Assembly (NCBI GenBank): GCA_018398815.1 | Contig: CM031604.1 | Span: 51,605,368 to 51,669,367 of the forward strand | Reading direction: 5' to 3' | Length of the DNA stretch: 64,000 nt | Origin: Conus ventricosus | Taxonomy: Eukaryota > Mollusca > Gastropoda > Neogastropoda > Conidae | Shown here: positions 1 to 64,000 of the stretch, in pieces | How positions within the stretch are numbered: the first letter of the stretch is position 1 | Layout: every line of letters starts with the position of its first letter | Position numbers and translations under genes: made by a program | The notes under the pieces: generated by a model | What the model saw: the letters and a program-made list of their open reading frames with translations, nothing else | Told to the model about the DNA's origin: nothing | Databases searched by the model: none

Positions 1-758
1 TTTGAACAGGTGTGCAAAAGTCGTTTTTTATCTATTAAATTCTTCCGGCGATTTTTTTTGAAAAATGAATACCATACTGTAGTTATATGACATGTAGACC
101 TGTTTTTAACAAATTATCGAAAAATCTCTAAAGTAGACCTTTAAGAACGAAGGTGGTGGGGTCGATCACGTTTTCTAGGTAGGATGGGGTTGGGATCCAC
201 ACCAGGGGAGGGAGGAGGGCGCCCCTGAAACGTACAGTAGCAGAAGTAATTGATAGGGGGAGGGGGGGGGATGAAATGGGGACAGTCGATCGATTTCCAC
301 ACACTCTAAGACATGAACGAAAAAGCTGAAGAAGAGAGACGATAGTGCCTATCTGCCCGTCCAGTTGAATGAGGGAAGCCCACTGTCACGGGTCCAGATA
401 TAAATATATGCGCGCCCAGAGATCGAATGAAAGGAAACGTGTGCTTGGTAGACTGGCAGAAAATCTGTTGTCAGCTGTCTGAGTTCTTGCACTACAAGAA
501 AACCCCGGGGGGGGGGGGGGGGGGGGGGGATCCAAATTTATTTACTAGTCTGCAACATTTCTTATTTGTAAATCTGTATTCAGTAGTGTCACGGACGGAC
601 AGCCCTCCATCCCGCTTTTAATGTGTTAAGTTTTGTCAGTTTGTTGCCACCTTATTTTTTTGTGTGTAAAAGAGGGATGGGCAGCTGTGTGTGTTAACGT
701 TTCAGGATAAAAGTCTGCCCGTCCGTGCGGTTTGCATGCATCCTTCTGCACCGCATGG
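1..758. other. Left flank, no gene seen
   Basis: I see no coding exon or RNA gene here. The stretch is mixed-composition DNA with a G homopolymer at about 507-529 and short G-rich runs near 260. The last bases before the mobile element (759-763, ACATC) are the left copy of its target duplication. Confidence 0.5.
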
Positions 759-763
759 ACATC

Positions 764-848
764 AGAGAACAGAAAAATGTCTGTTCAACCCCACTTGCTT
801 CACCACCGAGTTTTTGGGCGAAAGTGGCCTAAAAGCCGCCTTTTCCTG
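764..848 (+). repeat. Left terminal inverted repeat of the Polinton
   Basis: The sequence from AGAGAACAG to the CCTG at 845-848 matches the reverse complement of 16775-16859, with about five substitutions and two single-base indels. It contains an internal inverted pair (GAACAG and CTGTTC about 8 bp apart). It is preceded by ACATC at 759-763. Confidence 0.8.
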
Positions 849-854
849 TGGCGG

Positions 855-959
855 AAGAGAGAGAGAGAGAGAGAGAATCACCGGCAGACAGACAGACAGA
901 CAGAGAAGAGAGAGACAGAGAGAGGACAGACAGACAGACAGAGAGGCGGGCAGACAGAC

Positions 960-997
<38 letters not shown>

Positions 998-1010
998 TTC
1001 TCTCTCTCAA
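855..1010. repeat. Compound microsatellite (GA)n-(CAGA)n-(CA)n
   Basis: There is a GA run at about 856-876, an imperfect CAGA run at about 885-960, and a CA run at about 961-993 followed by CT repeats. Long open frames through it in several phases are artefacts of the repeat. Confidence 0.9.
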
Positions 1011-2590
1011 TTAAATGACATAAAATCCGCACACTTCTTCTGACTAATTTCCACCTACAAACTTTGTACACGGGGCTGAAACTCGATCACTTAATTTACG
1101 GCTCGCGGCAGTTTGCACCTAGCCTTCCTGTGTAAACGAAGCACACTCAGTTGGGTTGCACCACATTTGGAAAAGTCTAGATTGCCACGTCGTCACATCA
1201 GATCGAGGCTGTCGACGTGGCACGACCGGGGCTGTCATTGTTGTTGGAGCTAGCCTACTGCACAGCTGTGTTTTGTTTGCGCTCTGGTGTGACCACTGTG
1301 TTTTAATTGTGTTATTTTAAAATGGCTAAAACGTTACTGAAGAACAGGTTTGTTATTCGAGGCCATAAGTTTTATTTTTAACTGCATGTTAGAGTATTTG
1401 TTGAAAGAATTAGTTGAGTCAGTCAGTGAAGGCAAGCCAACTATTCACATGTCTGCCCGCACAGCGGGCGTTGTTAACACGTTCCTCGCTATACAGCGAG
1501 AGCCGCCTCTTTCTCTGTTCTTCATTGCGCTTAACTGGTAGTTGTCTTGAAGGTTGGCGAAGCATGTTGTGAAACCGGAGAGACTATCTTAAAGGTTTGT
1601 TGGTTCAAGAAATGAAACAAGATGTAGCTAGTTTTAATACGTGTTTGACTATTGATGAGATGGTTCCTTATCTAATAAATGGCGCCGCATTGTTGAAAGT
1701 GGCCGAAGCAAAACAAACCATCACGCGTTGATTGTTGGGAGCTGGCTTGAGACAGCTAAAGCCATGTTTAAAAAACATGGCGTTCATTTCTTAAGGCGGA
1801 GGTAAACACGACTGATTCGTATTTGAAACATTTTTGCTGTTCCTCCCAAGTAAAAAATGTTCTCAGTTTGTATTAGACTTGATTGATTGTTAACTATAGA
1901 TTCAGTGTTCATGTGGCAAGCTGATCTGTGTATTAAGATGTGTATACTTTTCTACTTTTTAATTCTAACCAGTTCATCTACCTTCAAGTGTGCTCTTATG
2001 CAACTGAATGGCGATTTCGAATTTTTCTGGCAAACAAACTAGATGGGGTTAGGCAGGCCTTAGTACATCTACTAGTATGGAGGGGAGTAGTGTGTGGCTA
2101 GCACTATCTTTATATAAATGCTTCAAATATACAATGACGGATGTACTACAACCTACAAAACTATGTGTAACAGATAGGTTGACAGAGGCCGAAACCTAAT
2201 CGCTAAATTTACGGCTAGCGAGACGCGCAACCTCGTTCACACAGCGCACGGCAAGCGACCAAAAAATCAATAAAGGGGGAGACTGGCTTACTAGGTGAGG
2301 GGTGGGGGTGGGGGGGTGTATTCATTTCAGGTTGACAGCGCGCCGGGTGTCGTTAGCGAATGTTCTAGACTGTTACGTGTCACTCCCACTTTGTGGCCGC
2401 CACATTAGCAAGACTGGGTTTGTATTGTCATTGAAGGTGTGGGGTGTAGTGAGAAGATTCAGTGACAGGTGTTACTACCTTGTAGTTCAGAAAACTTCTC
2501 CATCTGTGTGGTGTTTGTGAAACAACGGCAAAGCAGACGACACGGAACACGACTCGGGCCGGAGATTCGGAAGTAGTTGAAACCCCGCAC
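1011..2590. other. Non-coding left arm of the element
   Basis: I recognise no protein here. Two diverged copies of one motif occur, near 1078-1120 and 2189-2232, both containing AATTTACGGCT or TTTACGGCT followed by a GCG-rich stretch. An ATGG with good context at 1322 gives only a short frame. The sequence may be a nested insertion, because the right arm of the element has almost no non-coding DNA. Confidence 0.4.
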
Positions 2591-2592
2591 GC

Positions 2593-2970
2593 TGTTAGGC
2601 TGTATACGGCAGCCAACTTGCTGCTCTGACGTAGTTCTAAATATAGTAACGATCATGCATGATCGGTAGCCATCTTGCTGCTCTGACGCGGTTCTAAATA
2701 TAACAAAACTAGGCCAATCGGCAGAGTTTGCCGATTGCCCACAAAGCCCCCTCTACCCCACCTGCACACGTCACAGCCGCATGATCGGTAGCCATCTTGC
2801 TGCTCTGACGTGGTTCTAATATAGTAACGATCATGCATGATCGGTAGCCATCTTGCTGCTCTGACGTGGTTCTAAATATATAACGATCATGCATGATCGT
2901 AGCCATCTTGCTGCTCTGACGTGGTTCTAAATATAGTAACGATCATGCATGATCGTAGCCATCTTGCCAA
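2593..2970. repeat. 57-bp tandem repeat containing a perfect palindrome
   Basis: About five copies of a unit of roughly 57 bp contain TAGCCATCTTGCTGCTCTG and the perfect 16-bp palindrome CGATCATGCATGATCG. One interval near 2700-2780 is an insertion of unrelated sequence. Several overlapping short minus-strand frames here come from the repeat. Confidence 0.85.
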
Positions 2971-3024
2971 CCTACAACTTCTGCTCTGCGGCATTTTCCC
3001 TTCACTTTCCCACAAGCACTGTCC

Positions 3025-3202
3025 TGTCTATTGTTTGTTTGTGTGTGTGTGTTTGTTTGTTTGTTTGTGTTTGTGTTTTTGCCCTGCCCACGCACGCACG
3101 TCTCTATCCCCACCCCACGCATGCACACCCCCCTACCCCACCCAACTCCACCCCACCCCCCCCACCCAACTCCACCCCACCCACCCCCACCCCACGCATG
3201 CA
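3025..3202. repeat. GTTT-rich and C-rich low-complexity tract
   Basis: A GT/GTTT-rich stretch (about 3032-3078) is followed by CCCCACCC-type repeats (about 3108-3200). Open frames in all phases are compositional. Confidence 0.8.
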
Positions 3203-3204
3203 CA

Positions 3205-3440
3205 CACTTAAGTCACTTTTAAGTTCTTAACTTAAGTCATCCCCAAGTCATCCACAAGTTTTTACTCAAGTTATTCACAAGTCATCCTCAAGTCATTCAC
3301 AAGTTCTTACCCAAGTTATCCTCAAGTTATTCTCAAGTTACTTCTAAGTTTTTATTCAAGTTGTCCTCAAGTCATCCTCAAGTTCTTGATCAAGTTCTTA
3401 ATAAGTTCTTGATTAAGTCATCCTTTAAGTACAACTAAGT
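3205..3440. repeat. Degenerate 11-bp tandem repeat (AAGTTATCCTC type)
   Basis: About twenty head-to-tail copies of an 11 to 12-bp unit such as AAGTCATCCTC, AAGTTATTCTC or CAAGTTCTTGAT. It ends just outside the outermost gene on the left side of the Polinton, so it may be a subterminal repeat of the element. No matching copy is seen next to the right end. Confidence 0.8.
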
Positions 3441-3508
3441 TCGTATTCAAGTTATCTTATAATTATCAAAAAATACAATCTATGTTTTTATCTTTAAAAA
3501 GCAGATGC

Positions 3509-3700
3509 CTAATATAGTACAACACACGCCTCAAAAAACGCGTCATCGTTGAGGATGTCTTGCTCAGCGTTTTCTGCATAGATCTTAATGAAGGTCTTGC
3601 ATCCGAAGCAACCGCATTGATTACAATTCGGGTCTATGGGAAAAGTCTTTATAGACTCCAGGTCTTTATTTATTGACATCATCATTTTATAATACGCCAT
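3509..3700 (-). CDS. Small Polinton-encoded protein, cysteine-containing
   Basis: An intact frame of 63 codons begins at an ATG at 3700. It is the outermost gene on the left of a minus-strand block of four small genes. The product is acidic toward the C terminus and has a cluster of three cysteines in CNQCGCFGC (about residues 26-34), which could bind metal or form disulfides. I do not recognise a family. The gene could alternatively be a chance frame, but its position and spacing match the neighbouring small genes and the flanking DNA is AT-rich like other intergenic DNA in the element. Confidence 0.4.
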   Translation of the reverse strand: MAYYKMMMSINKDLESIKTFPIDPNCNQCGCFGCKTFIKIYAENAEQDILNDDAFFEACVVLY

Positions 3701-3729
3701 GATCTATTTTTATAAAAAAATTTAAAATA

Positions 3730-3958
3730 TTATTCCATTTGAAATGGATCAAAATGATGCTTTGTTATTGGCGGTTTGGCGTGCAGTTGTCTCTTTCTGT
3801 ATTTAAAGGTCAGATTTTTTGATTGCTTTTGTTTCTGTTGCCATCGGTTATATATTTTTATAGCCGCAATAACTGCCCCCAACAGCAGCAATGGCGCCAA
3901 AAATGGCAACAGTTTTAAGTTCAATATTCCATGAAGACTTGGGGCCCTTGTATCACAT
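3730..3958 (-). CDS. Small single-pass membrane protein of the Polinton, frameshifted
   Basis: From an ATG near 3958 the frame encodes a short polar N terminus, one hydrophobic segment rich in Ala, Ile, Gly and Val, then a basic, glutamine-rich tail ending at 3730. An extra G in the G run near 3880 shifts the frame inside the membrane segment, and a TGA follows the start codon, so at least one base is wrong or mutated. The layout (one membrane helix plus basic tail) fits the small membrane proteins Polintons commonly carry; a precise role cannot be assigned. Confidence 0.45.
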
Positions 3959-3965
3959 GGAGTTT

Positions 3966-4210
3966 TTATAGCTGCATTGAATCAACTTGTTCTGGCGTTG
4001 GCGGTGTTATGTTTTCATGATGAGGTATATTTTGTAACATTTTAATTTTTTTTGTCTGTTCCACTCTGCTAATTTTTTTCCTGCTTCAACACGCCCAGGA
4101 TTTTTAATGGTCTCCACCTGATTCAGCGTTTTCTGCTGATTTTCTAGCTTGGTTACTTTCTCCACCTGATTCAGTGTTTTCTGGTTCTGATGATTTTCCA
4201 GCTCGTTCAT
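3966..4210 (-). CDS. Small basic Polinton protein, frameshifted near its end
   Basis: Starts at the ATG at 4210. The product has a repeated segment (KTLNQVE occurs twice, around residues 11 and 27), which suggests a short internal duplication, followed by a basic stretch containing EAGKKLAEWNRQKK. A single-base shift in the T/A-rich run near 4045 moves the frame to a tail that ends at 3966. A basic GKKLAE-type tail recalls small Polinton proteins I have seen, but no function is established from sequence. Confidence 0.45.
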
Positions 4211-4237
4211 TTTGAAGGGGGAAAAAAATCTATATGA

Positions 4238-4619
4238 TTAAAAAATTATTAATCCCATGATCGCTGGCGATAACAATGTTCCAATCTATAGTATAGATCA
4301 CACCCTAGAGACTCTAATGACTTTGTTAAAACTGGGTCTTGCGTTAAATCATACGTAAGATCTTGTTCAGAATCAATGGAGCAAATCTACTGACTAGTTT
4401 AGTGTACAAACTAAGAACCGTTTGCCCCACACTTTTCACCATTCTAGACCCCAGCTGCGCTTCATACCTGTTATGATACTTTAAAATGTCTTGCGGCGGC
4501 ATTTGTTGAATCTGTTCTATGCTGAATTCAGTTCCGAGGAACTGTTTTGTTTTCCCACATGCTGCCAAAGATACAGCCTCTCCTTTTTGGGCATAATAGC
4601 TGATCATCAACTTGGTCAT
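4238..4619 (-). CDS. Conserved small Polinton protein with hydrophobic C terminus, frameshifted
   Basis: Begins with a clear ATG at 4619. Ninety-one codons are open to 4344; a shift there continues to a hydrophobic end at about 4238, giving roughly 126 residues. The N-terminal part is soluble-looking (PPQDILKYHNRYEAQLGS in the middle) and the last third is rich in Leu, Ile and Ala. It is divergently paired with the plus-strand gene starting at 4713, with about 93 bp of AT-rich DNA between them that probably holds both promoters. Function unknown; the type of protein suggests a virion or membrane component. Confidence 0.5.
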
Positions 4620-4712
4620 TCATAAGTTCAGGAAGGTTTAGCTGCCTTTAGCTGTAGGAGATCATCGCTGTTCATGTTTTTTATTAAATTATAATTATTT
4701 TATTTTTAAAAA

Positions 4713-4942
4713 ATGAGCACCGAAAAAACTATTGCCAACCTTGTATACCATTCTGCTGTTATTGGAGGCCTAAGTGTAGGATACTCAATGCCGTAAAAGC
4801 TTGTTAAGAATTAAACCAGCAGATCTTGGCAAACTAGACTTTGAGGATTCAGCAAAGCTAAATTGCTATCATTGCAGCTTCGGTTGCTACGAAAGATTTT
4901 CTAGTCAAGCAAGGAATAATTCCAGACAGTATAAATATGTAA
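4713..4942 (+). CDS. Small hydrophobic Polinton protein, frameshifted
   Basis: From the ATG at 4713 the frame encodes MSTEKTIANLVYHSAVIGG and a hydrophobic stretch, shifts after about residue 26, continues with KPADLGKLDFED, shifts again near 4858 into an Ala/Ile-rich membrane segment and ends TAA at 4942. Read across the two shifts it is about 76 residues with two likely membrane helices. The combination of a hydrophobic N terminus, KPADLGK motif and hydrophobic C terminus looks like a family found repeatedly beside Polinton integrases. It precedes the next gene by 25 bp. Exact role unknown. Confidence 0.55.
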
Positions 4943-4967
4943 ATAAAAAAAAATACATTTATAAAAA

Positions 4968-5371
4968 ATGGCTTCACTCGCAATAATGATAGGCGGCGCT
5001 TTTGGTGAATGCGCTTGCTTTTAGCGGAAGTAATTTCGCATTTAGTAAACTGGGGAATGACGGCGAGAGAAAAAGACATAACAAAGCTATGGAGGAACTA
5101 GCAGCTGCACAAGACGCCTATGAAGGCAGAGACTTGAGCAGTTAGATTTTATTAATGACACACTGAAAAGACAGGGGGATGCAGCTTACATATTTAAAGA
5201 TGTGATCAAGCAATAAAACAATATTATCTAGTAACAGGCAAACCGGTCCAGACATTGCCCCACCAAAATTCAGTGACTTTTATCAACCATCAAAAACAAA
5301 AGATGCAAGAAATCGGGTTTATTGTCGTTGGTATGACCGTTGTGTATTTTGTTGCACATAATATTGGGTGA
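4968..5371 (+). CDS. Conserved Polinton membrane-anchored protein upstream of integrase, frameshifted
   Basis: The ATG at 4968 opens a hydrophobic N terminus (MASLAIMIGGA), then a shift leads to LAFSGSNFAFSKLGND and a charged, helical middle with ERKRHNKAMEEL. Another shift near 5140 restores QLDFINDTLKRQ. The C terminus has PPKFSDFYQPS and a final membrane helix ending TGA at 5371, eight bases before the integrase start. This is about 133 residues: helix, alpha-helical soluble domain, helix. I recognise the arrangement as a protein conserved next to Polinton integrases; a virion role is inferred only from that context. Confidence 0.6.
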
Positions 5372-5378
5372 GTAAAAA

Positions 5379-6326
5379 ATGAACAAAATCTATTATTCGC
5401 CAAAAGGATATTGGAAAGGAATAACAGCAATTAAAAAGCTAAGCCAAGCAGCTGGAGTCAGTGAACAAACAGCAAAAGAATGGTTATCTAAACAAGCGAT
5501 TTGGCAAATTTATTTACCTGCACCTAAACGAATACAGAGACCGCACTTTGTGAACACAACTACAAACGACACCCCTCAAATGGATCTTCTATATTTACCC
5601 TCTGATAGGATTAACGAAAAAGATTTAAGTACGCACTTACAGTCATTGACATAGCTTCAAGATATAAAGATGCTGAACCATTAACACAAAAGAGTGCTTC
5701 TGCTGTTGCTGTTGCTATACAACTGATATACCAACGAGGCCCTTTAACTTATCCTCGCATGATTCAAGTCGATGATGGAAAAGAATTTAAAGGGCAAGTA
5801 ATCAATTATTGTTAAAACATAGAGTTACCATTAAAAGAGGCATTCCGGGAGTTCACAGATCACAGGGTTTAGTTGAAAACTTTAACAAACAGTTAGCTGA
5901 AAGACTTTTCTCCTACCAGTATCATAGAGAGCTGATTGACAATTCTCGCAACACAGAATGGGTTAGAAGACTGCCCTCAGTTTTGCGCGCAATGAATAAT
6001 GAAGAATTTAAAGGGCTAAAACCAGTACAAGCAATCAAAAGAAAAACAATAAATGTTGCTGAAGGAGAGTCTTCATCCGGCAAACTATTACCATTTGGAT
6101 TGAAAGTAAGGGACCTTTATTACCGGGGAAGCAGAAGGGGACACTCGCATCAGGGCAACCGATCCAGTTTGGAGTGTTGATCCATATGAAATAAAAAGAA
6201 TTGTAAAAATGAATCCGCCCGTGTATTATTTACGAGAAACTGACACAACAAAACAACCAGCTCCTCAAAGATCTTTTGAAAGAAGAACTGCAGATAATTC
6301 CGCCAGACACAGTTCCGCTTAATTAA
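5379..6326 (+). CDS. Retroviral-type DDE integrase of the Polinton (frameshifted)
   Basis: Inserts the linear element into host DNA by the retroviral integrase reaction. An N-terminal helix-turn-helix-like region (AAGVSEQTAKEWL, about residues 25-37) precedes the catalytic core: first Asp in QMDLLYLPSD (about residue 67), second in DDGKEF (about 131) and Glu in QGLVENFNK (about 165), the D,D-35-E pattern. The C-terminal part has a small beta-rich domain with DPYEIKRIVKMNPPVYYL. Frameshifts lie near 5620, 5800, 6125 and 6280; reading through them ends at the TAA at 6324-6326. The ATG at 5379 follows an A-rich leader. All three catalytic residues are present, so only indels break it. About 315 residues fits Polinton integrases. 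Confidence 0.85.
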
Positions 6327-6352
6327 TTTACGTAAACATATTTTGGTTTAAA

Positions 6353-6897
6353 ATGGAAGGCCAAAGTAAGCGCAGAACGAAACAAGAATGGTAAAGGAAG
6401 AGGCCTTGAAAATGATACGGGAATCATTTCAGGCGTGTAATGCTATTAAGGAAACATTTTCGAGGATTAATCAATGCATGCTAAATCATCCAGATCACCT
6501 ACAACTCAAACCCCCAAATTGGGAAAAAGAATATCTTGAAATAATAAAAAAAATTCGAACTCGTCAAGCAAACATGAGAAAAGATTTAAATGAATTGGAT
6601 GAAGCTATGATTGATCTTATAATAAAAGTTGATGAAAAATATCAAAAACCCCCTGTTTATGCGGTTCTCCAGTGCCCAATTGCATATGAAAACTCTGGAT
6701 TAACAAACACCCGTTTTGTGTTTGTTCTATCTAACGACTTCTTTGTTACAACTGTTGTGTTGATCTCATGTAGATTAGATCGCAGTTTTACGTTGTCCAT
6801 GATGAAAAGTCTTTATTGCCAAACAATGCTTCTTTGTAGTTGTCATGTGATATGTTTGACTGCACAACGCTGCGGGATATTCCTTTTGCTTTCTTAA
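6353..6897 (+). CDS. Helical Polinton protein of unknown function, 3' part overlaps polymerase antisense
   Basis: An ATG at 6353, 26 bp after the integrase stop, opens a basic N terminus (MEGQSKRRTKQE). A one-base shift near 6388 leads into a long helical, charged region with ESFQACNAIKETFSR and IRTRQANMRKDLNELDEAM, likely a coiled coil. The frame stays open to 6897, but from about 6657 it runs antisense to the polymerase C terminus, so the true product may end near 6660-6680. I do not recognise the family. It is the last gene of the plus-strand block 4713-6897 and converges with the DNA polymerase. Confidence 0.5.
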
Positions 6898-9800
6898 TGA
6901 TTTTCTCCTGGCTCGAAATACTGTACATTTTTGACCTTAGCCCCACATACTCCTTGATCACCTTTCAGATAATTCATCCTTCATCTTTCCTAAAACCTTC
7001 TTGTTAGTAATTGAATGCAAAGGCGAATCTTTAGGGTAATCAGATGTGTCGTACCACCCCGCATGCCTTTAGCTACTTCGGTTTCCATGTCTTATATAGA
7101 TGTCGTCAGTAGGGATATCTATAACAAAACTATCTGTATCTGTGTAAAGTACTCTGGACTCAGGATACGAGGGCTTAAAGTAGTCATAAAGAAACTCTAA
7201 CATCAAAAGCTTTGATAATTCTAAAACAGTAAACCCAATAAATACAGGTTTGTCTAATTTGACTTTCTTTTTTTTCATCATTATGCCAAAAAGCTGATCA
7301 TGAAATCTTCTAAAGTCCTGATAATTAGGTTTTGAAGTTAGCTTAATTGCTTCGTTCTCTTTGGTGACCAATCTGACATCTTTACGCTTGTGCGGATTCT
7401 CCATAGTCTTTCCAAAACAGCTGTTGTTCATCAGCTTGAAAAAGTCTTTTTCTGAAGCATCTGTGGATTTAGTTCTGAGGTCAGTGTTCTTCATGATGTA
7501 TGGTTTCATGAACTGTTCTTGATCAAAAGCAATTATGCGATGAACTGCTGTCAACTTCAAACCATGTCTTAAATAAAATTGTAGAAGTCTGTAATGACAG
7601 ACATAATTTTTTTTGCCTCGAAGATTGGGCACAAGTTTAGGCGGCTCTCTTGGATCCATCTTTAGACTTTCTGCTGCTAATGGATAGTCATTATGCAGGT
7701 CATGGAGTTCCTGAGGATATTCTAAGTCAACTTCTAGAATGAAACCACGCTGTTGATCAGGCGTTAAACTGCCCAACCACTTTAATGCCTTTTGAATATT
7801 ATTCGTACCTGTGTACATCTTGAAGTTACGTAATGGAAGTGATTGCGCCATTGCCCAACCATACAGATTGTTTGCGTCTAAATACATAAGATAGTTAGAC
7901 CTTTTACTTGGATCATAATGATCCAAGTATTTGTTGTTTGCTTTACAGTAATGATGCGACGCCATACTAATTCCTCCACGCAATCCGTTTTCAATCATCT
8001 GAAGCATTGGTAAATCTGACAATAAATCAATCTTTACTCCAGTAAACTTTAAGAAAGCATCCCAACTCATCCCGGGCGCAGAAATGTAATGCGCGGGATC
8101 CAGGCTATAATGTTTCATGCAGGTCTTTCTATAATTTTCAAAGACGTCCGCCAACAAACATACATCTGCCCTTAAATAGGAGTCATGATAGTCTCCCATC
8201 GTTTTACAATCTAACTTCTGCCACGCATCTTGAGCATGCTGGTAATCTGAATCGCTGATGTCCCTTTCCTCTGAGACTAGAAAAGAACGCGCCTTTAGGA
8301 GGAAGTGTATCTTCATCAAACCTTTCCCAACTGTTCATGTACTCATAAGGGTAAACACCCTTTCTAACAAGCGTTGGGTCAAAATATTCTTCGTTATTGG
8401 GCAGGACTTTAAGGACATAGCTAGTGCCTCTAATGATCCCATCATGTGCTGCATAGAGTCATAAAAAGACATGTTATTTAGATTAAAGCACATGTACTTT
8501 TCTGATGACTGTGCAATGCATGACACCCTGAAGGCATCGTCCACTGCTTTCATTATAAGGTGAGAGTCATAACCTCGCAAGTTGTGAAAGAATACAGGCA
8601 GCTTCCATGTCTTTGGATCAAACTTTAGTTGAAGATGCATTTGTTATGCGCCGCTCCTCTGAACTTTCCGCTAATGTGATCATGGTCTCTTACTGTGGGG
8701 TTTACACTCTTGGCGTTAGCTCTAAACCACAAATCCAACAGTGAGTGGCTGAGTCATACTGTTGTTGATCTTCAGGCGCCATTATGATTTCAGATAAATT
8801 CAGATTATTAGAACAATCATTACGCACTTGCTGCATGCGCTGTAAAAATCTTCTAGCCGCATTTGGGCCTCTATATAATTCTGGTTCTGAATAAACGCCA
8901 TCCGACCTAACAACAATGAAAGCAAATGAACAAATCTGATGATTACTCATTAAGACTGTTTTTCGAAGTTTTTGTGTGCTGGCCCTTCATAAGGAACAAT
9001 AAGCGACTCGAAGTCTGCGTAAACTACGTATGGACTTGTTTGCAGCCGTTTCCAGTTCTTAAAACTAACTTTAGATCCTGGCGGGGGCGTAGTTAGTTCT
9101 GTCTTACAGTCTACAGAACTTTTACAATGTTTATATGTTCACTCGCGGCTTGCACAGATGGAATTCTTGTTAAACATTTTCTGCAGAATTCTTGTATGTT
9201 AGTGTTTTTTGAAGTATGCGCCAATAATCTGCTCATTGTGCGTATCAATGTGTAATGGGGCAGCCCTGCTGGCGAAAACATTAGGAGTAAGTCCACATGA
9301 CTTTTGGCTGGTTCGCCTATTGTTGGACTGTTCTTGGACACTTTAATTGGCACCAAATTTGTTTCCTCATCCCATGTGTATACATTAACAGTTATTGGGT
9401 TGTTTTGTTCTTCAAACTGATCAATTTGGTCTACACTAACAGGAAAGGATATTCCATTGAAGTTAAGATCTTTGGCGTATTGCCGATAGTTAGTCACTCT
9501 CTCTGCGTGTTCGCGGACATGATGCAGCCTTGCAAGAACGCACCACATGAAACATTTGTTGTCTGAATTTTTTATGTTTAAAACTGCTCTCTTTAAAACC
9601 AACTCCCGAGGTAGCGGAATGTAAGCCTTGCCTACATCGGTGCATACTTAGCCTGTTTTAAATCTAATCTCTAAGACTTCGCCCTCTGACCAACCAGAGC
9701 CTCTCATTTTAGCTTCTTCAGCGCAGCGCCAAACGTGTAAGCAGTTCGTCTGCCCAACCGGGTGTTAAGTCATTATGAGAAAGAATAGTCTGCTGTTTAG

Positions 9801-10044
9801 TCAGAACCCAGACTTCTAAATTTTCTTCATTTATTGTTACATAGTCGATTAAAACAGCTAACATTACTTTAACCGGTGGTCTATTGTTAGGGTTGCCTGG
9901 AACTTGAGAAAAGCATGAACAACACTTGCCTGTACGTTTGTTGGGTCAATAACTTCTAAATCAAATCATTCAGTGCTCTTGATAAACGCTCTCTCTCAAG
10001 CATCCTTCAAACAATTCGTCCGGTCCTTCATATATCTTAGCCAT
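6657..10044 (-). CDS. Protein-primed family-B DNA polymerase of the Polinton (frameshifted)
   Basis: Replicates the element by protein priming. Read across several single-base shifts from the ATG at 10044 to the TAA at 6657 it is about 1,130 residues. In order: an N-terminal domain with VLKRAVLNIKNSDNKCF (about residue 148) and a CRKC motif; a CWICG zinc-type motif (about 440); exonuclease motif FFHNLRGYDSH (about 486) and YHDSYLRADV (about 625); polymerase motif A YLDANNLYGWAM (about 720), motif B NNSCFGKTMENP (about 875) and motif C YTDTDSF (about 968). All catalytic acids are present. Breaks fall near 9600-9700, 9110, 8700, 8640, 8325, 7085 and 6780. The gene is last in a minus-strand block with two genes upstream. 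Clearly the Polinton polymerase; the start is inferred from length and position. Confidence 0.92.
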
Positions 10045-10094
10045 GCTGTCTTTCTTTTCTAAGCCAAATATTTATTTAAATTAAAAAAAAAAAC

Positions 10095-10810
10095 TTAATC
10101 AGAATCAATATCGACGGCTTTTTGTGCTTGGACTCATAAACTAAAGTATAAACACCCTTTGGCGTTGTTAATGTGAGCTGTTTAGAACAGAGTTTAATGT
10201 TTCGTTTAATTTTTTTAAGCATTCCTTTTTTATCTGCTCGGGTCTGGCTGTTGAGAAAAACTTGTCCCCGCCTTTCTTTGAAGATCAAATTTTTGTCTTT
10301 TGTAGTCATCAAAATCAGCCTGTAAACGATTAAATTCTTCATCCGTGATGTTTGAGTCAACTAGCGCTTTATTTATTGTCAGTTTAAACGAGCTAAGTTT
10401 AGCTGTTATTAGTTGAAACCATAGCTGTGTGCTTTTGGAGTTTAGTTTTTAATTTTTTGCCGGCCGCACTTACAGCTAATGAACACAGGCCGAGAGCTAA
10501 AGACAAACCTCCTAGAGGTAAAGCTGCGGGTGCGCCTATGCCCGTTGCTAAAAGACCAACACCCCGTTCCTGCTGATGAGAGCACTTATATTGATGCTCC
10601 AGTATTAACATATGTAACAGCATTAAAGGCAGCAGAAACCTTCGTTTGGTTTGCTGTATTTTGAAAGGTCTTGCTCTAGTTTTTGTTGCATTTGTGTAAT
10701 GTGTTAATCTGAAGGTTTTTACTTCGGGGGTTTCTATAACAGCAGAATTGCCTGCAAATCTCTTCTTTTGGGGGCGCTGTAGGCACATTTGGATAAACCT
10801 GAACAGACAT
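10095..10810 (-). CDS. Conserved Polinton protein with Gly/Ala-rich hydrophobic segment (frameshifted)
   Basis: The ATG at 10810 opens MSVQVYPNVPTAPP; a shift leads to a basic helical region, then HQYKCSHQQERGVGLLATG and a long Gly/Ala/Leu-rich hydrophobic segment (about residues 85-115). After a further shift near 10400 the C terminus has LVDSNITDEEFNRLQADFD and ends at 10095. About 238 residues. It lies 50 bp upstream of the polymerase start and 24 bp downstream of the capsid gene, so the three are probably one transcription block. I recognise this as a protein conserved in Polintons of several invertebrates, but its role is not known from sequence. Confidence 0.6.
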
Positions 10811-10833
10811 GCTTTTTATAAAATAAAAATAAT

Positions 10834-12109
10834 TTAGTATTGTATATCTTTAAATCTGTTATTTTCAATATTCAGCTGCGCATCAATATTAAAAACAAAA
10901 TGTACATTAAGGGGTTTTATTCGGCTTCTTCTTCTTTATCAATTTGAATGTTTTTTACGTCTCTCACAGTTCCTCCCGCTTCCATGTAACTGATTATCCT
11001 CCGTTGACCTTAGTCAATCCAAAAACCGATTTTGTTGTTAAATAATCATCAAGTCTTACACTGTGAAGGTGTAGATCTTTAGCCACAAGGTCAACTGTTG
11101 GATTTTCCCACACCTCCCACCCAAACAGTTTCTTATTTCATCAAAATGCTGATAAGGTTTAAGCCCCTAGCATAGATTTTGTTAGGACTGCCCCCCAATC
11201 GAACATTGTACTTTCGTTATTTTTTGGATTAAAAAACTTTTCACTTCCTCTTTTGAATGGTTCTTCATCTTCACACAGCAATAAAATCCCTTTAAGCGAT
11301 CTGCTGAGACGCTAAAACTAAAATTCCATATAGTGTCTGCCCTGCTTCTGGGAAATATTTTGTATGATGAATCACTCTTCGTAATATATTGCTAATTTTG
11401 ACTGATATTTGTGGTTCAATCACCCTTTGCAAAATTTAGGGTTGCTAACAACGTCAAACTCTAACGAGATGTCCAGAAATGCTGTACTTTGCTTCGGTGT
11501 CTATGTTTTTGATAACCCGTTTGTATTCATTAAAATTTTAGTTCATAGACAATCTGTCTTTTTAATCTCCTTGAAAGTATGGCGCATGCGCTTTTAACAA
11601 CTAAAAAATCTAAGGGAATGGAAAAGCGATTTCCAAACGCAAAATTTACAGCCACATACTTTTGGCCGTCTTTAGTATCTGCAGCACCTATTCTATGTTT
11701 TAGTCTTCTTCATTTTCTATTCCTTGAAACGCAAAGTCAGCCCTTTCAGTCCCGGTTAGCCATAGATCAGAATAGGTAAAAATATGTCTGCATTGTGTAA
11801 AGAAAATATTTCTTGCCCTCAATTTTTATAGAAATTTTCTTAACGATTGCCCGTCCCAGATTCTGTACAACTGTCCTGTTTGGGTCTTTTGTTGAAACAG
11901 CGCTATTTTGAAAGTAAGACGCGCAGAGCCTGGCACAATCACGTCATTTGCTCCTAGGTCTGGAAATTTGACAGTAAGAATTTTGATCTGCATCAATGTA
12001 AAATGGATTATTTGGAACAGTAATAGTCCGCTTATTTCCCTTCACCCCAAAAGGGGTTTTCTTTCAGTCTTCTATGCGGGTCAAGAATCGAGCCATGTGC
12101 TTGTGACAT
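10834..12109 (-). CDS. Probable Polinton major capsid protein (double jelly-roll type), frameshifted
   Basis: From the ATG at 12109 (MSQAHGSILDPHRRLKENPF) the frame runs through many one-base shifts to the TAA at 10834, about 425 residues. Conserved pieces include NNPFYIDADQ, ILTVKFPDLGANDVIVPG, FGNRFSIPLDF, VSVILRR-like strands, DEEPFKRGSEKF, NPTVDLVAKDLHLHSVRLDD and the tail IDAQLNIENNRF. The alternating beta-strand pattern, length and place beside the polymerase fit the major capsid protein of Polintons. Family membership is recognised; the capsid role is inferred, since the fold cannot be shown here. It is divergent from the gene starting at 12153, with 43 bp of AT-rich DNA between starts. 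At least ten indels break it. Confidence 0.6.
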
Positions 12110-12152
12110 TTTTTTATAACAAAATAAAAAATTAATTAAATTATTTAAAACC

Positions 12153-13326
12153 ATGGCAGGCATTGAAGAATGCAGAAGATTTTTATGTTATTTGATCTTG
12201 GAGACGACATAGTGAAATGATCCTTTGACACAGCATCGCTCAACGCTCTCAATGCGGCGTGAATTAACAGAAAGTACGGTCGAAGCATTTTACAAAAGTT
12301 TAGGCCAAGAACCTCCCAATTATAGACCCAAATGATTTTGAATTAGAAGATGGTCATTTGTCTGTGAAAAACGACCAAGGGCAACTTGTTCGGCATACAA
12401 CTAAACCAACCCATCAAAGTTTTTAGCCAAGAGTACAATTATACAAAGACTCAGTGTGAAAGATCAATCGCCTTGGTCTTGTTAGACCAAAATTAAGGGG
12501 CGGAGGCAGTTTCTAAACTTCAAAACACACTGCAGGAACTCCCAACAGCTAACCAAATACAAAAAAATGGAACTTAAGAATTAAATCAATGGGCAGATGA
12601 AATAATAAATGCAATAGAAGCAGAAACCAGTTTTTCAGAAGAAACACATTAAAGACAAATACACGACCCCCCCGCTGCCCATGCGAGAAATAGCAGCCCT
12701 TGATCATCTTTGAGAAGCATCAAAGGCGAATTAACAAACAATTTAGCAAAACTAGGTGAACTAGATGAGCATATAAAAAGAGAAAAGAAAAACTCGTTGA
12801 GGCTGATGACCCCAAACCCTTAAAGGGCCTGATATTAAAGAAAGAAAAGACAAAGACTAAAAAAATCTTTAACAAGAAAGATCGGCAAGACTAGAAGCGC
12901 TGACTACTAACCGAGACCAATTACGAACTCAAGTGAAAAAATAAGAGAAACTATCGAAAAAATTTTATGAAGACACGACACTAGCAGAACGAATACGAAC
13001 ACTGTTTAGAAGCAAGGAGTCACATTACAACGTTATAACGCCTAGGAATTGCAATAAGTACACTGGTGTTGGCTATTACAGGCGCGGTGGCCAAAGTTCA
13101 GTACCTCCACCGCCATCGCCTCCGCCTAATAAATCATGGTAAAAAAAAAGCTTGATCATCTTGCAAGTTTATTAAAAAAATTTGCAGGTAAAGCCGTGGA
13201 CGCTTTTACCAGGAATATTGGGGAGTATTGTCAGCTGGGTTTGTCTACTGCAAGCAAATAGTTGGCTTTATGGCCGAGCACTTATGGACATTAGTTCTCG
13301 TAATAGTTGGGTTTTCTGTTTTGTAA
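12153..13326 (+). CDS. Large Polinton structural-type protein, coiled coil plus membrane segments (heavily frameshifted)
   Basis: Begins at the ATG at 12153 (MAGIEECRRF) and ends TAA at 13326, about 390 residues read across ten or more indels. Recoverable pieces are NDFELEDGHLSVKNDQGQLV, LNQWADEIINAIEAETSFSE, a basic helical middle with KKEKTKTKKIF, TTLAERIRTLFR, a hydrophobic ISTLVLAITGAVA segment, then GSIVSW and a final membrane helix in MAEHLWTLVLVIVGFSVL. The arrangement of helical domain, short hydrophobic segment, linker and C-terminal helices is that of a conserved Polinton protein. Its 3' end overlaps the next minus-strand gene by 59 bp. A virion or membrane-interaction role is only inferred. 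Confidence 0.55.
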
Positions 13327-14524
13327 GATAAATGCCAAGTAATCCTATGCCAGTTAATCCAAAAACAAAGCGCTGTCTTTTCATATTCATGGTCATTCGC
13401 GAACAGAGTCCGCGAGCTTTGCTGAGTCTTCAATGACTTTTGGGGGGTTTTGGGCTTCGGGAATTAGAAAGACTTAATCTTGGGCGTTCTTTTATTGTTT
13501 GTAATATTACTGGCTCAGAATTTTTTGTCGTTTTTTCCAACCTTCTGTTCATTGCCTGCTATAAGAATTTCATTATTAAGTTTTTATTGTACCTATCTGG
13601 GGTCTGAGGTCAGAAGGCGGCATGTATAAACCATGCCAACAGCAAAGTCTACTTTCGATCTTGCGTATTGTAAAACATGTTGGTACCTTTGAATACTTGA
13701 AGGTAAATCAACTGAGAATAATGGCGTCCTCTAAATTTGCTAAAATATTGTTTTTGTGCGTCAAAGCCAGTAGAAAGATCAGTATGCTCGATCTTGCCTG
13801 TGCTTGCGAACCTACAAACACCAAACGTAAGTGCGAATAGAGTCGTTTATTCGTTCTATTCCCGCTCTAGTTAGGCCCTTAGAAGTGTCTAAGATAAAGT
13901 TGTCCATGCTGTTTTATGCTCTTGCTGTAGGGACCCGGCTCAAAAATTGTGCCAAAAAAGAAAGATTTGAAAGGGGGATGCCAGTCATAGTTATACTTTC
14001 TGTGCGTGCCCCGAAAATAAAGGTCCCCCTAGGCCATGATTTTGATCCAACTTTGTCTAAAGCCTGTCTTGATGTTAATATTGAATTCGTACAGATCCTT
14101 TCAAAAGCCTTTATGTCTATTCCTGTTGCTGAGTGGATTAAATGGTTTGTCATTTGGTAATGGAGCTTGCAGTTCAGTCAAAAAAACGTCTGAAGGTGTA
14201 ATAGAAATGAAATCTGTACACTTGACCTCACCAAAGGATCATGGTGATTTAAATGATCACATACGCCACTCCACACCCAGTTGATGCGCAAAACACAGCA
14301 AAGTTTAACTGGTTCTGATAAAACTGCATCGGATGACTAAACCACACTTTCTTGATGCGGTCGTTTTCAATAGGGGGTTAAGATAGCTCTTCAATGGAGT
14401 ACTCACCTTTTTAATGAAAAGAGGCAGTCTGGGTCACAGCAATGTCAAGAGTATCAGTTGCTATTTTTAAGATTGTAGTGCGGCCCAACAGAATATTTGG
14501 CACCATATATTTGAATGCACTCAT
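13268..14524 (-). CDS. Conserved Polinton protein with C-terminal membrane helix (frameshifted)
   Basis: The ATG at 14524 (MSAFKYMVPNILLGRTTILK) opens 37 clean codons up to DIAVTQTASFH. After shifts the frame continues with YSIEELS, HPMQFYQNQ, DKPFNPLSN, DTSKGLTRAGIERINDSIRT, and VPTCFTIRK-type pieces, to a C-terminal hydrophobic helix GLTGIGLLGIYL and the TAA at 13268. About 418 residues. It is divergent from the gene at 14544 (19 bp between starts) and its last codons overlap the convergent gene ending at 13326. I recognise it as a recurrent Polinton protein but not its function. About ten indels. Confidence 0.55.
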
Positions 14525-14543
14525 TTTTATTTCGTTTAAAAAA

Positions 14544-15246
14544 ATGTTTGTAACAATAACAACCCAAGACCGTCCTTCGTTTTTAGAACATGCTATTGAT
14601 AACGAATGCGGAGCCAAAACGGTCGCGCTCCATGAAATATTTTACAAAGTCGTATGGTTTAATATAAGCGAATCCAGGAAGAATAATGCAGTTCTAAAAG
14701 TTAATAAAGAAGGGAAGGTAGTTAGCCGGTTAACCATACCTGATGGTTATTTACGGGTTTTGTTCGCTAAAAGAAGCAATGAGTAATTTCGACATTACTC
14801 TCAAACTTAACAATGCAAATCTAAAAACAATGTTAACATTCAAACCTGAAGAAGAAGTACACATTACCTTTTTGATGTAGAGCTAGCTAAAATTTAGGCT
14901 TTGCAGATGACAATCATAGATTTAGAGTTGTGCCAGACAAACTACTTATGAGGGAGAAAACCCGCTCGATCTTGCATTACATTCATTACTCTATGTTCAT
15001 TGGATGAGCTAAGCACTGATGAAAACTTATATGATGGAAGGCCCTCAACTGTTTTAAGAGCTCTTCCATCAGGGAAAGCTGCATATTTGCGATTATGAAA
15101 TTATACAATTCCCTAATTTACAGTTTAAAAGATTAGTTTGTGGGAGGGTCGGATCATTTAATATAAAAATCAAAGACAAAACGGGGAAAGTCGTAAAATG
15201 TGATAACCTGCACATTGTTTTGGAAAAAAATAATAAGTTGTACTAA
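14544..15246 (+). CDS. Polinton virion-type protein, candidate minor capsid (penton) (frameshifted)
   Basis: The ATG at 14544 opens MFVTITTQDRPSFLEHAIDN and stays open for about 80 codons, including VALHEIFYKVVWFNISE and LTIPDGYL. After shifts near 14760, 14870 and later, pieces such as VHLDELSTDENLYDG and LHIVLEKNN lead to the TAA at 15246. About 234 residues, beta-rich. Size, beta pattern and position just before the ATPase block are compatible with the single jelly-roll minor capsid protein of Polintons, but I cannot separate this from other virion proteins of the element. It is followed by the next gene after 3 bp, suggesting one transcription unit to 16730. Confidence 0.45.
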
Positions 15247-15249
15247 AAA

Positions 15250-16099
15250 ATGTCGCGTGGCCAGAAGAATCGGGAGTTACATTAGCGCCTGTGAGGTGTA
15301 TAAAATTTAGAATTAAAAGACCTTGCAGACGTTGCGGACTTTGAACAGAACGGTGAGATAGGCGCTTTGTATGGTTTTGAGTACACTAAAGATGGTGATT
15401 ATAAACGCAAAGAGGGTTGGCGACAGCAAAAAGTTTCCAAACTAGAACAGCTTGCGCAATCTAGAAGCAAATAATGTGGTCAGTATGAATATAAAATAGT
15501 TCGAAAACCTGACCTCAAATGCACTTAGAACCATATTTAGAATGGGAAATAAAATTTGAATTCAAAAGCCCATTTACATATTTTAGCCGTCAAAAAAGTT
15601 TCAGAAAAGCATTCAACTCTGGCCCTTTACATGTAAGTCTTATGCCGACGACAATAGTCGGAAAAGAAATTGAAATAACGCCGTAGGGAAAAAGCAGTAC
15701 ATCCTCCATAGAAAAGAAACAGTTTTGAAAGATGCTTCTACAAAATTACAGTTCATTCCGCAAATGAAATTAGGAGACACGTTCACAATGATATTTGAAA
15801 TTTTCGTCTTAAAAGATAAGGAGAGGGATGGGGTTGTGGGCGTTAGTGACTCCTTCTAAAGGAATTCTAATTAGCTGGCAAAACTAGACGTTGAAAAACT
15901 TAAAGTATCCGTCGTCATTCTTCACAATGGCGAGGATATTAAGGTCATAACAACAAGCAACAAAATCAATATTAGTCTAAATAAAACAATCTACAGAACT
16001 GAATTGGATTAATCTTACACATTTAGGCCTCGTAGGGTTTATTATACTGAACAAGTTTTGACAGAGAGTAATGATAAAAATAAAACTGGATTAGATTAA
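15250..16099 (+). CDS. Polinton protein of unknown function upstream of ATPase (frameshifted)
   Basis: Starts at the ATG at 15250 (MSRGQKNREL), three bases after the previous stop, and ends TAA at 16099, about 283 residues across indels. The cleanest part is ELKDLADVADFEQNGEIGAL and YGFEYTKDGDYKRKEGWRQQ (about residues 22-62). Later pieces include KLQFIPQMKLGDTFTMIFE, FVLKDKERDG and LDVEKLKVSVVILHNGEDI. It looks beta-rich and soluble. No family function is recognised. Position between the candidate minor capsid gene and the packaging ATPase suggests a virion or morphogenesis role, which is inference only. Confidence 0.5.
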
Positions 16100-16115
16100 A
16101 TTCTGCTATAAAACT

Positions 16116-16730
16116 ATGGAGCAGTTAAACTTTATGACAAAAACTCCTCATTGCTCATTGATTTGTGGGCAAACTGGTTGTGGAAAAACAATATTTATCC
16201 TCGACCTGTTACAAACAGTTTATCGTTATAATTTTAATCATATTGTGATTTTCTGCCCAACACTTAAATGGAACAAAGCATAATCATGATAGAAGGTTTA
16301 TATGGGCAGATGATGACATATATTTAGTTGATCCCAGCAATAAACTGAGTGAGTGTTTAGAACAGTTTTATAGACTGTTTGAAGGAACGCAAACACTATT
16401 TATTATAGATGACTGTTCGGCAGAAAGAGACATAGTTAAAAAAAAAAAATACTTTGTCAAAACTGGCTTTCAGTGGAAGACATGCTGGGATAAGTGTGTG
16501 GATTTTATGCCAGAAATATAACCTCGGTTTTAAAAGACTTAGAGAGAACAGTTAAAGACTGTAGTTTTATTTCACATGAAAGACAGAGACTCATTTGAAG
16601 AATGTTTTGCGCGAAAATGATGTTATTGAAAATGATCAGGAAAACATAGGATAAACAAAAACTGAAATCTGAAAAGTTTAGTAAATTAGTATTGAAAACG
16701 GATAACCCTACACAGTATGTTTGTTTGTAG
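16116..16730 (+). CDS. A32/FtsK-HerA-type packaging ATPase of the Polinton (frameshifted)
   Basis: Probably drives genome packaging into virions by ATP hydrolysis. The ATG at 16116 opens MEQLNFMTKTPHCSLICG, with Walker A GQTGCGKT at about residues 18-25 and a Walker B-like LFIIDD at about residue 100, followed by SAERDIVKKK and a conserved arginine-bearing FSGRHAGISVW segment. The frame ends TAG at 16730, about 204 residues, near the usual length of this family. Shifts lie near 16265-16300, 16445, 16490, 16570 and 16640. It is the last gene before the right inverted repeat, only 44 bp away. Assignment rests on the two nucleotide-binding motifs, size and Polinton context. Confidence 0.8.
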
Positions 16731-16774
16731 ATAATCGTTATTTTTTGGTTATTGAAGTCTTACTTGTCAGAGAA

Positions 16775-16859
16775 CAGGGAAAAGGCGGCTTTAGGCCACT
16801 TTCGCCCAAAAACTTGGTGGAGGAGCAAGTGGGGTAGAACAGACATTTATCTGTTCTCT
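16775..16859 (-). repeat. Right terminal inverted repeat of the Polinton
   Basis: Reverse complement of 764-848 with about five substitutions and two indels. It ends CTGTTCTCT and is followed by ACATC (16860-16864), identical to the five bases before the left repeat. Confidence 0.8.
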
Positions 16860-16864
16860 ACATC

Positions 16865-19800
16865 GCTTTCTGTGAGATACCCGGATAGTTGTGAAAACCC
16901 GTGGAGAGCTCACCGAGTCGTTGGAAGTTGTTCCCCTTCGATCGGCAGCTGGCATTTGGGAAAAATTCTTACTTTACTCGGATTGGAGCCACGAGTGAGA
17001 GACCACGTTCTCTTTGGTGAGGCATTTTAAAACCTGTGACGAAGGCCACTGTCTGCCTGACGGTGGTAGTCTTAGGGTTAGAGAGAGGAATCCCTATTCC
17101 TGCCCACCAAGTATTTATCTTGACCCTCTTCGCTGGGGGTAACCAGCCGTCGGCCATCCCATGGTGAAGGGCTGCTGGTGCTGTTGGCTCCGAGGTCCCG
17201 GACAGTCTCTTCGCTGAGGATCAGCCTGTCGGGGGCCACTTTTTCCCCTCCTTTCCACCCGCCGTTCTGGTGAGTTATTTTCGTGCTTCTCGGTTCTCAT
17301 TTCACATTCCACATGGAGTATCGGTTGTAAATTATTAAATTAATATTTTCATTCAAAATCTGTCGTTTTGGGTACTGTGCGGAGGCAGTACTATAGGTGT
17401 GGAGAAATATTGTGGTTTCAGGCGCGCTGCGAGCGTTAGCTTGATTTTAAATATGGAAGAGCAAGTTTAAATTTTATTCTAAATGCGCTACGCTGAAGCA
17501 GTGGCAATTTTTCTTGTCAGCGATTTGGTTGGACACATAGCGCGCCGCGCACTGCTTGTTTTTTATTTTGGCCGAGTCATTCTTTATTTGTGTGTACCCC
17601 GTCAGAGGTAGGGGTATGCTTGTTTAGTTCTATAAATCATTTATTTTCTTGTAAAGAAAAAAAAAGGAAAAAAAAAAAAACCTTCAGGCCGGATGCGGTG
17701 TTGATCGAGTTACCGCGCGACTCACTTGAGGTCGGGAGGCGAGCGTTCCTTCGCGGCGCCCCGTAGTCGGTTCCGCTCCGCCTGTTTGTCTATTTGTTTA
17801 TGTATTGTTGATTTTATTTTGTTTCTCATTTATTTTACTATATTTCCTTTAATGTGAATGTGGTATGGGTGTGTTGTTGTGGTAATTTTAATTTTAAAAG
17901 TCAACACGTCATCTGCCTTGTTTTCCTTGTCAGTTTTTTTTTATATACCTGAGGCTTTCAGACTGAAGGGTATAATATTTATGACAAAAGTACAAGAATT
18001 TCATCAAGTAAACGAATTTGTGTTGTTTTTTTCAATCAGAAAAAAAGATAGAGTATACAATAATGAAATGTGAAGTAAACTATTACTAAACTAGATTCAG
18101 TCTTGCGGATGTAGCCCATTTCGCCAGGTAGTAGCCTGCACCCACACCATATCTCAGCTGTACCTAGAATGGAATCCTAATGCCCCTTTTAATAGGGCGT
18201 TTTGGTTTTTTTTCGTTGGTTGACTTGGTGTCGGCCCAGACGCCTTTTCTCGCAGGACGCCCATCCCGAGAGCAGTATGAAGAGGAGCTGGACACTGACC
18301 GTGGTGCCAAGAGCGAGACCAGAAGTTAAGTTTGTTTCTAGCTGTGTATGGGCGGTGTTTGGTGATGCCTGGCGTGTGGGAGACATTCTGTATGGCTGTG
18401 ATGTTTGTGAGGGTACATGTGTGAATATACTAAGTGTTCATGAATTGTATAAGTGAATGTTGGTGAATATGCTTGTGTGGCTGGGGTAGACCCTGTTTCG
18501 TCCTTCGTTTAATTGTTTCTCCCCTGTCCTTTCTTCTTTCTTTTTGGGATATATTAGTGTTTAGGGTTTAAATTTATTTGTTCCCTGGGCCAGGGTGTGG
18601 GATCTTTTGTTGGGTTATTTTGTCCATTAAGTAGATATCATCTTTTAGGTGGCTGTCATCTTCTATTTTCCCTTCTTTTCCAATGTATCTCTCTATCCTC
18701 CCTCTTCTTGATAGTCGTCCCTCCTCCGCTAGGTGTGAATGAGATATTTTCATTAATTTAATTAATTGCATATTTGGTTTATTTTGTTTTCCACGAGTGG
18801 TTTGAGTGTGGTCGGTGGTGTTGTGCCCAGCCTGTCCCTCTCTCCTCTTCCACCCTCACATCCTTGATTCACGCACCTTGACCGCGACAAGTGGCTTTTC
18901 TTATTTGAACTGCATAACATAAAATACTTAGCAGACAGAACCAGTGAACTCCCGAGATCTGGTAATCGAAACTTCAAGCTAAGATGATTGTATCAAGAGG
19001 TCTGCTGTATTAGGGGAAACCATATCCTTGATTCAACTGGCTACGTGCAGGAACCATGTATTGTCGATTTTTATTTATCTTCCGCGTACGAAGTAAAAAT
19101 TAAAAAAAGTGGTCAAATTCGCTAATTGTGACGATGGATGAAGAAAACATTCAAACAGTTCAATCAGTCATGTGCTAAAGTCATGTCAGGATGAAGGAAA
19201 CTGGCGAAGATTCTTAATAATCGCTCAAATTTTGACAGCAAAATATTGCGGCAGACGGAAGTTAAAATGCCGTTTGAAGTTTGTTTGTTTTTTAATTTAA
19301 GTGAAAATAAATATCTTGAAATTATTAATTCACTAGTACTTTCAAAATACTGGAATCGCTTTGCATGTTTTTTAAAAGTCCGATCAAAAATAAAGTACGA
19401 ATGAAGTTTTATACCAAATTATCTTTAAACAAAAAAAGGAGGAAGAAAGAAAGAATTACTGAAGCAAATAAATTGGGCCTTGGAGTTGAGTGCATGCTAC
19501 TACATGCGTTCCAAAGCAGCCAATGTTTACTGTTTTAACTAAATTATCTAAGTGTCAAAACACGTGATCATGAGCTTTTCATTGAAAAAAAATCAGTAAA
19601 TGGTGATATTTTCATAGATTCTAAAACGGAAACATTTCCAAAATGAAGTTTTAAAAAAATAATTGTGTATTCTAGCAAAAACGAAACGGTTTGGTTAAGC
19701 TGTAGTTATTACTGTGACGTCATTTCAGATATTCGTAATGTGTCGGAGGAACACATGAGCAGAAAATCTGAGTTCAGAGTCAGAAAAAACGGGGGGAGGG

Positions 19801-21150
19801 ATTTCTGATAAATTCTGAGTTTACTCCATCCGCCTAAAACTCTACATTTATGGACCAGTGATAGATACAGCCGGTTGCGGTTCTGAATTTGTAAAACAAA
19901 GTGTTAAATGTAAGATTCCTTTCATTATTTTTGTTAATCAAGATTTTCTACACACGGTAGTATTATGTTCACCACTAACAGCTTTACCGTGCATGCATAC
20001 CACTCCGCTGTCCTATTTCAGTGAACTACGTTGAGTTGATTGGATCCCCGTTTTGTAATTATGATAAACAGCAACTCTGTTCCCAGTAAAGATGTATTCT
20101 GTGAAATGGATTACTGTGTAACATCTCAAGGTATAGACATATTTGTTGAGTTCAGTCAGTTTGAAGTGGAATGAAATTGTCAAGTCTATCAAAACGTGAA
20201 GCACAGGAACGTAGAAAGTCGTCCATTGAGGTTTTCTCAAGTCCGTTTGGATTTCTCAAGTGGTGGAAGTACTGGCAAGATATAGATGTATGTTTTCGGA
20301 CGAAATAGTTGTGAAAAGTTATGACGACACTTGACCAGTTACAAAAACTTTTTTCTTCAGATGTGTCTGCTAGGCAGTTACATTGCTGCATCGTCTGTTT
20401 TAGTATTGTATAGTAACACGGCTTTACAAGGAGAAATGTTGCAATATAAAGCTATTAAGAATGAGAACGACAGCCATATCATGGATAAATCACTCGTTTC
20501 GTATATGAACCTATCATTTTTTTTATGAACCACTCATTCCAGGTTCTTTACGCCGTCCTTTGTGGGCCTTGCGTTTTTGGCTTGAAAATAAACTAAAGAA
20601 TTGCCGAGTTTTTAAAATATTTTTTTTTTAAGTTTAATGTTTTTGATACTCGGTGGATGTCGTATTTGTTAAATGCTCAAACTGACTTGTATTGCCGTGT
20701 TCGCGTTCGTGAGAACTCAAACAGCACCCGAGAGGGTGCAGATCCACGCCAATATCGAACAGATCCTGGAGTCACTCAGTGATCCGGACCCGCAATAAAC
20801 TGATCGGTCGATCGGTCCGTCGTTGGCTATTGTCCCTTTCTCCTCCAAGTTTCGTTAAAATTAGCTAAAAGACGTAAGTTTCAATATAGCTGCAATGGTG
20901 TAGATGTGTGATTGTATAATTCTTTTAGTTCATGTCATCGATGGGAATTAACCTTGATCAAAACCACTAAACTCGAACTGATCGGTTATCAACTAGTTGA
21001 GCAAATGTTACGTTTTAGGGGTTTTTGTGGGGTTTTTTTACGATTTCCTCGTAAATGGGAGGAAATACTGGAGGAATTCCACCTGTCATACATCATTTTT
21101 ATCCCCATGCACCGAAAAAAGTAACAACCGAGATTAACAGGAGAAAAACC
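16865..21150. other. Unassigned right flank
   Basis: No recognisable gene. The part at 16865-17330 is GC-richer and could be the untranslated end of a retroelement, and 18220-18330 has a short protein-like frame ending GRPSREQYEEELDTD-type sequence, but neither can be assigned. A-rich runs occur at about 17655-17680. The rest, up to 21150, is AT-rich DNA without a supported feature. Confidence 0.4.
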
Positions 21151-22029
21151 GGGTGGCATCGATTTTTTTTTTTTTTTTCTGTCCCAACCTCTGCGCCACT
21201 TCAGAGGCAGTGCACCCATGCCGCTCATTCCCACACCCCGTCCACAGCCACAGCCCGGTCGGGGCCCCGCCGAAAGCCCCCCGGCACGTCAACCACAGGA
21301 GCAGACAATGTCAAGTCGTCAAGAGGCAACCCACCAAGGAACACTGCACTGCTGCCGATCACTTCGGTGGTGTTCAGTGGCGCCCGTTCTGATCTAACTA
21401 CGCAGGACACCACCTACTAAGCCCCCTACTGACGACAATACATGCTTGGGTCGCGGAGCCGGGCGTGAGTTAAGCTCCCCCTCTGGAGGGCGCCACCACG
21501 TCCGTCCAACGACAGCCCCCATGACTCGCCCGATACCGGTGACCCCGACGGAATCAAACCAAGGCCACAGACGTGGAGAGGACAATCGAAACTGAGGTCA
21601 CCATGAGAGCAGGGCAGGGAAGGGCCACAGAATTTGAGACATCTTTTTTATGCTGAACGATAGAATGAGGATTAAGAATTGCTACGGATTTCCATTTCGG
21701 TCTGAGACTACATGACAAGGGCTGTACTCTACGCTTCCTTTCATAATATATCCCGGCGTCAACCAGGCCCGAGAGATAGACACCTGCATGTGTTGGCAGG
21801 AAATTTGGGGCAACACTCTCAGAATCGCATCCATTAAGTGGATGAAACTCGACTGTGTGGTCCCCAGTCTTCCCAACTGAGTCCGCAGCAAACTCAGCTC
21901 TGGGTAGGAGCCGGTCCCGGGGGAGAAAAACCCACATGACTCTGATGGGGTTCGAACCCACGACCTCCCAGCCGGGAGTCCGCGACGCTAACCACTTCGC
22001 CACGGCGGCTGGTGGGTGGCATCGATTTT
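21151..22029 (-). mobile_element. Full-length tRNA-headed SINE with 16-bp target duplication
   Basis: On the minus strand the element starts near 22013 with a tRNA-like head (GGCGAAGTGGTTAGCG as A box, GTGGGTTCGAACCCC as B box) and runs through a long body to a poly-A tail, seen as a T run at about 21163-21178. It is flanked by the direct repeat GGGTGGCATCGATTTT at 21151-21166 and 22014-22029. Frames spelled by the head are an artefact. The body of about 800 bp is unusually long for a SINE. Confidence 0.8.
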
Positions 22030-22532
22030 ACCTCTTTCGACTTTGGCTTGAGTCACAGTGGTGTTTTTCCGCTTTGAGAACACTTGGGGGCAGGATCAGA
22101 GCTCCAATGCATGCAGAGAACACAGACGGACAGTGGGAGCAGCAAGCAGACGATTGTGGCCGTAATGCTCATCGCCCTCCCTCCTGTCCGTAGAACAGCA
22201 GCCAGATTGACTCCAGAACACTACTAGGACAAAATTAGATCGGTCAGTCCGAAGAGAAGCGTGGGGAACATACGAGGTGCAGGTTAGCAGCTGTCAGGGT
22301 CTCCCTGACGGGCCAAAAACGCACAAAATCGACTAGCGCAGGCCACACATCATTTCACATACTTAAGTACAGTGGAAACCAGTTCTTTTCCCACGCGAGT
22401 CAACGCTCGGCCTGGGCTTCCTGACAGACAAAGGAGCAAACCCATTCACGTGATCGGTCTGCAAAGGACGTGATCGTATGATGGCAGATCGCTGATGGAA
22501 TCATGTGGCTTTAGCGTGCAAGATAGGACAAA

Positions 22533-22573
<41 letters not shown>

Positions 22574-23100
22574 TTCCCGCCAGAAACGCATGATGATTGC
22601 TAGTCGGCAAAAAATCATTTCTGACCCCCGATTTCCAACAGATGGACAATAATCCTGCTCCGACTTCCAAGGATCGTTAACCAGCAGAAGACTGTTGAGC
22701 ATGGAGTGGGCTGCAGAATAGTCGCATAATGAATTCAGTGCTATTAAAACTTTGGCTTTTGCATTTCACAAAGTGATCACCTTCATCAAATTGAACATTT
22801 TAGTACGCCGTGACATGGGTGAAACCAGAAAAAATGAAAAACGGGAAGGGCGGAGAAACCAGGAGGCCGCCTTTGGGCCCCTGGCGGAGTCGAGGAGCAG
22901 AGCCCCTTGTCGGGGTTAGGGGTAAAGCCCCTGAAGCTGAAGGGGTTCTACACCCCTTTGATAGTTAAGATCTGGGCATTTGGAGACACCTTCCTTCCTT
23001 TTTGCCAAGCAAACCACAAGACCCACCATTAACACTACCTGACATTAATGTGACTGACTTATGCAGTTGAGTTCAGTTGATTCAAGACACCCGAGGAAGC
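22030..23100. other. Unassigned sequence with a C homopolymer
   Basis: No gene seen. A C run of about 34 bp lies at about 22540-22573. Short frames over it are compositional. Confidence 0.4.
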
Positions 23101-23104
23101 AATA

Positions 23105-23192
23105 ATTTTTTGACTACAATTTGCATTTACCACTTCTGAAGCTTATGGAGACATTTTGTTGACTATCATTTGTATTTACCACTTCTGAAACA
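23105..23192. repeat. Short direct duplication
   Basis: TTTACCACTTCTGAA and its surroundings (about 35 bp) occur twice, near 23127 and 23174. Confidence 0.6.
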
Positions 23193-23394
23193 TGAAGACA
23201 GCTTGCAGTTTGGACTCGAGAGATAGTTTTCAGGAGAACTCCTGGACGGAAAACTGGTCTTTTTTTTTCACTTCAGCTGAAAACTTGTGTGGTCTTGCTT
23301 ATTCGTGCAGGAAGTTCAGCCTGCAACCCTGTATCTTAGGGGAAGGGGTGGGAGTGGCATATGGGTGGGGTCGAAGTTATTGATGCAACAGGTA

Positions 23395-23525
23395 TGCGAC
23401 TTGACTCGTAGGTTTAAACTGTTTGACTCGTAGGTTTAAAAATGAAGTTATATCGTAGGTTTAAACTGTAGTTATATCGTAGGTTTAAACTTTGAAGTTA
23501 TAAAGTGATACTTGGATTTAAACCT
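23395..23525. repeat. Tandem repeat of a CGTAGGTTTAAAC motif
   Basis: Four to five copies of a unit of about 28 bp with core TCGTAGGTTTAAAC, the last ones degenerate. Confidence 0.75.
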
Positions 23526-23755
23526 AAAACCGCACAAACGGCGAGGTCGAATTCCGGTTCCCGGCATTTCCGGACGTGTGGTTTCATTCATGTCGGCCCA
23601 TAATGATGCATACCGACTTCCAGAATCCAGATTGTGCTGCTTGTCGCATACCCAAGTTTGAAAAACAAATTACACACTCCAGAGTACTGTGTTCCAAATG
23701 TTCAATAAACTTCATACAATTTCCCTCCCACTACCACCTGGCGTGCTGGTAGGTG

Positions 23756-23867
23756 TCACAATTTCACAATGACGACTTTGCGACTGGCATCCAGGGTGAA
23801 GTGATTGGCTTTGAAGAGGTCGCTGTCGTAGAAAGACGTCAGCGTTGTGAATGTTGATCTGACGAGC
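23756..23867 (-). CDS. Candidate terminal exon of an unidentified host gene
   Basis: On the minus strand a pyrimidine-rich acceptor (GTTTTGCAG) ends at 23868. It is followed by one base and 37 codons reading through LVRSTFTTLTSFYDSD and FKANHFTLDASRKVV to a TGA at 23756. The other frames stop early or are less protein-like. The product looks like a normal C terminus but I recognise no family. It could belong with the other minus-strand candidate exons at 25264, 28661 and 29870, although their phases do not join directly, so intermediate exons would be needed. Confidence 0.4.
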
Positions 23868-24164
23868 CTGCAAAACACATGTCATCTGTCAATGCATGGA
23901 CACGGTATCTTCTTCATTCCGTCGTCTCTCCACAACATTCATTCGTTTTCTGTCCTGGCGGTCATTCGCTAATACTGGTGATAACAATTGTCTTATACAA
24001 TTTTTCTGTCACCCAGCGAATACTTGGAGCTCTTCTCTGTCCGTCCAGCAGTAAATGTGTACCTGATTCAGTTCAGGGACGGTTGAAGGCGGCGGAAGGA
24101 GAGGGATAGGCTCCGCCTTCCATTAATTTGTGTCCTGGATACAGTTAACCTCAGAGAGTTGATT

Positions 24165-24490
24165 TAAATAAGTATAATGAATACTGATATAGCGCCTATT
24201 CTCGGTTAGAGACTAAGCTCTAAGCGCTCTTCTCTTCCGAAAATTGGTGATGGGATTTTACGTGTGTGCAAGATGTTATGCGTGCGTTCACACACGGAAC
24301 CTCGGTTTATAGTCTCAATCGAAGGACTGTGCGGGAAATGGAGTCGGAACCAATGTTAACTGCGAGGGAAAAATCCCCCTGTACCGAAACGGCCCGGCGG
24401 AGATTCGAACCCGCAATCCCAGGATCACCAAGATTACAAGTCCGCGCGTTCTACCAACTAAGCTATTCCAGCCCCACAGTTTTATAGTGA
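24165..24490 (-). mobile_element. Second tRNA-derived SINE family
   Basis: On the minus strand from about 24477: a tRNA-like head (GGAATAGCTTAGTTGGTAGA as A-box region, GCGGGTTCGAATC as B box, anticodon loop resembling tRNA-Thr), a body of about 200 bp, and a 3' end with AGCGCTTAGAG and GGCGCTATATCAGT. Similar sequences TATAATGAATA (about 24173) and TATAGTGAATG (about 24483) flank it and may be a worn target duplication. It is not a functional tRNA gene because the acceptor stem does not pair well. Confidence 0.7.
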
Positions 24491-25260
24491 ATGTCAGAAT
24501 TGGAACAGCAACAACTAGTGCTTATAGCGTGTTCAAATGCTTCCAATTGCATATGTAGCAAAACCAATGGCAGGAGACTATTATAGTTGCTATTCTAAAT
24601 AGAAGACGCAAAAAATACATATTCACACGAGTACATATACATGTGTACATATACACAAATACGTACATGTAACAAAATCAAAAACTGAGAAAAGATCATT
24701 GTAGAGAAAGTAAACGCTAAAGACAACAAAAATGCATGCGAATAAACCACTCACAATATCAAACCTTTTATGAAGCGTCGAGAGAGAGTTCTGCGCCGAG
24801 TTTCATTGTCGGGGACATTTATATCAAGTTGCTGCAAGCTAATGTTTGGTTAACTAAAGCTAATGTTTTGTTTGTACACTTCACGATTATATTGATGTCG
24901 TGTACTGAGGTGTGTTTTTTTCTAACCTCGGATAGTTCACTGCCTTTTTGTTCTGCTTTAACTCGGATCTGAAACTTAACAAATGGAACTGATCTAAATT
25001 GCTCGACTGAAAAGAACTAAAACACCACCCTATGCTCACACACAAAGTAAGTTGGGGCCGCCTTCTGAATAAGTTTTAGAACCGAAAGATCAGGACAATT
25101 TCGAAATCTTTCACATGAAGGCAAGGTGAATGCGACAACAGGCATTGATCAGCCGCGGGGAAGATGACAATGGTTGGCGAATCGCGTAGCGCCATCGGGT
25201 ATAGCAAAACGTCAACTGTCTCTAATATAGATATTAAGAGAGAGATGAAAGGAAAAACTC
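24490..25260. other. Unassigned AT-rich sequence
   Basis: No supported gene. A short minus-strand stretch at about 24764-24831 has an acceptor-like sequence, an open phase-0 frame and a GT, but is too short to call. Confidence 0.3.
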
Positions 25261-25263
25261 AAC

Positions 25264-25481
25264 CCATTCCCGGCCCAGCTTTCTGTTTATAGGCGCCGTT
25301 ATCTTCAATACAAACTACTTGGACTATCACTTCGTTCCTTCCTTCTGCGTTCATGATCGTCTTTATTCTACAAGACAGCCACAGTCCGTCTTCTGATGTG
25401 TCTAAAAACAGCAGCGTCGGCGCATGCTTTTTGTGCGTCATCCACCCTCCTAGCATAAGATGGTCTATTCTATAGGAGGGA
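25264..25481 (-). CDS. Candidate internal exon of an unidentified host gene
   Basis: A minus-strand acceptor (CACTTAACCTCAG) ends at 25482. From there about 72 codons are open, reading SYRIDHLMLGGWMTHKKHAP, LLFLDTSEDGLWLSCRIKT and RNEVIVQVVCIEDNGAYKQK, to a possible donor GTTGAG at 25263. The composition is balanced, free of repeats, and has two cysteines about 22 residues apart in beta-like context. I do not recognise the family. Could be a real exon or a pseudogene remnant. Confidence 0.45.
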
Positions 25482-25874
25482 CTGAGGTTAAGTGCGTGCA
25501 AGGGTGTGTGTGTGTGCGCACCTGCGTATGTGTGTGGTGGTGGTGGTGGTGGCTATTTAGATACATTCCCATTTCGGTTTAAAGTCTCATTCTAAAGGAT
25601 CTGAGAGTGGAACTGATTCGAGTCTGCAACCACGTTGAACTCCGGAGAGAAAACCGTCCACACAGCGGTCTTAAGCAAATCATTACAGGTGTGGCTCGTG
25701 GAGCAAACCTTCAGAAAGAAGAAAACGACATAAATCGATATAGTAATCAATGGCCTATCGCTTAATTATTTAGATCCGATTCATTCTCTAGTCTTATACA
25801 CAGATAACTCGTCACAAACGCAAAATAATAAATTAACACAGAATTTTATATATATAGAGAGGGAAAGAGAGATC

Positions 25875-26430
25875 GTTCGTCTCGTCCGCAACCCGGCTAT
25901 GCAATGTCCTACCCGACTACATTAAAACTAGCACCTCCTTGAGCCAGCTTAAACAATATCTGTCGATTGATGATGCTATAGTTCCTCCATATTATCAGTT
26001 TGGTTAAAGAAAAGAACAAGCTGTTCACTGCCGACTCCGTCCAGGTGTGAGTAATCTGAACAACATGATCAACCGACATCTCGATAACAACCCTTTCTGT
26101 AGGTCAAGAGAAACAGAACACTACTTGTTCTTCTGTCCCCTCTTCAATACAGTCCGTGAAAATACAATTTTGACTCTTCCACAGAATTACGCCCAGCTAC
26201 AATTTCTCTTAGAAGGTAGCCTTGATCTTCAAGCTGAAGTGAACTCGCTGATACATCAATTTATTTCTGAATGGATTCGATTTCAGCCTTGGCTTTTTCA
26301 TTGCCTCACTCATCCATTCTTGCCATATTTTGCTTTATTGAACTACATTGTTTGGGCTTCATTTATTCATTATGATCAATTTCTAAACAAATTTTAAATG
26401 TAATAAATAGCGCACCGCAAAAACAAACGA
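25875..26430 (+). mobile_element. LINE 3' end with reverse-transcriptase ORF C terminus
   Basis: A 5'-truncated non-LTR retrotransposon. One frame reads CNVLPDYIKTSTSLSQLKQY and stops near 26005; a shifted frame continues CRLRPGVSNLNN and NPFCRSRETEHYLFFCPLF and ends at 26397. The LPDYIK segment followed by a C-x-E-x-H-x-C type zinc motif is the usual C-terminal end of LINE ORF2 proteins. AATAAA occurs just after the stop. The rest of the element upstream is missing. Confidence 0.65.
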
Positions 26431-28655
26431 ATCACAAGATTATTGCTGTTGTCTGGAAATAAGAGGTTGACTGACAAGTCGATTGGCCTAAGACATATTT
26501 TACTAAGACATATTTTACTAAACAGTTTGCAAACTAATTAACCAACGTCTTGGCTAATATGAATAATTCTTTTTTCTTCTTGCACGATTGATGTCATAGT
26601 GCCTTCAAAAGGGAAGAAAAACAAAAGCAGGAAATGGAAAAAAAGGAATGGGGGAGAAAAAAGAGGAAGAAGGATAAAGGAAAAAAGTTAATCTAAACTG
26701 AACTGCCTGGTACGAGTTGAAAACACACACGCACATACATAATATACATAGTTTCTAAATTGTTCACGCATATTCTTCTTGGGTGTGATTGTTGCTTTCC
26801 CTCGCTTCCTCACATTTTCATACCCCCCCCCCCCCCCCCCCTTGTGTTTTTTTTTTAATTATATTTTTTATTCCTTTAAAAGAATTCCAACATTGTGGTG
26901 AAATGTGTAGTATGCCGTAAATGGTAACCGCCAAGGTACTGTCGATGTTATATTTGAGCACAGTATAAACCCAGGGCTTGTTGTTGCTCATCTGTCCCGA
27001 TGACTATGAAGGTGTTCCGTTTGTTTCTTGAATAAAAATTATTCAAACCAAGTGAAGGAAGAGAGAAACCAGGAAAAGGGGAAATGTCTTTAAAACCCGT
27101 TCAGTGCCTAAAAATAGTACAAACAAAGGTGTTCCCAGGTGCCAGGGAAATCTCATGATTTGGGGGTCATAATTAACAAAAAATTCTAGCTCAGAAACTA
27201 CAAAAGATAGAAAAATGAAATCTATATAATTTTTGAAGGAAATTGAATGAAGATTTTGAATCTGGGCTTTTGTTTTAATTTTGATAATAAAAAAGTATTT
27301 AGGCTTTTAGATTTGGGTAGATTTTTTTGCACGATCAAAAACATATGTATTTACCACGACATCTTCACATCCAAACAGAACACACAGCAAAAAAAGTTGA
27401 AAATAAAGTTTGTATTGTCACACTACACCTGTAAATGAAAGTAAAACAGTTTGGAAGTCTATCAAGACGCTCACACTCGATGCAGACTGACCAGTCCACG
27501 ACCACGCCCCCCCTCTCCCCATCACGCCCCCTTGCTGGACTGCAACCCTCTCTTTCACCCCTCATCTTCCCCTACCTTTCCGTCTGCACCGTGTCACCCC
27601 GCGAGCAGGCCACGTTCCCCTCTCGCGCTGACTTTCACATCACTGGCCACTGGCACGCAGTGCAGAGTACACACTAGGCTGGCTCGTTCGACGCTGTCAG
27701 CTGAACACACACTGAGGTCACAGAGCCCTACTCAATAACTGACGAATATGGTCGGCAATTCCACCACTATCATCATCTCACCTTCATGCTCGAGTGAGTC
27801 GTTGAATAAAAGATTATTGTGTTTGTCAAAAATCATCGGCAGAGCCTGCTCAGCTCTGTAAATACGTTGATTTGGTCGCTGGGCTTGTCGAAGGTTGCGC
27901 CGCCATCTTTGCAAGCGAGACGAAGTGCTGGCTGGTCATCCAGTCAGTGATGAGAATAAATGGGCTTTCCCCTCACGTGTGGTCATTTACATATTATTTT
28001 AAGACTACAGACATATAAGGCTTTCTACGCAAACTCTATTTGAGTCCGTTGATAGAAATAGTAACGAATGAAAATTCAAGAAAAATGCATGACGTCAGTG
28101 GACTGCCCATAGGCACTGGGAAAGCACTTTTATATCCGCGTCAGCTGACTGACTAAAGGCGCTCTACGGGTAGGCTGCAGGTCAGACAAAAATTATTTTC
28201 TGACACTTATTATGTTCCGACAAAAATTATGTTCCGAGACACTGTGACACTGGGACAAACTCCCCAACTTTTCAGAGTTAAAGCAGATGTTTTCCTTCTA
28301 CCATGATTTTCAGAGTATGACGCGATGTTTTTAACACCTGAATCCTGACATGTTGCTTTGCCTGCAGATTAATTCTGAGGGAAAAATTTTTCAGAACGAA
28401 ATGTACAGAAAAAAAAAAAAAAATCAAAGGGCGCGTCTTCGTGCCTTGTAAACCGAAAATCACTGCATTTAAATGTACCCAAAATCGATGTTGTGCGTTT
28501 TGTTTTTTAATCTTCAACTTTTCGACTGGTCCTGTTCTTCATTCAGTTTTCACTCTTTCTGCAGGTGCAAGACCCCCAAACACTGGTTTTAGCATGGAAG
28601 TGATTTTTCTTTTTAAATAAAACGTGCAGGGGTTTTTTTCCTTTTTTTTTTCGCA
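26431..28655. other. Unassigned sequence
   Basis: No supported gene. C run at about 26823-26841. The C-rich part at 27500-27600 gives overlapping frames that look compositional. A minus-strand ATGGCGGCG with good start context at 27906 leads only to 18 codons. Confidence 0.35.
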
Positions 28656-28660
28656 CATAC

Positions 28661-28801
28661 CTTTTCAAAGAAATCGTTCCCACAGATCTGTATGGCGACT
28701 ACGCTTGCAGCACGTAGGTTGACTAGCCCGAGTAAAATGCTTGAGAAGGAACAGCTACGGATGGTGGATGTCCTCACGGCAAGACAGATACCGGAGGATG
28801 C
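28661..28801 (-). CDS. Candidate internal exon (141 bp, phase 0-0)
   Basis: A minus-strand acceptor TTTTCAATTTTCAG ends at 28802 and a strong donor GTATGTG begins at 28660. The 141 bp between are exactly 47 open codons, reading ASSGICLAVRTSTIRS, a hydrophobic ILLGLVNLRAASVVAI stretch, and CGNDFFEK. One other frame stops after eight codons. Both splice sites and the multiple-of-three length support a real exon; the hydrophobic middle suggests a membrane or core segment. Family not recognised. Confidence 0.5.
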
Positions 28802-29149
28802 CTGAAAATTGAAAATTAAAACTTTGAACACACACACACAGAATTTTTCAAATACTTCACAAAACGCCGAGCAACAGAAATGCCCAGCATGGGTCAGACA
28901 GCATAGCTCTTGGCGCCTGCACCAGTAGCGTCGTGTTCTCTTCACCACACATCCTACGACGGACGGTAGCATGAGCGGAGACAACGTGGAGAAAGACTTG
29001 CAGAGACTGCACTGTCACCGAACGTGACCGTTATGGCGATGGCCTGGCTACTGACGTGGTGGTCCATGCCGACCTTTGGGCTTTCCAAAGAGACGCTGCG
29101 AACGCTCGTTAGATAGCCTGTCTGAACGAGGTCACTGCATCTCGCATCA

Positions 29150-29793
29150 TTTTTTTTTTTTTTTTTTGGTCCCATCTTTTGTGCCACCTCAGTGGCAGTG
29201 CACCCACACCGCTCATTCCAACACCTTGTCCACAGCCCGACCCGACCCGACCCGCCGCAGCCCCGGCAATCCACAGGGTGCAGTCAATATCATGTCATGA
29301 GGCAACCCAGTGGTGCCTGTTCTGATCTAGCATACGCAGGCCGCCATCTACTTAGCCTGCTTCTGACGACAAGAAATGCAAAGTCGCGGAGCCGGCGTGA
29401 GTGAGCTCTCCCTCTGGAGGGCGCTACCACGTCCGTCCAACGACAGCCCCCATGGACTCGCCGATACTGGTGACCCCAACGGAATCAAACCAAGGCCACA
29501 GACGTGGAGAGGACATCAAAACTGAGGTCACCAAGAGAGCAGGCATGAAGGGCCACAGAATTTCAGACTTTTTAAAGTGCTGATTGATGAGAATGAGGAT
29601 GATGCTATGATGATTTCTTGGATAAAACCCGACTGTGTGGTCCCACTCTTCCCAACTGAGTCCGTAGCAAACTCGGCTCTGGTAGGAGCCGGTCGGGGCA
29701 GAAAAACCCACATGACTCTGATGGGAATCGAACCCACGACCTCTCAGCCGGGAGTCCGCGACGCAAACCACTTCATCACAGCCAGCGGCTGTT
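29150..29793 (-). mobile_element. SINE copy of the 21-22 kb family
   Basis: Minus-strand copy of the same element: tRNA-like head near 29793 (GTGATGAAGTGGTTTGCG, then GTGGGTTCGATTCCC), the same body (for example ATTCTGTGGCCCTTCATGCC), and a poly-A tail seen as a T run at about 29150-29166. It is about 200 bp shorter than the full copy. It lies between the candidate exons at 28661-28801 and 29870-30119, so it could be intronic. Confidence 0.75.
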
Positions 29794-29869
29794 TTCATCA
29801 TCTCTTTCGCAAAGCAGCGAGGAATAAGATGCAGGTGCACGGATGATGATGCCCCGATTCACAGACCAC

Positions 29870-30119
29870 CTGCCGTCAGGCACGCAGCTAGGGCAAGCTG
29901 GATTGGCCGGCTGGCCGGACCCCCAGGTCTCAGTCCGACAGTACTGGCATGAGACAGGCTGGAACGAGCCGTCTCTGGCACGCCCCACGACTCGGGTGTC
30001 CTTGACCTCACGGGGCTTTGGCGCAGGGCGACCCCAAAACATCAACTCATCCGACTGGTCGCTTTCATGTATTCGAGGCGTATCCATCACCCATGCCAGT
30101 GGAGATACGAGTAACATTA
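29870..30119 (-). CDS. Candidate exon with paired CxxC motifs
   Basis: A minus-strand acceptor (TTTTCTCTGTTCAG) ends at 30120. The open frame reads SPLAWVMDTPRIHESDQ, LMFWGRPAPKPREVKDTR and then a two-CxxC region (SCQYCRTE and ACPSCVPDGR about 20 residues apart), which could bind zinc or form disulfides. A possible donor GTGGTC follows at 29869. The exon is GC-rich compared with the surrounding DNA. No family recognised. Confidence 0.4.
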
Positions 30120-30810
30120 CTGAACAGAGAAAATTTAGTACATTTGGTGATGACTCCTTTCGTGGTGATATTTGACTTCTTGACCGCATACTCTTTAGCC
30201 TTTAATTATCTAAGAAACGAAATGCCTGTAGCACTAGATTTCCTTACATTATGACAAATAAAACGTTGAACACGAAACTGAAAAACATTTTTTGGTCAAT
30301 TTCACATTAAAATCTTTTGAAGTTTGTGAGGAGTAAATGCAAGAAAAGATATCTTGAAAGTACCAACAATAGCTTAGCATAACCAAACATTTGGACACCG
30401 ACTGTTCCTCATCACATGCATGTGTACGTGTTGATATATACCAGGAAGATAAAACACCGCACTTGCTACCCACGTATCAAATACTTTATAAAGCTCAAGT
30501 TTTTTTTATTTCTAAAATTAGCCTTCAGAAATTTAAAAACGCACACACATAGGCGCGCCTGCTTTATCATCATGAACTAAGCTATACTCTTTTTTTTTTT
30601 TTTTTTTCGAAAATCAGCAGCTGCTTGACATAGAGGTTGAGACAGGAGAAGATGAGGGGGGAGGGGGAGGGCTTGAGAAAACACATAAAACTGAAATGAA
30701 CGTTTACAGTGAAAAGAAAATCAGTTTAAATCGAGTTTACGTGTATCCTTATCTCCGCCCACACAAAATATACACAGCACACGCACAGACACCCGGTTTC
30801 CACGCACCAT
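30120..30810. other. Unassigned AT-rich sequence
   Basis: No supported feature apart from a T run at about 30590-30607. Confidence 0.4.
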
Positions 30811-30811
30811 C

Positions 30812-30975
30812 AAGTGATGATTAATTCATTCACACTAAGTTATTTACTGATGATTTATTCATTCACACTAAGTTATTTACTGATGAATTTATTCATTCAC
30901 ACTAAGTTATTTACTGATGAATTTATTGATTTACACTAAATTATTTGCTGATGAATGTATTCGTTCACACTCAAA
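30812..30975. repeat. 34-bp tandem repeat
   Basis: About four and a half copies of a unit with ACTAAGTTATTTACTGATGA and ATTCATTCAC, the last diverged. Confidence 0.85.
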
Positions 30976-31179
30976 GTTTTGTTTTCTAGCAAAGATGCCC
31001 TGTGTGGACCAGACAGCGAATGCAATGCCAGACGTGCCGGGGATCTCCTGAGAATCGCACGCCCACAACACTGCCGAACAGACATGTTGGAGAAGGGGGA
31101 GCAGAAACAAAAGCCTCTGCGTGTGAGGACCAAACGCGTCGAGGAACGACCTCCCACAACCGACACGACCTCCAATGAC

Positions 31180-31310
31180 CAGACAACGGTGATGCAGTGT
31201 TATGGGGCTGGGAAGTCGTGGTTCCAATCCCATCGGAAGATTTTTCGTTCTGGCCCGCCCTCTGTGAGAATGTGGCTCAAACAGGATGCTGGAATTTACA
31301 CTACCGAGTT
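31180..31310 (+). mobile_element. Possible diverged SINE head
   Basis: ACGGTGATGCAGTGTTATGG followed by GTCGTGGTTCCAATCCCATC resembles worn A- and B-box regions of the SINE family seen at 21-22 kb. No tail or target duplication found. Confidence 0.3.
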
Positions 31311-32389
31311 TTAGCCACTTATACCATCCTTCATCACGTCTCGATACCAAATGTTGTGGGTATCACACTGCCAAGCCTGTTGACGGTAGTTTAACGGTGT
31401 GCTCGTGTCCCGGTTTATGTATTCCACAAGGGGAAGTTCAGACCTGTACCCCCGTTTCTCACCCTCTCCCTCCAGTCACCAATTTTCTCCAAATCCACGT
31501 TTCCTCAATTACTTTTCCTGTTATTAAACTTTCTTTTAATCCAAAACTTTTTGTGTCATTTATTTAAAAAAACAGGGATTTGTGCTAAAAACAAAATGGT
31601 CTCCAGAGGCAAACTTTCAAAACTCTGCGAGACTTTGGGTCTCTAACATTTTGAGGATACTTGGGTTTATTTGTGCATTTTTCTCAATCTTGATTTCAAC
31701 CTCTTGTGTCCCCAGCATGTAAATCCACAAGCCTGCTAGTCTGATAATCTCTTGTCTTAAGTCATAATTCACAGCAAAACAATGGTGAGTGAGTAATGAG
31801 ATACGCGCTGTATCTGAGATACGCTGCTGCATATAAAACTGTTTAGCTAACCCCCGGAAGAGCATGTTGTTCTCTTATAGTTATACTCTTAACAAGTATT
31901 TGAAGCATTAACATGGTTGTCCAATGCTTTCTCTACCCACAAAAGTCACACCGGTATTGGGATTTTAGATAATTGTCAACCCAGTAGTAATCAAACCAGA
32001 AGAATAACTGAATTACATCATAGTAAGAATTTCACTCATTCTGAACATAATCGTATATTTCAGCTTATACTGATCACGTAAGCGAGCATGTGCAGCACGT
32101 TATCACACACGTATTTCGGGAACATTTCGCAGTTCTTTGAAGAATCCAGGCACATCAGAGGTCGGAGTCGTGGATTTGGGGTGCTTGACTGAAGTTTCCT
32201 TTGTGCTGTCCTCATATTATCCGTAGAAAATTCTTTTCTTCTCAATGATGTGGTGGCCTGCAGTTACCTACATTTTGACCACCTAAATTTATGGTATGCA
32301 GTGAGCCTCGCACAGAAAAGTTTTATATGAAGCCACGCAAGGCGATTTTGATCCTAAAGCATACTGATTAATTCAGTGTAGAAGCTCAC
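31311..32389. other. Unassigned sequence
   Basis: No supported gene or repeat. Short frames here do not look protein-like or lack splice context. Confidence 0.35.
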
Positions 32390-32765
32390 ATGGGTTGAAA
32401 AAAATCCAGCGAATGCCTCTCACGGGTTCGAACCTGCAATATCCCAGCCGACAACCCGTGGCGCTTCCTCAGCACCACACTGGCTGACGAATTGGCCCAT
32501 TTATTTCTGTTGTTGTCGGCCGTCATTGCTTCCATGTCCTTTAACAGGAGTTTCCTCCATGCCACCCATTCTGACTCCCCTCTTTCTTGTCGATCTCGCC
32601 GCAGTATCAGCATCGATCGGCAGTTTCCAAACAGCAATCATCAAGTCGTCATTGGCAGCACACCGGGGGAGACACTTGCCTGCTGCTTTCGTGGTGTTTG
32701 GATCCAACATGCATTGCAGACCCCCTACTAAGGCCCATTACTGATGACAACAATTGCTCAGGGCG
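32390..32765 (-). mobile_element. Diverged SINE fragment of the 21-22 kb family
   Basis: ATCAAGTCGTCATTGGCAGC, GGTGTTTGGATCC and CCCCCTACTAAGGCCC align in order with the tail half of the full copy at 21310-21430. Near 32420-32480 a minus-strand tRNA-like head is still visible (GGTTCGAACCTGCAA on the plus strand). Confidence 0.55.
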
Positions 32766-33275
32766 CCACCCCATTGTCCATCCCACGACAGTCCTTATGA
32801 ACTTGCCAACGCTAATGAACTGAGTCATGCTTGAGCGGATTCTTTGTTTGCAAGGAAATTGTTAAGAAAAAAAGTAACGTTTTTGTTTCTGTTCTTTACA
32901 GCCGAGCTGCGTTCAGACACGGCCACCTCTCAGCCACTCCTGACAATCAATCCAACTTTTCCCAGGTAGACAGCTTTCATGGAGTATTTATTATTCCCCA
33001 TGTCTGCCACACTTTTGACAGTTTCATGCTGTAAATTGCCTGGAGATTTCGACAGATATTGCGAACACGAAGCATTCACGATAAAGGAATTCTAACTGTG
33101 CATCGATTGACCCGGAACAGCCCATAATGCAGTTCGAGGTTTCTTGCGAACCTGTCCCATATGGTCCTGACAAGGACATGGACTGAGAGTCGTTTACAGT
33201 GTTTCCAAAAGCACACGGATGTACGCATTATATCAAGACTCTGGTACGTGTACGTGAGGAGAGCTACTACGGTTT

Positions 33276-34395
33276 TTGTACTCCCAGTTCTTAAAGAACA
33301 GGGAGTACTTTAGAATGGGAACGAAGAAATGCTGTCTGTGTGTGTGTCCGTGGTCAAAATGTGTTCCACTCGGTCCAGACAAAACTACTGGGCCGATCTT
33401 TCTGAAAATTTGTAGTTATGTTCACTATGGGTCAAGGATGATGCCCGATGTTTTAGTTTACCGTTACTAACGGCTGTAACGAACTTTTCTTCTCCATGGA
33501 ATACTCGGAAAGTACTTGGCCGATCTTTGTGAAAATTAGCAGGTATGTTCATTATTGGTCACGGATGATGCCCGATGTTTTAGTTTACCCTATTATAGCC
33601 GTTACTAACGGCTGTAACGGTTTTTCTTCTTTATGGAATATCTGAAAAAGGACTTGGCCGATCTTTCTGAAAATTTGTAGGTATTTTCATTATGGGTCAA
33701 GGATGATGCCCGATGTTTTAGTTTACCGTTACACCCGTTACTAACTGCTGTAACGCTTTTTCTTCTTTATAGAATCTCAGAAAGCACGTGGCCGATCTTT
33801 CTGAAAATTTGTAGGTATTTTCATTATGGGTTACGGATGATGCTCGCTGTTTTAGTTTACCGTTACATCCGTTACTAACTGCTGTAACGGCCTGTAAAGC
33901 CTTTTCTTCTCCATGAAACATCTCAGAGTACTTGGCCGATCTTTGTGAAAATTAGCAGGTTATGTTCACTATGGTCACGGATGATGCCCGATGTTTTAGT
34001 TTACCGTTACTAACGCTGTAACGGCCTGTAACGCTTTTTCTTCTTTATAGAATATCTCGGGAAGCACGTTTCCGATCTTTTTGAAAATTTGTAGGTATTT
34101 TCATTATGGGTCACGGATGATGCCCGATGTTTTAGTTTACCGTTACTAACGGCTGTAACGCCTTTTCTTCTCCATGGAATATCTCGGAAAGTACTTTGCA
34201 GATCTTTGTGAAAATTAGCAGGTATGTTCATTATGGGTCACGGATGATGTCCGATGTTTTAGTTTACCCCGTTATAGCCGTTACTAACGACTGTAACAGC
34301 CTGTAACAGGTTTTCTTCTTTATAGAATCTCAAAAAGTACTTGGCCGATCTTTCTGAAAATTTGTAGGTATGTTCATTATGCATCACGAATAATG
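33276..34395. repeat. Satellite-like tandem array, unit about 120-145 bp
   Basis: At least seven irregular copies. Each carries CCCGATGTTTTAGTTTACC, a TAACGGCTGTAACG segment, TTTTTCTTCTTTAT, then GGCCGATCTTTCTGAAAATT and GGTATTTTCATTATGG. Copies differ by short indels. Minus-strand frames through it are by-products. Confidence 0.9.
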
Positions 34396-34399
34396 CCAT

Positions 34400-35165
34400 T
34401 GGTCCTGCTCCTTGTCTTGTTTGTTTGTCTCTGTCGTTTTTTTTTATTAGTTTTTTTTATGTAAGTATTTTATAGGTAAAATGGAAAAATGAGTTTTAAT
34501 GGAATTTTATCTGGTAATATTTAAACTGTAATGTGAACTTCCAAGAGTTTATTTAGGGTTTCATTCAATTCAAGACCCCTTCAGTATAGAGGGGAAAATG
34601 ATATACATGAAGTATGTGCGGGAAAATACAATACGTTAGAACAAATTCCATAATCGATGTGAATGAATGAATTCCAAAATCAATGTATATGACTGTACAC
34701 GTACACCTAGGTATAGATCCATATACTCGCATGTATTCCCTTAGAACCAGTTGTTTTCACCAATCATGCATTCCTGTTGAATCATCAAAGTAGTAATCAT
34801 TTTAGACTGCTTTTTAAATAGTTCATACAGTGAATAATTTTCACCAAGGTCCTTTTTGAATCTTGATTATTTTTTCTGTCTGTTGTTAAAAACAAACGCT
34901 GGAACTTTATGCCGTTTCGTTGGAATGATATTTTTCTCGAAGTCCTTCGTTGAAATGTTTCTTGTTCAAAATCCTTTTTATTTTTTATTTTTAATACAAT
35001 CAGTTCATATTTTGGTCATCCCTGCACTTTCGAATACCAAGCATGTTCGAACTGGTTATTAAGACATAACTTTTCTTTAAACCAGAAGATAGCCATCTGA
35101 ATTAACTTATTTTAAAAAGCCTTAAATACTTATTCAAATGTCTTTTTATCCACAATATATACACA
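34400..35165. other. Unassigned AT-rich sequence
   Basis: No gene or repeat recognised. Confidence 0.35.
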
Positions 35166-35168
35166 AAC

Positions 35169-35169
<1 letters not shown>

Positions 35170-35221
<52 letters not shown>
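35170..35221. repeat. (AT)n-(GT)n-(GA)n microsatellite
   Basis: Three adjoining dinucleotide runs directly visible. Confidence 0.9.
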
Positions 35222-35289
35222 GGGGTACGCATTGTTCACTTAATTTCAATGACCATAAAACAATACTCGACAATTTCTTTCATTTCCTC

Positions 35290-35551
35290 TGCTATAGAGC
35301 TTAAACCCAAAAGTGGCGCATTCTTGTTTTCACTGAGATATGAACAGATTAAAATTTCTCCAAACACAACTTTTGGTATTGTTCGTCATAAATGTTGTAT
35401 AAGTTTATAAAACTTCAGTTGAAGGTTCAAAGCCATATCGGACATGGTGTGACCGTGTATTTCACAGCCATACGTAAAAGTCGGGACAACGATCTTATCA
35501 AACTTTATAGCAAAGGGTAATGGGAATCTATCGCAGTTTACCTAAACAAAC

Positions 35552-35650
<99 letters not shown>

Positions 35651-35960
35651 TATATATATAATGTGTGTGTGTGTATATATGGAAGCACAAATCACACTGC
35701 GGCTTAATTTTTTGTTATAACAGTTTAACAAGTATTGAATCCAAAAACGATATCAATATTCTTGTAACCAATGGAAAAATTTGGTGTACTTAATTTTTAC
35801 CATTTGGATACACCATCACTTTACATTTCGTTGCTTTCAGCGGATAACAGTGTCAAGTCCTAGTCGCAGCGCACCTTCTTTCTCCGAAAACAAAAATCAC
35901 CGAATCGTCAACATGTAAAAGGAGAAACATTCTAAACAAGCATTTAACGTCACTCTATTT
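35290..35960 (-). mobile_element. Decayed LINE reverse-transcriptase fragment, split by a microsatellite
   Basis: On the minus strand, pieces of a LINE reverse transcriptase appear in the expected order: LLHVDDSVIF (the catalytic DD motif) near 35920, CKVMVYPNGKN near 35810, then, after the CA/TA run, VPTFTYGCEIHG near 35475 and LNLQLKFYKLIQH near 35425, with TIPKVVFGE following. Indels and stops separate them. The 5' part of this fragment is duplicated at 46785 onward. Confidence 0.6.
35553..35675. repeat. (CA)n-(TA)n-(GT)n microsatellite
   Basis: A CA run of about 55 bp, a TA run of about 53 bp and a short GT run; it interrupts the LINE fragment. Confidence 0.95.
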
Positions 35961-36965
35961 CTCTCCCATGATAAGAGATAAGGTGGCATAACAGGCGATA
36001 TGCACCATTCGCGGGAGTGTCCAAAATTTCAGCGAAATCGCATGCACACGCACGAGCGCGCTCACACACGCACGCACACTCGGCCTTTTTTGTTTGTTTT
36101 TGTTTTTTAAGAGACTGAATCAATCAGCCAAAGGATAATTTTAAACATACTGGTCTCAAATCCATTTCCGTCAGTGTAAAATTCACCATCTTCGAGACCA
36201 AAAAAAAGACAATATTACCTGAGGCAAGAAAAAAAGATTTCATCATGTTCCGTCTTTTTTTTCCCCCTGTGCACTGCAAATACTTTTGGGCCAACCCTGC
36301 ACCAGTGTTTGGGTGAAACGCTACACTTGGATATCTAGAGAGCCAGAAGGGTACACACTCGCAATGACGCTTGGGAACAAAGAATGGTTTCTATCGTGAT
36401 TGGGCGAAACGATATGCATTCAAATAGAAATGGACTCAGCAAATTTCACTGACCCTCCAAGAGATCATTTCACTAATAAAAGAAAAAATGCACGCTGGTA
36501 GTTACGGTGGGTCACCTGACAAAAGCATGGTGAAAATCAACGGGAATGGGAACTTTGAACATGGCAGGTGGGGAATATCAATGCTGTCTTCAGATTGCTT
36601 TGGTCTCTGGTGAATTTGTGTTTGGCGCTTTGAATTATTGAACATATGTGCTGTCGTCAAACTTGAGGCCTATAAGAATACTGGGGAATAACAATGATCC
36701 CACTTTTGTCGTGTTACGTAAGCCAGGCAGAAACCACAAGTCGCCATCTCATAATACATGGCACCAGAATACGCGTCAGCTCACATCACAACACCTTGCC
36801 AAAATGTAGAAGGTACCGATTTCTTTGTGATATTTTTTGTTTTCCATTTCAGCAATCCAGTCCTGAAACAACAGATATTTCTTGATACACTCCCCCTCTT
36901 ACTGTCCATAGCACCATCCGTTATGCCCCGCCTCGCTAACCCCCCCCCCCCCCCCCCCCCCCCCC
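35811..36965. repeat. Duplicated block A, first copy
   Basis: Near-identical in order and content to 46785-47975, differing mainly by single-base indels. Both copies end in a C run (here 36940-36965). No gene recognised in the block beyond the LINE fragment at its left end. Confidence 0.9.
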
Positions 36966-37199
36966 AACATCATGCTCAGCCATGGTCCGTTTACTTTTCC
37001 TGTCGCTGACCCAGTCACGCAGTGTCTGTGTTAAACCGAGTGTGTACGTTCCTTTTGACCCACACAGATTCGTGGGTGTGTACTGACGTCGGTCAACCGA
37101 TAAACGTAGGAGGGATTGGTCATTCAAGTGGGTATAACGGACCCGATCTTCTTCTTTTTTCAGTCAACAGAGGAAGTTACAAGGTTTGCAAATATCACT

Positions 37200-37212
37200 T
37201 TTGTGTGTGTGT

Positions 37213-37253
<41 letters not shown>

Positions 37254-37310
37254 ATGAGAGAGAGAGAAGAGAGAGACCGAGAGAGAGACTGAGAGACCGA
37301 GAGACAGAGA
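37200..37310. repeat. (GT)n-(GA)n microsatellite
   Basis: GT run followed by interrupted GA repeats. Confidence 0.9.
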
Positions 37311-37474
37311 CATACAGACTGTAAAGTGAAGGTGTTGGCCGACAAAGGGAAAACACTACACTTTTTCATCAAACTACAACTCTGAAAGTCATTTGAAAAC
37401 GTGTACGCCTCCGTGAAAACGTGGAGAAAACGTGTGAAAATTCATATCCGTCACTACGCTGTACCGGGACTAAT

Positions 37475-40400
37475 GTAAAAAGGGGGGAAAAAAAAACCGC
37501 CCAAAAAGGGCTTTGCCCTCCACAACGGGGTTTGCCCGTTTGCTAAAAGCCCGGGAAAAGACGCCCTGGTTTAAACCGAAAGGTCGGAAATCGAGTCCCC
37601 CGCCCAAACAACGGTGTAGTTAAAGGAAAACAAAACCAACTTGGGAAAGGGGAGATTTTGGGGACTGACAAAAAAACAAAAACCAAAATCCCCGGGTTTA
37701 CGATATAAAATTCGTCAAAAAACACAACGAAAAGGGAAAAAAAAAAAAAAAAAGCGGAGGACATCCCCAAAAGCCCCAGGGGCCAAACCCCCGGCCCCCC
37801 CCAAAAAAAACAAAGGGGGGGAAAATTTCCCGAACCCTCGTGAAAACCCAAACCGGACAAAACCAGGTCGTGCTGAACCTGAGAACTGGCCATCCCGTTC
37901 GTGAAAAAAACCAACACCAAAAATACCGAATCATCCCCCTTAAAACCGGAAACAACAAACACCGGACTACCAGATCGTCCGAAGCGCGTTTTTTTTCTTT
38001 TAAAAAATTTTAGGCTCCCCCAAAAATTGGGTTTGGGCCTTGTGCACCCCAAAAACCCGAAAATTGCGACCCCCTCGCCCCCCCCGCCCCTCGTTTCGTG
38101 GACTTAAAAATTTTTCTTTTTACTCTGGGGGTAAGGGGGAAAAAATCAAAACCTTTAAAAAAAAAAAAAAATTTTTGATGATTTTTAAACCGGGCGTAAA
38201 TATGTGCGTAAAATTAAAGTTTTAAAAATTTGTATATCGTTTTCTTTTTTGGATGATTGAATAAAACTGTAATTTTTGTTTTGAAAAATTAAACAAAATT
38301 TGTTTTGTTTTTTTCGTTAATGATGAAACCCGAAATTTTTTTTTTTTTTCTGTACCTAGGGAGTCCCCAAACCTATTTACAATTTGTTATCCCGAAAGGT
38401 TGTTAAATGCTCGTTTTTGAAATGATGTGCGTGAGGGGGGAGAGAGGGGGGAGAAGAGAAAAAAAAGGGGAAGGAGGAGAGAAAAAATAGGGGAGAGGGG
38501 AGAGAGAAACCCCGAAACTATTTTTCCCTTTTTAACGTGGTTAAAAACCCGTTTACAATTGGGTTTTTGTGAAGAAAATAGGGACGCTTGTAATAAACAA
38601 AAAAAAACGAAGTGTGTTTTATTTTTTTTTCATTCTTTGGGGGCGGGGTCACGCAAAGAGTGTGGGGGTTTTTTCTCCCTTCTCTCTTTTTTTCCTTTTT
38701 TCAGGGAGCGTCAGTGACGGGAGAATGGGGTACTGGGAAAATGTTTGTTTTGTAAATTGTTTTCAGTGTGTTTTTTAAAACATAGAAAAAAAAGCTTCCC
38801 AACACCCTATGAGCCCCCCAACGTCCTATACCCTTTAAAAAAAACTCCAAAACCCCCAAACACATACACAAAAAGGGCCCTTGAAAATTAAAAACGCGAC
38901 CTTAAATAGTCTTGCCCGGGGAAAAAAAAAGCCCCGTGATTATTAAAAGAGGTGGGAGCGAAAAAGGCCACTCCCCGTCATGCTGATCAAAATTACCTAA
39001 AATGGGCGAAGGTCATTAGACTTAAAAAGGGGTTTCCAAAAACAACTTTTCTTTTTTACTTTTGATATTTTTTTTTAAAAGAAAAAATTTTGGTCTAGCT
39101 TTTACTCTTAGATTTTGAAAAATCTTTAGCAAAAACGCTTAAAAAACCTTATAAAAAAATATTTTTTAAAGTCGAATAGATTGCCTCGTCTTTAACATAA
39201 AGACTGTAGGGACTTTCACTTAGGCGTGGTAATTGAATTCAAGAACTCAAAACCGATACCCCGCGCGTTTGATTTTTCGTTCCAAAAACAAATCTTTTTT
39301 ATTTGTTTTCCTCATGTTTTCTGAAACAGGGGAAAATGAAAACCACTGAACAATACATTTTAAGACTTTCCGGAAAATTAAAAAACACCCAAATTTTTTT
39401 TCATTAAAATAAACAAAAACGCATGCTAAAACATTTCTTACCTGCCCAAATTAAATGGGGGTCATCTTCAGTCCCAGTGTTCTTTTTCCCCTGTACGAAA
39501 AAAAAAAAAATTTGAGGGTTTGGGGGAAACGCTCGGTGGAGATGGTGGGGCCCTAATCTTTCCCTTTCTTTTTGGGGAATTCGGTGGGCGGGTGGAGGAA
39601 GCCCCCCTGCCTTTTAAAATGCCTTTTATTAAGATCTACAAAAAGGAACGGGTAACAAAATAATCCAAAAAAAAACAGTTCCTTTCGCAAAACCCTTTAT
39701 CCCGGGTATTCCCAAAAAAATTTCTAAGTTTGATTTAAAGGCCCAAAACCCAGTTTTTTTTGTTGAAATTTTAAATAAAAAAAAAAATTCCTTCCAAAAC
39801 CGGGGAAAACCGGGCCCCTCCACAGCCCGGTTTGCCCCTCAAATCCCTTTCTAACCCAAATTTTAGACCAAAAGACATAAATTGTTGTTTTTTTTTTAAA
39901 TCTTTTAAAAACCATTTTTTTTTTTCCAAAATTTCAGTCTTGGTTTTTTTTTTTTTCCGAAAAGGGAACACCTAACCCCTTAAACCGGGTGGCTTTTCCT
40001 TCATTGCCGCCCGATTGGGGGGGCTTTACTAACAAATATAATCTCAAACAAATGCCCAAAGAAAAACCCCCAGAATGTGTCTTACCCCAATGCCATGTTT
40101 TGTGGTAAAAAATTTTAAAAGAAAGGGAAAATTTAAAAGGCACCTGTTTCACTAAACGTCGTCCTCGGTACGTAAAAAAAAATCCCGCACAAGCGAGCTC
40201 TTCTACTACCCCGTAAAAAGAAAAACGACAGGGAATCCGTTAACGGTTTCCCGCCCGTTTTTGGGCCCCCAGGAATTTCAAAATCCCGGCGGCCCAATCT
40301 CCGATGACAACGGGGGGACCCATTCGCACCCTAAATTACGAAAAACGTGACATCCTTTTAAAACATCCTTTGGAAAGTGTAGGGGAAACGCCTGACTGGA

Positions 40401-43400
40401 ACGATGCCCCCCGGAAAAATTTTTTAAAAGGGCCCAAAAAAAAGATTTAAAATCAACCTCAGCCATTCTTTCATTCCCCTTTCATCGAGAAAATGATGAC
40501 TATCGATTTTTTCCCCGGGCCTCCCAAAATTAATTGCCAGGGTGTTCGGGGGCGCCTCGCCTCCAAAAAACCCCAAAAAGGGATTTGATCGTTTTCTAAA
40601 AAAAACCCCCAACAACACGGACATTTTGGGGACCCTGCCCCCCCCCCGGGGCCCCGACCCCAAGTGGCCGTCCGGGGGCAGTGACTTTCCCAGTTTTTAT
40701 GTAAACCCCGGGTTTCTGACTTCCCATCGGCTGCTGCGATTTTCCGAACCCCTTCCTTCACCCAAGAAAAAAAGAGGCCTTTTAACCCCTGGTGAGGGGA
40801 GGCACCACCTTTTTCCCTTTTACGAGGAAAAACTTGTGTTTCCCTTCAGGGCCGGGCCCTTGCAAAAAGGGCGCCGGGGTCGTCTAAACCCCGGGCCCCG
40901 ACTCAGGAGCTTTTCCCGGAGTGGAGGGCCCTGCCACGGCCCGGGATTTTTTCCGGTGTTACCTTTGACTTGGAAGCTTTGGAAGAACGATTCGGGGGTC
41001 AACGTGGATGTCTTCGAATACAGGGAAAGCGGTCCCCTCCTTCCCCAAAACCCTCTTTAACGCGGGTGCCAAAAAATCCTCCGACAAAATTTTCCGTCCC
41101 CCAACAAACAAAAATCATTTTTTTCCCTCCCCAAGTAAATAAAGCGGCTCCCGCTTTCGGCTGTCCTAAATGGGGGAAAGCTGGGGAAAACAAGAAGGGA
41201 AAGGCTTCGTCGTCCCGAACTGACTTGCAAAGGGGGACAACATAAAACCCCGGGTCTATCCCGGGGGAGTCTATCCCCCAACACCCCCCCTTAAAAAATT
41301 TTGGGGGAAAAAGGCATCCTGGTGGTACTGTTTTTATTATTTCCTTAACGGGCCACTTTTCGTTTTGGGAAAGTAAATTTTGGGATCCCCCATAAACTTC
41401 CTCGGGCCCAAAAGAGGGGACGCAAAAAAAACCGGTCCGTAAAAAAACCCCGTCCCTTTGTCAGTCAGTGGGGTTTTCCAATTTTCCCCTCGGGCGAAAA
41501 AACCAGTCTGTTTTTTTTCTGAAGGGTTTCTCAAGTTCTCTTTAAAAAAATGGTGGATTAACTGGAAAAATTTTCCAAACCACGCTTAGGGCCTTCTCAG
41601 GGGAAGAATTTGCTCCGTTTTTGAAAAAACCGGGAAACCAAAAGGGAAGGGGAAAAGAGGGAAAAAAAGATCAAAAAGACCAGCCCTTTTCTGCCGCTGA
41701 ATAAAAACGAAACTGATGTTATCCCCGGGAACTTCCGTGGGGGGTTTTTTAAACAGCCCCAAATATGACACGAATGCCTGAAGCCTTACTTCTTTGGGGT
41801 ATTGCCACCCATTCGCCCCCAACATGAAGGTCGTGGGGGGAAAATGGTTTTGAGGTAAAACCCCAAACCGGGAAAGACTCAAACCCCTTTCGGGATTTCG
41901 GGTAAAAAACCCAAAACGAGTAAAAATTTGTATCAGCACATCGAAGCTCTTTTTTTTGGGCCATCCACAATTTTTCTTGCCCCTGGTTTTTCTTCCGCCA
42001 ATTTACCTCCCGTTTTTTGTTTGTAGGGGAAAAAAAGGTTTTTTCCCCTCCGGTTTTCACGTCACGGGACACTTTGGGAAAATGGATCATTTCCCCACCT
42101 CCGGGGGCCCTTTTCATTTTCTTTAAAAATGCGTCGAAAAGAAAGGAGGACTTGCCTATTGTAAACGGTTCGGACAGATCAAAAAAAGCCCCCCCGAAAG
42201 ACTTTCTAACGGGGTAAAACCCCAAAAAAGGAGGGTCGCCCCCTTTTCCTAAAGCTCGGGAAAAAGGCAGCCCTGTTTTACCCAAACTTTAGGGGGGGGA
42301 AAATGCTAAAAAGCGCCTCGGCTTTCCCGGGGTCCCCCACACTGGTTTAACTTTTAAAAAACCTCCCCCCGAGAGTTTTTTTTTTCCTTGCTAAATGAAG
42401 TCGTAAGGACTTCACATTTGGGCTTTCGTGAACAAAATGGTAGGGGGCCCCTCGATCATTTTTCATCGTATCTGAGAAAAACAAAACGTTCGTTCGGGGG
42501 GAAAAATCCTGAAAACCCGGGTTTAACGAACTTTGGAAAAAAAACGAGGGCCAATGCTTTGATCTCGGGGGCCTGTTTGCAAGACGGGCCCACAAATATC
42601 CACCCTCAAAAAAAAGGGAAAATCGCTTAGGGCCCGAAAAAACAAAAAAATACGGACAGCTGTCAAAGGAGAGTGGTTGGGGGGGTGAAAAAAACGAGGG
42701 TTTCATTTGCAGCATAATTTTAAATAGTAAAGAACAACGTTTTTGGGAAACGCCGCATGTGTAGATGGATGGATGCGGAAAACAACACCCGTTATCATTT
42801 TTACGGTTGTTTGTTTCCCGGTCAAAGACTGTCCCAAAACAAAGAACCCTTTCCATCAAAACCCCGTCAATGGAAAAACCCTTGGAAGACTGAAACCCAA
42901 AAAAACCCAAGACAAACGGGAGACTATTTGGAAAAACGTCAAGGTCAATGTCATTGAAAAGGGGAGTGGTGGGAGCGGGAAAAAAAAAACCCCCTTGGCA
43001 TTACAACGATTTCTGGGACGAGCATGCCCAAAACAACCCCAACCCGGGTTTTCCCAGGATTTAGGATGAAACGGAGGATGACATTTTCAAAGCCCTGGGG
43101 CAAGGAAAGCTCTTTGGACTTTTGCCGTGTTTACTTGAGGTTTCCCCAAAAATTTTTCGTGAACACTTTGCTGGAAACCCCCCATATTCCAAAAACGCGG
43201 AAGGTTGGGGGCGAGACGGGCCTTTGGGGGTTTTGAAAAGCTACGCGGAACGCCGTCAAACTATTGGGTCCACCGAAAGGGCCCTCATCGGGAGTTTTCT
43301 TTGGCCAAAGGGTTTCCGACCACCCCCTTTTCCCGAGGTACCCCCTTTGCACGGACTGTATTTACCGAATTTCCAAAAAGTTGTCGAATACCCAAACCCC

Positions 43401-44980
43401 CAAACCGCTTTCCCAAAGGTTTTTTAAACGGTTTCCAAAGCTCGTCGTCAAGGGATCAAGTCCTTCCCAAAACCCCCCTGGCCCCGAAACTTTTAAGTTG
43501 CTTGGGGAAAATTGCGTAGGGGGAAAAAACCCTCCCAAAAACATCGCAAAGCATACCGGGCTTTTCCCACGTTGATGGGGAAAAAAGCGCAAAAAAATCA
43601 AACCCCGAACCTCTTTTTTTGAAAATGAAATCCGTTGACAGAAAACATGCACGGGGGTGGAACTTTGGGCCCCTCAAAAATTTTGTGGGGAAATTTTCCC
43701 CCCCCACATCGGCAAAATTTTTGTTACCCGTCGCCAAGTTGGGGTGCCCCCAGTTTACTTACGATTGCTTGGACAAGGTTTTTTACCCCGCACAAAAATT
43801 TCCAGCTTGCGGGAAAAAAACCCCCGACCTTTTGAAAAAGGGCCCCCCGCACCCCCACCTTGGGGAAAAGGCCCGTCCGGCCCCCAAATCCGTCGAAAAA
43901 TTCTATTTAAAATTTTCCCCGGGGGTTTTCCTTCCCCGGCCTGCGCCCGCAATCGTGAGTTTTGGGATGCCAGTATCCGGGAGAAAAGGTGCCCCTTTGG
44001 GGCTCCCCCCCTCCCTGTTGTAAGATCGTCCCAAAATTTGCCAAAAGCACCCCGGTCCCCTTTAAGAAAGGGAAAATTTGGGGGGACGGGATCGTGGCAC
44101 GTGCTCCAAGGGCAACTTAAACTTTTGGAGCCCCGGTGCCCCCCCTCAGCTGCAAAGGGGCTAAAACAAACCCCGAAAGGCTCACCAAGCCCCCCTATCC
44201 CCGAAAGTGCTAAAACAAAAACCAACCCAAAGGAGGGGGGAAACACCCGGAGCTTTAGGACGGAAGGGAAAAAAACAGTCTACAAATTATCATCAGCGCG
44301 AGACGCCCTTTTTTTCTTTTACATCAAGAGCGAATTCAAAAAGGAGGGGAAACCCCCCTGAACCCCCCCTTTTATTTAAAAAATTTTTTTTTTTATATGT
44401 AATGATTTGTGTTTTGGAAACCCCAAAAAAAAAATTTCCCAATGTTGCCCCGTTCAGCTAATCGATAGGGTTAAATTGTACAGGCTGGGCCCAAGCCCCG
44501 ACAAAAAAAAAAAGGGAGCAATAAAAAAAAAAAGTATTTTCTATTTAATTTTTATCGTCAATCCCTCTTTAATTATAGATCTTTTTTTCTCTTAAGATGG
44601 GAAACGTACCTACTCTGCACCGAAACCCCTAAACCCCTTTAAGCCCCGCCTTTACGCTCCAGTTGCTTCAAACCCCCTTTTGGGCACCCGCCCTCCCCGC
44701 CTTTCCCCCTAATTTTTTTTGGGACGGTGGCGCCCCCAAACCAAAGCTCCCACACGTAGTCCCCGGGCACGACACCTTCCGGTCATTTCCCCCTGATGTC
44801 GCTTCCGGGTGATGTCACTTCGCATCTTTCCCGGGGGATGGGCCCTTCCGCCAGTCACTTCCCGTGACGTCTCCCTTCCCGGAAAATTCCCTCCGCCTCC
44901 CCAAGGGGGTCGTCCGACCCTGTATACTACTAACCCCGGGAAAGGGCGTGCGAGGCGGGCGGCCTCCTCCTTTAGTTCCT

Positions 44981-45072
<92 letters not shown>

Positions 45073-45102
45073 ACCCCCCCCCCCCCCCCCCGCCCCCCCC
45101 CC

Positions 45103-45137
<35 letters not shown>

Positions 45138-45138
45138 A

Positions 45139-45180
<42 letters not shown>

Positions 45181-45210
45181 AGCCCCCCCCCCCCCCCCCC
45201 CCCCCCCCCA
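37475..45210. other. Homopolymer-inflated, probably corrupted assembly sequence
   Basis: From about 37475 the texture changes abruptly: runs of three to nine identical bases occur almost continuously, and ordinary mixed dinucleotide sequence is rare. Many long frames on both strands result, none protein-like. Just before the terminal C tract, TACTACTAACCCCGGG and GGCCTCCTCCTTTAGTTCC track the normal sequence at about 49400-49450 (GACTACTTAAACCAGG and GGCATCCTCCTCAGTTCA), as if the same locus had been miscalled. I infer a low-quality contig segment and annotate nothing inside it. Confidence 0.75.
44983..45209. repeat. About 225-bp poly-C tract
   Basis: Almost pure C with a few A and one G. 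The equivalent tract at 49455-49484 is only about 30 bp. Confidence 0.95.
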
Positions 45211-46684
45211 TTCTTTCAGTCTAAAAGCTACCAAAACATCAGGTCACGTGGCACATAGACGTTGCAGATCTGACCGCTTGACGTTGCACAGTCTCTTTGC
45301 CTCGCCGCCAGATTACAAATAAAAGCTGACAGGCTATAAAGTGACCCGAGCTAAACGAGTGGATCAGAATGCATGTCCAATGTAAAACAACAAACGTTCT
45401 CAGAAAGCAAAAGCAGGCAACTGGGATTTTTTTCTCTCCAAAACTCCACGTCATTGTCTTTTCTTCACTGGGAGTAAAAAAAAATAAAAATAAAATAAAG
45501 TGAGAGGAAGAGAGAGAAAAGAAAAAAGACAAACGTCAGATTTACCTAAAAAATTCTCTGCAAGTTTCTAGTGGTGAAAAATTATAGGAGTACCGACATG
45601 CCAGAGAATGTTTCAACAGAATAGTGTACAAATGTGACAGTAATCAAGAAATGACCCGTCTAGTTTCCTCAGTATCGGTATAAACATTCGGAGTACGTAG
45701 AAGATTTTCCAACACAATATATACGCACAAAATATATAGTAAATAGATGCAGGAGTAGAATACTTCACATCTTGCCGGCTACTGTGTGTCTTATGGATGC
45801 AGAATTCATGAAGTCAGCAACATTATTTGAACAATCATCGTGTAATCGTTCAAATTTACGGTAATCGTGTAACAGTCCATGTTACCAAATTCAAAAGTTT
45901 AAAAGTTGAGTAAAACTGATGCAGTCACACATTGTCACGAACTGTCAGTTGGTGAACATCATTGATCTAAGATCATCTGAGACCGAAAGAAACGCGTCCA
46001 TGGGACTGCAGAGAAATACACTGAACCAGCCGCCGGGTGGTGCTGTGGTTTGCATCGTGGGGCAGGGGTGTTGGGTCCCACCGGCGGCATTATGTGTGGG
46101 AGAGTTTTCAGTCTCGGCAATGATTTCATATACCAAACATTGGCCCCAGTCGACTTCTACCCAGAAACGAGTGAAACGGCCTTAAACGGAAAGGCTGGAG
46201 CCACGCATTCTAGCTCCACGCCTTTCTTGAGACTGCTGCTCGCATTTTCCAATCAGCACTGCAGGATTCCGCAGTTGACGCTGGGTAATTTTTTTTTATA
46301 AGGAAGCCACGATTAAAGCCTCGTCATAGACTCCAGCTCAATGAAGTAAAAAAACACTATAGCATTACTCCATCCTCATTAAATGATAATTATGATTGTA
46401 ATTTTTTCCCCATTAATATGGGGGAAAATTCTGTGGCCCTTCATGCCCTGTTCTCATGGCGACCTCAATTTCAACTTCCTTGCCACATCCATGCGCATAG
46501 CAAGTTCGTGTCAAAATGGTCGGTATCGGCAAGCTTATGGAGACTACCGCGAAGTGGACGCAGAGCACTCTCTAGAAGGGAGCGAAGGAAGGGGGGGGGG
46601 GGGGCGAGGGGATTGTTCACGCCGAGTCAGAGACCGAGATTAAAGCAGTCAAATACGTAGACAGCTTAGCACGTGGTGTCCCGT
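45210..46684. repeat. Duplicated block B, first copy
   Basis: Near-identical to 49485-50960. Starts just after a C tract and runs to the N gap. Contains the SINE copy at 46023-46640. Its last 17 bases correspond to the Ty3/Gypsy insertion site without the insertion. Confidence 0.9.
46023..46640 (+). mobile_element. Old plus-strand SINE copy (block B)
   Basis: Diverged copy of the 21-22 kb family: a worn tRNA-like head near 46023 (GGTGGTGCTGTGGTTTGC) and body sequence ATTCTGTGGCCCTTCATGCC near 46427, then GGTCGGTATCGGCAAGCTTA. A G run follows at about 46591-46603. The copy in block B' is at 50305-50930. Confidence 0.6.
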
Positions 46685-46784
46685 NNNNNNNNNNNNNNNN
46701 NNNNNNNNNNNNNNNNNNNNNNNNNNNNNNNNNNNNNNNNNNNNNNNNNNNNNNNNNNNNNNNNNNNNNNNNNNNNNNNNNNNN
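46685..46784. other. Assembly gap of exactly 100 N
   Basis: One hundred N bases, the conventional fixed size for an unknown gap between scaffolded contigs. Confidence 1.
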
Positions 46785-47940
46785 ATTGGATACACCATCA
46801 CTTTACATTCGTTGTTCAGCGTTAGTGTCAAGTGCTAGCGCAGCGCACTTCTTTCTCGAAAACAAAAATCACCGAACGTCAACATGTAAAAGGAGAAACA
46901 TTCTAAACAAGCATTTAACGTCACTCTATTTCTCTCCCATGATAAGAGATAAGGTGGCATAACAACAGGCGATATGCCCATTCGCGGGGAAGTGTCCAAA
47001 ATTTCAGCGAATCGCATGCACACGCACGAGCGCGCTCACACACGCACGCACACTCGGCCTTTTTTGTGTTTGTTTTTGATTTTTAAAGAGACTGAATCAA
47101 TCAGCCAAATGATAATTTTAAACATACTGGTCTCAAATCCATTTCCGTCAGTGTAAAATTCACCATCTTCGAGACAAAAAAAAGACAATATTACCTGAGG
47201 CAAGAAAAAAAAAGATTTTCATCATGTTCCGTCTCTTTTTTTCCCCTGTGCACTGCAAATACTTTTGGGCCAACCTGCACCAGTGTTTGGGTGATGAATC
47301 GCTTATGAAACACGAATTGGATTATCTAGAGAGCCAGAAGGGTACGCACACATCGCAATGACGCTTGGGAACAAAGAATGGTTTCTATCGTGATTGGGCG
47401 ACGAACAAAATATGATTCAAATAGAAATGGACTCAGCAAATTTCATGACCCTCCAAGAGGTCATTTCACTAATAAAAGAAAAAAATGCACGCTGGTAGTT
47501 ACGGTGGGTCACCTGACAAAAGCATGGGGAAAATTCAACGGGAATGGGAACTTTGAACATGGCATGGGTGGGGAATATCAATGCTGTCTTCGATTGCTTT
47601 GGTCTCTGGTGAATTTTGTGTTTGGCGCTTTTGAATTATTGAACATATGTGCTGTCGTCAAACTTGAGGCCTATAAGAATACTGGGGAATAACAATGATC
47701 CCACTTTTGTCGTGTTACGTAGCCAGGCGAGAAACCACAAGTCGCCATCTCATAATACATGGTACCAGAATACGCGTACAGCTCACATCACAACACCTTG
47801 CCAAAATGTAGAAGGTACCGATTTCTTTGCGATATTTTTTGTTTTCCATTTCAGCAATCCAGTCCTGAAACAACAGATATTTCTTGATACACGCCCCCCT
47901 CTTACGTCCATAGCACCATCCGTTATGCCCCCCGCCCCCC

Positions 47941-47975
<35 letters not shown>
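46785..47975. repeat. Duplicated block A, second copy
   Basis: Second copy of 35811-36965; begins immediately after the gap and ends in a C run (about 47942-47975). After that run the two copies differ. Confidence 0.9.
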
Positions 47976-48113
47976 ACATCTTTAACCACGATAACCCACT
48001 GCAATCTTAATAAAATTGCTTACTTTGAGATGTCCCAAGTCAACACACGTCCCATTCAGCCACCGGAATATCCTACCAACGACATGCCTTATTACATGCT
48101 GAAGCTTTAAAAT

Positions 48114-48114
<1 letters not shown>

Positions 48115-48147
<33 letters not shown>
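48115..48147. repeat. Poly-C tract
   Basis: C run of about 33 bp. Confidence 0.9.
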
Positions 48148-48149
<2 letters not shown>

Positions 48150-48552
48150 ACGTGTCTTACCATTTCATCACCTTGCTTCACAGTGTGGACGAGGTCATTC
48201 TCAAGAATATCTTTAAACCGAGGCCTTCGACCAGCGTGAACCTTGTCCGGAGATCCTCTGCATGGCGATTCGTTGACAGTCGTTTTTAACATCTGCAACA
48301 TTGCAAACACACGTGAACATTACAGGCACTGCTTGAGCCATGTTGTGCAGCCCTCAACAATGCACTGTACCAAATGTACGTGTGGTGTTAAAATGTGTCG
48401 GGCCGACTTCATCTGCACGCATGTCTTCACGTGGGGCACAGCAAATCAAGCAGCATTCAGAGTGCGTTTACGTGACCATCTCTGAAAACCAAGACTGGTG
48501 ATTTTAAATGAAAGTACCAGCAGAGGTCTGCTATCCTAATACAGTCGACTAC

Positions 48553-49060
48553 ATGGGTCCTCCCAGGGTTGTCTCTACAGTAAAAAAAAAACACAAGGGG
48601 TCCTACAGTCAAAAACACAAGGGGTTCTTCCAGGGTTGTCTCTGCAGTCAAAAACACAAGGGGTCCTTCCTAGGCTATCCTACAGTCAAAAACACAAGGG
48701 GCTCTTCCAGGGTTGTCTCTGCAGTCAAAAACACAAGGGGTCCTTCCAGGGTTGTCTCTGCAGTCAAAAACACAAGGGTCCTTCCAGGATTGTCTCTGCA
48801 GTCAAAAAACACAAGGGGTCCTTCCAGGGTTGTCTCTGCAGTCAAAAACACAAGGGGTTCTTCCAGGGTTGTCTCTACTGTCAAAAAACACATGGGCTCC
48901 TTCCAGGGTTGTCCTTACTGTAAAAAAAAAAACATGGGGCCCTTTCACAGCTGTCATTAGTCTAAAACATGGAGCCCTTCGAGGGCTGGCATTGCAGTCA
49001 AAAACACATGGAGCCCTTCCAGGGCTGGATTTTACAGTAAAAAGGAAAAAAAAATGGGGC
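48553..49060. repeat. 39-bp minisatellite
   Basis: About a dozen copies of a unit with GTCAAAAACACAAGGGGTCC and TTCCAGGGTTGTCTCTGCA, some with single-base changes. The unit is a multiple of three, so long frames appear on both strands; I do not take them as coding. Confidence 0.9.
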
Positions 49061-49069
49061 CCTTCCAGG

Positions 49070-49345
49070 GCTGGCATTACAGTACACACACACATACACA
49101 TGGGGCCCTTCCAGGGCTGCATTACACTAAACACACACATACACATGGGGCCCTTCCAGGGCTGCATTACACTAAACACACACATACACATGGGGCCCTT
49201 CCAGGGGCTGCATTACACTAAACACACACATACACATGGGGCCCTTCCAGGGCTGCATTACACTAAACACACACATACACATGGGGCCCTTCCAGGGCTG
49301 CATTACACTAAACACACACATACACATGGGGCCCTTCCAGGGCTG
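49070..49345. repeat. 45-bp minisatellite related to the preceding 39-bp array
   Basis: About six copies of a unit with ACACACACATACACATGGGG and CCCTTCCAGGGCTGCATT. The CCTTCCAGGG core is shared with the 39-bp array, so one array grew out of the other by gaining a CA-rich insert. Confidence 0.9.
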
Positions 49346-49484
49346 GCATCGAGAAGGTAACTACATAAAACTATTTACACACTCCTTAAACTGTTGACTA
49401 CTTAAACCAGGTAAAGACGTGCTGAGAGCGTCAGGCATCCTCCTCAGTTCATCGCCCCCCCCCCCCCCCCCCCCCCCCCCCCCC

Positions 49485-50960
49485 ATTCATTTCAGTCTTA
49501 AAAAGCTACCAAAACATCAGGTCACGTGGGCACATAGACGTTGCAGATCTGACCGCTTGACGTTGCACAGTCTCTTTGCCTCGCCGCCAGATTACAAATA
49601 AAAGCTGACAGGCTATAAAGTGGACCCCGAGCTGAACAAGTGGATCAGAATGCATGTCCAATGTAAAACAAACATGTTCTCAGAAAGCAAGAGCAGGCAA
49701 CTGGGATTTTTTTCTCTCCAAAACTCCACGTCATTGTCTTTTCTTCACTGGGAGTAAAAAAAAATAAATAAAAAAAGAGAGGAAGAGAGAGAAAAGAAAA
49801 AAGACAAACGTCAGATTTACCTCAAAAATTCTCTGCAAGTTTCTAGTGGTCAAAAATTATAGGAGTACCGACATGCCAGAGAATGTTTCAACAGAATAGT
49901 GTACAAATGTGACAGTAATCAAAGAAATGACCCGTCTAGTTCCTCAGTATCGGTATCAAACATTCGGAGTACGTAGAAGATTTTCCAACACAATATATAC
50001 GCACAAAATATATAGTAAATAGATGCAGGAGTAGAATACTTCACATCTTGCCGGCTACTGTGTGTCTTATGGATGCAGAATTCATGAAGTCAGCAACATT
50101 ATTTAAACAATCATCGTGTAATCGTTCAAATTTACGGTAATCGTGTAACAGTCCAATGTTACCAAATTCAAAAGTTTAAAAGTTTAGTAAAACTGATGCA
50201 GTCACACATTGTCACGAACTGTCAGTTGGTGAACATCATTGATCTAAGATCATCTGAGACCGAAAGAAACGCGTCCATGGGACTGCAGAGAAATACACTG
50301 AACAAGCCGCCGGGTGGTGCTGTGGTTTGCATCGTGGGGCAGGGGTGTTGGGTCCCACCGGCGGCATTTTGTGTGGGAGAGTTTCAGTCTCGGCAATGAT
50401 TTCATATACCAATCATTGGCCCCAGTCGACTTCTACCCAGAAACGAGTGAAACGGCCTTAAACGGAAAGGCTGGAGCCACGCATTCTAGCTCCACGCCTT
50501 TCTTGAGACTGCTGCTCGCATTTTCCAATCAGCACTGCAGGATTCCGCAGTTGACGCTGGGTAATTTTTTTTATAAGGAAGCCACGATTAAAGCCTCGTC
50601 ATAGAGACTCCAGCTCAATGAAGTATAAAACACTATAGCATTACTCCATCCTCATTAAATGAAAATTATGATTGTAATTTTTTCCCCATTAATATGGGGG
50701 AAAATTCTGTGGCCCTTCATACCCTGTTCTCATGGCGACCTCAATTTCAACTTCCTTGCCACATCCATGCGCATAGCAAGTTCGTGTCAAAATGGTCGGT
50801 ATCGGCAAGCTTATGGAGACTACCGCGAAGTGGACGCAGAAGCACTCTCTAGAAGGGGAGCGAAGGAAGGAAGGGGGGGGGGGGGGGAGACGAGGGGGAT
50901 TGTTCACGCCGAGTCAGAGACCGAGGATTAAAGCAGTCAAATACGTAGACAGCTTAGCAC
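49485..50960. repeat. Duplicated block B, second copy
   Basis: Second copy of 45210-46684, starting after a C tract of about 30 bp. It ends where the Ty3/Gypsy element is inserted. Confidence 0.9.
50305..50930 (+). mobile_element. Old plus-strand SINE copy (block B')
   Basis: Allelic or duplicated counterpart of the SINE at 46023-46640, with the same head and body landmarks and a G run at about 50874-50887. Confidence 0.6.
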
Positions 50961-50965
50961 GTGTT

Positions 50966-51159
50966 TGTTGTGTTCATGCTTCTCATACGAGATTTGTTAA
51001 GAAGTCAAGATGGTTCTGTTTTCCCATAATCCTTTGGGTAAGAGCGGGGTCGCCATGATGTTCAGTTGATGAGTACGAAGTAAAATATATACCCTCCATA
51101 CAGTGTTTTGTTGCTGTGGACGAGCTCTACAGGCGTACATATGACACACATACACAACA
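50966..51159 (+). repeat. 5' LTR
   Basis: Starts TGTTGTGTTC, ends ACACAACA. Contains TATATACCC near 51085 as a possible TATA region. Confidence 0.95.
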
Positions 51160-51177
51160 TTTGGCGACGAGGATAAC
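51160..51177 (+). promoter_or_regulatory. Putative primer-binding site
   Basis: TTTGGCGACGAGGATAAC follows the 5' LTR directly. A TGG at the LTR edge is expected for pairing to a tRNA 3' end; the tRNA is not identified. Confidence 0.55.
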
Positions 51178-51273
51178 TCATGGACTTCTCGCGGACAAAG
51201 CGAAGTTAACATTCAGGTGATATTTGATTTACGTTAAGGCTCCAGCCTACAGTACAGCAGTTCGTAGAACGAC

Positions 51274-52215
51274 ATGGCTACCAGTTTACCGAACTTTGAA
51301 AAATTTCCTGTTCACACAGAGGAGAGTAGTACCGGCATTCGATGGAAAACATGGATTATGAAATTAGAAAATTTATTCTGTGCTTTAGACATACAGACCG
51401 ATGCCAGAAAGAAGGCATTGTTATTACATTATGGGGGTGATGGATTTTTGAAATTTACGAATCTATGACAGATGGACAAAAGGGAATTGGTGCTGTAACC
51501 GAAGGCGATGCCCCAACTCCAAATTAATATGTAGTCCTCAAAAAATCATTCACTGACTATTTCACTCCAAAACAGAACACAGCTTACGAAACTTTTAAGT
51601 TCCGTCAAGCAAAGCAACAGGATGGTGAGTCCATTGATAGCTTCTACACACGTCTCCGAAGTCTCGCATCGCTATGTGACTTCATGAAATAGATAAAGAG
51701 ATCCTAGCGCAGATTATTCAGGGTTGCACTTCTACCGTGTGCGGCGGAAGGCACTGAAGGACAATATGAATCTGAAAGCTGTACTTGATGAGGCCAAAGC
51801 CCTCGAACTTTCTGACTCCAGAGCAGCAGAGATCGAAAGAGTGTGTGACAGTTTCAATACTGTTTCAGTGAATGCTGTGGCAAAGCGAGGTGGTTTCAGA
51901 CAAAGTGGTGATGACCGTGGTGGTCATGGCTCTGGTGGAAGTCACAGTACCAATTACAGCAGTGGTCCTCGAAGCAGCGGTGGTTTTCGTGCTCGTGGTG
52001 GTGTGCTTTCCAGAGGTGGACGAGGTGGCCGGCTACACCGTGGTTCTTCACACAGTGGTGGTGGCCCATCGTCTGTGTCCCGCTGTCGCTACTGTGGATA
52101 CGATCTTCCCCACTACAACTCCTGTCCAGCCAAGGGGAAGGAGTGCAAAAAGTGTTTCAAGATTGGACACTTTGCCAGGGTATGTGAGTCGTCTTCGCCC
52201 CACAAGGTAAGACAT
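51274..52215 (+). CDS. gag: Gag polyprotein of the Ty3/Gypsy element (frameshifted)
   Basis: Structural polyprotein that packages the element RNA. The ATG at 51274 opens MATSLPNFEKFPVHTEESS. Shifts near 51466 and 51690 separate this from a middle with FRQAKQQDGESIDSFYTRLR and a C-terminal part in the frame starting 51724. That part has a Gly/Arg/Ser-rich linker and two CCHC-type knuckles, CRYCGYDLPHYNSC (first one irregular) and CKKCFKIGHFARVC. The frame continues without a stop into the protease region. The start is chosen for its position 97 bp after the primer site and good context. Confidence 0.8.
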
Positions 52216-55200
52216 CTTGTTTCTACGCATGCTGATGATGACATGAATGAAGAACCCGGAACATTCAGCGATGAAAGCGTTGTACACTGTATCCAGCAGA
52301 TACTCTCCCAAATCACCAGTAGTACAGGCGTGTATCTTCAATACCAAGTCAAGTTCATTGTGGACACAGGGGCGACCGTGAACATTCTAGATTATGACAC
52401 ATACACCAGAGTGTGCCCAAATGTCCAGCTGTATGGACCATGTCCCCAATTTTTCCTTACGGCATGACCACCTCTCTTCGTGTGAAAGGTTACTTCACCA
52501 CTGACATTGAGTTCAACACTCACAGCCAGAGAACCACTTTCTATGTTGTGAAAGGTGACAAACCCAACCACAATCTCCTCAGCTCCCCCACAGCTCAGGC
52601 ACTACACATGATACAGTTTGCTTTCTCAACCTCCACTCCCAACACCCCTTTCCAACAGCAGTATCCTTTGCTCTTTAGTGAGGGAACCGGAAAAATCGAG
52701 GGTGTGGAAGTAAAGCTCCATATTGACAAGTCTAAACAACCCATCATGCAGAAGCATAGACGCATACCGTTTCATGTTCGCAAAGACGTCGAGCGTGAGC
52801 TTGAGAGACTTGAAAAAGACGACATCATCGAGAACGTTGACGGTCCTACTCCATGGGTCAGCCCTACTGTAACAGTTCCAAAGAAAAATGGAGGGGTCAG
52901 ACTATGTGTAGATATGAGAGAGGCCAATAAAGCAATCAAACGCGAGAAACATCCATGCCAACACTAGATGACCTCATTGCCGATCTGAACGGCTCCACAG
53001 TTTTCAGTAAACTGGACCTTTCCGGTGCATACCACCAACTCGAACTGGCTGAAGATTCTCGATACATTACCACTTTCAGCACGCATGTAGGTCTACGCCG
53101 GTACAAGCGTCTACTTTTCGGCGTCAACACAGCGTCCGAAATCTTCCAAAATGCTATTGCAGAACTTTTGCAAGATATCCCAGGTGCCCGCAACCTTTCT
53201 GATGACATCATAGTACACGGGAAAACCCAAGCAGAGCATGATGAGAGCCTGAAGGCAACACTGAAGAGGCTCAGTGATAGAGGAGCCAAACTGAACAAGG
53301 ACAAGTGTGTTTTCTCAGTACACCAACTCACATTCTATGGACACGTATTTGGTCAGAATGGAGTATCGCCAGACCCAGAGAAGATCAGAACGATCGTCGA
53401 TACGCCAGCCCCAACGTCCGTTGCAGAAGTAAGGTCCTTCCTAGGCATGTGTCAGTATGTTGCCAGGTTTATCCCCGGCTACGCAACCACCACAGAACCA
53501 CTGAGGAACCTGACAAAGAAGGACACAACCTGGAAATGGGGAAACCAAGAACAACAAGCTTTCGACAAGCTGAAACAGACACTCGCAGGTGCACATGTCA
53601 TGGCTTATTTTGACACTAGTAAGCCTACTGAAGTCATTGTTGATGCCAGTCCAACAGGTCTTGGAGCCATCCTGACCCAGAACGGAAAAGTGATTTGTTA
53701 TGCAAGTCGCGCTCTCACCCCACTGAACAGCGCTACTCTCAGACCGACCGTGAGTTCCTCGCTATCGTGTACGGTGTTGTACATTTTCATCTGTACCTGT
53801 TTGGCTCACGTTTCCGGGTGACAACTGATCACAAGCCACTCATTGGAATCATGAACAGTCAGAAGCCTACTACGGCCAGGATGGAGAGATGGCGTTTGCG
53901 GCTCATGTCATACGAGATGGATCTCGTATACACCCCAGGAAGAGACGATCGAAATCCTGCCGACTACATCAGTCGACATCCCCAAGACACACCACGTTGT
54001 GAAAATTCTGGTGAAGAGTACATTTGCTACATCGCAAAAAAACACTGTCCCAAGTCCATGACATTGGAAGAAGTGAAAACCGCAACACAAAGTGACCAAA
54101 TCCTCCAGAAAGTGATGGTTGCTGTACAAACTGGAAAATGGAATGACAAAGACGTAGAGAACTTTGCCCGTTTCAGAGATGAACTTTCAGTCCATGACGG
54201 CCTTGTCCTCAGAGACCATCGCCTCATAGTTCCCTCAAGTCTTTAAGTCAAAGCCATCAGTATTGCTCACCAGTCCCACCAAGGAATCGTGAAGACAAAA
54301 CAGTGTATTCGTGAGAAAATCTGGTTTCCTGGAATGGACAGGCTAGTTGAGGACACTGTGAAAGCTTGCATTCCCTGCCAAGCATCATACCCCGGTCCCA
54401 AGACTCGTGAACCCATCATTCCCACCCCATTTCCTTCCGAACCATGGAGTTCACTTGCAGTCGATTTTGCTGGACCATTCCCTTCCGGTGATTATCTGAT
54501 GGTAGTCATCGATGAACATAGCAGATTTCCAGAAGTAAAGATCATTTCCTCAACTTCATCATCTACTGTCCTCCCACATCTTGAAGAAATCTTTTCCCGT
54601 CAGGGCATACCCAAAACTGTGAAGACAGACAATGGACCTCCCTTCAATGGCCAAGACTTCACTAACTTTGCCAAGGAGTTTGGTTTTCATCATCGCAAAA
54701 TATCCCCACTCTGGCCTGAGGCAAATGGTGCGGCAGAACGCTTCATGGCCTCACTCAACAAGACCATTCGAGCCTCATCAGCAGCAAACCTCAACTGGAA
54801 GACTGAGCTTCAGGCTTTTCTCCGGCTGTACAGAGCAACTCCCCATGCCTCCACAGGCATACCTCCCTTCGAAGCTCTTACAGGCCGCAAGATGAACATT
54901 GGACTACCAAGCCCCACCACCCCACTCATCCCAAATTCCCCGAACACCCGCATTGCTCATAATGACACTGTGAGCAAACAGAAGATGTCTGCCTACGTTG
55001 ACCAACGACGACACACCAAACAGTCAGGTCTCCAACCAGGTGACCAGGTGCTTGTGCGACAGCCCAAGAAGAACAAACTGTCCACCCCTTTCTCTCCCAA
55101 TCCTTACATGGTCACCCAGAAGAAGGGCAGCATGGTCACCGCCAAGCGTGGTAACAACACCATCGTCAGGAACTCCTCATTCTTTAAACCCATCCAGGGC

Positions 55201-55587
55201 GTGCCACCCAAACTCTTCGAGGAGGAGGAAGAAGAGGAAGAAGATGATCCAGTGTGCCCAATGACAATACCAAACCCTTCTTGCACTGATCCGGAATCGC
55301 AACAACGACCTGCACCAGCTGCAGTCCAGACACCCAGAGCTGCATCAACTCAACCAAGTCCTGTGATGTCAACTCCAGCCAGACCTTCAGGAAGTCCGTA
55401 CCACAACACTGCATACCTCGACGCCGACACCGACACAGGCTGTACCTGGTTCTGCGTTCAGACCAGCCCGGCAGCGCAAGCTTCCAGCCTACCTGAAGGA
55501 CTACGATACAACTTGACAACTCGACTTAGCAAACGGACGATCACAGACGTTAGCTTATACAATCACTGCAGTCTGACTAAAACATGA
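52216..55587 (+). CDS. pol: Pol polyprotein of the Ty3/Gypsy element (frameshifted)
   Basis: Copies and integrates the element. Aspartic protease with FIVDTGATVN (about 52350); reverse transcriptase from VSPTVTVPKKNGGVRLCVDM (about 52858) through KLDLSGAYHQLEL to the catalytic LSDDIIVHG (about 53200); RNase H with VIVDASPTGLGA (about 53637) and TDREFLAIVYG (about 53740); integrase with a zinc-type CIPCQ (about 54378) and the triad VDFAGP, TDNGPPF and ANGAAERF (about 54460, 54627, 54724). A Glu-rich C-terminal tail ends at 55587. Frameshifts lie near 52450, 52955, 53740 and a stop at 54246. No chromodomain recognised. Confidence 0.9.
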
Positions 55588-55970
55588 CGACAAGTGATCT
55601 GTATGCGAGTGGATGTGAGAAGATTAGGGAATGTCAATATTTTCTGTACAGAAATATGTTTCACCCAAGCTCACGAATGAAACTCCCAACACGTCAATCT
55701 AGATATGATCATGGAAAAAAAAAATGAGAGTGAAGTGAGAAACAAATTGACTGAACCCATTGACACTGTTGGAACTGCTAATAAGAAAATCTACAAGTTC
55801 ATTATGAGAACACTAATTCAGTGGATTCTGTCCTATAATTTTGAAAGAACTCTTGATATTCAAAAAAAAAAAAATGTGAACAGTTTTTGTGTTGAGTTTA
55901 ATTACATGACAGTGATATGAGTGTTTACTATTTAGTCAGTTTATTCATTTGAAAAAAGAAAAGTTATTCG

Positions 55971-55984
55971 AAGGTAAGGAGGAA
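55971..55984 (+). promoter_or_regulatory. Polypurine tract
   Basis: AAGGTAAGGAGGAA abuts the 3' LTR, the usual place for the second-strand primer. Confidence 0.7.
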
Positions 55985-56180
55985 TGTTGTGTTCATGCTT
56001 CTCATACGAGATTTGTATAAGAAGTCATCTTGGTTCTGTTTTCCCATAATCCTTTGGGTAAGAGTGGGGTCCGCCATGATGTTCAGTTGATGAGTACGAA
56101 GTAAAATATATACCCTCCATACAGTGTTTTGTTGCTGTGGACGAGCTCTACAGGCGTACATATGCCACACATACACAACA
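55985..56180 (+). repeat. 3' LTR
   Basis: Matches the 5' LTR over its whole length, followed by GTGTT. Confidence 0.95.
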
Positions 56181-56261
56181 GTGTTGTCCAGCGTATATTG
56201 ATCAGAGCAGATATCAATGAACACCACGGGACTGACCAGGGGGAGAGGCGCAGTATTTCTG

Positions 56262-56755
56262 GTGGGCTGCCTGACGACGACTTCATATCGATTGCTCTCT
56301 GGTGCTGGGGCATCAAACCTGACGACGACTTCATATCGATCGCTCTCTGGTGCTGGGGCATCAAACCTGACGACGACTTCATATCGATCGCTCTCTGGTG
56401 CTGGGGCATCAAACCTGACGACTTCATATCGATCGCTCTCTGGTGCTGGGGCATCAAACCTGACGACGACTTCATATCAATCGCTCTCTGGTGCTGGGGC
56501 ATCAAACCTGACGACGACTTCATATCGATCGCTCTCTGGTGCTGGGGCATCAAACCTGACGACGACTTCATATCGATCGCTCTCTGGTGCTGGGGCATCA
56601 AACCTGACGACGACTTCATATCGATCGCTCTCTGGTGCTGGGGCATCAAACCTGACGACGACTTCATATCGATCGCTCTCTGGTGCTGGGGCATCAAACC
56701 TGACGACGACTTCATATCGATCGCTCTCTGGTGCTGGGGCATCAAACCTGACGAA
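56262..56755. repeat. 48-bp minisatellite, ten copies
   Basis: Ten copies of a 48-bp unit (one shortened by 3 bp) containing TTCATATCGATCGCTCTCTG and GTGCTGGGGCATCAAACC, with nearly no variation. Because 48 is divisible by three, two plus-strand frames and at least one minus-strand frame stay open; the plus frame repeats a 16-residue block with DDDFISIALWCWGIKP. No coding evidence beyond openness. Confidence 0.95.
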
Positions 56756-57305
56756 CTTGGATGTGCATGTGTTCGAGACAGCAGAAATGAGCGGCGTGGG
56801 GGTAATGTTTACTGAGAGGCATAAAAGATGAGGCAGAAAATATTAAGTGCTACAGCAACGAAGGGTAACACAATCATTACAGCACAGCAGCAAAAGCCAA
56901 TTACAAAAAATCATCACTTATAACTGTACTGGTGATTACATACATCGTCAATGATGTAAAGTCTATATTTGGACACACAGTCAAAAGTAAAACGCTATTC
57001 AAGAAGTAAAACGGTAAAAGACCAGGTGCATGGCTCGACTGGTTAGAGCTCTTTAACGTCATCTTCTTACACTCTGTTCATCATCATGAAAAAAGCTTTT
57101 ACTATGTATTGTTGCAGTGGGTTAAACTGACCCAACAGGTGAATGATAAGCACAGTTACCCGTTTCAGTGTTGGTATTACAGCCCAGCCGACAAGGGGCC
57201 TTTCAGGCCGCTCACCACACATCTTTGAACGAGAAGTGTCATGCCGAAAGCAACCAGCACAACAGTTAGTTTTAAAGTGAAACCTGACTGCAGGCGGAAA
57301 CTGAA

Positions 57306-57566
57306 ACAAACTTAATTAGCCACATCGTTACGGCGCGCAAGACTACACCGTGCTGACAGCGCCAATAAACAGACTTAATTAGCCACATCGTTACGGCGCG
57401 CACAGACTACACCGTGCTGACAGCGCCAATAAACAACTTAATTAGCCACATCGTTACGGCGCGCAAGACTACACCGTGCCGACAGTGCCAATAAACAAAC
57501 TTAATTAGCCACATCGTTACGGCGCGCAAGACTAACACCGTGCTGACAGCGCCAATAAACAGACTT
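57306..57566. repeat. Tandem repeat of about 63 bp, four copies
   Basis: Unit with ACTTAATTAGCCACATCGTT, ACGGCGCGCA and GCTGACAGCGCCAATAAAC, followed by a CA microsatellite. Confidence 0.9.
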
Positions 57567-57596
57567 GTAAATTCAAGAATCGGATGTTCGCACTCG

Positions 57597-57610
57597 CACA
57601 CACATGCACG

Positions 57611-57671
<61 letters not shown>

Positions 57672-57680
57672 GCGCGCGCA
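57597..57680. repeat. (CA)n and (CG)n microsatellite
   Basis: CA repeats with short CG blocks at both ends. Confidence 0.95.
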
Positions 57681-59550
57681 ATATTATCCTGAATCGTACA
57701 TTTTAACTTTCTTCCGTCTTGTCTGCATACATTCATGCGTAAATACTACAAGTGCGAACTGTGGCGATTCGTTTTGCAAGTCACTTTAAATAAAATCTTC
57801 GCATAGGCTCGGCAATGACCGTGTTTATGTGGCAGACATGGCCACGAGCTGTCGCTCACTCGTTGACGTTGACAGCAACAAAATAATAAGACAACGCAAC
57901 ACGTGTTTCCACGTCGTAAAAAGATGCGGCTCTTTCCTCGCACGTTCATACTATATTCATTAGTGTGTGTGTGTGTGCGAGAGAGAGAGAGAGAGCTAGT
58001 GTGCGTGTGTTGGTTGGTCTTCAGCTTAACGTTGCTTCACTAAAGGCGACATTAGATAAGTACGTCCTAATTTACACACAGAAACGCGCGCACGCGCGTG
58101 CACACACATACACACAACCATGCACTCGCACACAAAGAAATTTTTTTTTTTAAAGGAGGGGGTGTAATAGAGGTGGACTAGTCAAAAAGTGCTGTAGAGT
58201 GTGGCAAGTGCGCACGCGCGATTGCGTGTGTGCGCACGCGCGTTTACATGACTGCGTGTTAAAAGACATGTTTGAGAAAGCAGCCTCAAAAAGTATAGAT
58301 CAGTGTGGACCAGTCACAAATTTCCTTGGTATTTAAGCAATACGGGAACGAACTGTTTCATTTGGTTACAAGAAAAAAAAGATGTGTGTGTGTGTGTTTG
58401 TATGTACGGAATTTTTTTTTTTGTTTACCTGGTTGGAAGGCGTCCGTTTCCTTTCTATATAGCACAGATGGTTATTTAAACTCCCCCCCCCCCCCCCTTT
58501 TTTTTTTTTTCTCTCCAGATTTTCAGTAATCACTGTCGGTCAGTTTTTCTACGTGCTTTGAAGCTAATTCCATGCACATGACTAAAATAAAATGGACCAT
58601 AGCTTTCGCGTAATAATGGTAAACGGTGAAACTGAACTCACTCTGAACAACATTTTGCCTCCCTTCTGCCACTCCCTCTTCGCTGTTATGTCAACTTGGT
58701 CAAAGTAAATTGAACGAGGAATCCTCCAGAATTTGATCTCTGTATCCTGTTAACATTACTGAAAAAGAATTAAGCGACTGCTTTCGATGATCATTTCAGG
58801 TCGTGTCTATTTGTAATTTCAGAGACTGGAATGCCCGGACAACTGGTTCAGAATGAACACAGAATAGGACTTGGACTTATTTTCCTAAACTTGAGGTTGT
58901 TTTTTTTTCACTAAGCCATCAGAATCGAAGTTAGGCCAAACTGCGGCCGCAGATTGACATGTTTGATCCAATAGAAAAGAAAAGGGGGGTGGGGGGGGGG
59001 GGGGAGATTAAAAACTATTTTCAATTCAGATATTAAGAACGCTAAAACCTGCACGTATCTCCATTGTAAATTAATCCGTAAATGTTCTTTATGATCAGGA
59101 TGCTTGTCTTCAATGCGGGATCTGACATGACTTTCTAATTTAAGATACATATGAAAAAAATATGAAATTGAGCTCTGAAGTTCCAAAAAATGGTATAGGA
59201 ACGAAAAATAGCACAATTAACGAGTCTTCATTCTCCTAACAGAAATATTAAGCTGAAAGAGTACCCGGAATGAAACGGGACTTCACGTGCTTAGGAAAAC
59301 AATGTGTGCGAACGCGATAGGGCAGTGCAATACATAACATCACTCAGAAAGCCCAGTGTAGAGGAGTACGGCAGGAAATGTGTTGTTATACATGCACAAA
59401 AGTTGTAGGCCTACCCTAAGCAATTATCACTCGCGCGCGGGCAGTTTGCATGCGTGTCGAAAACGAAAAGGTTTGGTAGGTCTGACAGATAGTTTTATTT
59501 TGGAACCCGAGTGTGGGTTTCCCAGTTATTAAATCTGAACATCACAGAAA
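57681..59550. other. Unassigned sequence with short microsatellites
   Basis: No gene seen. GT/GA run at about 57963-57994; CA-rich and ACGCGC stretches at 58080-58130 and 58205-58240; C run and T run at about 58483-58511; G run at about 58985-59004. Confidence 0.4.
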
Positions 59551-59556
59551 TCCACT

Positions 59557-59557
<1 letters not shown>

Positions 59558-59589
<32 letters not shown>

Positions 59590-59644
59590 GTGTGTGTGTG
59601 TATGTGCGCGCGTGCGTGCGTGCGCGTGTAAGAGAGAGATGGAC

Positions 59645-59695
<51 letters not shown>

Positions 59696-59762
59696 ACACA
59701 GAGACAGAAAGAGTCGAGTGTATATGTCGTCAGTGTGTTTGACCGTGTGTGTGTGTGTTTGA

Positions 59763-59803
<41 letters not shown>

Positions 59804-60020
59804 GCGGTATGCGTGTATTCCAGTGTGTGTCACGAAACTGAAACGTAAACTGTGTACACGTACACGTGAATGTGCACAATATGTGTGCGTGCGTGTGTAT
59901 GCGTTCGTGCGCGTGCATGCGTGGTGCAATATGTGTTAAAATGCGCATGTGTGTGCTCAAGTGTGTGTCTTGAGAGAGAGAGCGAGAGCAAAGAGAGAGA
60001 GAGAGAGTTTAGGTCAAACA
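59558..60020. repeat. Long GT/GA microsatellite cluster
   Basis: GT runs at about 59558-59615, 59738-59802 and 59880-59970 alternate with GA runs at about 59632-59695 and 59972-60007. Frames here are compositional. Confidence 0.95.
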
Positions 60021-60224
60021 AGATAAACACATGTTCAATAACCGAGTTTGCAGAACACGAGAGAAACCTGACAGAGTAATATCATCTAGTGATGACGGTA
60101 ATCAATGAGCGCTTTGAACTCTGTCTTTACAGAAAAAAAATTAAACGATTTACTGAATAAACTGTGTCATGTAAAATCACGTTCACAAATACTTCTCTAC
60201 TAGCAGAGCCACCAGTTCACAGCG

Positions 60225-60300
60225 GATGAGACAAGACAAGACAAGACAAAATTCTTTATTTACGAGGATAATAGATACGCACTGACGCGCTATTTTACAT
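60225..60300. mobile_element. Possible retroposon end with ACAAG repeats
   Basis: GACAAGACAAGACAAGACAA followed by ATTCTTTATTTACGAGGATA resembles the short-repeat tail of a retroposon 3' end in reverse orientation. No body is recognisable. Confidence 0.35.
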
Positions 60301-60347
60301 CCAGTCCTCGCCATGAGTAGGGACTACAACATGCAATGAAATGAAAT

Positions 60348-60349
<2 letters not shown>

Positions 60350-60397
<48 letters not shown>

Positions 60398-60412
60398 CGA
60401 GAGCGAGAGAGA
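60350..60412. repeat. (GT)n-(GA)n microsatellite
   Basis: Directly visible dinucleotide runs. Confidence 0.95.
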
Positions 60413-60451
60413 GACGGAAAGGGGTGGGGTGGGGCGCCACGAATATGTATA

Positions 60452-61954
60452 CCGAGAGGCAATGAAAACGCAATCCCCATTTCGTCCCCGAAAAATGTCA
60501 CCTCAGCCAAAATAATGTGAATTATGCACGAGGCATGCAACCTAGCACGCGTAGGCCCCCTATGTTGTATTGCGACGATCTGTATTGACAGGCACAGTTG
60601 GGTTCATGACGTCATGAGTAAACCACTCCAACACATCTTTTACTGATAACTGCAAAACACGTGCAACACAGGCATACTGTGATTGCATGCAAACAGCCCA
60701 TGACTGTCCCCTATAAAAACACACATTGGCGTTTTACTGACACTCGTACGCACCATGCCGCGGTTAACTACAGACCAGAGAAATCAAGCCATTGGCATGC
60801 TGAGGGCAGGCACTGCTCACATCAGGGCCGCACAACATTTCAATGTACACCCATCAACCATAACCCGCCTTGCGACTGGGCACCAAAACACTGGAAGTGT
60901 AAACGACCGTCCACGCCCAGGCGTCCAACGTGTGACGACGGCACGACAGGACCGCTACATTGTCACGCAGCACCTCCGGAATCGTTTCCAGCCAGCTGCA
61001 CAAACAGCCCGCAACACTATTGGGACTAGAGAAAGACCAATCAGCAGCCGTACCGTGCGTCGGCGTCTGGCAGCAGCAGGGCTACGGGCACGTCGACCAT
61101 ACCAAGGTCAGATCTTAACCCATCGCCATCAACTAGCACGCCAGCGATGGGCTGCCGCAGGTGGCTTTCTGGGGAACAGGGTTTGGGGGAATGTTGTTTT
61201 TTCGGATGAATCCCGGTTCAATGTCTTTCCCGGATGGCCGTGATCGTGTGTATCGACGTCAGGGTGAACGTTTTGCGCAACCCTGTGTCATTGAGCGAGA
61301 TCGTTATGGGGGTGGAGGGGTAATGGTCTGGGGTGCCATAAATGCTCAATTTCGATCGGAGCTTGTGTTTGTGCCAGGCAACTTGACGGCAAGGCGTTAT
61401 ATTGACACTGTTCTTGAGCCAGTTCTTCTTCCTCTCTGGAGACAGCATGGTGGCAACAGACTAGTGTTTCAGCAGGACAATGCTCGACCCCACACAGCCG
61501 TTCTCACACGAAATTTCCTTCGGGACAGCAATGTGGATGTCATGCAGTGGCCCTCCGTGTCCCCAGACATGAATCCCATTGAACATTTGTGGGACGAACT
61601 TGGACGACGTGTGCAAGGTCAGCAGAATCCCCCAACTACCGTTGCTGAGCTCACCCAAGCATTGCAGCATCACTGGAACGTGATACCGATCCGTATCATC
61701 CGTCGTTTGTGCGCTTCAATGCCCCGACGTTTGCAAGCTTGTGTTCGTGCTCAAGGGGGACAGACCAGATATTGACAGTGTATTCCTTCTGTCGCGCCTA
61801 AATGGGCTTCACTTCAGGCGAATGTGCACCTGTTATAGGCAAACTAATGTACAGTGGTCGCACTTTTGTCACACGTATTTGCTTTGATGTGCGTTTGTTT
61901 CATTTCAATAAAATTGTCAGTTGACAATGGAATTGCGTTTTCTTTGCCTCTCAG
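60452..61954 (+). mobile_element. Tc1-like DNA transposon, nearly intact
   Basis: A 1.5-kb element with short inverted ends: GAGAGGCAATGAAAACGCAA near 60454 and, at the other end, the complement of GAGAGGCAAAGAAAACGCAA (61932-61952). TA flanks both sides (60450-60451 and 61955-61956). It carries one transposase gene. AATAAA at about 61908 follows the gene. Confidence 0.85.
60755..61775 (+). CDS. Tc1/mariner-superfamily transposase (one frameshift)
   Basis: Cuts and pastes the element at TA sites. The ATG at 60755 opens MPRLTTDQRNQAIGMLRAG, with an N-terminal paired-type helix-turn-helix region (AAQHFNVHPSTITRL, about residues 27-41) and a basic GRPRP-like hook (NDRPRPG, about 51-57). The catalytic core has FSDESRF (about 153), QQDNARPHT (about 243) and PDMNPIEHLWDELG (about 270-283): a DD34E-type triad. 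A single-base shift near 61227, just after the first Asp, breaks the frame; the second frame runs cleanly to the TGA at 61775. About 340 residues, the normal length. All catalytic residues are present. Confidence 0.92.
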
Positions 61955-61956
61955 TA

Positions 61957-64000
61957 TATATGGTTTCACTGATAGTAACAGAGGCATAACATTTAGCTTT
62001 GTACACAATACCCTCAAAAACACGGAAGCAGGTTAAACATAATGAATGCAAGTTCAGAAGCAACCATTACAAAATCCATTGTTTAAAACAGCAGCATCCA
62101 TGACAATTGTAGCCGGGTGCTAACAGTGTTTGTTTTTATTTTGGTTACTTTTCGTGGATGAAAATGTTTTGTTCGAGAGTTATCTTCCCCTTACCTCCCT
62201 TGGTCGAATCTCATTTATTTTATTGTGTAAATTCTTTAAATCATGAATACCTCAGAACCTACATAGTTGTATGTACGTCGCTAAAGTCACAAAAATTAAT
62301 GTATTTGATTCATTACAACCGTACTGGGCTGAGAAGCCCATATTTTCTCTAAACTGGTATTTCGCACGAGCAATCTTGGCGCCATTTTCAATTGTCTGTC
62401 GAATGAACATTGAATAATTCTTGATTTTACAAAAAGTAAGAGGAAAACCGAAAAATCTGAAGATGCATGTTAAAAGTAATGTCCATGAGCTCTCATTTCG
62501 TATATCGCATGCTTACGATCTTTTCCGCACAGGCTTGCGACTATACGAAATGACTGACAGCGCCGGTCCCTTTAGCGAGTCGCCTTCTTTGTTTACTGTC
62601 GGAGTTTTGATCTGAATTGTCGTTTCATGAACTTCGGACTTCTCGATCGAAATCTTGCTTATGACTCCATTTCTGTTATGAATACAACTGAAAATGTGTA
62701 GAATTTATTATTTAACAGACCGTTTCAACAGAGTATTTTTCAGTTGAAAATTGTGTCAAAAGTGGGTGCCGACGGCCCAAGCGAAGTGGAAAGTCAGTTG
62801 TGTTTTCTAGTAATTTTTAATAACAGAATTCTCCACTTAGACACTGTCTCGGAAAATGAAAGTTATATGTATAAAAAGAGCAAGATGCCAGCTTTTTATT
62901 CATTACAAAACTATTTCACGCTGTTTAGTATTTTTCATCGAAATAAAGGAAAATATGACGTAAGCTTGTTAAAAGTGGCTTCACTCTGGGAGATTAATCA
63001 GCAATGATTAAGTACAGGAACAAAATTGTCAAATGTGACTTACTGCATTTTATTCCTTGTGTTCTGAGGTTTTCATCGATAGTAAATATGTGTTAATAGT
63101 CTGAACGGACAGCGAGCCAGACAACACTGAAGCCGCGATAGAAAACACAAATTTATGTTGGTTCCGGCCTCGCGAGGCTCGTTTCGTCTTCGGCACCGTG
63201 GTGCTGGCTTTGCGGTCCGGTACGGTGTTATAAAAGTAGAGCGTGGTGTGAGAATGGAGCAGAGTGTTCCCCTAGAGTTCCATGATGTGAGCGGACTGGC
63301 GTGAGAGGCAGAGAGAGAGTGCTCAGTGCGCTGAGTGCGTTCCTGGTTTGAGCCCTTGCCATGGGAGAGAAATAAAAGGAGAAAAACTGCTTCGTCCACT
63401 GTGTCTTCTTGACTGGCTGCTGTCCCTTGGTTCCTGCACTTCTCACCATCTGCCTGTCTTCACCTGCACACCCTTACCCCTCCACACCATCACACAATAA
63501 TAAACCGTCCCGTCTCTCTCTCTCTCTCTCGAGCGCGCGCGATGCAATCAATCATGTCTGCTGTGGCATTAAAAGTTTGGTTTACACAACTGAATTATGA
63601 AGATAAAGAACTCCTTGACCATGTGAATAGAGCTTAAACAACAATTCCACTTATTTACTTTATCTTATCAGCGACAGCTACAGATGCAGAAAATGTGACA
63701 GTTACATGTTAACAGATCTTGGACACATGTAATTATGACGCAACCTACTTTAGCAAAGTTCAAAACATTTGGGACACCCCTTAAACAAAATCAAACCAGT
63801 CTCAAATAAAATTCATGCCATATTCACTGCAAATACGGTATGTGTGTCAACCTCGGGGTATGTCAGTGGAGGAAGGACTAGCGCACAGCCCAAACACACT
63901 CACAGCTTGCTTACAATCTCATTCATATATCATGCATTCGTCACATCAAACCACTAGTAAAGTCTATAACTTTACTACACATAATCATGGAAGAAAACAT
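61957..64000. other. Unassigned right end of the window
   Basis: No recognised gene. At about 63100-63470 there is a TATAAAAG (63229), transcript-like sequence and AATAAAAGG (63371), which could be a solo LTR or a promoter and polyadenylation pair, but no ends or target duplication could be fixed. A CT/CG microsatellite lies at about 63513-63541. Confidence 0.35.

Follow-up and report, generated by a model that had tools for sequence, protein, structure and literature searches.

Polintons, or Mavericks, replicate by protein-primed DNA synthesis that starts from their terminal repeats, and their integrase joins the element to a target site that is cut with a stagger. Vertebrate Mavericks are 12.7-24.6 kb long, with arms of 46-1,447 bp (PMC8097293). 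The window, a 64,000-nucleotide stretch of the Conus ventricosus genome, holds an element of this known kind. As in those vertebrate Mavericks, terminal inverted repeats enclose a pPolB, an rve integrase and a packaging ATPase, its length and arm length fall within their ranges, and its ends likewise begin with AG (PMC8097293). It departs from them in three respects (PMC8097293): target duplications are 5 bp in 13 of 20 elements here and 6 bp in vertebrates; the gene order, with the ATPase beside the right arm and the integrase and PolB tail to tail, is unlike the two-module vertebrate plan; and the window copy is broken.

Relatives of the polymerase are found in public sequence collections. 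Three ENA/JGI proteins (P0001-P0003), compared as proteins alone, have a PolB that is 79-82% identical over the aligned part. A Polinton fragment from a metagenome bin with the label Oligoflexia, L015, has a PolB that is 55% identical in its best segment together with a matching integrase (Table 1), the two lying tail to tail as in the window; unlike the window copy, it is only 5.1 kb long and lacks ends. The IMG/VR viral contig L001 encodes a PolB that is 45% identical in its best segment, also tail to tail with an integrase, and an A32-type ATPase; it comes without insertion context, and its putative capsid gene has no match in the window.

The boundaries of the element are sharply drawn, with 16,096 bp enclosed by an inverted repeat and by a 5-bp direct repeat, ACATC, that abuts both arms externally (Table 1). 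The arms are 86 bases each, where the preliminary description had placed them at 764-848 and 16775-16859; they are identical at 75 of 86 positions without gaps and at 92.8% over 83 bases with gaps (E 2.7e-30), and their alignment scores 135, against at most 24 in 1000 shuffled arm pairs. A third copy of the terminal repeat is absent from the rest of the window. Two random 5-mers from the window agree with a probability of 0.0015, and a 6-bp reading of the duplication is mismatched. The likeness of the window copy to seven other copies in the assembly starts with position 1 of the left arm; beyond it, only simple repeats and one 24-base match are shared, while pairs among those seven are similar for up to six bases outside the arm. 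The right arm region lacks the simple-repeat stretch that several other copies have at this end. As a separate observation, the arms may continue inward by a further 21 bases (score 32; best of 100 shuffles, 30).

The genes for polymerase, integrase and ATPase are all enclosed by the two arms. The hallmarks found comprise PolB, an rve integrase, an FtsK/A32-type ATPase, terminal inverted repeats and a duplication in the 5-6 bp class. The PolB match to PF03175 is above the cut-off, and protein priming is predicted. For the integrase, PF00665 matches a 66-aa piece with E 1.3e-6 and 29.1 bits, under the cut-off of 32.6. The ATPase match to PF04665 spans 16095-16280 (E 9.3e-6, 25.7 bits, cut-off 22.8) and is supported also by the ATPase of L001; the later ATPase pieces were placed by reading. 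Each of the three genes is split over several frames. The Polinton identity, both ends, the flanking ACATC and the bracketing of the three core genes put forward in the preliminary description all stand; its word "complete" holds for the length of the element and not for the intactness of these three genes.

Table 1. Features of the Polinton/Maverick copy, in window coordinates.
Feature	Position	Strand	Basis or remark
Target site duplication, left copy ACATC	759..763	.	sequence
Left terminal inverted repeat, end type A (A at position 24)	764..849	+	
Subterminal simple repeats (GA)n (CAGA)n (CA)n	850..994	.	behind arm in other copies too
Tandem repeats, left part of element	2583..3424	.	
Possible Ulp1-type protease remnant (weak)	3512..3703	-	PF02902
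Integrase (rve type), pieces over three frames	5493..6283	+	L015 integrase, E 3.8e-53
Protein-primed DNA polymerase B (predicted), pieces over three frames with stops	6648..9701	-	PF03175, E 4.8e-11
Open pieces of unknown proteins	10233..10815	-	open frames
Possible major capsid protein remnant, pieces (tentative)	11000..12063	-	by resemblance
Uncharacterised protein pieces	12216..13328	+	seen in L034 and L037 as well
Possible penton (minor capsid) protein remnant (tentative)	14418..15243	+	by resemblance
Packaging ATPase (A32/FtsK type), three frames, adjoins right arm	16095..16552	+	PF04665
Right terminal inverted repeat, end type T (T at position 24)	16774..16859	-	
Target site duplication, right copy ACATC	16860..16864	.	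sequence

The copy belongs to a large family. In the 3.52-Gb assembly there are 384 occurrences (179 + 205) of a 35-base end pattern, where the reversed control gives 0 + 0, and there are 106 scored polymerase matches, every one at least 95% identical; a copy of this kind, which the preliminary description had called uncommon in a raw contig, is not so in its own genome. Among the first 100 ends listed there are 8 convergent pairs, where 0.05 would be expected for an assumed span of 1.3 Gb. Their spacing is mostly 15-16.6 kb (six of the eight at 15.3-15.7, the window copy at 16.1 and one at 16.6), with an exception at 24 kb. Exact 5-bp duplications flank 13 of the 20 elements with both ends read, or 12 of 19 when the window copy is excluded, against about 0.03 expected by chance; one of the 20 has an exact 6-bp duplication, and in six the duplication is shorter, mismatched or absent. 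Between the window copy and its sisters, interior identity falls as low as 73%.

These counts bear on whether the inverted repeat could instead be a dispersed MITE-like repeat that flanks unrelated Polinton remains by accident. The ends are numerous, with 384 exact occurrences, and among 20 sampled ends five have none of the element's interior nearby and 11 have no intact-tip mate 11-21 kb away (nine do), although some of the stretches searched for those 11 mates hold runs of N. The interior of the window's Polinton does, however, accompany 15 of the 20 sampled ends, for which reason the repeat is not a free MITE; the convergent pairs keep the spacing given above, and each of three pairs examined consists of one left-like and one right-like end. 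The preliminary description had named dispersal independent of Polinton genes as one finding that would overturn it, and had predicted that other Polinton copies would share these termini; other copies in the assembly do share them, the 15 ends speak against such dispersal, and we regard the MITE reading as extremely improbable.

The two arms of the window copy resemble two different end types, distinguished at position 24 (Table 1); this two-type picture hangs on that single base. The left arm has 1 difference from five other ends. The right arm is closer to the C4 element, with 2 differences from each of its ends, than to the left arm of the window copy, with 7; other T ends differ from the right arm at 3-10 positions. 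Among the first 100 ends listed, T stands at position 24 in 45, and mixed A/T pairs make up three of the eight convergent pairs; in the A/A pairs on C1 and C11, the ends lie 5-9 differences from both window arms, with neither arm clearly nearer. The 87-93% similarity of the arms appears to reflect unlike end types and not decay alone. An alternative is that the arms were identical at insertion and that later decay accounts for every difference, making the copy old and not mosaic; the broken genes and the interior identity to sisters of down to 73% fit this, as does the finding that some other ends have at least 10 differences from either window arm, but the recurrence of T among the listed ends and the closeness of the right arm to the C4 ends, rather than to its own partner, make decay alone unlikely. 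Because the arms resemble two end types, their divergence is no clock for insertion, and dating by this means was dropped once the unlike types emerged.

From the pairing of a type A left arm with a type T right arm, we infer that the window copy was already mosaic when it inserted, which in turn implies exchange between co-existing subfamilies. The combination of left A and right T could also be a fixed trait of one old lineage, with no repeated exchange, and this we consider a real possibility, if not the favoured one: one lineage could account for all three mixed pairs, polarity having been read for the window copy only. A-type arms are, however, found at both left-like and right-like ends of other elements, which requires one change of partner or more.

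Together, these results make us highly confident that the window holds a full-length, inactivated copy from a Polinton/Maverick family whose members have multiplied in the host genome. From what is known of Polintons, a linear element would have been copied by its own protein-primed polymerase from the terminal repeats; the integrase would then have inserted it, linking its two ends to target DNA across a 5-bp stagger from which host repair would have made the ACATC duplication, and frameshifts and stops would have accumulated after insertion. Against this explanation stand the lack of any confirming search result for the capsid, penton and protease genes, the mateless ends (11/20), the ends without interior (5/20), the imperfect duplications (6/20) and the one of 6 bp (1/20), the single base behind the two end types, and the absence of an observed empty site. 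A more speculative proposal, which we consider possible but rather doubtful, is that a Polinton population expanded recently in this host and left the window copy as its fossil; its subfamilies would exchange sequence, A/T elements would have arisen by recombination and integrated before their two ends could be homogenised, and the many near-identical long-frame polymerases would point to replication, and possibly particle production, until recently.

The point of interest is this family expansion with apparent exchange between subfamilies. One genome supplies many two-ended copies with clean 5-bp duplications, which allow tests of Polinton integration, of arm homogeneity and of the extent of recombination; should the copy number prove as high as the searches suggest, this family would take up a sizeable share of the 3.5-Gb genome, and its numerous open-looking polymerases would be relevant to the question of ongoing replication in animal Polintons.

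The remaining pieces of the element are less readily assigned. Weak Pfam matches such as SF1-HH and NDUFB10 were taken as chance, as was Phi-29_GP4 on L038 (21.0 bits, below the cut-off of 27), and the open pieces at 10233..10815 have no convincing Pfam match. When the known pieces were used to train a coding score, it picked out 11 segments over 11.25 kb scored in the element versus 4 over 18.5 kb outside; the score was discarded, its highest single value (17.3) having fallen outside the element. A GNRSS motif that ends two open frames is no DNA repeat, the window gave no hit in Rfam and tRNA scans, and searches of viral contigs with the integrase gave nothing new. The protease candidate matches PF02902 weakly (E 0.12, 12.6 bits, below the cut-off of 20.7). 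The penton candidate, which presumably resembles a single jelly-roll penton protein, found nothing convincing in Pfam or PDB. For the pieces that we take to resemble a major capsid protein, Pfam, protein searches and PDB returned nothing supportive, and against viral contigs a degenerate pattern gave 0 matches and a protein search none that was confirmed. The capsid, penton and protease remnants are plausible candidates that no search confirmed; the candidate capsid protein is present in longer pieces in the sister copies L034 and L037.

The element is a Polinton ordinary in kind, broken and belonging to a large family, and the part worth following lies at the family level: the 5-bp footprint, the mixed ends and the numerous near-identical polymerases. 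The preliminary description had taken it to be complete between an inverted repeat and a flanking ACATC, and this delimitation is correct: the arms are present at both ends, with ACATC directly outside each, and the element spans 16,096 bp. Read inward, both ends give AGAGAACAG; aligned without gaps the arms agree at 75 of 86 bases, and a gapped alignment leaves 7 differences. No third copy of the arm rises above chance level within the window. Across 12 elements, the two arms align over at least 190 bp in seven and over 70-89 bp, the length class of the window copy, in five; the right arm of the window copy abuts sequence that in L020, another copy in the assembly, sits behind ~125 bp of simple repeat. 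Each arm tip (766-786 and 16837-16857) carries a short imperfect palindrome of 21-22 bases (~81%), a potential hairpin.

Features of the element, in window positions
Feature	Position	Strand	Remarks
Left arm	764-849		inverted repeat
Protease remnant	3512-3703		hint only, E 0.12
Integrase	5493-6283	plus	three frames
PolB	9701 to 6648	minus	found with relatives as queries; pieces in all three minus frames, internal stops
Capsid protein, candidate	11000-12063	minus	pieces that we take to resemble the animal Polinton protein
Penton protein, candidate	14418-15243	plus	pieces that presumably resemble the animal Polinton protein
ATPase	16095-16552		adjoins right arm
Right arm	16774-16859		inverted repeat

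Other copies were expected to share these termini, and the assembly (3.52 Gb in 12,740 contigs, window included) bears this out. An exact 35-base end pattern occurs at 384 places, 179 forward and 205 reverse, while the reversed-pattern control has 0 occurrences in the assembly; in a search with the left arm, 40 of 1,218 candidates were scored: the window copy, at 100% identity, and another 39, each 99% identical. In eight copies (L019-L026) similarity sets in exactly where the arm begins, reaching at most 6 bases further out in some pairs, and beyond that edge they have nothing in common but simple repeats and a single match of 24 bases. Three pairs from the left-arm list, each of one left-like and one right-like end, lie 15.5, 15.7 and 20.6 kb apart. 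For 20 further sampled ends the stretch 11-21 kb away was read: an inverted mate with intact tip is present for nine, and at least 300 bp of the interior of the window element for 15, the longer alignments being 73-93% identical; missing mates or interior may be gaps, since several of these stretches hold N runs. Besides its main end, L026 carries two right-end pieces (10-196 and 2430-2564) within 3 kb, which suggests nested or rearranged copies.

Both ends were read in 20 elements (the window copy, the three pairs, whose flanks were read by eye, and sets of nine and seven), and an exact 5-bp duplication is found in 13 (ACATC, GCATT, ACGTG, AGGGT, CTCTC, CCACA, CCATG, CTAGT, CATGG, AAAGT, GATGA, CAGTG and GATAG), or in 12 of 19 when the window copy, picked for its duplication, is set aside; ~0.03 exact 5-mers per 20 elements are expected by chance (0.0015 each). 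One element has an exact 6-bp duplication (CAGCAC), and in the remaining six the duplication is 4 bp, mismatched or absent. A 6-bp duplication was considered for the window element and rejected, as its flanks do not match at 6. One account gives 6 bp for vertebrate Mavericks (PMC8097293), and another quotes 5-6 bp for mavirus and Polintons (PMC8547959); a 5-bp duplication is inside the known range.

The ends fall into two types by the base at arm position 24, which is A in 55 and T in 45 of the first 100 of 384 ends, and the window copy has a left arm of type A and a right arm of type T. A single difference separates its left arm from the ends of five copies (L020, L022, L027, L030 and L031); both ends of another end-paired element, C4, show 2 differences from its right arm and 5 from its left, and the remaining T ends stand 3-10 differences away from the right arm, in every case fewer than from the left. 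Less tidy for a two-type picture, the A/A pairs on C1 and C11 have ends roughly equidistant from the two window arms (5-9 differences). The same first 100 ends include eight convergent pairs, where 0.05 are expected by chance assuming a 1.3-Gb span: two A/A, three T/T and three mixed, the window copy included. From these arm comparisons we read the window copy as a probable mosaic; that the A/T combination is instead one fixed lineage is the less likely alternative.

The polymerase is identified by an open minus-strand piece of 421 aa, which matches DNA_pol_B_2 (PF03175, E 4.8e-11). It has 7,989 relatives below E 0.001; among the best 120 of these, the top three are 79-82% identical and named relatives come from Mytilus, Porites, Hydra and Oculina. 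A 66-aa integrase piece matches rve at E 1.3e-6, below the Pfam cut-off, and the integrase of L015, a 5.1-kb Polinton fragment from a metagenome bin labelled Oligoflexia, matches that of the window at E 3.8e-53. The first ATPase piece matches Pox_A32 above the cut-off, and the ATPase of L001, a viral contig from IMG/VR, also matches. Database searches with the capsid and penton candidates supported neither name; longer pieces of the capsid-region protein are present in the sister copies L034 and L037. Polintons carry capsid and penton genes, according to PMC4028283, and the core set is given as pPolB, integrase, Ulp1 protease and ATPase in PMC11071308. PolB and integrase lie tail to tail in L001 and L015, as in the window element, whereas vertebrate Mavericks, as described in PMC8097293, follow a two-module plan. 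Among titles and abstracts we found no account of such a Maverick expansion in gastropods or Conus, though one may exist. Polinton-type PolB also occurs in 15 contigs of bacterial and archaeal metagenome bins (L003-L017), probably as eukaryotic or viral contamination.

With a 390-aa PolB piece as query, the assembly returned 48,259 first-look candidates, a number that is not a copy count. The 106 that were scored, the window's among them, are all at least 95% identical, and the matched stretch is free of stops in 105, a list tilted to open copies because it holds the best-scoring places only; the longest open frame is 1,242 aa.

Counted per 4 kb, homopolymers of at least 6 number 11-18 in the element, against 41-59 in the 36-48 kb part of the window. 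Because they are sparse in the element, we do not put its breaks down to homopolymer-type sequencing error; one lone sequencing error among them is possible. The stretch 36000-48000, where such runs reach three to five times the density of the remaining window, includes a C homopolymer of 228 bases near 45 kb and, at 46685-46784, 100 N, and looks like poorly corrected sequence. Elsewhere in the window, long open frames at 51697-55587 appear by eye to be a Gypsy-type LTR retrotransposon (zinc knuckle, protease, reverse transcriptase and integrase), with a tblastn match for the integrase part only, and two overlapping open frames at 60704-61775 resemble, again by eye, a Tc1/mariner-type transposase.
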